The notes beneath the pieces were generated by a model. That model saw only the letters and a program-made list of their open reading frames with translations, did no database searches and had not been told where the DNA came from. A program made the position numbers and the translations under genes. From the NCBI GenBank assembly GCA_025451275.1, contig JANWKR010000089.1:1-35767 (forward strand): 35,767 nucleotides of DNA. Direction: 5' to 3'. Below are positions 1 through 35,767 of the stretch, piece by piece. How positions within the stretch are numbered: the stretch's first letter is position 1; each line of letters starts with the position of its first letter. Source of the stretch: Steroidobacteraceae bacterium (GTDB lineage: Bacteria; Pseudomonadota; Gammaproteobacteria; Steroidobacterales; Steroidobacteraceae).

Positions 1-1437
1 GCGGCAGTGTCCTTCGGCCGGGCGCAGGATGGTCTCGCGGTACGGGATCCGCGGCGGCCGGGTCTTGACGTGCACGCCGTAGCGCTCGCCCATGCGCTCG
101 AGCAGCACGCGCAGGTGGAACTCGCCCATGCCGTACAGCACGGTCTCATTCACCGCCGCGTGGTGCTCGATGCGCACGCACGGATCCTCGGCGGTCAGCT
201 TGTGCAGGGTATCGGCGAGGCGCTGCTCGTCGCCGCGCCGCTCCGGCTCGATGGCGATGCCGAGCATCGGCGGCGGGAAGGCGACGGGCTTCAGGTGATA
301 CTGGTCCTCGTCGTGCGAATCGTGCAGCACCGCGTCGAGGTGCAGCTCGTCCACCTTCGGGATGGCGCAGATCTCCCCCGGCCCCGCCTCGGTAATCTCC
401 TTGGTGTCCTTGCCCAGCAGGCGCAGCAGGTGCGCGATCTTGACGGGCTTGCGCGCATCGCCGACGAACAGCTGGCTGCCCTGGCGTACCGTGCCCTGGT
501 GCACGCGCAGCACCCCGAGCTTGCCGACGTACGGGTCGATGCTCACCTTGAACACGTGGGCGATCACGTGCCGGGCCGGGTCGGGTGCCACGGCGACGCG
601 CTCGGCGCCCTCGCCCTCGCCCTTGAGGAACGGCGGCGGGTTGCCCTCGGCGGGGTTGGGCATGAGGCGCTCGATCACCTGCAGCAGCTCCGGCACGCCG
701 GCGCCGGTCTCGGCCGAGGCGAAGCACACCGGCACCAGGTGGCCCTCGCGCAGCGCCTGCTCGAACGGGTCGTGCAGCTGCTCGGGCGCGATCTCCTCGC
801 CCTGCTCCAGGTACAGCGCCATGAGCTTGTCGTCGAGCTCGACCACCTGGTCGATGATCTGGGTGTGCGCGGCCTCGACCGAGGAGAAGTCGGTGGCGCG
901 CCCGTGCGGCTGGAAGAAGCAGTCGACCACGCCATCACCGCCGCCGGCGGGGAGGTTGAGCGGCAGGCATTCGGTGCCGAAGCTCTCACGCAGCTGCGCG
1001 AGCACGTCGGCGCAGTGCGCGTCCTTGGCATCGATCTTGTTGACGATGACCAGCCGGCACAGCTCGCGCTCACGTGCGAACTCCATGAGGCGCTGCGTCA
1101 GGCTGTCGACGCCGCTGGCGGCGCTCACCACCACCGCCACCGCCTCGACCGCCTCCAGCACCGACAGCGTCCTGCCGAGGAAGTCCGGGTACCCGGGCGT
1201 GTCGATGACGTTGACGTGCACGCCGTCGCAGTCGAAGGTGCAGAGGGCGGTGTCGAGGGAATGCTGCAGGCGCTTTTCCTGCGGGTCGAAGTCCGACACC
1301 GTGGTGCCGCGCGCCAGGCTGCCACGGGCGCGGATCGCGCCGGCCTGCAGCAGCAGCGTCTCCAGAAGCGAGGTCTTGCCCGCGCCGGCCGGTCCGACCA
1401 GCGCGATATTACGGATGCCCGAAGTCGCGTACCCCAT
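1..1437 (-). CDS. Elongation factor G-like translational GTPase, partial (C-terminus outside window)
   Basis: The minus-strand frame is open from an ATG at 1437 to the window edge, giving 479 residues of a family that is usually about 690-700 long. Visible GTPase motifs are the P-loop GPAGAGKTS (residues 15-23), the G3 box DTPGYPD (79-85) and the G4 box NKID (132-135). Domains II and III and the start of domain IV should follow. The P-loop reads GPAGAGKT where canonical EF-G has GHIDAGKT, which is typical of EF-G-like paralogues rather than the main fusA product. No ribosomal protein or tuf genes lie nearby, which also argues against the str-operon fusA. Its exact role (translocation, ribosome recycling or stress-related) cannot be read from the sequence. 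The product is expected to be a cytoplasmic ribosome-associated GTPase. It is transcribed divergently from the small gene at 1594. Confidence 0.9.
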   Translation of the reverse strand, partial: MGYATSGIRNIALVGPAGAGKTSLLETLLLQAGAIRARGSLARGTTVSDFDPQEKRLQHSLDTALCTFDCDGVHVNVIDTPGYPDFLGRTLSVLEAVEAVAVVVSAASGVDSLTQRLMEFARERELCRLVIVNKIDAKDAHCADVLAQLRESFGTECLPLNLPAGGGDGVVDCFFQPHGRATDFSSVEAAHTQIIDQVVELDDKLMALYLEQGEEIAPEQLHDPFEQALREGHLVPVCFASAETGAGVPELLQVIERLMPNPAEGNPPPFLKGEGEGAERVAVAPDPARHVIAHVFKVSIDPYVGKLGVLRVHQGTVRQGSQLFVGDARKPVKIAHLLRLLGKDTKEITEAGPGEICAIPKVDELHLDAVLHDSHDEDQYHLKPVAFPPPMLGIAIEPERRGDEQRLADTLHKLTAEDPCVRIEHHAAVNETVLYGMGEFHLRVLLERMGERYGVHVKTRPPRIPYRETILRPAEGHCR

Positions 1438-1593
1438 AGCGGAATGCTCCCGGCAAGGTTGAACCGGCGCCGCACTGAGCATCCGGCAGGCAAAAGCCTA
1501 CTCCGCATCGGGCGCCGGCGGCTACTCGCACACGTCCCGCCGCGGCGTACCATGTCAGCCATGGACGCAGGCATGACGCAAGGAGAACGGGGC

Positions 1594-1770
1594 ATGAACG
1601 GACGCGACGCGGCACGCCGCCGCGACGAGGAGAAGGTCCAGCGCCAGCTGGATGAGGCGCTCGCGGCCAGTTTTCCGGCGAGCGACCCGGTATCGATCGT
1701 GACTTCGCACCACGAGGAAGACTGGGGCGCGGGCGCGGCGGCTCAGCCGGCGCCCGGCGACGCGGACTGA
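1594..1770 (+). CDS. Small conserved hypothetical protein (58 aa) with SFPASDPVS motif
   Basis: I chose the ATG at 1594 because an AAGGAG ribosome binding site sits at 1580-1585, 8 nt upstream. In-frame ATGs at 1552, 1561 and 1573 lack one. The product is short, charged and soluble: a basic start (GRDAARRRDEEK), an amphipathic stretch, then DEALAASFPASDPVS and an acidic, Ala/Pro-rich tail. The DEAL..SFPASDPVS stretch recurs, from memory, in many small uncharacterised proteobacterial proteins, so I regard this as a real gene. No function can be assigned. It converges on the SpoVR-family gene with only 3 nt between the two stop codons. Confidence 0.72.
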   Translation: MNGRDAARRRDEEKVQRQLDEALAASFPASDPVSIVTSHHEEDWGAGAAAQPAPGDAD

Positions 1771-1773
1771 ATA

Positions 1774-3135
1774 TCAGGGCGCGGTGAGCTCGAGGGTCGA
1801 GCCGGCCTGGTTCACGGTAGTCAGGACGATCGGGCGGCGCCAGACGCGCTGAACGTAATCCAGTACCTTACGGCTACGCTCCAGGTCCAGCCCACGCCCG
1901 TCGACGGCGCTGTCGTGCGCCAGCTCGAGCGTGCCGTCATTGCGCACCTTCACGGCCGACACGATGGGCGCGCCGAAATTGTATTTGGGCGCCAGCACCG
2001 CCTCGTGCAGCGCATTCAGGTCCTGCTCGAGCACCTTGATCTGCCCGTCGCTGCGCGCGCTGTAGCGGAACATGCCGAGCTCCTCGGCCAGCTCGCGCGT
2101 CAGGTGATTGCGTACGAAAGCGAAGTCGTCGTCCTGCTCCATGATGGCGCGGGCGGCCGCGAGCCCGTCCTGCTCGACGATCTTCTCCCACATGACAAAG
2201 CCGAGGTGGTACGGGTTGATGCTGAGCGCCACCTGCTGCTCGGCGGCGATCGGACGCACCACGTCCGAGTGGCACTTGATCGCATCCACGTACGCCTGCT
2301 GCGGCACGAAGTCCGCCTCGCGCAGCAGCCGCGCGTGCCAGTACGAGGCCCAGCCCTCGTTCATGATCTGCGTGGCGAACACCGGGTAGAAATAGAACGA
2401 CTCCTCGCGCACGGCGAGGAAGATGTCGCGCTCCCAGCTCTCCATGTCCGGTGAGTAGTGCGCCAGGAACCACAGCAGGTCCTTCTCCGAGTGCGGCGGA
2501 ACCGGCGCCCGCCGGCGCGCCTCGGGGGCCGCGCTCGCCGCGGCCGGCTCGAGCGCGGCGAAGCGCTTGCGGAAGGTGTCGTCGACCAGCGCCTTCGGGT
2601 CCTCGGCGTACTCGGGGTAGCGCGGCCGGCGCAGCGGCACGTCGACGTCGATGTGCTGCTCGAGCGCGAGCGCGGCATCGAGCACCTGCTCGACGCGCTG
2701 CGCGCCGTGGGTCTCGATCGCCGCCGAGATCTGGCGCGCGTGATTGGCGGCGTGCTCGACGATGCGCTCGCTCACCTGCTCCTGGCAGCGCCTGAACAGC
2801 AGGTTGTTGCGCGAGAAATCGGCGTGACCGAGCACGTGCGCGGTCACCAGGATGTTCTCCGCCAGGCCATTGCTCTCGGCCAGGTAGGCGTGGCCGGGGT
2901 TGCCGGGGAACACCACCTCGAACAGGCGCGAGTGCCCCATGTGGCGCTGGATCAGCTGGTAGATGTAGCGCACGCCGAAGGACCAGTGCGGCATGCGTAC
3001 CGGCAGCCCGTAGACGGCGATCTCCATCATGAAGCTGTCGGGCACCGCCTCGAAATCGACCGGGTGGAACTTGAGGCCCTGGGCGGCCGCCAGCTCCTCG
3101 ATGCGCCGCGTGTAGTCCTGCCAGCTGCCGCTCAC
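1774..3135 (-). CDS. SpoVR family protein (YcgB-like)
   Basis: This 453-residue cytoplasmic protein belongs to the SpoVR/YcgB family. Family features include an N-terminal WQDYTRRIEELA region, HWSFGVRYIYQL, the FPGNPGHAYLAESN stretch, and NEGWASYWHARLL near the middle. Bacillus SpoVR takes part in spore cortex formation; in Gammaproteobacteria its biochemical role is unknown, but it travels with prkA and yeaH in a stress-induced operon, as here. The frame stays open well upstream, but those codons lie antisense-free inside the preceding gene in another frame. I place the start at the GTG at 3135 because it overlaps the upstream TGA as GTGA, a coupling pattern seen five times in this window, and because homology begins there. 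Length is slightly short of E. coli YcgB (about 510). Confidence 0.93.
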   Translation of the reverse strand: MSGSWQDYTRRIEELAAAQGLKFHPVDFEAVPDSFMMEIAVYGLPVRMPHWSFGVRYIYQLIQRHMGHSRLFEVVFPGNPGHAYLAESNGLAENILVTAHVLGHADFSRNNLLFRRCQEQVSERIVEHAANHARQISAAIETHGAQRVEQVLDAALALEQHIDVDVPLRRPRYPEYAEDPKALVDDTFRKRFAALEPAAASAAPEARRRAPVPPHSEKDLLWFLAHYSPDMESWERDIFLAVREESFYFYPVFATQIMNEGWASYWHARLLREADFVPQQAYVDAIKCHSDVVRPIAAEQQVALSINPYHLGFVMWEKIVEQDGLAAARAIMEQDDDFAFVRNHLTRELAEELGMFRYSARSDGQIKVLEQDLNALHEAVLAPKYNFGAPIVSAVKVRNDGTLELAHDSAVDGRGLDLERSRKVLDYVQRVWRRPIVLTTVNQAGSTLELTAP

Positions 3136-4340
3136 GGGCTGTCCTGCGCTGGCGGCGCGGCCGGGGCAGGCGCGGCGTCCGGCACCTGTGCCTCGGCGGT
3201 GAAGAAGTGGCGCACCGCGCCCCACACGTCGTCGAAGTCGTTGAGCGCGTAGGAGCCGGCGGCGCAGCCGGAGGACTGCAGCTCCGCGAACAGCTTGCCG
3301 GTCTCGGTGGCGAGCTGGCGCGACAGGCCGGAAGACACCTCGACGTAGCCGGTGAAGCAGGTGTCGGCGGCGATGCCGGCGAGTGCGCCACGCGCTTCGG
3401 CGGCATCGCTCACCGAGTTGTCGCCGTCGGAGGCGTAGAACAGGTAGATGTTGGCCCGCCCGGGGTTGTAGCGCGCGTCCATGATCTCGCGCACCTTGAG
3501 CAGCCCCGTGGAGGCGACCGTGCCGCCGGTGCCGGACACCTGGAAAAAGTCCGGCTCGCTGAACTCCCACGCCTCGGTGGTGTGCGCCACGAACACCGTC
3601 TCGAGCGAGCGGTACTCGCGCCGCAGGCCCTGCACCACCCAGAAGAAGAAAGTCTTGGCGAGCTTGCGGTCGCGGTCGGACATGCTGCCCGACACGTCCA
3701 GCATGAAGAACACCACCGCGTGCACCGCCGGCTGCTTGCGCCGCGCCAGCTGCCGGAAGCGCAGGTCCTCGTCGGTGAAGGTCGGGGTCGCGCCCGGCGC
3801 GCCGCGCCGCTTCACCAGCTCCTTGAAGGAGCGCCGCCGGTCGAGGCGCGAACGCGCGCCGCGCCGGTCCCAGCCCTCGCGGATCCAGTCGCTGTCGTCG
3901 GAAGGACCGGTGCGCGCCTTGAGATTGGGCAGCTGCATCTCCTCCCACAGCCAGTCGACGATGTCGTCGACCTTGAACTCGAGCAGCAGCTGCATCTCGC
4001 CCTCGTCACGGCCGCCGGCGCCCTTCTCGCCCGGTCCCTGGTCGCGCGACGGATCGGCGAGCACGTCGCCGGGCTTGGCCTTGCCCTGGCCCGCGCCCTG
4101 CTGCTCCTCGGGACGGCGCAGCCGGAAGTGATAGTGCTCGAGCATGCGCACCGGCACGCGCACGGTGCGGGCGCCGTCATTGATGACTTCGCCGCCGGCG
4201 ATGATGTCGGGGAGATTGGCGCGCACCGCCTCGCGGATCTTCTCGTCGTGGCGCAGCCAGTCGCGCGCGCCGCGCGAGAACAGCTCGTACCATTTCGCGG
4301 CGCCGGGTTTTTCGCCGCGCTTGCCGCCCGCTTCGTCCAT
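3132..4340 (-). CDS. YeaH/YhbH family protein (DUF444) with VWA-like domain
   Basis: The product has 402 residues. A basic N-terminus and a charged, Gly-rich linker (about 78-115) precede a von Willebrand A-like domain with the metal-binding motif DVSGS (215-219), a GTGGT loop (270-274) and SDGDN (304-308). This is the DUF444 family (E. coli YeaH, Bacillus YhbH). It lies 32 nt after prkA, and its TGA overlaps the SpoVR start, so all three are probably cotranscribed. YeaH-like proteins are thought to act with the PrkA kinase in starvation and stress responses; the substrate or partner cannot be seen here. An AAAAGGAG element lies upstream of the ATG at 4340, at a rather long spacing of about 12 nt. 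Confidence 0.93.
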   Translation of the reverse strand: MDEAGGKRGEKPGAAKWYELFSRGARDWLRHDEKIREAVRANLPDIIAGGEVINDGARTVRVPVRMLEHYHFRLRRPEEQQGAGQGKAKPGDVLADPSRDQGPGEKGAGGRDEGEMQLLLEFKVDDIVDWLWEEMQLPNLKARTGPSDDSDWIREGWDRRGARSRLDRRRSFKELVKRRGAPGATPTFTDEDLRFRQLARRKQPAVHAVVFFMLDVSGSMSDRDRKLAKTFFFWVVQGLRREYRSLETVFVAHTTEAWEFSEPDFFQVSGTGGTVASTGLLKVREIMDARYNPGRANIYLFYASDGDNSVSDAAEARGALAGIAADTCFTGYVEVSSGLSRQLATETGKLFAELQSSGCAAGSYALNDFDDVWGAVRHFFTAEAQVPDAAPAPAAPPAQDSP

Positions 4341-4372
4341 GCGCTACTCGTACTCCTTTTCGGAGCGCGGCG

Positions 4373-6331
4373 CTACTCCTGGGCCAGCAGTGTGGTGACG
4401 TAGCTCAAGGCTTCCTTGGCGCTGTGCTCATCGTAGCCGTACTCGGTCACCAGGCGCTGCTGCACGACGGAGATCTTCTGGCGCGCGTCGTCGTCCGGGC
4501 GCGCCGTGGAAGTCACCAGGCGCAGCACGTCGCGGCGTTCCTCGAACAGATACTGCTCGATCGCTTCGCGCATGCGGGCGTGACTTCCCAGCTTGAACTT
4601 CTCGCCGGCCTTGAAGGCCACCATGGCCTTGCGCACCACCTCCTGGCGGAACGACTGCTTGCCGGAGTCGGACACCTTGATCTTTTCCTCGACCGAGCGC
4701 AGGAAGCGCTCGTCGGCGGGGCGGTTCTCGCCGGTGATCGGGTCGGTGACCTGGCGGTGATCGAGCGAGGCCTCGACCTCGTCCAGGTACTTCTCCAGCA
4801 GCTGCTGCGCCTCGGCCTCGAAGGAAGCGAACATGGCGCGGTGCACGTCCTCCTTGACCCAGCGGTTGTAGAATTCCTTGCGCGCCGTCACCAGGTGGTC
4901 GATCCAGGCTTTCTTCTGCTTGGCGTCCATGCGCGCATCGCTCTCGATCGAATCCTTGAGCGCCAGCAGCAGCTCCATGCTGGTGAGGCTGTGGGTGTTG
5001 CCGCGCGTGATGGCGTTGGAGATGGCATTGATGACGAAGCGCGGGCTGACCCCGTGCATGCCCTCGTCGGGCGCTTCGGCGTGCAGCCGCGTGCCCTCGG
5101 TCTCGGGCACGCCCTCGACCGCCTCGCCGGCGTAGACGCGCAGCTTCTTGGCCACGTCCAGCCCCTCGCGCTCGGGCTTCACCAGGCGCGTCAGGATGGC
5201 GAACACCGAGGCGAGGTTGAGCACGTGCGGATCCAGGTGCACGTTGCGGAACGCCGGGGCGCCGGATACCAGCTTCTGGTAGATGCGCGATTCGTCGCGG
5301 TAGGACAGCGCGTAGGGGATCTTGATGATCACCATGCGGTCCAGCAGCGCCTCGTTCTCCTTCTCCTGCAGGAACTTGTGGAACTCGGCGAGATTGGTGT
5401 GCGCCAGGATGGTCTCGTCGAGGTGGATCAGCGGGAAGCGCGACACCTTGACGTTCTTCTCCTGCGTCAGGGTCAGCAGCAGGTAGAGGAACTCGCGCTT
5501 GACCTTCAGGATCTCGATCATCTCCAGCACGCCGCGGCTGGCGGCGTACACCGCGCCCGACCACGACCAGGCACGCGGGTCGCCCTCGTCGCCGATCTGC
5601 GCGACCTTGGCCAGGTCCACCGAGCCGACCAGGTCGGCGATGTCGGCGGTGGTCGGGTCGTGCGGCGCGTAGGTGCCGATGCCGACGCGCGAGGCCTCGG
5701 CGAGGAACACGCGCTCCACCGGCACCCGCTGCAGGTCGCCCTCGAACTCGCGCTCGACGAAGTCACGGGCCCACGGCGACAGCTCGCCCTGGATGTTGAC
5801 GCCGTAGCGCTCGCGGAACTCGGGACGCAGGCTCATGGGGATGAGGTTGAGCGGGTTCTCGCGCAGCGGCGAGCCGCGGATGGCGTACAGCGCGCCTTCG
5901 TCGGTACGGCTGTATTCCTCGAGCCCGCGCTTGAGCAGGATGGCGAGCGTCGACTTGCCGCCCGAGGGCGGCCCGAGCAGCAGCAGCAGGCGCCGCCCGA
6001 CGTCGGAACCTGCGGCGGCCGCCTTGAAATAATCGACCACGCGCGACAGCGGCTCGTCGATGCCGAACAGCTCGCGCTTGAACAGCTCGCGCGCGCGCAT
6101 GCTCTCGGCGGCGTCGGTCTGGCCGGCGCGGCCGTGCCAGCGCAGCATGTCCCAGATGTATTCGTGACTCGAGCGCGCCAGAGCGGCGGGATTGGCGGGC
6201 AGGATGCTGGCGATGAAGTCACCGAAGGTGCCTTCCCAGCGCTGGGCGCGGTGCAGGCGGCTGAACGAGCTCAGCGTTTCGATGAAGTCGGCGGTGGTGC
6301 CGTGAGGAGTCTGGTCAACAGCGAGTCGCAT
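4373..6331 (-). CDS. prkA: PrkA family serine protein kinase
   Basis: The product has 652 residues, close to E. coli YeaG (644). The N-terminal half is the AAA-like PrkA domain with a Walker A motif GPPSGGKS at 120-127. The middle contains LILHLDETILAH-type and IIKIPYALSYRDESRIYQ family signatures, and the C-terminal third is the PrkA kinase-like domain. Family members phosphorylate proteins on serine and are induced by starvation or stationary phase in enterics; targets here are unknown. The ATG at 6331 follows a strong GGGAGGAAAGG Shine-Dalgarno tract. It heads a three-gene operon with the YeaH-like and SpoVR-family genes, the same order as the conserved stress module elsewhere. Expression is probably controlled from the AT-richer patch about 70-170 nt upstream. 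Confidence 0.95.
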   Translation of the reverse strand: MRLAVDQTPHGTTADFIETLSSFSRLHRAQRWEGTFGDFIASILPANPAALARSSHEYIWDMLRWHGRAGQTDAAESMRARELFKRELFGIDEPLSRVVDYFKAAAAGSDVGRRLLLLLGPPSGGKSTLAILLKRGLEEYSRTDEGALYAIRGSPLRENPLNLIPMSLRPEFRERYGVNIQGELSPWARDFVEREFEGDLQRVPVERVFLAEASRVGIGTYAPHDPTTADIADLVGSVDLAKVAQIGDEGDPRAWSWSGAVYAASRGVLEMIEILKVKREFLYLLLTLTQEKNVKVSRFPLIHLDETILAHTNLAEFHKFLQEKENEALLDRMVIIKIPYALSYRDESRIYQKLVSGAPAFRNVHLDPHVLNLASVFAILTRLVKPEREGLDVAKKLRVYAGEAVEGVPETEGTRLHAEAPDEGMHGVSPRFVINAISNAITRGNTHSLTSMELLLALKDSIESDARMDAKQKKAWIDHLVTARKEFYNRWVKEDVHRAMFASFEAEAQQLLEKYLDEVEASLDHRQVTDPITGENRPADERFLRSVEEKIKVSDSGKQSFRQEVVRKAMVAFKAGEKFKLGSHARMREAIEQYLFEERRDVLRLVTSTARPDDDARQKISVVQQRLVTEYGYDEHSAKEALSYVTTLLAQE

Positions 6332-7002
6332 CGTCCTTTCCTCCCGTTGAGCTCGAGGGTCTCGGGGCCAAGGCGCCGGGCGATGCCGGCGTTGCCAGCG
6401 TTATTAACTTAGTCCCAACGACCCGCATAAATGAGTGACGCCCTTCTGATCCTCAAGCACTCATTACGTTAAGACGGTCACAGGCGCAGATTGTTCACTC
6501 TCGGCGGCCCGCGCGCCACCGGCACCTGCGGCGCGCGCGCCAAGCGTGGGGCCGCGGCGACGGCGTCGGCGCTTAAGTATCTGATTTGCTGAGTGCCGCG
6601 TGCGGCGTGCCGGAATGCGGTGCGCGACCCCGATCCGGGAGCCGCCGCGTGCGCGTTCCACTCAGCGCGCGTTCAGCATCGGCGTGGGTGCGCCGCCGAC
6701 GCGGCGGCGCGGGCGCGACTCGTGTCGCGGCGTGCCACGGTGCGCGCGCGGCGCTGCTGGTGCCCGCCGCCGCCAGGTGCGGCGCGCGGCGCGCGCCGCG
6801 TGAGACTTCGATCACTGTGCGTCGCGGCCCTACGACGCCGCCTGTCGTTATTGTGAACTGACGCACTGCGCTGCGGCAGAGGCGACATATCCTGCAGCGG
6901 CGAGGTTCTCCGTGCGTCGCAGACGCTTGCGGCCGCGCGGACATGCCCAGGGACGGCGCTCGGCAAACGAACTAATTGACTGTGCTTGTGGAGACACGCG
7001 AC
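6332..7002. other. Gene-free intergenic region (about 670 nt)
   Basis: This gap separates the divergent prkA operon and the TonB/CheA-like cluster. Apart from the AT-richer patch at 6399-6480, it is very GC-rich, with alternating CG runs. Short open frames exist on both strands (for example 6586-6861 plus), but they are Arg/Ala/Cys-rich, show no ribosome binding site and look like composition artefacts. I see no tRNA, no convincing terminator and no clear promoter for the downstream cluster, although one must presumably lie at 6840-7000, where the sequence becomes less GC-extreme. Confidence 0.6.
6399..6480 (-). promoter_or_regulatory. Putative promoter/operator patch upstream of prkA, with 8-bp inverted repeat
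   Basis: This short stretch is clearly AT-richer than its surroundings. On the plus strand AATGAGTG (6430-6437) and CACTCATT (6458-6465) form a perfect 8-bp inverted repeat around a 20-nt spacer. On the minus strand, reading toward prkA, CTAAGTTAA (about 6412-6404) is a loose match to a stationary-phase type -10 element. No convincing -35 or sigma-54 -24/-12 pair was found. A role as prkA promoter/operator is inferred from position. Confidence 0.3.
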
Positions 7003-9093
7003 GTGGCCAGTGCACCTTCTGCATCCCGCAGCCCGGCAGCTTCGGCCTCGGCAAGCGCAGCTCCAGTCGCCCAGCCGAGCGCGGACATCACCGCGATCAC
7101 CACCCATGACGACTTCCTGCTCGAGCTCGGACAGACGCTCGGCGGCCAGGCGGGGGTGCGTCCGGTCGACTCGGTCGAAGCCGCGCTCGAGAGCCTGAAG
7201 CACGGCAAGCGCGGGCAGGTGCTGGTCATCGATGCGCGCGACGTGCGCGACGTGCGCGCCGCGGTCGACGCCACGCACGCGGCAGCCCCGCGCGCGGTGC
7301 TACTGGTATTCGCCGAGGGTGCCGCCGAGAAGCAGCTCGGCGCGGCACTCAAGGGCAGCAGGGTATTCGCCGTGCTGCCGACCCCGATCGACGTTCGCAA
7401 GACCCAGGCGGTCCTCGAGGGCGCGATCGCCGAGGCCACGACTCACAAGGCGCCGGCACGCCCCGCCGCCCCGGCCGCCGACCTCCCGATCGGCGCCTTC
7501 CGGCCGCAGACCTCCGCGGAGGCGGCCGCGGCCGCCGACAGCGGCGACGCCGACCGTCCCAGGCGCCTGCCGCTCGGGCTGATCGCCGCCGCCGCGGCGG
7601 CGGTGGCGCTGGCCGGTGGCGGCTACTGGTTCTTCACGCGCAGCAGCGCGGCGCCGGCCGCAGCGAGCGCCGCGCCCGCCACGCCGGCTGCCGGCACCGC
7701 TGCGCCCGCCGACAACGCGGCGCCCGCCGCACCGGTGGTCGAGACCTCGCTCGTCAAGGGCAAGGTCGACGAGCTGCTCGAGAAGGCGCGCCTGGCGATG
7801 CACGAGCGGCGCTTCACCGAACCCGCCGGCGACAATGCCCTGCTCTACTACCGCTCCGCGGCCGTCGCCGACGGCGCCAATGCCGAGGCCCACGACGGGC
7901 TGCAGCGCGTGGCGGGCGTCCTCGCCGGGCGCTTCGAGGAGGCCGTGAGCGGCGCCCGCTTCGACGAGGCGGCGCAGACGCTCGCCAATTTCAAGGCCGC
8001 CACGCCCGAGGATGCGCGCGGCGCCACCTTCGAACAGCGCCTGTACGCCGCTCAGGTGGCCAAGGCGTTCGCCGACGGCAACACCGACCGCGCCGCCGCG
8101 CTGGTGCGCCAGGCGCAGCAGTCCGGCAGCGTGCCGGCCGACCAGCTCGCCAAGTGGCGCGCCGACGTCACGCGTCACCAGGAGGAGGCCAAGCTGCAGC
8201 GTCTCGCCGGGCTGGTCGAGGACCGCATCCGCGACGGTCACCTGGTGGATGCCGACGACAGCGCCAAGAGCTACCTGCAGCAGCTGCAGGCGGCGGCAGC
8301 ATCCAATCCCACGACCACGCGCGTTGCGCACGAGGTCGTGGAGGCCTACCTGCGCAAGGCGCGCGAGGCCGCGCTGGCCAAGAACAACGCCGACACCGAC
8401 CGCTGGCTCAACGAGGCCCGCGCCGCCGGCATGAAGCAGTCCGAGGTCACCGCCTTCCAGCGCGACCTCAACAACGCGCGCCAGAAGGCTGCGCAGGTAG
8501 AGAACGAGCGCGTGCTGCAGCAGGCGCGCGCGGCGCTGCGCGACGGACGCCTCACCGACCCGGCGCAGGAAAATGCCGCCGCCTACCTGGCGGCGCTGCA
8601 GGCCAGCGACCCGAACAACGCCGGCCTCGCCGAGGCTGGCCGCGATCTGTCCGGCAAGCTCCTCGACCGGGCGCGCGGCGCGGTGCTGGCGGGCAAGAGC
8701 CCGGACGCCGACCTGGCGCTCGCCAAGCGCTGGGGCGCGGACCCCAGGGACATCACCGCCGTGCAGCAGCTGCAGAGCGCGCCGAAGGGCAAGAGCGCAG
8801 CGGTCGATCCGGCGACGCTCGCCGCCAGCCTCAAGCGCACGCGCGCTGTGCCGCCCGACTATCCGCCCAACGCCATGCAGCAGCACATCTCCGGCAGCGT
8901 GGTGGTGGAGTACACCGTCGACGCGCGCGGTGAGACACGCGACATTCACGTGGTCGAAGCCACCCCGCCGGGGGTATTCGACCAGGCCGCGATCAATGCC
9001 GTGCGGCACTGGCGCTACACGCCGGTGCTGGTCAACGGCAGCCCCGTCGAAGTACCGACGCGCACGCGCGTGCGCTTCGAGCTGCCCAAGTAG
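7003..9093 (+). CDS. TonB-family protein with N-terminal degenerate receiver-like domain and internal helical repeats
   Basis: Start choice is uncertain. The GTG at 7003 has GGAG at 6990-6993, 9 nt upstream, while a TTG at 6976 would add 9 residues without a ribosome binding site. Numbered from 7003 (696 aa), the protein has a Ser/Ala/Pro-rich start, an alpha/beta domain (about 35-145) resembling a two-component receiver, an Ala-rich linker, one membrane segment (about 190-211), and a long presumably periplasmic helical region with three related repeats. It ends in a TonB C-terminal domain (about 610-696) with PPDYPPNAM, GSVVVEYTVD and NAVRHWRYTP. In the receiver-like domain VLVIDARD could supply the phospho-acceptor Asp, but the conserved Lys-Pro of strand 5 reads Thr-Pro, so phosphorylation is doubtful. 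It precedes the CheA-like kinase by 18 nt, so the two are probably cotranscribed. No ExbB/ExbD genes are nearby. Confidence 0.88.
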   Translation: MASAPSASRSPAASASASAAPVAQPSADITAITTHDDFLLELGQTLGGQAGVRPVDSVEAALESLKHGKRGQVLVIDARDVRDVRAAVDATHAAAPRAVLLVFAEGAAEKQLGAALKGSRVFAVLPTPIDVRKTQAVLEGAIAEATTHKAPARPAAPAADLPIGAFRPQTSAEAAAAADSGDADRPRRLPLGLIAAAAAAVALAGGGYWFFTRSSAAPAAASAAPATPAAGTAAPADNAAPAAPVVETSLVKGKVDELLEKARLAMHERRFTEPAGDNALLYYRSAAVADGANAEAHDGLQRVAGVLAGRFEEAVSGARFDEAAQTLANFKAATPEDARGATFEQRLYAAQVAKAFADGNTDRAAALVRQAQQSGSVPADQLAKWRADVTRHQEEAKLQRLAGLVEDRIRDGHLVDADDSAKSYLQQLQAAAASNPTTTRVAHEVVEAYLRKAREAALAKNNADTDRWLNEARAAGMKQSEVTAFQRDLNNARQKAAQVENERVLQQARAALRDGRLTDPAQENAAAYLAALQASDPNNAGLAEAGRDLSGKLLDRARGAVLAGKSPDADLALAKRWGADPRDITAVQQLQSAPKGKSAAVDPATLAASLKRTRAVPPDYPPNAMQQHISGSVVVEYTVDARGETRDIHVVEATPPGVFDQAAINAVRHWRYTPVLVNGSPVEVPTRTRVRFELPK
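7774..8619 (+). repeat. Three diverged protein-level repeats inside the TonB-family gene
   Basis: Three segments of about 35 codons are recognisably related: MHERRFTEPAGDNALLYY (around 7798-7851), IRDGHLVDADDSAKSYL (around 8230-8280) and LRDGRLTDPAQENAAAYL (around 8536-8589). Each is followed by an Ala-rich helix and an Asn/Asp-containing turn. Spacing is unequal (about 430 and 310 nt), and DNA identity is low, so these are old domain duplications rather than recent DNA repeats. They probably build a TPR-like helical rod in the periplasm. Confidence 0.6.
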
Positions 9094-9111
9094 AACAGGA
9101 GACTCTCCGCC

Positions 9112-11265
9112 ATGACCTTCTCCGGGACAGAGCGTCGCCGCCAGCTGGTCACCGCCGGTATCGGCACGGCGCTGACGCTCGTCATGGGCGCGGTGCTGAT
9201 CATGGGCTTCCGACTGGCGACGCACATGCGCGCCAGCATCAACGCGCTGCAGACCGCGAGCGCGCTGCAGGCCTATCCCGAGGAAATCTCGCGCCAGATC
9301 AATTCGCTGCGCGATCGCCTCGAGGTGCGTGCCTACTCCGGCCAGGCGCTCGCCGACCTGCAGGGCACGGTGACGCGCTTTGATCAGGACCTGAAGCAGC
9401 TATCGGCCTCGGGGGAGCGCTCGCCGCAGCTCGGGCGGGCGCTGCTGCTGTGGCACCAGTACGGTCCGGTGATCGAGTCGGTCGTGATTTTCAACGGCCA
9501 GCCGTATGTCGACTCGGACACCGCCGGCAGCTCGCTGTCGCGCGAGGGTCGCGAGCATTACGCCGCGGTCAAGCGTGCGCAGCTGTTCGCCAGCGACAAC
9601 GCCAAGGCGCTGCAGGAGCAGCTGGCGGCGCTGGCCACGACCCTGCAGCGGAACTCCTCCGACGCCGCCGCGCACCTGCGCACCCTGCTGCTGGCCGGCG
9701 TGCTGGCGGCGCTGGTGCTGGCCGCCGCCGCCGCCTACTTCCAGCTGACCCGCTCGCGCCACGAGCGCGCCGCGCGCGACGCCCAGGAGCAGACCCGCGA
9801 CATCCTCAAGACGGTGCGCGAGGGCTTCTTCCTGCTGGACGCCAACTACCGCATCGGCTCGGTGTGGTCGGAGGCGCTGACGCGCATGTTCAGCCGCGAG
9901 GACTTCGCAGGCCTCACCTTCGAGGAGCTGCTCAAGGACCTGGTGCCGTCGGCGACCCTCGCCACCGCCACCAAGTACATCAAGCTGCTGTGGGGCGAGC
10001 GCGCCCACGAGAACCTGATGAAGAGCATCAACCCGCTCGGGCAGCTCGAAGTCACGATGGACAACGGCCACGGCGGCAAGGAGACCCGCTACCTGCAGTT
10101 CGACTTCCACCGCGTGATGGGCACGGAGGGCATCAAGCACGTGCTGTGCGCGGTGGGCGACATCACCTCCAGCGTGCTGCTGGCGCGCGAGCTGCAGGAG
10201 TCGCAGGAGAACGCCAACGCGCAGCTCGACATGATGCTCGGCATGATGCACATCGATCCGCTGCAGCTGGTCTCGTTCCTCGACACGGCCGAGACCGGCC
10301 TGAAGCTGGTCAACACCATCCTCAAGGATCCGGCGCGTACCGACCAGGAATTCCGCAAGAAGCTCGCCGGCCTGTTCCGCGAGCTGCACTCCATCAAGGG
10401 CGAGGCCTCGGTGCTCAACCTGACGAGCATCGCCAGCCGCGTGCACGCGCTCGAGGACATGGTGGGCGAGTGCAAGAAGAAGAAGGAGCTCTCGGGTAAC
10501 GACTTCCTGCCCATGGTGCTGAAGCTCGACGACCTGCTGGCGCACCTGCGCAGCGTGCGCGAGATGGCCGCGCGCCTCACGGCGCTCAAGGACACGATAC
10601 CCGGTGCCGCCGCGGCCGCCGCGGCCGTCGAGCAGCGCTCCCACAAGTCCGCGCCGCCCGCCGGCGCCCCGGAGCGCCCGGCGGTGCGCCCGGTCGAGGA
10701 TCTGTCGCCGGCGCTGCAGTCGATGGCGGCGCGCCTCGCCCAGGACCACGCCAAGTGCATCAAGCTGACGCTGTCCGGGCTCGGTGACGTGCCGGCGCCC
10801 TACGCCGCGACCATCAAGGACTGCCTGATCCAGATGCTGCGCAACGCCGCGGTGCACGGCATCGAGGCGCCGGAGGTACGCCGCGCCCAGTCCAAGGACG
10901 ACACCGGCGTGGTGCAGGTCCTGTTCCACAAGGTGACCGACGGCTACGAGCTGGTATTCGAGGACGACGGCGCGGGCATGGCACCCGAGACGCTCAAGGC
11001 GGCCGCCATCAAGAAGCGCATCATCACGCCCGAGGAGGCGGCCGGCATGGACACCCGCGCGGCCATGGCGCTGATCTTCCGGCCCGGCTTCTCCACGCAG
11101 CAGGACGTGTCGATGGACGCCGGCCGCGGCGTCGGCATGGACGTGGTGGCGCGCTCGGTCTACGCCCTCGGCGGCAAGATCGGCGTCAGCACCCATCCGG
11201 GCAAGTTCACCCGCTTCAAGATCGTGCTGCCGTCGGCCGAGGCCGTCAGCACCGCGGTGGCCTGA
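9112..11265 (+). CDS. Membrane-bound CheA-like hybrid kinase (sensor - PAS - HPt - HATPase)
   Basis: The product has 717 residues and an AGGAG at 9098-9102, 9 nt before the ATG. Two membrane segments (about 14-34 and 191-210) flank a periplasmic sensor region. A PAS-like domain follows (about 230-350), ending in HVLCAVGDIT. An HPt domain carries the phospho-acceptor histidine H426 in ELHSIKGEAS. An Ala/Pro linker (500-530) leads to a CheA-type HATPase with N box LRNAAVHG (576-583), G1 box EDDGAGM (617-623) and G2 box GRGVGMDVV (671-679). It would autophosphorylate H426 and pass phosphate to a receiver, most simply the CheY-like protein encoded 3 nt downstream. Unlike true CheA, the HPt lies in the middle after a transmembrane sensor, and no CheW-like P5 domain follows the ATPase, so it is not expected to dock onto chemoreceptor arrays. 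Confidence 0.92.
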   Translation: MTFSGTERRRQLVTAGIGTALTLVMGAVLIMGFRLATHMRASINALQTASALQAYPEEISRQINSLRDRLEVRAYSGQALADLQGTVTRFDQDLKQLSASGERSPQLGRALLLWHQYGPVIESVVIFNGQPYVDSDTAGSSLSREGREHYAAVKRAQLFASDNAKALQEQLAALATTLQRNSSDAAAHLRTLLLAGVLAALVLAAAAAYFQLTRSRHERAARDAQEQTRDILKTVREGFFLLDANYRIGSVWSEALTRMFSREDFAGLTFEELLKDLVPSATLATATKYIKLLWGERAHENLMKSINPLGQLEVTMDNGHGGKETRYLQFDFHRVMGTEGIKHVLCAVGDITSSVLLARELQESQENANAQLDMMLGMMHIDPLQLVSFLDTAETGLKLVNTILKDPARTDQEFRKKLAGLFRELHSIKGEASVLNLTSIASRVHALEDMVGECKKKKELSGNDFLPMVLKLDDLLAHLRSVREMAARLTALKDTIPGAAAAAAAVEQRSHKSAPPAGAPERPAVRPVEDLSPALQSMAARLAQDHAKCIKLTLSGLGDVPAPYAATIKDCLIQMLRNAAVHGIEAPEVRRAQSKDDTGVVQVLFHKVTDGYELVFEDDGAGMAPETLKAAAIKKRIITPEEAAGMDTRAAMALIFRPGFSTQQDVSMDAGRGVGMDVVARSVYALGGKIGVSTHPGKFTRFKIVLPSAEAVSTAVA

Positions 11266-11268
11266 GTC

Positions 11269-11664
11269 ATGAGCAGCAGCGCCCGCGCCATGAACGGCAA
11301 GCGATCCTTCAAGCTCATGATCGTCGATGACTCGAACATCATGCGGCGACGCATCGAGCGCTCGCAGCAGTTCGAGGAGCTGGAGCTGGTGGGCAGCGCC
11401 GCCAACGGCGTCGACGCCCTCGAGCTGTTCAAGAAGACCGACCCGGACGTCGTCACCATGGACCTCACCATGCCGCGCATGGACGGCATCGAGTGCATCG
11501 GCCGGCTGGTGGCACTCAAGCCCGCGGTGCGCATCCTGGTGATCTCCGCGCTCGCCGACAAGGCGACCGCCGTCGAGGCAATGGAGAAAGGGGCCAACGG
11601 CTTCCTCAACAAGCCGTTCACCGACCGCCAGCTCAACGAGGCGATCGCCGAGTTGATGCGCTAG
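11269..11664 (+). CDS. CheY-like single-domain response regulator
   Basis: This 131-residue protein is one receiver domain. It has the acidic pair D20-D21 (IVDDSN), phospho-acceptor D65 (VTMDLTMPRMDG), S93 (VISA) and K115 (NKPF), so the full active site is present. There is no output domain, so it should signal by binding a partner protein. The ATG at 11269 lies 3 nt after the kinase stop. A second in-frame ATG at 11290 would remove an unneeded seven-residue start. Context makes the upstream HPt/HATPase protein its likely kinase and the downstream CheX-like protein its likely phosphatase; both are inferences from gene order. Confidence 0.94.
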   Translation: MSSSARAMNGKRSFKLMIVDDSNIMRRRIERSQQFEELELVGSAANGVDALELFKKTDPDVVTMDLTMPRMDGIECIGRLVALKPAVRILVISALADKATAVEAMEKGANGFLNKPFTDRQLNEAIAELMR

Positions 11665-11678
11665 CAGGTAGCAGAACG

Positions 11679-12125
11679 ATGCTGTACGAACAGGAGCTGA
11701 AGACTTTCGTCGAGGGGACGACGAACTTCTTCGAGGTGGCGGCGCAGCAGCCCGCCTCGATCGGCTCGCCGTACCTCATGGAAGGCTCGCCCGCGGTGCA
11801 CGAGTACACCGGGGTCATCAATATCTCCGGCAAGCGCGAGGGGGTGGTGTACTTCACCGCACCCAAGGCCATGCTGACGGTGCTGCTGATGAAAATGCAG
11901 GAAAACGACTTCAGCCACGAGACCATGCGTGACCTGGTCGGCGAGGTCGCCAACACCATCTCCGGCAATGCACGCCGCGACTTCGGCCGCGACTTCGTGA
12001 TCTCCGTGCCGAGCGTGCTCACGGGCGAGAAACCCGATATGCCGCACCGCCCCGGCGTGCGCTCGTTCATCATCCCCATCAACTGGCGCAGCCACTCCGC
12101 GAAGCTCGTGGTATCGCTCACCTGA
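11679..12125 (+). CDS. CheX-like phosphatase domain protein
   Basis: This 148-residue protein resembles chemotaxis protein CheX, which dephosphorylates CheY-P. The catalytic signature of the CheC/CheX/FliY group is visible as D85-x3-E89-x2-N92 (DLVGEVAN), followed by a proline at 111 in ISVPSVL. The N-terminal half contains the expected sheet region (EYTGVINISGKREGVVYF). The ATG at 11679 follows the CheY-like stop by 14 nt with only a weak AGGT-type binding site. The frame stays open upstream inside the previous gene, but homology starts here. As the last gene of the cluster it would switch off the CheY-like signal. It converges on kdpE. Confidence 0.87.
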   Translation: MLYEQELKTFVEGTTNFFEVAAQQPASIGSPYLMEGSPAVHEYTGVINISGKREGVVYFTAPKAMLTVLLMKMQENDFSHETMRDLVGEVANTISGNARRDFGRDFVISVPSVLTGEKPDMPHRPGVRSFIIPINWRSHSAKLVVSLT

Positions 12126-12146
12126 GCGCGCGGCGCCGCCGCGCGC
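12126..12146. terminator. Perfect 9-bp GC hairpin between convergent genes
   Basis: Immediately after the CheX-like stop codon, GCGCGCGGC (12126-12134) and GCCGCGCGC (12138-12146) pair perfectly around a 3-nt loop. The site lies between convergent genes, so it could terminate either transcript. No run of T follows on either strand, so intrinsic termination is plausible but unproven. Confidence 0.45.
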
Positions 12147-12166
12147 ACCGGGTCGCTGCGCGCCCT

Positions 12167-12880
12167 TCAGCCCGCCGTGCCCGGCTCCTCATCGGTGCGC
12201 AGGCGGTAGCCGATCCCGGTCTCGGTGACCAGGTAGCGCGGCTGGCGCGGATCCGGCTCGAGCTTGGCACGCAGGTTGCGGATGCAGACCCTGAGACTGC
12301 GTGAGTCGTCCTCCCGCTCCGGCCCCCACACCTCCCGTATCAGCTGCTGTTGCCGCACGATCGAGCCGAGCTGGCGCGCCAGGCACTCCAGCACCCGGTA
12401 TTCGAGCGGCGTCAGGTGCAGCTCGCCGTCCGGCCCGCGGCTCTCGCGCCGCGCCAGGTCGACGCGGCGCCCTCCGAACTGCAGTAGCCCTTGCGGGCTC
12501 GTGCCGCGCACCTGGCGGCGCAGCGCCGCGCGCAGCCGCGCCAGCAGCTCCGGCGCGCTGAAGGGCTTGGCGACGTAGTCGTCGGCGCCGGCATCGAGCG
12601 CCGCCACCTTCTGCTGCTCGAGCGTGCGCGCCGACAGCACCACGATCGGCACCGGCGACCAGGCGCGCACGCGGCGGATCACCTCAAGTCCGTCGCCGTC
12701 CGGGAGCCCCAGGTCAACCAGCAGCAGGTCGGGCTTGTGGCTGCGTGCCTCAATCTCGGCCCGCTGTGCCGTCGCCGCCTCGATGCAGCGATAGCCCTGC
12801 GCCTCGAGCAGCACGCGCAGCACGCCGCGGATCGCGGGCTCGTCCTCGATCACCAGCACCTGGTGCATCGCCTGGGTCAC
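12167..12880 (-). CDS. kdpE: KdpE, potassium-responsive OmpR-family response regulator
   Basis: The product has 237 residues from the GTG at 12880, which overlaps the kdpD stop as GTGA and has GGAG 8 nt upstream. An ATG at 12868 (233 residues) is the alternative. The receiver domain has E12-D13, phospho-acceptor D56 (LLVDLGLPDGDG) and K105 (VAKPF). A winged-helix DNA-binding domain follows (about 140-232), with LTPLEYRVLECLA, QLIREVWGPE and TETGIGYRL, all close to E. coli KdpE. Phosphorylated by KdpD, it should activate the kdp operon promoter. It is the last gene of the operon and ends 20 nt from the hairpin that follows the convergent CheX-like gene. Confidence 0.96.
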   Translation of the reverse strand: MTQAMHQVLVIEDEPAIRGVLRVLLEAQGYRCIEAATAQRAEIEARSHKPDLLLVDLGLPDGDGLEVIRRVRAWSPVPIVVLSARTLEQQKVAALDAGADDYVAKPFSAPELLARLRAALRRQVRGTSPQGLLQFGGRRVDLARRESRGPDGELHLTPLEYRVLECLARQLGSIVRQQQLIREVWGPEREDDSRSLRVCIRNLRAKLEPDPRQPRYLVTETGIGYRLRTDEEPGTAG

Positions 12881-15570
12881 GGCGCCCGCTCCGCCGTGGG
12901 CAGCGTGAACATGAAGCGTGCGCCGCCCTGCTCGCGGCGCTGCGCCTCGATCTCGCCCCCGTGGGCGTGCACGATGGCCTGGCAGATGGCAAGTCCCAGG
13001 CCCACGCCCATGACGCTGCCCTCGCCGCTGCCGCGCTGGAACTTGTCGAACAGCCGCGCCGGATCGCCGGGCGGCAGGCCCGGCCCGTCGTCGTCCACGG
13101 TGAGGCGCACGAACGCGCGGTCGGCGTCGACCGCGGCCGTCACGGTGGTGCGCGTGCCCGGCGGGGTGTACTTGGCGATGTTGTCGAACAGATTGGCGAA
13201 CACCTGCACGATCAGGGTCGCGTCCACCCACACGGGCGGCAGGTCGGGCGGCAGGCGCAGCTCCACGGGGTGCGCGGCGAGCCGCGTGGCGTAGGCGGCG
13301 AGCGCGCTGCCCGCGAGGTCATCGAGCGTCTGCCAGTCGCGCCGCAGTGCCGCCTGGCCGGACTCGAAGCGCACCAGGTCGAGCACGTTGGACACGAGCT
13401 CGGACATCTCGCGCGCCGTCGTCTCCACCTGGCGTGCCAGCCGCACGCGCGTCGCTTCGTCCAGCCCCATGCCGTGCTCGGCGAGCGTGCTGCCGGCGCC
13501 GGCCATCACCGCCAGCGGCGTGCGCAGATCGTGCGAGATGGATGCCAGCAGCGTGTTGCGCAGCGTCTCACGCTCGGCGGCGAGGCTCGACTGCTCGGCG
13601 AGCTCGGCAAGCCGCGCGCGCTCCAGGGCCAGGGCGATCTGCCCGGCAAAGGTCGACAGCAGGTGGCTCTGCTCCGGCAGCAGCACCCGCCGCGCCTGTT
13701 CCGGCAGCACCGCCAGCACCCCCACCGCGCGCCCCTCCTCGCCGAGCGGCACGTACAGGCCGCGCGCCGCCGGCAGGGTGTCCGCGCCCAGGCCAGCGCG
13801 CCGGCTGTGATCGGCCACCCACTGCGCCACCGCGAGATCCGCGCCGCGGAACGAGCTGTCGAGCGCCGCCTCGGCCGGGTAGCGCAGCTTGCCGTCCGCG
13901 TCCGGCAGCAGCACCACCGCCTGACACTGGAACACTTCGGCGACGTGGCGCACCGCCACGCGCGCCATGGGCGAGGTGCCACGCGTGGCGGCGAGCTCGC
14001 GGCTCATGGCGTACAGCAGCGCCGTGCGCCGCTCGCGCGCGCCCGCCACGCGTGTCTGCTGGCGCACGCTGGCGGTGAGCGTGGCGATCACCAGCGCGAT
14101 GGTCACCATGGTGCCGAAGGTCACCAGGTACTGCACATCGGAGACCGCGAACGAGTAGCGCGGCGGCACGAAGAAGAAATCGAACGCGGCGACGTTCAGC
14201 ACCGCGGTCAGCGCCGAGGGCCCGCGTCCGAGACGCAGGCCCGCCACGGTCACGCCGAGCAGGTAGATCATCACGAGGTTGGACAGCTCGAAGTGCCGGT
14301 ACATGGCGAACGCCAGCAGCGTGCACAGCAGCGTGGTGAGCCCGGCCCAGGCGTAGCGGTCCCAGCGCAGCGCGCCCGCCGGCAGCGCGCTCGGGCGCGA
14401 CCGCGGCGCGGTACCGGCGCTGGCTGCGATCAGCAGCACGTCGAAGCCTTGCGCGCGCCGCACCAGCTCGGTCGCGGTCGAGGGCCTCAGCCAGGCGCGC
14501 CAGCCGCGCCGCTTGGGCTCGCCGACGATGACGCGCGTGGCGTGACGCACGCGTGCGTACTCGACCAGGGTGGCCGCGGCCGAGGGGCCGTCGAGGGTCA
14601 CGCTCTCACCGCCGAGAGACTCGGCGAGCCGCAGCACCTCGATGCGCCGGTCGCGGTCGCGCTCGGCCATGCGCATCAGGCGCGGGGTCTCCACGTACAC
14701 CACGATCCACTCGGCATCGAGCGCGTCCGCGAGGCGCCGGCCGGCGCGCACCAGCTGCTCGGCCTGCGCATCCGGACCCACCGCCACCAGCACGCGCTCA
14801 CCCGCCAGGCGCGCCGGCACCGGGCCGGCCGGCAGCGCCCGCGCCGCGGCCTCGACGCGGTCGGCGACGCGGCGCAGCGCAATCTCGCGCAGCGCCATCA
14901 GGTTCTGTTTGCGGAAGAAGCGCTCGGTGGCGGCAGTGGCCTGATCGGCCACGTACACCTTGCCGGCGCGCAGCCGTGCGATCAGGTCATCCGGCGGCAG
15001 GTCGATCAGCTCGATGTCGTCGGCTTCGTCGAAGACGTGATCCGGCAGCGTCTCGCGCTGGCGGATCCCGGTGGTCTGGAACACCAGATCGTTGAGGCTC
15101 TCCAGGTGCTGCACGTTGACCGTGGTCCAGACGCTGATACCCGCGTCCAGCAGCTCGGCGACGTCCTGCCAGCGCTTGGGATGGCGCGGCACCGGCACGC
15201 CGCCGGTGATGTTGGAGTGCGCCAGCTCATCCACCAGCAGGATCTCGGGGCGGCGCGCCAGCGCCGCATCCAGGTCGAACTCCAGGCGCACGATGCCGCG
15301 GTAGGCGACCGGCAGCGGCGGCAGCCGGGTCAGCCCCACGAGCAGCCGCTCGGTCTCGACGCGTCCGTGCGGTTCGACATAGCCGACCAGCACCTCGGTG
15401 CCGCCTGCCAGCGCGCTGTGCGCCGCCTCGAGCATGGCGTAGGTCTTGCCGACTCCCGCCGATGCGCCGAAGAAAATGCGCAGCCGCCCGCGGCGCTGGC
15501 GCGCCTCCTCGGCTTTGACTTGCTCGAGCAGTCGGTCGGGGTCAGGCCGGGCTTCGGCCATTGAGGTCAC
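12877..15570 (-). CDS. kdpD: KdpD, sensor histidine kinase for potassium limitation
   Basis: The product has 897 residues, matching the family. Domains in order: cytoplasmic KdpD domain with Walker [10 protein letters not shown] (35-43) and Walker B LLVDE (111-115); a universal-stress-like domain (about 255-385); four closely spaced membrane segments (about 405-500); a GAF-like region (about 520-655); the histidine kinase core with H680 in [11 protein letters not shown] box [10 protein letters not shown] (791-800), G1 DDDGPGL (826-832) and G2 GVGLGL (855-860). It autophosphorylates when potassium or turgor is limiting and transfers phosphate to KdpE. I start it at the GTG at 15570, which overlaps the kdpC stop as GTGA; an ATG at 15561 is possible. 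All catalytic residues I checked are intact. Confidence 0.96.
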
Positions 15571-16166
15571 TTCAGCGCATCGAGCGCCAGGTTCAGCTGC
15601 AGGACATTGACGCGCGGCTCTCCGAGAACTCCGGCCAACCTACCCTCGGTGTGCGCGGCAATCAATGCCCGCACCCGCGCAAGGCCGAGACCACGCACGC
15701 GGGCGACGCGCGCCGCCTGGTAGTCGGCGGCGGCGACGCTGATGTGTGGATCGAGTCCGCTGGCGGAAGCGGTGACCAGGTCGACGGGCACGGGCGCTGA
15801 GTTGCCGGGGTCGGCGCCCCGCAGCGCCGCGACCCGCGCCTTGACGGCGTCGGTGAGCGCGGGGTTCAGGGGGCCGAGATTGGAGCCGCTGGAGGCAGTG
15901 CCGTTATAGGGCTGCGGCGCGGTCGCCGAGGGACGGCTCCAGAAGTGCCCGGGATCGCTGAAGGCCTGGCCGATGAGCGCCGAGCCGACCGCGTGGCCGT
16001 CGCGCAGCACGAGGCTGCCGCCGGCCTGGCGCGGAAACAGCGCCTGCGCCAGGGCGGTGACCAGCAGCGGATAGACGAGGCCGGTGAGCACGCTGAGCAG
16101 CAGGAACAGCACCAGCGCGGGGCGCAGCAGAGCCGCAAGGGCGGCAGGGGGTCGGGTCGAGTTCAT
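15567..16166 (-). CDS. kdpC: KdpC, potassium-transporting ATPase subunit C
   Basis: This 199-residue protein has one N-terminal membrane segment (about 13-40, [21 protein letters not shown]) and a periplasmic domain. Family signatures include [32 protein letters not shown] and the C-terminal [11 protein letters not shown]. KdpC stabilises the KdpFABC complex and probably raises potassium affinity of the pump. Its ATG lies 15 nt after the kdpB stop, and its TGA overlaps the kdpD start. Length is normal for the family (about 190-200). Confidence 0.96.
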
Positions 16167-16181
16167 GGGATGAGGCCCCGG

Positions 16182-18248
16182 TTACACCAGATGTGTCATG
16201 GTGAGCGCCAGGTCCACCAGCTTGATGCCGATGAACGGCACGATGACGCCGCCGAGCCCGTACACGAGCAAATTGCGCCGCAGCAGCGTGGCCGCGCCCA
16301 GCGGCCGGTAGCGCACCCCTTTCAGCGCGAGCGGGATGAGCACCATGATGATGAGCGCGTTGAAAATGACCGCCGACAGGATCGCGGAGAACGGGCTCGC
16401 CAGGTGCATGACGTTCAGCGCGTTCAGCTGCGGATAGGTGGTGACGAACGCCGCCGGAATGATCGCGAAGTACTTGGCAACGTCGTTGGCGATCGAGAAC
16501 GTCGTGAGCGCGCCCCGCGTCATGAGCATCTGCTTGCCGGTCTCGACCACCTCGATGAGCTTGGTGGGGTTGGAGTCCAGGTCCACCATGTTGCCGGCCT
16601 CCTTGGCCGCCTGCGTGCCGGTATTCATGGCCACCGCGACGTCCGCCTGCGCGAGCGCCGGGGCGTCGTTGGTGCCGTCGCCGGTCATCGCCACCAGCCG
16701 TCCCTGCGCCTGGTGCTCGCGGATCAGCTGCAGTTTTGCCTCCGGGGTGGCCTCGGCCAGGAAGCCGTCGACGCCCGCTTCGGCGGCGATGGCCGCGGCG
16801 GTGAGCGGGTTGTCGCCGGTGATCATGACCGTCTTGATGCCCATGCGGCGCAGCTCGCCGAACCGCTCGGCTATGCCACCCTTGACGATGTCCTTCAGCT
16901 CGATGATGCCGAGCACCCGCCCCCCGTCGCTCACCACCAGCGGCGTGCTGCCACGGCGCGCGACGTCCTGCACGCTCGCCAGCACCGCCCTGGGAAAGCT
17001 GTGGCCTAGCCCCTCCACCTGCCTGCGGATGGCGTCCGCGGCACCCTTGCGGATCTGGCGCTCGCCGAGATTGACCCCGCTCATGCGCGTGTGCGCCGAG
17101 AAATGCACGAACGAGGCTTTGAGCTGCGCGAGGTCACGTTCGCGCAGACTGAAACGCTGCTTGGCGAGCACCACGATGCTGCGTCCCTCGGGCGTCTCGT
17201 CGGCGAGCGAGGCGAGCTGCGCGGCATCCGCCAGCTCCTCCTCGCTGATGCCGGCTGCGGGGAGGAAGCTCGCCGCCTGGCGGTTGCCGAGAGTGATGGT
17301 GCCGGTCTTGTCGAGCAGCAGCACGTCGACGTCGCCCGCCGCCTCCACCGCGCGGCCGGAAGTGGCGATGACGTTGGCCTGCAGCATGCGACTCATGCCG
17401 GCCACCCCGATCGCGGACAACAGTGCACCGATGGTGGTGGGAATGAGGCACACCAGCAGCGCAATCAGGGCGGTGATGGTGATCGGGGCGCCGAGCCGCG
17501 TCATCGCGACGCTGTAGAGCGAGTACGGCAGGAGCGTCGCAGTCGCGAGCAGGAATACCAGCGTGAGCGCCACCAGCAGGATGGTGAGCGCGATCTCGTT
17601 GGGGGTCTTCTGGCGCCTGGCGCCCTCGACCATGGCGATCATGCGGTCGAGGAAGGTCTCGCCCGGGTTGACGGTGACGCGCACGATGATCCAGTCGGAC
17701 AGCACGCGCGTGCCGCCCGTTACCGCGGAGAAATCCCCGCCGGATTCGCGGATCACGGGTGCGGATTCCCCGGTGATCGCACTCTCGTCCACCGAGGCGG
17801 CCCCCTGGATCACCTCGCCGTCGGCCGGCACGTAGTCTCCGGCCTCGACGAGCACCACATCTGCGCGGCGCAACTCGTCGGCGCGCACGCGCGTGCTGCG
17901 TTGCCGGTCAGCCGGGTCGGCGAGTCGCCTGGCCCACACCGTCTGCTTCAGTCCGCGCAGCGCCGCCGCCTGTGCCTTGCTGCGTCCCTCGGCGAGCGCT
18001 TCGGCGAGGTTCGCGAACAGCACGGTGAACCACAGCCACAGTGCGATGTTGAAGATGAACCAGGCCGGCGCCTCGCCGCGCCCCGCGAGCGCCTGCCCCC
18101 ACAACACGGTGGTGAGCAGACTGCCGATATACACCACGAACATCACCGGGTTGCGCCACTGCACCCGCGGGTCGAGTTTGCGCAGCGCATCCAGCAGCGC
18201 CGGGCCGAGCAGCGAGCGTTCGAACAGGGCGAGCTTACGGCGCGTCAT
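16182..18248 (-). CDS. kdpB: KdpB, P-type ATPase catalytic subunit of potassium pump
   Basis: The product has 688 residues, normal for KdpB (E. coli 682). The actuator motif TGES is at 159-162, the phosphorylation motif DKTGT at 313-317 (D313 is the acyl-phosphate residue) and the hinge TGDGTND at 522-528. Membrane segments are seen at about 35-55, 62-85, 220-245, 255-285 and in the last 100 residues. It hydrolyses ATP in the inner membrane to drive potassium uptake through KdpA. It starts 12 nt after the kdpA stop and shows no loss of key residues. Confidence 0.98.
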
Positions 18249-18260
18249 GCGGCACCCGAG

Positions 18261-20063
18261 TCAGTGCCAGAGCATCACGTGCTCGACGATGGGACCCAGG
18301 GCGAGCGCGGGCACGAAGGTGAGCGCACCCACCAGCAACACCGTGCCGATCAGCAGCACGACGAAGGTGGGCCCGTGCGTGGGCATGGTGCCGTCCGACA
18401 CCGGGATGCGCTTTTTCGCCGCCAGGGAGCCGGCCACCGCGAGCACCGCCACTATCGGCCAGAAGCGCCCGAGCCACATGACGAGGGCCAGGGCCACGTT
18501 GTAGAACGGAGTGTTGGCGGAAATGCCGCTGAAGGCACTGCCGTTGTTATTGCCGGCGGAGGAGAACGCGTAGAGGATCTCGGAAAACCCGTGCGCACCG
18601 GGATTGGCGACGGCGCTCCTGCCGGCCTCGGTGCTGACCGCCACCGCGGTGCCGGTGAGCACGATGAACGGCATCACCAGAATCGCGATCGAGCTCATCT
18701 TCATCTCGAACGCCTCGATCTTCTTGCCGAGGTACTCGGGCGTGCGCCCGATCATGAGCCCGGCGATGAACACCCCGACGATCGCGAAAATCAGCATCGA
18801 GTACAGCCCCGACCCCACCCCGCCGAACACCACCTCGCCGAGCTGCATCTGGAACAGGGGCACGAAGCCGCCGAGCGGCGTGAACGAGTCGTGCATGCCG
18901 TTAACCGCGCCGCAGGAGGTCGCGGTGGTGATGGTTGCGAACAGCGCGGAAGCGGCGACGCCGAAGCGCGCTTCCTTGCCTTCCATGTTGCCGCCGGGCT
19001 GCATCGGGCCGGCAGCCTGATCGACGCCGAGCTGGGCGATGCGGGGGTTGCCCTGCTGCTCGCTGGACACGGTCACCTGCAGCAGCACGATGAACAGCAC
19101 TCCCATGGCGGCGAGCACCGCCCAGCCCTGGCGCGTGTCCCCGACCAGCCGGCCGAAGGTATAGGTGAGGCCCGCGGGGATGATGAGCATCGCCAGCATC
19201 TCCAGCAGGTTCGACAGCGCGGTCGGGTTCTCGTACGGGTGCGCCGAGTTGGCGTTGAGAAAGCCCCCGCCGTTGGTGCCGAGCTCCTTGATGCTTTCCT
19301 GCGAGGCCATCGGGCCCATCGGCAGGCTCTGCGTACGGGTGGTGAGGGTCTCCTGCACCGGGTTGCCGGCCGCATCCTTAAGTGCAGTGCCGGCCGCGTC
19401 GGTCTTGGGCTGCTGGTAGGTCAGTGCCTCCACCGTGGTCACGTCGCGGTAGCGGCTGAAGTTCTGGACCACCCCCTGGGATACCAGCACCACCGCGAGC
19501 ACCAGCGACAGGGGCAGCAGCACGTACAGCGTCGCCCGCGTCAGGTCCACCCAGACGTTGCCGATGCTGTGCGCGCCGTGGCGCGCGAGCCCGCGCACCA
19601 GCGCGATCGCCACCACCATGCCGCTGGCGGCGGACAGGAAGTTCTGCACCGCGAGGCCGGCCATCTGCGTGAGATAGCTGATGGCGGACTCGCCGGAGTA
19701 GCCCTGCCAGTTGGTATTGGTGATGAAGCTCACCGCGGTGTTGAAGGCCGAGTCGGGCGCCAGCGCGGGGAATCGCTGCGGGTTGAGCGGCAGCCACAGC
19801 TGCGCGCGCTGCAGGACGTACAGCGCCAGCGCGCCGAGCGCATTGAACAGCAGCAGCCCTGCCGCGTACGGCTGCCACCCCATCTCCCGCGTCGGGTCGA
19901 CGCCGCACAGGCGATAGGTCCAGCGCTCGAGCGGTGCCGCCGCGCGCAATGGCCAGATGGGACGCCCCTCGAACACGTTCGCCATGTAGAGGCCGACCGG
20001 CTTCACGCACGCCAGCAGCAGCAGCAGGAAGCACGCGATCAGGGAGGCGGCGGCCGCGGTCAT
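18261..20063 (-). CDS. kdpA: KdpA, potassium-binding and channel-like subunit
   Basis: The product has 600 residues (E. coli 557), a polytopic inner-membrane protein of the superfamily of K transporters. The four pore-loop signatures are present: TNTNWQGYSGE (about 115-125), GTNGGGFLNANSAHP (262-276), TSCGAVNGMHDS (382-393) and AGNNNGSAFSG (503-513). The extra length lies partly in the loop at about 203-260 before the second pore loop. It selects and conducts potassium into the KdpB-driven pump. The ATG overlaps the kdpF stop in TGATG. Confidence 0.97.
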   Translation of the reverse strand: MTAAAASLIACFLLLLLACVKPVGLYMANVFEGRPIWPLRAAAPLERWTYRLCGVDPTREMGWQPYAAGLLLFNALGALALYVLQRAQLWLPLNPQRFPALAPDSAFNTAVSFITNTNWQGYSGESAISYLTQMAGLAVQNFLSAASGMVVAIALVRGLARHGAHSIGNVWVDLTRATLYVLLPLSLVLAVVLVSQGVVQNFSRYRDVTTVEALTYQQPKTDAAGTALKDAAGNPVQETLTTRTQSLPMGPMASQESIKELGTNGGGFLNANSAHPYENPTALSNLLEMLAMLIIPAGLTYTFGRLVGDTRQGWAVLAAMGVLFIVLLQVTVSSEQQGNPRIAQLGVDQAAGPMQPGGNMEGKEARFGVAASALFATITTATSCGAVNGMHDSFTPLGGFVPLFQMQLGEVVFGGVGSGLYSMLIFAIVGVFIAGLMIGRTPEYLGKKIEAFEMKMSSIAILVMPFIVLTGTAVAVSTEAGRSAVANPGAHGFSEILYAFSSAGNNNGSAFSGISANTPFYNVALALVMWLGRFWPIVAVLAVAGSLAAKKRIPVSDGTMPTHGPTFVVLLIGTVLLVGALTFVPALALGPIVEHVMLWH

Positions 20064-20152
20064 CAGAACTTCTCGGGCTTGAGCAGCGCGTACAGCAGGT
20101 ACGCCAGCAGCGCCACGGTCAGCAGCCCGCTCACTGCGTACAGCCCGCTCAC
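20063..20152 (-). CDS. kdpF: KdpF, small stabilising subunit of potassium pump (29 aa)
   Basis: A 29-residue frame starts at the GTG at 20152, reads VSGLYAVSGLLTV then ALLAYLLYALLKPEKF, and stops at TGA 20065-20063. One hydrophobic helix followed by the C-terminal KPEKF is diagnostic of KdpF. The peptide is a single-span membrane protein that stabilises KdpABC. Its GTG overlaps the stop of the 30-residue gene upstream (GTGA), and its stop overlaps the kdpA ATG (TGATG), so translation of the three is probably coupled. The sequence GTGAGCGGGCTG occurs twice near the start, so initiation at the second GTG is conceivable but would remove a quarter of the protein. Confidence 0.93.
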   Translation of the reverse strand: MSGLYAVSGLLTVALLAYLLYALLKPEKF

Positions 20153-20241
20153 TCGAGGCTGCCGAGCCGCGCGACGGCGGCGATCAGCCAGCGAGTCGCC
20201 GCGTACAGCGCCACCAGGACGAGGACGTAGATGAGATCCAC
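20149..20241 (-). CDS. Putative 30-aa single-span membrane protein leading the kdp operon
   Basis: A GTG at 20241 opens a 30-codon frame: VDLIYVLVLVALYAATR, then WLIAAVARLGSLE, ending in a TGA that overlaps the kdpF GTG. An AGGGG element lies 6 nt before the start. The composition is one strongly hydrophobic helix followed by a short basic end (AARL-type), unlike random GC-rich frames, which here are Arg/Ala-rich. From memory, similar tiny hydrophobic genes sit before kdpF in other bacteria, but I cannot confirm that. It could be a further accessory subunit of the pump or a leader peptide coupling translation of kdpF. Confidence 0.68.
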   Translation of the reverse strand: MDLIYVLVLVALYAATRWLIAAVARLGSLE

Positions 20242-20242
20242 G

Positions 20243-20273
20243 GGCGACCCCTGATCGTTACATTGGGGTCGCC
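20243..20273. promoter_or_regulatory. Perfect 9-bp inverted repeat covering the kdp leader ribosome binding site
   Basis: GGCGACCCC (20243-20251) and GGGGTCGCC (20265-20273) form perfect arms around a 13-nt spacer, with arm centres 22 bp apart. On the minus strand the downstream arm contains the AGGGG ribosome binding site of the 30-residue gene, ending 1 nt from its GTG. It may be an operator for a dimeric regulator (two helical turns) or an RNA hairpin that hides the binding site. Two GTAACG copies (minus strand, one inside the spacer) lie in the same stretch. Function is inferred from position. Confidence 0.5.
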
Positions 20274-20376
20274 ACGTTACTGCACGGTCTGTGAGGGGCG
20301 CGTGAGGAAACGCCCGCGCGCGAATTGTGACGGCTGCACTGTTGCCGCGGGGCGCTTTCAAGCGTTATTGGCGCCG

Positions 20377-20598
20377 ATGCAACCAAGCGCCCTGAGGCTG
20401 ATCACGCTGCGCCGCGAGCTGGCGGCGCGTTATGTCCGCATCAACCGCCTGTGGCACGCGGCCCGCAAGGCCTACCGGCGGCTGCACGCCGCACCGGTGC
20501 AGGACCTGGACGAACTGCGCAGCGCCGCACAGCGGCTCGATGCGCTCGACCGTGACCGCGCGACGCTGCTGTCGGACCTGAAGGCTCTGTCACGCTAG
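20377..20598 (+). CDS. Hypothetical small basic helical protein (73 aa)
   Basis: The ATG at 20377 gives 73 residues; the frame remains open upstream but the earlier part is Cys/Arg-rich and looks non-coding. The product is predicted to be almost all helix, starting LRLITLRRELAARYVRINRL with a cluster of Arg and Trp/Tyr residues, followed by a heptad-like stretch (LDELRSAAQRLDALDRDRATLL). It could form a short coiled coil. No family is recognised and no clear ribosome binding site is seen. It is divergent from the kdp operon across about 135 nt. Confidence 0.5.
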   Translation: MQPSALRLITLRRELAARYVRINRLWHAARKAYRRLHAAPVQDLDELRSAAQRLDALDRDRATLLSDLKALSR

Positions 20599-20621
20599 CG
20601 CCGCGCGGGCGCCGGCAGCTG

Positions 20622-20816
20622 TCAGGGACGGCCGCCGAGCAGGCGCGCCGGCAGGAACAGCAGGGCGCGCAGCAGCGCCAGCGCCCCACCGACCGCGATG
20701 CCGACCACCCGGAAGGGCAGCAGCAGGAGCCACACGATCGGGTAGACCACGAGGGCCAGCAGCGCGAGCGGCCAGCACACCACCAGAAGCAGCAGCCACA
20801 GCAGAAATCCGATCAT
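20622..20816 (-). CDS. Small membrane protein (64 aa), two predicted spans
   Basis: From the ATG at 20816 this frame encodes a highly hydrophobic product, with spans at about 3-32 (LLWLLLLVVCWPLALLALVVY) and 37-55 (VVGIAVGGALALLRALLFL), and a short basic end LPARLLGGRP. The codon-level hydrophobicity and clean start suggest a real inner-membrane protein of a small uncharacterised family. It converges on the 73-residue gene and diverges from the LD-carboxypeptidase gene, so it is probably transcribed alone. Confidence 0.68.
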   Translation of the reverse strand: MIGFLLWLLLLVVCWPLALLALVVYPIVWLLLLPFRVVGIAVGGALALLRALLFLPARLLGGRP

Positions 20817-20862
20817 TGACCCGCCCTTCGCGGCACGCCTAGAGTCCGCAGCACCTCATTGT

Positions 20863-21801
20863 ATGTCCCTGGCCGTCCCCGGTGATCCTCGTTTGAGCGC
20901 ACGCTTCCAACCGCCGCCCGCACTGCACCGCGGCGACCGTGTCGCGGTCGTCGCACCGGCCAGCGGCTTCGACCGGGCGTCCTTCGACGCCGGGCTGACC
21001 CTCATCGGCGAGCGCTACCGCCCCAGCCACGGACCCGGCCTGTTCGAGCGCCACCGCTACCTGGCGGGCGATGATGCGCGCCGGCTGGCGGAGCTGACCG
21101 CTGCGCTGGCCGACCCGCAGGTGCGGGGGCTGTTCTGCGCCCGTGGCGGCTACGGCGCCACGCGCCTGCTCCGGCACCTGGCCGCGCAGCCCCCGCCGGG
21201 GCCGCCGAAGCCGCTGGTGGGATTTTCGGACATCACGGCGCTGCACCTGTGGCTGCAGGCGCACGGCCGGGTCAGCATCCACGGGCCGGTGCTCACGCAG
21301 CTGCCGCGGCTGGCCGAGGCCACCCGCCTGCGCCTGTTCGACCTGCTGGAGTCGGACGCGCCCGCGCCCGCCCTGCGCGGCAGCGACTGCTACGTCGGCG
21401 GCGTCGCCGAGGGTCCGCTGCTCGGCGGCAACCTGTCGGTGCTGTCGCGCGTCCTGGCCACCCGGTGCATGCCGGACCTGGAGGGGGCGGTGCTGCTGCT
21501 CGAGGATCAGGGCGAGCGGCCCTACCGCCTCGATCGCATGTGGACGCATCTGGAGCTCGCCGGCGTGTTCGCGCGGGTGCGCGGCATCGTGCTCGGCACC
21601 TTCACCGCCTGCGAGGAACCGGGCGCCGCCTACTCGAGCACCGAGGTGCTGCGCGAACTCGCCCAGGCCACCGGGCTGCCCTGCGCCGCAGGCTTCCCGA
21701 TCGGGCACGGCACGGTCAACGAGCCGGTGCCGCTCGGGGTGCGCGTGCGCCTCGACGCCGACGCCGTGAGTCTCACCTTCCTGGAGAGCGCCACCGCCTG
21801 A
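20863..21801 (+). CDS. ldcA: LD-carboxypeptidase, peptidase family S66
   Basis: The product has 312 residues, the usual size. The S66 triad is visible: nucleophile S122 in VGFSDITALH, E214 in LLLEDQGERPYRLDRM and H282 in FPIGHGTVNEP. The RGGYG motif at 95-99 is also conserved. Enzymes of this type remove the terminal D-Ala from the tetrapeptide of recycled murein in the cytoplasm; a microcin-immunity (MccF-like) role is the alternative within the family, and the sequence does not decide firmly. There is no signal peptide, consistent with cytoplasmic action. The gene stands between opposing neighbours. Confidence 0.92.
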   Translation: MSLAVPGDPRLSARFQPPPALHRGDRVAVVAPASGFDRASFDAGLTLIGERYRPSHGPGLFERHRYLAGDDARRLAELTAALADPQVRGLFCARGGYGATRLLRHLAAQPPPGPPKPLVGFSDITALHLWLQAHGRVSIHGPVLTQLPRLAEATRLRLFDLLESDAPAPALRGSDCYVGGVAEGPLLGGNLSVLSRVLATRCMPDLEGAVLLLEDQGERPYRLDRMWTHLELAGVFARVRGIVLGTFTACEEPGAAYSSTEVLRELAQATGLPCAAGFPIGHGTVNEPVPLGVRVRLDADAVSLTFLESATA

Positions 21802-21813
21802 GGCAGCGGCGTC

Positions 21814-23556
21814 TCACAGCAGCCCGCCCTCCTCGCCCAGCATCGCCTTGCGCACCAGCGGGATCGGCGGTCCGCCGTAGGACAGGAACTTGTCGTGGAA
21901 CTCGCGCCAGTACTGCTTCGGGTCGGCCCCGGCCCCGGCGTGCTGCGCCACCCAGTCGTTGCGCAGCTTGCGGATCATGAGCTTGCCGAGGGTGTACTTG
22001 AGGTACTCCGGATCGTAGGTCCCGCGCGCCGCCTGCTGGCGCGCGTTGCCCGCATCGACATGGGCCTGCTCCAGGAACATGCGGTCCGACTGCTCGACCG
22101 TCATGCCCTGAGTGTGTAGCCCCAGCGCCGACAGGTAGCGCACGTCGCGCAGCAGCGCGTCCGTGATCTGGCCGATGTGCTGCCCCGGGTCGCCGTCGCC
22201 GAGGCCCTCATCCCACATCATCTCCTCGCAGTAGTGCGCCCAGCCCTCCGCGTAGGCATAGCCGACCCAGAGTGCCGCGACCTTGGAGGGGTTGCGGTTG
22301 GAGTGCTGGAACTGCAGGAAGTGGCCGGGCCACACCTCGTGCACGCTGGTGTACAGCAGCCGTCCCTTGCCCGGAATGTACTCGGCGCGTTCCTTGGCCG
22401 ACCACGCCGGGTCGGGCGGGGCGATGTTGTAGCTGTAGACCGGGCGCTGCTCGTACGGGCCGGGCACGTTGATGTAGGCGAAGTTGGCGCGGTTGTAGGG
22501 CGGGGCCTCGACGACCTGCGGCTGCTCCTCGTTCGGCACGCTGACGATGCCCTTGGCGACCACGAAGCTGCGCAGCTCGATCAGCTGGCGGCGCGCGCCC
22601 TCGACGGCACCGCCCTGCGGCTTGTCGGCCTGCATCTTGGCTACGCAGGCCGGGAGCGCGCCGCCCGGCAGGTACTGCGCGCAGGCGTCCCTCAGCGCCT
22701 GCGTGTTGCGCTCCAGGTCGGCGCGGCCCGCCGCGAGCAGGGTATCGAGCGGCACGTCGACGCGCTCGGTGGCTTTCAGCATCTCGAGGAACAGCGGCGC
22801 GCCGAGCGCGAAATCCTGCGTGGCGTGCCTGCGCTCCCCCTCGAGCCAGTGCTTCAGTCCCTCCATGGCCGCGGCCGCGGCCTCGTCTGCCGCCGCCAGC
22901 TGCTTCTGCGCCGCCGGATCCCGCACGGCGGCGAACACCTTGGAGACGTCGCGGCGGAAGAAGTCGGCGAAGCCGCCGAAGCCGGCGATGCCCCGCTGCA
23001 CCAGGCTCGCCGGCAGCGGCGTGTGCAGGTTGGCGCGGATCTCGCCGGCCAGCTTCGGGATGGCGCGCGCGTAGCCGACGTAGCCCTTGAGGCGCTGGTC
23101 GAGCGGCGCGTAGTCGCGATTCAGATAGACGTCGGGGTCGAGGCGGTTGAGGTACCAGGCCGGATTGGTGAACGGTGCGCGCGCGCGCTCGAGCCAGAAC
23201 AGCTGCCCGTCCATGACCGCCAGCAGGTACTCGCGTTCGAAGCGCTCGCCGGCTGTCAGGCTCGCCGCATCGAGCGTCTCGGCCTCGCTGCGTGCCTTGT
23301 GCAGGCGGGCAGTCTCGGCGGCCAGCGACGCGCCGCTCCAGTCCGCCATCTGGCCGTCGAACTCGTGCCGTCCGGCATTGACGGCGAAGTACGGGTCGGC
23401 CTTGAAGGTAGCCTCGATGAAGGCGCTCGCGAAGTCCGGCCACGCATCGCGCACGGCAGCCTGGGTGGCGGGAGCCGGCGCCGCGGGCGGCGGTCCGCTG
23501 CAGGCGGAGAACGCGGCGGCCAGCGCCGCGAGCGCGACACAACTCTTCTTATGCAT
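21814..23556 (-). CDS. DUF885 family lipoprotein, probable zinc metallopeptidase
   Basis: From the ATG at 23556 the product has 580 residues. A signal peptide ends in the lipobox FSAC with C19, so it should be a lipoprotein, although Phe at -3 is not the usual Leu. The DUF885 hallmarks are HEVWPGH (near 420) and EGWAHYCEEMMWDEG (near 460), which together resemble a HExxPGH zinc site with a downstream Glu. Family members are uncharacterised or act as peptidases; the substrate is unknown. The frame stays open far upstream over neighbouring genes, but homology and the signal sequence fix the start here. It lies 23 nt after the CPXCG gene. Confidence 0.9.
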   Translation of the reverse strand: MHKKSCVALAALAAAFSACSGPPPAAPAPATQAAVRDAWPDFASAFIEATFKADPYFAVNAGRHEFDGQMADWSGASLAAETARLHKARSEAETLDAASLTAGERFEREYLLAVMDGQLFWLERARAPFTNPAWYLNRLDPDVYLNRDYAPLDQRLKGYVGYARAIPKLAGEIRANLHTPLPASLVQRGIAGFGGFADFFRRDVSKVFAAVRDPAAQKQLAAADEAAAAAMEGLKHWLEGERRHATQDFALGAPLFLEMLKATERVDVPLDTLLAAGRADLERNTQALRDACAQYLPGGALPACVAKMQADKPQGGAVEGARRQLIELRSFVVAKGIVSVPNEEQPQVVEAPPYNRANFAYINVPGPYEQRPVYSYNIAPPDPAWSAKERAEYIPGKGRLLYTSVHEVWPGHFLQFQHSNRNPSKVAALWVGYAYAEGWAHYCEEMMWDEGLGDGDPGQHIGQITDALLRDVRYLSALGLHTQGMTVEQSDRMFLEQAHVDAGNARQQAARGTYDPEYLKYTLGKLMIRKLRNDWVAQHAGAGADPKQYWREFHDKFLSYGGPPIPLVRKAMLGEEGGLL

Positions 23557-23579
23557 GCAGCCCCCGGCGACAGAGAAAC

Positions 23580-23894
23580 TCAATCCAGGCGCCGCACCTG
23601 CAGCGCCACCAGCGCGCCCCCCGCATCGCGCTCGATGCCAAACTCGATCGGGCGGCAACAGACCTGGCAGTCTTCTACGAAGGCGGGTTCCTCGGCGGTC
23701 AGATCGACGCGGGTTTCCAACCGCTCGCCGCAATACGGGCAGCGCACCGCCACGAACTCCTCGGGCGCCACGCGCGCGCCGGCGGCTGGCTCCCACACCG
23801 GCTCGAGTCCGTACAGCTGGTCGATGCTGTCGGCGTCCAGGCGCGTGATCCGGCGGTGCAGGCGTTCGAGTTCGGGGGCCTTGGGGCGCTTCAT
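23580..23894 (-). CDS. CPXCG motif-containing cysteine-rich protein
   Basis: This 104-residue protein starts at the ATG at 23894 (MKRPKAPELERL). Its C-terminal half carries CPYCGE (C52, C55) and CQVCC (C76, C79, C80), followed by RPIEF, which is the CPXCG family pattern and probably binds one zinc. An N-terminal extension of about 45 residues, longer than in the minimal family member, includes an amphipathic helix. Function is unknown. It diverges from the lipoprotein gene at 23962 and precedes the DUF885 gene. Confidence 0.87.
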   Translation of the reverse strand: MKRPKAPELERLHRRITRLDADSIDQLYGLEPVWEPAAGARVAPEEFVAVRCPYCGERLETRVDLTAEEPAFVEDCQVCCRPIEFGIERDAGGALVALQVRRLD

Positions 23895-23961
23895 CGTTGC
23901 ACGGGAGCGTAGCGAACTGCGATGCTGCAGCAAGTGCTGCGCTGAGCGAGGATACGACAAT

Positions 23962-24651
23962 ATGCGAACCACCGTGGGCTACCTGGTGTCCGCCGTGGCC
24001 GCGGCAGCGCTCGGTGGCTGCGCGACCTCGCTCGCGCCCGAGGCGCCGGCCGGGGTGGATCTGGCCGGCCCCTGGAAGCTCGACCACGGCGCCAGCGATG
24101 ACCCGCAGAAGCTGCTGACGAAGATGCGCACCGAGGCGTTCCACCTCATGGGGCAGCGACAGGCGATGCCCGTTGTGCGCCCGGGGCAGGGACGTCAGGA
24201 GCCGCCGATCCCGGCGCCCGGCCAGGAGGACTACAGCCCCGATGCGCACGGCCACCGCCCCGATCCGCTGCTGCGCTCGCCGATGGCGCGCGTGATCCTC
24301 ACCAGCGTGGCGCGCGGCGACTACCTCGCCATCCGCCAGCGCGAGGGCGAGGTCGTGTTCGACTACGGCGTCGCGCGGCGCAGCTTCACCCCGGGCGCGC
24401 ACAGCGTCGTGTCCACCGTCGACGGCAGCGTCGGCGACCAGACCTCCGGCTGGAAGGGGCGCGAATACCTGATCGTGCAGAAGGGGGAGATGGGCCCCGA
24501 GGTGACCGAGCGCGTCGGGCTGTCCGGGGATGGCCGGCAGCTCATCGACAAAGTGCACATCGGGGCCGCCGAGCTGTCGGCGGTGGACTTCACGCGCGTA
24601 TACAACCGCACCAACGAGGCGGCGCCGCGCCAGCTGCCGGTGAGCGACTGA
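23962..24651 (+). CDS. Predicted lipoprotein of unknown function
   Basis: The 229-residue product begins with a signal peptide whose lipobox is LGGC (C20), so it should be an acylated envelope protein. After the Cys come a short Pro-rich linker, a beta-rich region (ILTSVARGDYLAI, EVVFDYGVARRSF) and a final beta segment (ELSAVDFTRVYNR). The ATG at 23962 has GAGGA about 10 nt upstream. I recognise no characterised family. The TraB/GumN-like gene begins 6 nt after its stop, so the two are probably cotranscribed. Confidence 0.82.
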   Translation: MRTTVGYLVSAVAAAALGGCATSLAPEAPAGVDLAGPWKLDHGASDDPQKLLTKMRTEAFHLMGQRQAMPVVRPGQGRQEPPIPAPGQEDYSPDAHGHRPDPLLRSPMARVILTSVARGDYLAIRQREGEVVFDYGVARRSFTPGAHSVVSTVDGSVGDQTSGWKGREYLIVQKGEMGPEVTERVGLSGDGRQLIDKVHIGAAELSAVDFTRVYNRTNEAAPRQLPVSD

Positions 24652-24656
24652 GCGCG

Positions 24657-25643
24657 GTGAGCGCGCGCACGGCCCTCGCGGTCTGCAGCGCAGTGCTGGC
24701 GGCGGCGCTGGCCCCGGCGCACGGCCAGCAGCCGGGTGCCACGGCCGAGACCGCCGCGCCCATGGAGGAGGTGCTGGTCGAAGGACGCCACGAAGGTCCG
24801 CGGCTGTGGACCGTGCGCCGCGGCGCGCACACGCTGTGGATCCTCGGCACCCTCACGCCGCTGCCGAAGAAGATGGTCTGGCAGCCGGACGCGGTGCAGG
24901 AGGTGCTCAGGCATACGCAGGAGGTGGTGCCGGCCTGGCCCAGCTACGGCATCGGCGCCAACCCCATCACCGCGCTGCGCGTCTACATCGAGTGGCGTCG
25001 CGTGCAGAAGCCACCCGACAACCTGCCGCTCAGCCAGGTGCTGACGCCGCCCCTGTACGCGCGCGTGCGCGCCCTCGAGGCGCGCTACGACCCCGGCGAC
25101 CGCAAGCTCGAGCAGATGCGGCCGATGCTGGCGGCGCGCCAGCTGGCGGCGCGCGTGTTCGACGCCGCGGGCCTGGCGCAGAAGAACGAGGTGCAGCAGA
25201 CCGTGCTGCGGCTGGCGCGTGAGCAGGGCGTGCGCATCCGTCAGGACAAGCTGAAGATCGAGGACCCGGTCGATGTGCTCAAGGATGTGAACGCCACGCC
25301 GCTCGCCGGCGAGATCGCCTGCCTCGAGGCTGTGGTGACCGTCCTCGAGACCGACATCGAGCCGATGCAGGCCCGCGCCCGCGCCTGGGCGCTGGGCGAT
25401 GTCGACGCGCTGCGCGCCCTGCCGCACGCGGAGGATCGCACCGCCTGCGTCGCCGCAGTGTCCGGCTCCGACCGGGTGCGCAAGCTCATCGCGCGCGCCG
25501 AGGACAACTGGCTGATCGCAGTCGAGGACAGCCTGGCGCGCAACGCCGGCACGCTCGCGGTGCAGTCGGTGGACCGCCTGCTCGGCGAGCACGGCGCGCT
25601 CGCGACTCTGCGCGCCAGAGGCTACAGCGTCGAGGGGCCGTAG
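24657..25643 (+). CDS. TraB/GumN family protein with degenerate active-site motifs
   Basis: The 328-residue product starts at the GTG at 24657 and has a signal peptide (cleavage about residue 23, AHGQ). The fold signature is LWILGTLTPLPKKM (60-73), the KLEQMRPMLAARQLAA helix and a C-terminal VQSVDRLLGEHGALATLRARGY. In active TraB/GumN or TIKI-type proteins the first strand reads LGTIH and the last carries GHL; here the His residues are replaced (Thr65 and VDRL). The protein is therefore probably not a functional metalloprotease, though the fold seems kept. It should act in the periplasm. It converges on the rhomboid gene with 2 nt between stops. Confidence 0.82.
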   Translation: MSARTALAVCSAVLAAALAPAHGQQPGATAETAAPMEEVLVEGRHEGPRLWTVRRGAHTLWILGTLTPLPKKMVWQPDAVQEVLRHTQEVVPAWPSYGIGANPITALRVYIEWRRVQKPPDNLPLSQVLTPPLYARVRALEARYDPGDRKLEQMRPMLAARQLAARVFDAAGLAQKNEVQQTVLRLAREQGVRIRQDKLKIEDPVDVLKDVNATPLAGEIACLEAVVTVLETDIEPMQARARAWALGDVDALRALPHAEDRTACVAAVSGSDRVRKLIARAEDNWLIAVEDSLARNAGTLAVQSVDRLLGEHGALATLRARGYSVEGP

Positions 25644-25645
25644 CT

Positions 25646-26530
25646 TCAGCGCCAGAGCGCGCAGGCCCAGGCGAGCGCCAGCGAGGTCAGCGCCAGCGCA
25701 CCGCTGAGCAGCTGCGGCACCCGCGCCAGCAGCGCCCGCGCGCGCGGCAGCGCCGCGGTCGCCCCGAAGATCGCGCCGACCACGAAGCCGCCGAGGTGCG
25801 CCACGACGTCGGTGCCCTCGCCCGCCGACCCCGTCCAGCCGAGGAGGATCACGCCCGCGACCAGCGGGCCCCAGCGCCGCGCGCGGCTCTGCGGCAGGCG
25901 CAGGCGCTCGCGCCACGAGTAGGCCGCCATCGCGCCCAGGGCCGCGAACACCGCGGTGGAGGCGCCGACCGCGCGGTGCTCGGGCGGCCCGAACTGGCCC
26001 TCGAGCAGGTTGGCCACCGCGCCGCCCGTCACGGTGAGGAGCCAGGCCGTGCCCGGGCCCATCTGCCGGCCCGCCAGGTAGCCGAACCAGGTACCGGCCA
26101 ACAGGTTGGCGGCGAGGTGCGGCCCGTCCAGGTGCAGGGTCAGCGCCGTCCACGCGCGCCACCACTCGCCGGCCTGCACGCGCGCGGCGTCGAGATCGCC
26201 CCGCTCGAAGGCATCGAGCCGCACCAGGCCGTTGGACAGCACCCACGCGACCCCGAGCAGCACCAGGACATAGAGGACGCAGCCGAGCCAGGCGTAGGGC
26301 TGCAGCGGCAGCGGCGCGGGCGGCGGCGGCGCCGGGCGGTTCTCGGCCTCGTACTGCAGCAGGTGAGTCAACGCGTAGGCGGCGTCGTGCGGCGCGACCT
26401 GCAGCAGAAACTCGCCGCCGGCGGCGCTGATGGTGGCCTCGATCCCGACCGCGGTCAGCACCAGCAGCCGCTCCTCGCAGGCGCGGCGCCGCGGCGCGCG
26501 GAAGACGGTCGTCAGTTCCTCGGCGTGCAT
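25646..26530 (-). CDS. Rhomboid family intramembrane serine protease with N-terminal DUF2007-like domain
   Basis: From the ATG at 26530 the product has 294 residues. Residues 1-60 form a soluble alpha/beta domain (TTVFRAPRRRACEERLLVL, GIEATISAAGGEFLLQV) resembling the DUF2007 putative signalling fold. A Pro-rich linker leads to six or so membrane segments. The rhomboid catalytic pair is visible: S191 in GASTAVFAALG and H245 in AHLGGF, plus the HxxxN pattern H138/N142 in HLDGPHLAANLLAG. It probably cleaves membrane protein substrates in the inner membrane; substrates are unknown. The YdcF-like gene lies 13 nt upstream, so they may be cotranscribed. Confidence 0.9.
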   Translation of the reverse strand: MHAEELTTVFRAPRRRACEERLLVLTAVGIEATISAAGGEFLLQVAPHDAAYALTHLLQYEAENRPAPPPPAPLPLQPYAWLGCVLYVLVLLGVAWVLSNGLVRLDAFERGDLDAARVQAGEWWRAWTALTLHLDGPHLAANLLAGTWFGYLAGRQMGPGTAWLLTVTGGAVANLLEGQFGPPEHRAVGASTAVFAALGAMAAYSWRERLRLPQSRARRWGPLVAGVILLGWTGSAGEGTDVVAHLGGFVVGAIFGATAALPRARALLARVPQLLSGALALTSLALAWACALWR

Positions 26531-26543
26531 CGCGCGGCCTGCG

Positions 26544-27323
26544 TCAGGGTGTCTGCCGGCGCAGGTGCAGTGCCGCCATGGTGACGCGCGCGGCATTGCC
26601 GAGCATTTCGTACAGCGCATCGCTCGAGCGGGCGAGCCCTGCGGCGCTCGGCACGCAGCACAGCAGCCCGAACTGCCGCGGCGTCCACATCTCGGCGGGC
26701 GCCGGCACGACCTCGAGGCCCGCGGCCTGGAACTCGTGCGCTGCGCGCCATTCGTGGCCGGTGTCCGTCACCAGCACGATGCGCGTCACGCCCGCCGCGC
26801 GCAGCATGGGCGCCGAAAACTGCGCATTCTGGAACGTATCGCGCGAGCGGTCCTCGACCCAGCGCGTGTCGATGCCGTAGTCGCGCGCGAGCGTGGCGCG
26901 CATGGCCAGCACCTCGCTCGGCGTGCCCGTGACCAGCACCGGCAGGCGGGTACGGCGGACCAGGTACGCGCCATAGGCGACGCGCTCAAGCAGTCCGAGC
27001 CCGGCCGCCGGCGCGCCGCCGTACTCGGGCGCGACGCGGCGCTCATCGCCGCCGCCGAGAATGACGATCGCCTGAGCGGTCGCCGCCTGCGTCAGGTCGA
27101 GGGGCGGATAGCGCTGCGCGGCGTGCGCCAGCGACTGCGACACCAGCGGCGTGCCGAGCGCCCACAGCACCGCGAGCGCGCCGAGCAGCAGCAGCCAGCC
27201 TGCGCGGCGCAGCGCCGTGCCGCCGCTGCGCGCCGCCAGCCATGCCCCGGCCCACGCCAGCAGCAGCAGCCCCGCCGGCGGCAGCACCAGCGTGCGCAGT
27301 ATCGACTTCAGGGTGATGAACAT
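26544..27323 (-). CDS. YdcF/ElyC family membrane protein (DUF218)
   Basis: The 259-residue product has two N-terminal membrane segments (about 12-30 and 40-58) and a DUF218 domain from about 85 onward (AIVILGGGDERR, VLVTGTPSEV, ARDYGID, DTFQNAQF, IVLVTDTGHEWRA). ElyC, SanA and YdcF of this family affect envelope integrity and peptidoglycan or lipid carrier metabolism, but their reaction is not settled. The ATG is at 27323, 13 nt after the MATE stop, so the MATE, YdcF and rhomboid genes form a probable minus-strand operon. Confidence 0.88.
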   Translation of the reverse strand: MFITLKSILRTLVLPPAGLLLLAWAGAWLAARSGGTALRRAGWLLLLGALAVLWALGTPLVSQSLAHAAQRYPPLDLTQAATAQAIVILGGGDERRVAPEYGGAPAAGLGLLERVAYGAYLVRRTRLPVLVTGTPSEVLAMRATLARDYGIDTRWVEDRSRDTFQNAQFSAPMLRAAGVTRIVLVTDTGHEWRAAHEFQAAGLEVVPAPAEMWTPRQFGLLCCVPSAAGLARSSDALYEMLGNAARVTMAALHLRRQTP

Positions 27324-27336
27324 GCGTAGCCCGTAC

Positions 27337-28788
27337 TCACAGTCGGATCTTCTGCCAGGCGCGCGATCGCCAGCGCAGGAACAGCGTGGTGCCGAGCACC
27401 ATCACGTAGATGAGTACCGCGATCCAGCCGCCGACCGCGCCCCAGCCGAACTGCGGCAGGAAGCTGACCCAGCCCTGCCCCGGGGCGAAGGTGAACGCAT
27501 GCGCCAGCGGCACGAACAGCAGCAGCGACACCGGCAGCACCAGCAGCGCCGGCACGCGCACATCGCCCGCCCCGCGCAGGCACATGCTGCTGCCGAGATT
27601 GAGGCCGTCGAAGAACTGGTAACCGGCGGCGAGCCACAGCAGCCGCAGTCCGATCGCCACCGCCGCCGCCGCGTCGGCGTCGTGCGCGCCGGTGAAGAAC
27701 GGCACCACCCACGAGCCGCCCAGCGCGATCAGCACGCCGATGCCGCCCATGTAGCAGGCGGCCAAGAGGATGACGCGGTTGCCGACGCGCTGCGCCCACT
27801 CGCGCGCCCCGGCGCCGATCGACTGTCCCACCAGCGTGGTGCCGGCCGAGGCGATGCCGAACCCCGGCATGTAGGCGAGCGAGGTGAGCATCACCACGAT
27901 CTGCGTGGCGGCGCCGCCGGCGGTGCCGAGCCGGGTCTGCATGATCTGGAAGATCGCGAAGCCCAGCAGATCGGCGGAGGGCGACAGGCCCATGGGCACG
28001 CCGAGGCGCAGCTGCTCGCCGAGGCGGCGCCGGTCAAGGCGCCAGGTGAGGTGCGACTTGTAGAGGCGGCGGTAGTGCGGCCCGAGGAAGATCAGCACCG
28101 CCGCCACGAGTCCCAGCAGCTGCGCCGTGTTGGTCGCCCAGGCCGAGCCGGCGATGCCCCAGCCGAGGCGGAAGATGTACACCTGGTTGAGGAGCGCGTT
28201 GGTGACCGTCGTGATCAGGGTGATCAGCAGCGTGATCCGCGGCCGGCCGATGCCGTTGAAGAACCCGAGCATGGCCCATACCGCCGCTGCCACGCACGCC
28301 CCGCCGACGCGCGGGAACCAGAAGGCCGCCGCGAGCGCCTCCACCTCGGCATTGAAGCCGAACGGCCCCAGCACCAGGTGCCGCGCCGCGCCCACCAGCA
28401 CGAACAGCGGCGCGCTGCAGGCCATCGCCCACAGCGCGGTCCACACCGCCTGGCCGGCGCGCGCGTAGCGGCGTGCGCCGAAGTTCTGCGCCACCAGGGT
28501 CTGCACCGCCGTGCCGGCCCCGCCCAGCACCAGCACCACGACCACTACCAGCCATTGCACCGCGCCCACGGCCGCCAGGGCCTTGGTGGAAATGCGCCCC
28601 ATGAACCACATGTCGGTGAGATTGAGGACGATCTGCACCGCGCTGTTGAGCATGAGCGGCAGGGCGAGCGCCAGCACCGCACGTTGATCCACGTGCGTGT
28701 GCCCGGCCGCGTCGGTGCGCTGCGCCGGCAGGCGCAGCGCAGCAGGCGCCGCTTGCGCGGCGCGCGCTGACTGCATGAGGGAATCCAT
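27337..28788 (-). CDS. MATE family efflux transporter
   Basis: The 483-residue product begins with a hydrophilic Ala-rich start followed by about 12 membrane segments. The MATE pattern is clear: LALPLMLNSAVQIVLNLTDMWFMGRISTKALAAVG at the first repeat and a matching LRLGVPMGLSPSADLLGFAIFQIM at the second repeat, with VGQSIGAGA and AQNFGARRYARAG after the respective helices. It should export cationic compounds or drugs by proton or sodium antiport. A GGATG-type site precedes the ATG at 28788. It is divergent from the ParB-domain gene across 56 nt. Confidence 0.93.
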   Translation of the reverse strand: MDSLMQSARAAQAAPAALRLPAQRTDAAGHTHVDQRAVLALALPLMLNSAVQIVLNLTDMWFMGRISTKALAAVGAVQWLVVVVVLVLGGAGTAVQTLVAQNFGARRYARAGQAVWTALWAMACSAPLFVLVGAARHLVLGPFGFNAEVEALAAAFWFPRVGGACVAAAVWAMLGFFNGIGRPRITLLITLITTVTNALLNQVYIFRLGWGIAGSAWATNTAQLLGLVAAVLIFLGPHYRRLYKSHLTWRLDRRRLGEQLRLGVPMGLSPSADLLGFAIFQIMQTRLGTAGGAATQIVVMLTSLAYMPGFGIASAGTTLVGQSIGAGAREWAQRVGNRVILLAACYMGGIGVLIALGGSWVVPFFTGAHDADAAAAVAIGLRLLWLAAGYQFFDGLNLGSSMCLRGAGDVRVPALLVLPVSLLLFVPLAHAFTFAPGQGWVSFLPQFGWGAVGGWIAVLIYVMVLGTTLFLRWRSRAWQKIRL

Positions 28789-28797
28789 GGCAACATC

Positions 28798-28809
28798 CTG
28801 ATCAATCAG
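28798..28809. promoter_or_regulatory. Short inverted repeat between divergent MATE and ParB-like genes
   Basis: CTGAT and ATCAG form 5-bp perfect arms around a CA spacer in the 56-nt region between two divergent starts. It is in a locally AT-richer spot and lies about 10 nt from the MATE start codon, so it could be an operator. Such a short repeat can also occur by chance. Confidence 0.22.
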
Positions 28810-28844
28810 TCATTCTCGCACACTGCTCCGGAAGAGAGAGTCCC

Positions 28845-29849
28845 ATGGCAGCACGCAGCAAGACGCCGGCCAAGCGCCGCACGGCCGCCCGCCGCGGCCG
28901 GCTCGCCCCGGGTCGCGAAGCCCGCGGGCTGGACGCGACACAGGTGGCGCTCGCTCTGGATGCGCCGGCGGTGGCGGAGCTGGCGGCGCTGGTGCGCAGC
29001 GCCGGCGGCGCACCGCTCGGTGCGTATCTCGAGCCGCTCGGCGGGCGGGCGCTGCTGCTGGCGAGCCTGCCGCTCGCGGCCGTGCAGCCCACGCCGTTTC
29101 AGCGCGACCTGTCCCCGACCCACGCCAAGCGCCTGGCGACCGCGATCGAAGACACGGCGGCATTTCTCGATCCGCTCATCGTGGTGAAGGGCGAGGACGG
29201 GCGGCTATGGACCCCCAACGGGCGGCACCGCCTGGCGGCTGCCAAGGTACTGGGACTGAAGCAGATCACGGCACTCATCTCGGGCGATGAGTCACTCGCT
29301 TACCGCATCCTCGCGCTCAACACCGAGAAGGCGCACAACCTCAAGGATCGCAGCCTCGAAGTGATCCGCATGGCGCGCAACCTCGCCAAGCGACGCGGCC
29401 GCGAGCGCGAGGCGAGCTTCAGCGCCGAGTTCGAGGCGGCGGAGCTCATCACGCTCGGGATGGTTTACGAGTCATCGCCACGCTTCGCCGGCGGTGCCTA
29501 CAGCCCCTTCCTGAAGAAGGTCGACCGCTTCAGCGACCGCACGCTGAGCGCCAGCCTGACGCAGCGCGAGGGCTACGCGGCGCGGCTCATCGAGATCGAC
29601 ACGCGCGTCAAGGGCCTGATCGCGTCGCTGCAGGCGCGCGGCTTCAAGTCGCCGTACCTGCGCAACTACGTGGTGGCGCGCATCAACCCGGTGCGCTTCC
29701 ACAAAGCCAAGAAGGGTGACACCGCCCCGCCCATGCCGCTCGGGCAGGCGCTGACGCGCATGGCCGCCAACGCCCGCGCCTTCAATGTCGGCTCGGTCTC
29801 CAACTCCGACCTGGCGTGGGTGGCGGTGGGCGCGGGCTCCAGCGACTAG
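28845..29849 (+). CDS. ParB N-terminal-domain protein (not canonical ParB)
   Basis: The 334-residue product has a Lys/Arg-rich start (AARSKTPAKRRTAARRGR), a ParB/Srx-like domain at about 74-150 (LPLAAVQPTPFQRDLSPTHAKRLATAIED, PNGRHRLAAAKVLG) and a long C-terminal part with mixed helices. The GRHR box at 126-129 is the ParB-type nucleotide-binding signature. There is no parA neighbour and no recognisable HTH of the chromosomal ParB kind, so I regard it as an orphan regulator or DNA/nucleotide-binding protein. A GGAAGAGAGAG tract precedes the ATG. Its stop overlaps the GH3 stop. Confidence 0.82.
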   Translation: MAARSKTPAKRRTAARRGRLAPGREARGLDATQVALALDAPAVAELAALVRSAGGAPLGAYLEPLGGRALLLASLPLAAVQPTPFQRDLSPTHAKRLATAIEDTAAFLDPLIVVKGEDGRLWTPNGRHRLAAAKVLGLKQITALISGDESLAYRILALNTEKAHNLKDRSLEVIRMARNLAKRRGREREASFSAEFEAAELITLGMVYESSPRFAGGAYSPFLKKVDRFSDRTLSASLTQREGYAARLIEIDTRVKGLIASLQARGFKSPYLRNYVVARINPVRFHKAKKGDTAPPMPLGQALTRMAANARAFNVGSVSNSDLAWVAVGAGSSD

Positions 29850-31849
29850 CCGCCGCCGGCCGGGGCCGCTGCCTCCTCGGGCAGGCGCGGCACGTAGCCG
29901 ACGTCCTGGTAGGTGAGCCCGTAGCCGAACGGAAACAGCGGCGCCTCCCCCGGCAGCCCCGCCCCGCCGCCCGCCCCGTCCGGCCGCGGCGGGCGCGGCG
30001 AGCGCGGCCACGAGAACGGCAGCTTGCCGCGGAAGTCATAGGCCACGCGGCCGTCGGCGGCGCGGAACAGCACGTCGGCGAGCGCCCCGCCCTGCGGCCC
30101 TGGCAGCCACGCGGCCACGAAGCTGTCCGCGGCGTTGAGCTCGGCATTCACCCATAGCGGACGCCCCGACAGAAACACCGCCACCACCGGCACGTCGGCG
30201 GCGCGCAGCCGCCCGAGCAGCGCGAGGTCGTGCTTGTCGCCCGGGGAATACTCGAGCGTCGGCACATCGCCGGCGTATTCCGCGTACGGACTTTCGCCGA
30301 ACACGACAATGGCCACGTCGGGGCGGGTGTGGAAGTCACCGGCGGCGCTCAGCTCGGCGGTGCCCCCGGCCGCGCGCACCACGCGCGCGATGCCGGCGAA
30401 GATCGACTCGGCATGCGGGAAGTCCTGGTTGGGCTCGGTCCCCTGCCAGTCAATGGTCCAGCCGCCGGACTGCCGGGCGATACTATCGGCGCCGTCGCCG
30501 GCCACCAGCACGCGCTCGTGCGGGGACAGCGGCAGCAGATGGTCGCGGTTCTTCAGCAGCACCAGCGACTCGCGCACCGCCTGGCGCGCCAGCTCCAGGT
30601 GCTGCGGGGCGCCGAGGAGTGCGTAGCGCCCGGCGTAACGGCGCGTCGACGGCGCCCCTTCCGTGTCGAGATGCGCGCGCAGCTTGACGCGCAGCACGCG
30701 CCGCACCGCATCGTCGAGGCGCGTGGCGGCGATCTCCCCGGAGCGCACCTGCGCCAGCGTGTTGACATAAAGCTCGCGCCAGCCGTCCGGGGCCATGAGC
30801 ACGTCGACCCCGGCATCGAGGGCTGCGGCGCAGCGCACCGGCGTGCAGCCCGGCAGCTGGGCGTGGCCATTCCAGTCGCCGACCACCAGGCCGTCGAACC
30901 CCATGCGCCCCTTGAGCACCCGGGTCAGCAGCTCATAGTTGCCGTGCATCTTGCGGCCCTGCCAGCTGGAGTAGGAGGCCATGACGGTCTGGGCGCCGGC
31001 GGGGATGGCCGCCTCGTAGCCGGCCGCATCCAGCTCGCGCAGCTGCCGCTCGCTGCCCGGGTTGTTCCCCTGATCGCGGCCACCGGTGCCGCCGTCGCCG
31101 AGGAAGTGCTTGGGCGTCGCCAGCACGTGGGCCGCGTCCAGAAATTGCGGGGTGCCCGGCTTGCCCTGCAGTCCCGTGACCACGGCCGCGGCGTACCGGC
31201 GCACCAGGTCCGGACTCTCGGAGTAGCTCTCGTAGGTGCGCCCCCAGCGGGCATCCCGCGCCACCGCGACCGTGGGTGAAAACGCCCAGTCGAGGCCGGT
31301 GACCCGCACCTCGAGCGCCGTTACCGCGGCGATGCGCCGGATCAGCTCCGGGTCGCGTGCCGCCCCCAGGCCGATGTTGTGGGGGAATATGGTGGCTCCC
31401 GGGATGTTGTTATGGCCGTGTACGGCGTCGGTGCCCCATAACACCGGGATGCCGAGCGAGCCCGGGGCGTCGAGGGAGGCGGCGTAGAACCGATCCGCGA
31501 GGTGCAGCCACTCACTCGGTGCTGCCAACTTATCGTCACGCGGCGAGGAGTTGCCGCCGTTCAGGATGGAGCCGAGGGGATAGTGCCGCAAGTCGTCCGG
31601 AGTGATGCTGCCGATATCGGCCTGGATCAGCTGTCCGACCTTCTGCTCGGGCGTCATGCGCGCCAGCAGGGAGTCGAGGCGCGCCTCCAGCGCCGGATCG
31701 CGTGCCAACGCCGGCCGCAGCTTGGGCCAAAGCTTCGGATGTACCTGCGGCGGCGCCTGCATGGCGTCGGCGGCCGTGGCGCGCACGGCGAGCATCGCCA
31801 GGACGGACGCCACGCAATAGGCGGCGCCGCGCGCCGGTCTACTCATCAT
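29846..31849 (-). CDS. Glycoside hydrolase family 3 beta-glucosidase / exo-glucanase
   Basis: The product is about 667 residues with a signal peptide (MSRPARGAAYCVASVLAMLAV, cleavage near ATA-ADA). The start is uncertain: GTG 31867 and ATGs at 31858, 31849 and 31846 are all in frame. The GH3 N-terminal barrel shows LWGTDAVHGHNN, TPKHFLGDGGT and the nucleophile Asp in VVGDWNGHAQ (about residue 325). The C-terminal domain has GESPYAEYAGD, which fits the acid/base Glu region, then LPGPQGGALADVLF and a terminal FPFGYGLTY. It should cleave glucose from beta-glucans or cello-oligosaccharides in the periplasm. The gene is divergent from the sigma factor. A Pro/Gly-rich insertion (about RSPRPPRPDGAGGGAG) precedes the end. 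Confidence 0.93.
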   Translation of the reverse strand: MMSRPARGAAYCVASVLAMLAVRATAADAMQAPPQVHPKLWPKLRPALARDPALEARLDSLLARMTPEQKVGQLIQADIGSITPDDLRHYPLGSILNGGNSSPRDDKLAAPSEWLHLADRFYAASLDAPGSLGIPVLWGTDAVHGHNNIPGATIFPHNIGLGAARDPELIRRIAAVTALEVRVTGLDWAFSPTVAVARDARWGRTYESYSESPDLVRRYAAAVVTGLQGKPGTPQFLDAAHVLATPKHFLGDGGTGGRDQGNNPGSERQLRELDAAGYEAAIPAGAQTVMASYSSWQGRKMHGNYELLTRVLKGRMGFDGLVVGDWNGHAQLPGCTPVRCAAALDAGVDVLMAPDGWRELYVNTLAQVRSGEIAATRLDDAVRRVLRVKLRAHLDTEGAPSTRRYAGRYALLGAPQHLELARQAVRESLVLLKNRDHLLPLSPHERVLVAGDGADSIARQSGGWTIDWQGTEPNQDFPHAESIFAGIARVVRAAGGTAELSAAGDFHTRPDVAIVVFGESPYAEYAGDVPTLEYSPGDKHDLALLGRLRAADVPVVAVFLSGRPLWVNAELNAADSFVAAWLPGPQGGALADVLFRAADGRVAYDFRGKLPFSWPRSPRPPRPDGAGGGAGLPGEAPLFPFGYGLTYQDVGYVPRLPEEAAAPAGGG

Positions 31850-31884
31850 GGTGCCCATAGGATACACACCAGGAATCGCTCAAC

Positions 31885-32592
31885 ATGCTCGAGCCAATAA
31901 CTCAGACCCGCGCCCTCGAGGCCAGCGCCGCGCATACGCGGCGTCCCAGTTCCCAGGGCGCCGAGCCGGATGCCCTGCCTGACCTGCTGCTGATCGAGCG
32001 CGCCCGCAGTGGCGATGAACGCGCCATCGAGGCACTGGTGCGCCGCTACAGCCGGCGGCTGTTCCGCGTGGCGCGCAGCGTGCTGCCCGATGCCGAACGC
32101 GCCGAGAGCGCGGTGATCGAGGCCTATGTCGCCGCCTTCGGCGACCTGAACCGCTACGAGCCGACCGGCAAGTTCGCCGCGTGGCTCACCCGGCTGACGT
32201 TCAACCAGGCGCGCGCGCTGCGCGCCAGCGGCCGCACCGCGCCGGCAGCGACCGCCGCCACCGAGCTGACGGGCGCCGGGGCGCAGGAGCGCGAGGAGCT
32301 CGAACGCCAGATCGGTGCCCTGCCGGAAGTGTTCCGTACCGTGTTCGTGCTGCGCGTGGTCGAGGGCATCAGCGGCATCGAGACCGCCGCCTCGCTCGGC
32401 CTGCACGAGACCACGGTGCGCACCCGCCTGTATCGCGCGCACCGCCGGCTCGGCGGCCAGGCCGCGCAACACCTGCGCGCCGCGGCGAGCGCCTACGAGC
32501 TGACGGCGCAGCGCCTCGAGCATCTGGTGACGCGCGTGCGGGCGGCCCTGCCTCACGGCTCGATGCTGACGATCTCCGCCTCGCCGCCCTGA
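31885..32592 (+). CDS. ECF-type sigma-70 family RNA polymerase sigma factor
   Basis: The 235-residue product has a variable start, sigma region 2 at about 34-112 (ALVRRYSRRLFRVARSVL, DAERAESAVIEAYVAAF, GKFAAWLTRLTFNQAR) and region 4 at about 141-189 (LPEVFRTVFVLRVVEGISG, LGLHETTVRTRLYRAHRRL). The remaining 45-residue tail is longer than usual. It should direct RNA polymerase to an extracytoplasmic-stress or envelope regulon. No anti-sigma factor gene is adjacent. An AGGA site lies 11 nt before the ATG. Its last 40 nt overlap the end of the convergent GreB-like gene. Confidence 0.88.
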   Translation: MLEPITQTRALEASAAHTRRPSSQGAEPDALPDLLLIERARSGDERAIEALVRRYSRRLFRVARSVLPDAERAESAVIEAYVAAFGDLNRYEPTGKFAAWLTRLTFNQARALRASGRTAPAATAATELTGAGAQEREELERQIGALPEVFRTVFVLRVVEGISGIETAASLGLHETTVRTRLYRAHRRLGGQAAQHLRAAASAYELTAQRLEHLVTRVRAALPHGSMLTISASPP

Positions 32593-33017
32593 AACGGCAC
32601 GGCGTCGCCCGCTTCCTTACCGAGCAGGGCCTGCCCCAGGGGCGACACCCAGGAGATCAGGCCGTTTGCGGCGTCGGCTTCGTCCTCGCCCACCAGCCGG
32701 AACTGCTGGCGCCCGCCGCTCGCCGGCTGCAGCGTCACCCGCATACCAAAGCGCACCCGGCCGGTGGCGGCAGCCGCCTCCACCACCCGTGCGCTCGCGC
32801 GCCGCGCATTCCAGTAGCGCAGGTCGCGCTCCACCCGCGCCTTGAGGGCGGTGTCCTCGGCAGTGCGCGCCGCCTGCCGCTCCGCCGTGAGCTCCTGGAT
32901 GCGCGCCTCGATCGCGGCCAGCCCGCGCGGCGTCACCAGGTTCGGGTGCGCGCTGATGCTGCGCTCGGGCAGCGCGCCGGGATCGCCGTCGGACTCCTTG
33001 ACGAATGCGCGGCTCAT
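32553..33017 (-). CDS. GreA/GreB-family transcription factor, short coiled-coil type
   Basis: The 154-residue product has a C-terminal FKBP-like domain with the Gre signatures RVRFGMRVTL, FRLVGEDEAD and ISWVSPLGQALLGKEAGD. The N-terminal coiled coil (TPRGLAAIEARIQELTAERQ onward) seems shorter than in GreB, and the acidic SENADYQ-type tip that helps transcript cleavage is not seen. It may bind the RNA polymerase secondary channel without supporting cleavage. The ATG overlaps the dehydrogenase stop in ATGA, so the two are probably coupled. Its 3' end overlaps the sigma factor gene by 40 nt. Confidence 0.85.
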   Translation of the reverse strand: MSRAFVKESDGDPGALPERSISAHPNLVTPRGLAAIEARIQELTAERQAARTAEDTALKARVERDLRYWNARRASARVVEAAAATGRVRFGMRVTLQPASGGRQQFRLVGEDEADAANGLISWVSPLGQALLGKEAGDAVPFQGGEAEIVSIEP

Positions 33018-33868
33018 GCCGCCAGCCCCGTGAGCTGCAGGCTCTCCTGCCAGAGGCGCTCGGCGTCGGCGTCGCTCTGCGCCGCCGCACTCGGGCTCAA
33101 GGGACGCCGGCGGCGGTAGTAACCGCCGCTGGCGCCGGCGAGTTCCGGGGCGCTGGCGAGATACACGCTGGTGTCGGCGCCCTGGCGCGGAGACAGGAGC
33201 ACCAGACGCCCGATCGTGCCGAGCGCGACGCGCACCGGCAGCGGCAGGTCGCGGAACAGCTGCGTGCTCACCACGCCGGGGTGCAGCGCGTTCACGGTCA
33301 CCCCGCTGCGGCTCAGGCGCCGTGCCAGTGCACGTGCGAACAGCAGGTTGGCGAGCTTCGAGCGGTTGTAGGCACTCCAGTGCCCGGTGACGCGGTCGTT
33401 CATGAGATCGTCGAAATCGAGCCGGGCGCGACGGTGGGCTTCGGAGGCCACGATGATCACGCGCGCGGGCGCGCAGGCGGTGAGCTTCGCCAGCAGCAGC
33501 TGCGTGAGCAGGAATGGCGCCAGGTGATTCACCGCGAATGTCAGGTCGTAGTGCTCGGCGCTGAGCGCGCCCCGCGCCGCCATGGTGGCGGCGTTGTTGA
33601 TGAGCACGTCGAGGCGCGGCAGCGCGGCCAGCTCCGCTCCCAGGCGCCGCACGTCCGCGAGGCGCGCGAAGTCGGCCTGCACCGCGGTCAACTCGGTGTT
33701 GCCGGTCTCGCGGCGCAGCCGCACGACGACCGCCTCAGCGCGGGCGAGATCGCGGCCGTGCACCAGGACGCGCGCGCCGCGCGCCGCGAGCGCGCGGGCG
33801 GTGGCGAGGCCGATGCCGTGCGTGGCCCCGGTGACAACACAGACCCTGCCGTTCATACTTCCGGACAT
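33014..33868 (-). CDS. Short-chain dehydrogenase/reductase
   Basis: From the ATG at 33868 the product has 284 residues. The nucleotide-binding motif TGATHGIG lies at 13-20, NNAA at 91-94, catalytic S142 in VASEAH, and Y167/K171 in YNRSK. The order and spacing match the classical SDR family, nearest in character to retinol/WW-domain oxidoreductase-like members. The substrate cannot be inferred. The Arg at 40 (HGRD) in the second strand suggests NADP preference. A GAGAGAG tract precedes the start. An internal ATG at 33856 is an alternative. It is divergent from the thioredoxin-like gene by 25 nt. Confidence 0.9.
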   Translation of the reverse strand: MSGSMNGRVCVVTGATHGIGLATARALAARGARVLVHGRDLARAEAVVVRLRRETGNTELTAVQADFARLADVRRLGAELAALPRLDVLINNAATMAARGALSAEHYDLTFAVNHLAPFLLTQLLLAKLTACAPARVIIVASEAHRRARLDFDDLMNDRVTGHWSAYNRSKLANLLFARALARRLSRSGVTVNALHPGVVSTQLFRDLPLPVRVALGTIGRLVLLSPRQGADTSVYLASAPELAGASGGYYRRRRPLSPSAAAQSDADAERLWQESLQLTGLAA

Positions 33869-33893
33869 ACTCTCTCTTGCCGCGGGATGGTAT

Positions 33894-34436
33894 ATGAAAG
33901 GATTAACGCGTTTCGCGCTGCTCGCGGTTCTCGCCTCGGCGACGGCGGTGATGTCGGCGGCGGCCGGCAGCCCGAGCAAGCCGCCCGACTTCACACACAA
34001 GAGCCCGAGCGACTGGATCAACTCCGATCCCCTGACGCTGGCACAGCTGAAGGGCAAGGTGGTGGTCGTGGAGTTCTGGGCCTTCGACTGCGTCAACTGC
34101 GTCAAGTCGCACCCGTGGGTTGCAGCCCTCGAGCACGACCAGTCCGCCAACGGCCTGGTGATCGTCGGCGTGCACACGCCGGAGCTGCGCGAGGAGCGCG
34201 ACCCGGCCAAGGTGCGCGCGGCGGTCGAGAAGTTCGGCATCCACTACCCGGTGATGATCGACGGCGACTCCTCGTACTGGAACGCGCTGCACATATCGGT
34301 GTGGCCGACCTGGTGCCTCATCGGGCGTGACGGCCTGTTGCAGGGCTGCGTGCCGGGCGAGCTGGACGTGGGCGATGCGCGCGCCACCCAGGTGCGCTCG
34401 GCGATCGACATGATGGTGAAAGCGCCGGCGGCGTGA
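33894..34436 (+). CDS. TlpA-like periplasmic thioredoxin-family protein
   Basis: The 180-residue product has a signal peptide (MKGLTRFALLAVLASATAVM, cleavage near SAAAG) and a redoxin domain with the CVNC motif at C66-C69 in FWAFDCVNCVKSHPW. The cis-proline segment VWPTWCLIGRDG is present, with a further Cys beside it. The Leu/Val/Trp context is typical of TlpA/ResA-like or NHL-type redoxins. It should perform thiol-disulfide exchange in the periplasm; partner unknown. Its TGA overlaps the GTG of the MarC-family gene, so the two are translationally coupled. Confidence 0.88.
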   Translation: MKGLTRFALLAVLASATAVMSAAAGSPSKPPDFTHKSPSDWINSDPLTLAQLKGKVVVVEFWAFDCVNCVKSHPWVAALEHDQSANGLVIVGVHTPELREERDPAKVRAAVEKFGIHYPVMIDGDSSYWNALHISVWPTWCLIGRDGLLQGCVPGELDVGDARATQVRSAIDMMVKAPAA

Positions 34437-35080
34437 ACGGCCTGGCCAGTGCGTTCCTGCTGACGTTCGCCGGACTGTTTCCGATCGTCAATCCGCTCGA
34501 GGCCGCGCCTTTTTTCCTCAGCCTGACTTCGGGACTTGCCGAGTCCGAACGCAACATGCTGGCGCGCAAGGCCGCCACCAACGGCTTTCTGCTGCTGCTC
34601 GGCTCGCTGGCGCTCGGTCCGTGGCTGCTGGAGGTGTTCGGCATCGAGCTGCCGGTGGTACGCATCGCCGGCGGCCTGGTGGTGGCTGCCCTCGGCTGGA
34701 AGCTGCTGAGCCAGGACACCTACTCGGATCACGGCACCGTCGAGGGCGGCCGCAACAGCAAGGTCGGCAGCTTCTACCCGCTCACCATGCCGCTGACCGT
34801 GGGTCCGGGCTCGATGTCGGTCGCGATCACCATCGGCAGCGGCAAGCCGGCCGGAATCCCGCATTGGTCGGCATTCGCCGAGCACGCCACCGGGGCGGTG
34901 CTGGGCCTGCTGGCGATCGCGCTGACCATCTACCTCGCCTACCGCTTCGCCGCCACCATGGGGCGGCTGCTGGGCGAGACCGGGCTCGAGGTGTTGGTGC
35001 GCCTGTCGGCGTTCATCCTCATGTGCATCGGCATCCAGATCATCTGGAACGGCTACAGCGCCCTGACACACGCCACCTGA
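34433..35080 (+). CDS. MarC family integral membrane protein
   Basis: The 215-residue product starts at the GTG at 34433 and has about six membrane segments. It opens with FLLTFAGLFPIVNPLEAAPFFLSLT and shows YPLTMPLTVGPGSMSVAITIGS in the middle, both MarC-family signatures. Members are old suspects in multidrug resistance, but most have no proven substrate. The 4-nt GTGA overlap with the thioredoxin-like gene implies coexpression, which is not an arrangement I know to be standard. The last helix ends in SAFILMCIGIQIIWNGY. Confidence 0.92.
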   Translation: MNGLASAFLLTFAGLFPIVNPLEAAPFFLSLTSGLAESERNMLARKAATNGFLLLLGSLALGPWLLEVFGIELPVVRIAGGLVVAALGWKLLSQDTYSDHGTVEGGRNSKVGSFYPLTMPLTVGPGSMSVAITIGSGKPAGIPHWSAFAEHATGAVLGLLAIALTIYLAYRFAATMGRLLGETGLEVLVRLSAFILMCIGIQIIWNGYSALTHAT

Positions 35081-35096
35081 GTCGCACACGGGCCCG

Positions 35097-35767
35097 CTAG
35101 CGCGGCGCGCCCGCCTGCCGGCGCATCAGGCGCATCTCACGCAGCGGCGAACGGAGCGCGAAACCCTGCGCGTGCACGCGCCCCGGCGGCGCCAGCCCCG
35201 CCGGCGGCACCGGACAGGTGGCATTGGCGGCGTAGCCCTGCGCCACGAACAGCAGGCTCTCGTTCGGATCGCCGAGCTGGTGCGTGAAGTCATCGCTCAC
35301 GACGCAGCCCGGAAAGCTGGCTCCGCCGCTCCCGCCCGGCGTGAAACCATCCGGATAGGCGCCGAAGTTCTGCGCATTCACGCCCTGGAACTCGATCGTG
35401 AAGTAGGTCGTGCCGCAGTTGTCCTGCGGATAGAACCCATAGGGCTTGCCGCAGGTGGTGGTGCCGATCTGGATCACCTGCACGCCGGCTCCCGCCAGGC
35501 CGTTCATGACCGCCTCGCTCGCCGAGCAGGTCGCGCCGGTGGTGAGCACGAATACGCGCGGCAGATTCAGCGTGGGCAGCGCCTGGCCGGCGGGCAGCCC
35601 GGGCGTGAATCCCTGGGTGGTGGTGTGGAACGGCGTCGGGGCGATGGGCGCGCCGGTCACGGGATCAGTGGTGGTGTGCTTGGAGTTGAACGTCTGCAGG
35701 TCGAACGTCTGCCCCGCCGTCGGACCGGGGCCGGCGATCATGTAGGCCAGCTCGCTGGCGATGTCGA
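35097..35767 (-). CDS. S41 family peptidase, C-terminal part (N-terminus outside window)
   Basis: The frame is open from the TAG at 35099-35097 through the window end, so at least 223 C-terminal residues are visible and the start lies beyond. LPRVFVLTTGATCSASEAVMNGL is the S41 (C-terminal processing peptidase) nucleophile region, with Ser in the CSASE motif. The rest contains Gly/Thr/Asn-rich loops and several Cys residues (TTCGKPYGF, QDNCGTTYF, FPGCVVSDDF), suggesting disulfides and secretion. It probably acts outside the cytoplasm. It converges on the MarC gene with 16 nt between stops. Confidence 0.85.
   Translation of the reverse strand, partial: DIASELAYMIAGPGPTAGQTFDLQTFNSKHTTTDPVTGAPIAPTPFHTTTQGFTPGLPAGQALPTLNLPRVFVLTTGATCSASEAVMNGLAGAGVQVIQIGTTTCGKPYGFYPQDNCGTTYFTIEFQGVNAQNFGAYPDGFTPGGSGGASFPGCVVSDDFTHQLGDPNESLLFVAQGYAANATCPVPPAGLAPPGRVHAQGFALRSPLREMRLMRRQAGAPR

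Follow-up and report, generated by a model that had tools for sequence, protein, structure and literature searches.

A Conserved Four-Gene Cluster Joining a TonB-Family Protein with a Predicted Receiver-Fold Head to a Sensor Kinase, a CheY-like Receiver, and a CheX-Type Phosphatase in Steroidobacteraceae

Introduction

Two-component and chemosensory circuits usually act on gene regulation, second messengers, or motors. CheC-type phosphatases are said, by Muff and Ordal in 2008, to extend beyond chemotaxis. CheC and CheX themselves are described in PMC10542144. TonB energy transducers work with ExbB-ExbD, and the D-box is covered in the same source (PMC10907165). In the PocAB-TonB3 system of Pseudomonas aeruginosa, the TonB-family protein is associated with motility and not with the uptake of iron, and its partners are the ExbBD-like PocAB proteins (PMC5285504). 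In FrzS, according to PMC1974792, a receiver fold has partly lost its phosphorylation site, including the Asp.

In this report, we describe four plus-strand genes at positions 7003-12125 of a 35,767-nucleotide stretch of DNA (the window) from a Steroidobacteraceae bacterium, here called TONB, KIN, REC, and CHEX. The cluster resembles the CheA-CheY-CheX/CheC circuits in having an HPt domain with a CheA P4-type ATPase, a single-domain CheY-like receiver, and a CheX with the catalytic Glu and Asn. It departs from them in that KIN combines a membrane sensor of its own with a PAS-like domain, lacks a CheW-like domain, and shows no detectable P3, and in that the contig of the window has neither a receptor nor CheW. 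Where TonB3 is partnered by PocAB, TONB is accompanied by a kinase, a receiver, and a phosphatase and has a predicted receiver-fold head of its own. This head keeps the Asp that FrzS lacks, loses the Lys and the acidic pair, and is part of a membrane TonB protein. TONB shares a TonB_C domain and a probable single membrane helix with the TonB energy transducers, but it differs from them in its large head, predicted to be cytoplasmic, in a helical solenoid that replaces the Pro-rich linker, and in the absence of His from the membrane helix. A search of the open-licence PMC literature, mostly at the level of listed records, found no description of a receiver-TonB protein or of such an output, nor of the KIN-REC-CHEX trio.

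Results and Discussion

The four closely spaced genes were found where the initial annotation had placed them. TONB (7003-9093, 696 residues), KIN (9112-11265, 717 residues), REC (11269-11664), and CHEX (11679-12125) are separated by 18, 3, and 14 bases, respectively, and the G+C content at third codon positions is 0.90-0.96 across the four genes. The GTG start codon of TONB is supported by several homologues that open with the same V-A-S/H/Q sequence. The Pfam matches to TonB_C (PF03544, 71.2 bits), Hpt (PF01627, 33.6 bits), HATPase_c (PF02518, 49.2 bits), Response_reg (PF00072, 98.8 bits), and CheX (PF13690, 67.5 bits against a cut-off of 27) all exceed the curated cut-offs. Every gene of the operon is accounted for by these assignments, and none of the four codes for ExbB or ExbD by Pfam. 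A scan of the sequence returned no promoter-like sites and four terminator-like sites, compared with 2.1 ± 1.6 in shuffled sequences, and all four of the latter lie within coding sequence.

KIN is a membrane sensor kinase whose own membrane sensor region is apparent in the AlphaFold model. The PAS domain named in the initial annotation corresponds to residues 237-350 (9820-10161), which have a PAS-like topology in the model; Pfam gave no PAS hit there at E ≤ 1. The HPt domain (10273-10551) carries the phosphoacceptor residue H426 (10387-10389) and is followed by the HATPase domain (10822-11235), which matches CheA P4 structures in the PDB with E values of about 1e-50 by profile and TM scores of about 0.8 by Foldseek. 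H426, K429, G430, and the tested residues of the N- and G-boxes are present in 87 of 87 kinases. The NCBIfam CheA models match the HATPase part with scores well short of what they require (144 of 950 and 99 of 793 bits). The dimerization domain (H-kinase_dim, P3) gave no Pfam match at E ≤ 1, and residues 494-528, where pLDDT is below 50, may contain a diverged form of it. For the CheW-like domain (P5), there was no CheW match at E ≤ 1, and the modeled protein stops after the HATPase. We thus rejected the assignment of KIN as CheA, since the CheW-like and P3 domains were not found; the earlier description of the kinase as CheA-like is accurate for the HPt and catalytic domains alone.

REC is a stand-alone CheY-like receiver with D20, D21, D65, S93, and K115 and no output domain by Pfam. 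D21, D65, S93, and K115 are found in all 95 aligned rows and D20 in 93; the two exceptions, with Glu at D20 (L076 and L085), are neighboring minus-strand regulators and not REC, and without them D20 is found in 93 of 93. In CheX, the DxxxExxN motif is intact, with D85 and E89 present in 99 of 99 sequences and N92 in 97 of 99. These residues, together with H426 of KIN and D65 of REC, are those assigned in the initial annotation. Solved CheX-like relatives include 3h4y, 3hm4, and 3h2d, and the score against the Thermotogales CheX equivalog of NCBIfam falls short of its cut-off (27 of 280 bits). By family and by the catalytic Glu and Asn of the ExxN motif, the protein is assigned as a CheX-type phosphatase with a putative dephosphorylation activity.

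The gene order had been set beforehand as the test on which the initial annotation could fail, and it is conserved. KIN, REC, and CHEX occur in the same order and on one strand in 24 of 24 regions from 22 other genomes, selected through a match to KIN or CheX. Among 80 loci picked by CheX, the trio was found in 71 under a strict rule and in 77 when long open reading frame starts, contig edges, and runs of N were allowed for; the remaining three begin at CheX. A kinase that appeared to be missing (L084) and another that appeared to be split (L200) reflect runs of N in the assemblies. Of 369 Gammaproteobacteria genomes, the 12 with strong matches to KIN that extend past the ATPase domain are also the 12 with strong matches to CheX. 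At the level of the phylum, a search that is weak because two candidates were scored per genome returned 2 of 398 genomes, both Gammaproteobacteria and one of them that of the window.

TONB adjoins the trio in 63 of the 71 strictly scored loci, which come from Steroidobacteraceae-type genomes, and in the other 8 a contig edge falls inside the kinase gene or within about 100 bases of it. TONB is upstream of the trio in 53 loci and downstream in 10, the latter from the Steroidobacter/Povalibacter group, so the partnership has outlasted a rearrangement. In the set selected by KIN or CheX, 18 of the 24 regions showed no TonB-like gene; two of these 18 (L191 and L226) are incomplete on one side. 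TONB is thus optional to the trio. The genes that flank the operon vary between genomes while the unit persists. A neighboring PrkA gene adjoins the unit in most of the genus regions that were read and was considered as a fifth member; it was rejected, since it does not lie beside the unit in one relative (L034 in G002) or in the Steroidobacter group. Chance adjacency of the four genes is rejected by the locus counts.

The N-terminal part of TONB, which was missed in the first reading, is what makes this combination of genes interesting. Residues 27-147 (7081-7443) are predicted to fold as a degenerate (βα)5 receiver domain, within an AlphaFold block of pLDDT 86-96 (residues 31-150). The predicted structure matches receivers by Foldseek and VIA with Z scores of up to 16.4; in the Foldseek search, only one of the eight matches at E ≤ 0.001 is a receiver, and the other receivers are listed at E values of 0.001-0.01. 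Alignment of the head with the receiver family by hhalign gave P = 4.5e-5 using all 24 heads, and a weak result with the 13 heads of the main clade alone (E = 0.025, probability 2%). Asp77 (7231-7233), at the end of β3 (strand 71-77 in the model), occupies the position of the receiver phosphoacceptor and is Asp in 24 of 24 sequences. At positions inferred from the model, the acidic pair directly after β1 is absent from the window head, which has T33 and T34 there, and the conserved Lys is replaced by Thr127. With the acidic pair and the Lys both missing, the head in the genus of the window is assigned from its residues as a degenerate receiver, and we do not claim that it is phosphorylated.

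The head is better kept in Steroidobacter. The Lys is retained in 6 of 24 rows, all from the Steroidobacter group, in which Asp and Lys are found together in 6 of 6 heads and the Thr in 4 of 6. No Response_reg match was obtained by Pfam for the window head or for those of L124, L126, and L108, and the five Steroidobacter-group heads that were run all gave matches of 13.3-22.2 bits, below the cut-off of 30.2. In a relative from the same order (L241), a single protein of 963 residues contains Response_reg (46.9 bits, above the cut-off, in two stretches) and TonB_C. The spread of receiver-TonB proteins obtained here is a lower bound, with up to three candidates scored per genome.

The head is followed by a probable single transmembrane helix (residues 193-212, 7579-7638), modeled with low confidence by AlphaFold and coinciding with a peak in hydropathy that all 24 homologues share. 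A His residue in the membrane helix of TonB is the motif for coupling to ExbB, and none of the 24 homologues has His in this peak. Residues 248-592 (7744-8778) form a TPR-like helical solenoid, presumably periplasmic, in the AlphaFold model, with block pLDDT values mostly above 90; TPR matches below threshold were obtained for TONB paralogues. The TonB C-terminal domain (8851-9084) also matches TonB C-terminal domains in the PDB, with a TM score of 0.90 on 6i97_D. The head would lie inside the cell and the TonB-type tail outside the inner membrane.

The same genome encodes a paralogue of TONB whose gene overlaps by 4 bases that of a receiver-Ser/Thr kinase downstream. Of the paralogue copies in the genus, 6 could be traced to their 3' end, and all 6 show this pairing. 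In one relative (L124), a single row of genes encodes TONB, a receiver-like Ser/Thr kinase, KIN, REC, and CHEX. Full-length matches to the receiver-Ser/Thr-kinase family were found in 12 of 23 genomes with the trio and in 10 of 57 without it, counts that are uncorrected for kinship; the latter matches led us to reject this kinase as an obligate partner.

We consider it somewhat probable that the four genes form an envelope-signaling operon in which a phospho-signal acts on the receiver-TM-TonB protein. KIN, with its periplasmic helical sensor and PAS-like domain, would autophosphorylate at H426, and the phosphate would pass to D65 of REC and be stripped from it by CheX. The removal of phosphate by CheX would, we propose, make the signal brief and tunable. 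TONB would have its receiver-fold head on the cytoplasmic side, cross the membrane once, and extend through the periplasm as a long helical arm that ends in the TonB C-terminal domain; the phospho-signal would most likely be coupled to the head. In the genus of the window, where the head is degenerate, the coupling could occur by the docking of phosphorylated REC or of the kinase, and in the Steroidobacter group perhaps by direct phosphorylation of the head. The coupling would alter what the arm and the TonB tip hold at the outer membrane or the wall.

The linkage evidence is the same for a signal that runs in the opposite direction, which we regard as rather unlikely. TONB would then be a sensor arm, with its solenoid and TonB tip probing the outer membrane or wall; its pseudo-receiver would dock on the HPt or ATPase domain of the kinase and set the kinase activity, and REC and CheX would relay the signal to some other target, such as pili. 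This would suit a head that is degenerate as a phosphoacceptor in the genus of the window, as in pseudo-receivers such as FrzS (PMC1974792), and a REC that has no output domain. However, KIN already has a sensor region in the membrane, the trio is found in other families without a TonB gene, and the Asp and Lys kept in all six Steroidobacter-group heads favor a phosphorylated output.

It is less probable still that the trio serves type IV pili or flagella as a minimal chemosensory system, with TONB as a pilus-assembly factor like that of PocAB-TonB3. TonB3 of P. aeruginosa is required for twitching, according to PMC5285504 and PMC6321873, and a PilJ-type N-terminal domain occurs in related kinases (37.8 bits in L045, above the cut-off, and 26.2 bits in L190, just under the cut-off of 26.6). 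The Pfam PilJ profile does not match KIN of the window, however, and no pilus or flagellar gene was noticed beside the unit, where a family search covered a minority of the flanking genes. In keeping with this reading, the genome does encode a receptor, CheW, and a CheA that carries a CheW domain, all at other sites; possible cross-talk between this Chp-like system and the operon is a point against the envelope-signaling reading. All MCPsignal and CheW matches of the genome lie on contigs 146 and 95, with none on the contig of the window, and the cluster was for this reason rejected as a true chemotaxis operon. The absence of chemoreceptors and CheW reported in the initial annotation therefore applies to the cluster and its contig and not to the genome. 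The self-contained unit of kinase, carrier, and phosphatase tied to a TonB-like protein that it proposed is supported by the conserved order and linkage, with the terms "CheA-like" and "without chemoreceptors" holding in part only.

That an ordinary two-component trio lies beside an unrelated energy-transducer gene, kept there by chance or short divergence, is highly improbable. In its favor, the trio of other families showed no TonB-like gene next to it. Against it, TONB adjoins the trio, on one side or the other, in 63 of the 71 loci and the other eight are truncated, the paralogue is likewise coupled to a receiver-kinase gene, and the TONB head has a predicted receiver fold.

Conclusions

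More broadly, we tentatively suggest, as a possibility that falls short of probable, an inside-out type of two-component output in which the KIN/CheY/CheX circuit, and in a sister operon a receiver-Ser/Thr kinase, switches TonB-type trans-envelope proteins through a cytoplasmic receiver head. Rather than reaching DNA or a flagellar motor, the phospho-signal would be passed on mechanically to the outer membrane or wall. With a receiver on one side of the membrane and a TonB tip on the other, in a single protein whose link to its own kinase and phosphatase holds over many species, cytoplasmic phospho-signaling would have a direct line to the outer membrane. If this is true, cells would be able to signal outward through the envelope in a fast on/off manner. 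A function open to testing would also follow for TonB paralogues without a part in iron uptake and for CheX proteins outside chemotaxis.

The Four-Gene Unit and Its Setting

The window, contig 89, belongs to a metagenome-assembled genome of 2.49 Mb that is 81% complete. The genes for the 696-residue TonB-type protein TONB (7003–9093), the 717-residue sensor kinase KIN (9112–11265), the CheY-like receiver REC (11269–11664), and the CheX-type phosphatase CHEX (11679–12125) follow one another on the plus strand with intergenic gaps of 18, 3, and 14 bases. The Pfam families encoded are, in the same order, TonB_C; Hpt and HATPase_c; Response_reg; and CheX. The parts of the unit are of known kinds, and the literature searched yielded no account of either a receiver-TM-TonB protein or a TONB-KIN-REC-CHEX operon.

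Upstream of the unit and divergent from it, at 1774–6331 on the minus strand, is a gene set that we take by resemblance to encode SpoVR, YeaH, and PrkA. This putative set is beside the unit in most of the genus regions read; it does not lie there in region L034 (genome G002) or in the Steroidobacter group. The minus-strand segment downstream of the unit (12167–20063) is presumably a kdp operon (KdpE, KdpD, KdpC, KdpB, and KdpA), whose presence beside the unit varies between relatives.

The initial annotation had described a signaling cluster without chemoreceptors. MCPsignal and CheW are present in all eight of the genus genomes searched. In the genome of the window, the receptor search gave a single match, truncated at a contig end, and the CheW search gave three. 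One of these three sits within a cut CheA on contig 95 whose C-terminal part matches the REC profile. None of the receptor, CheW, and CheA matches of this genome is on the contig of the window.

The Head of TONB

Pfam reports TonB_C alone for the TONB of the window and nothing for its head. In the AlphaFold model (24-sequence alignment; overall pTM of 0.47), residues 27–147 are predicted to form five strand-helix repeats, a block with pLDDT values of 86–96 from residue 31. A probable membrane helix (residues 193–212, low confidence), a helical solenoid (residues 248–592), and, C-terminal to the solenoid, TonB_C complete the model. Foldseek returned eight matches at E ≤ 0.001, seven of them TonB C-terminal domains and the other a receiver (3kcn_A, E of 6.8e-4, TM of 0.73); more receivers appeared at E values of 0.001–0.01 with a probability of 1.00. 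Using VIA, residues 24–157 were aligned with Z values of 15.2–16.4, and nearly all of the 50 matches listed were response regulators or receiver domains.

The phosphoacceptor position at the end of strand 3, Asp77, is aspartate in all 24 rows of the TONB alignment. The acidic pair directly after strand 1 is absent from all 24, and the lysine of the head is kept in the six Steroidobacter-group rows and substituted in the other 18. Response_reg fell below the Pfam cut-off in all five Steroidobacter-group heads run (E of 1.7e-4 to 0.096) and gave no match in four other heads, that of the window included. In profile comparisons with the REC family of the operon, all 24 heads gave a probability of 69% (P of 4.5e-5) and the 13 main-clade heads 2% (E of 0.025), versus 0.2% for the control comparison of main-clade heads with CheX. 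On the basis of these structural, residue, and profile results, the head is a receiver by predicted fold, yet it is degenerate by its residues in the genus of the window.

The Sensor Kinase

The AlphaFold model of KIN (mean pLDDT of 74, pTM of 0.34) has two long helices, the first of them N-terminal, with a helical region between them; these are followed by a PAS-like fold, then HPt, and finally HATPase. The best structural matches were to CheA P4. Under the core-domain rule of PMC10542144, KIN does not qualify as a CheA. PilJ-type N-termini occur in relatives of KIN, which suggests that its sensor originated as a PilJ-like helical domain; the N-terminus in region L190 is just under the PilJ cut-off, and the PilJ profile did not match KIN of the window or the kinase of locus L117.

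Conservation and Distribution

Relatives found with the CheX profile are metagenome-assembled genomes titled Gammaproteobacteria, Proteobacteria, or Steroidobacteraceae and, more distantly, isolates of Steroidobacter, Povalibacter, and Peristeroidobacter. Of 24 same-genus genomes, 21 carry a KIN relative at E < 1e-200, and the other three are 63–78% complete. Scanning 84,980 species genomes for the pattern of a CheX alignment yielded 97 coding stretches, of which the best 80 were used. KIN, REC, and CHEX (the trio) are consecutive in 71 of these 80 loci under a strict rule, and six further loci carry the trio despite failing it. Loci L082, L094, and L110 failed solely through a long ORF start, L055 and L061 retain the kinase end at a contig edge, and L084 has a run of N within the kinase gene (7177–7276). 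The kinase that appears missing or split in L084, and likewise in L200 (run of N within the gene at 8756–8938), thus reflects an assembly gap and not biology. The last three of the 80 loci (L076, L085, and L112) start at CheX.

TONB adjoins the trio in 63 of the 71 strict loci, upstream of KIN in 53 and downstream of CHEX in 10 (L114–L123), the latter being Steroidobacter, Povalibacter, and Peristeroidobacter loci and one near metagenome-assembled genome (L114). In the eight loci without TONB, a contig edge lies inside the kinase or ~100 bases or less from its start.

Among 369 Gammaproteobacteria genomes, the KIN profile matched 12 at E < 1e-70; all further matches were at 1e-46 or weaker and covered nothing but the ATPase part. 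The CheX profile matched the same 12 at E < 1e-25 and then fell to 8e-15 in 18 other genomes. Within the order, the unit was found in 14 of 97 genomes. Outside Pseudomonadota, coverage consisted of the pattern scan alone (best 80 of 97 stretches). In a separate, shallow sample of the phylum, the unit appears rare. The order KIN-REC-CHEX on one strand holds in all 24 regions read from 22 genomes, which were selected by a kinase or CheX match (L189–L201, L217–L226, and L045). TONB is adjacent in the six regions from the family of the window (L189 and L217–L221, with L221 from its genus); it was not seen beside the trio in the other 18, two of which (L191 and L226) are truncated at one end. In region L198 of genome G125 (6742–11852), the kinase-CheY-CheX trio is present twice, along with one more CheX; the catalytic Asn is replaced by Ser in two of the three CheX copies, and two neighboring genes (291 and 312 residues) had no Pfam family above its cut-off.

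TONB Paralogues and a Receiver-Ser/Thr Kinase

The same TONB profile located a paralogue with a predicted receiver-TM-TonB arrangement on contig 97 of the window's own genome (L239, 103–3548), and others in genome G313 (L240) and in the f158 genomes (L242 and L243), which also carry the trio. A 963-residue relative with two Response_reg stretches and TonB_C (L241, 6723–9614) comes from G030, which belongs to the same order and gave no strong match to either CheX or the kinase. Among L239–L243, L241 alone reached the Response_reg cut-off; the other heads are similar by eye.

In the genus of the window, a gene encoding a receiver-Ser/Thr protein kinase fusion comes after the paralogue in all six copies whose 3' end was found (G000, G001, G005, G016, G015, and G019, which include the window's own genome, where L239 overlaps this gene by 4 bases). 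The two genes overlap by 4 bases in each of the first four, which were read directly, two of these being cut by a contig end; the pairing in G015 and G019 was taken from coordinates. Two additional partial TONB matches are on G015:C108 and G019:C249. Homologues of the receiver-kinase (32–42% identical) are also found beside the trio: directly after it in L190 of G248 (7927–12357), divergent from it in L222 of G840, and as an additional gene between TONB and KIN in L124. In L239 and L190 the receiver part of this kinase scores over the Pfam cut-off; in L222 and L124 it does not reach that score. Full-length matches occur in 12 of 23 trio-bearing versus 10 of 57 other genomes, a hand-chosen set in which kinship is ignored, and the family is not confined to trio-bearing genomes.

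Direction of Signaling

The analysis establishes gene content, gene order, residues, and predicted fold. For phosphotransfer, dephosphorylation, coupling to the head of TONB, membrane topology, and what the TonB tip acts on, we rely on inference. TONB could act as a sensor arm that sets the activity of the kinase; this inward sensing is the main rival, and we consider it rather improbable. The reading that we favor, by a modest preference for the statement as a whole, is outward signaling, in which the phospho-signal would act on the head of TONB and pass outward through this protein.
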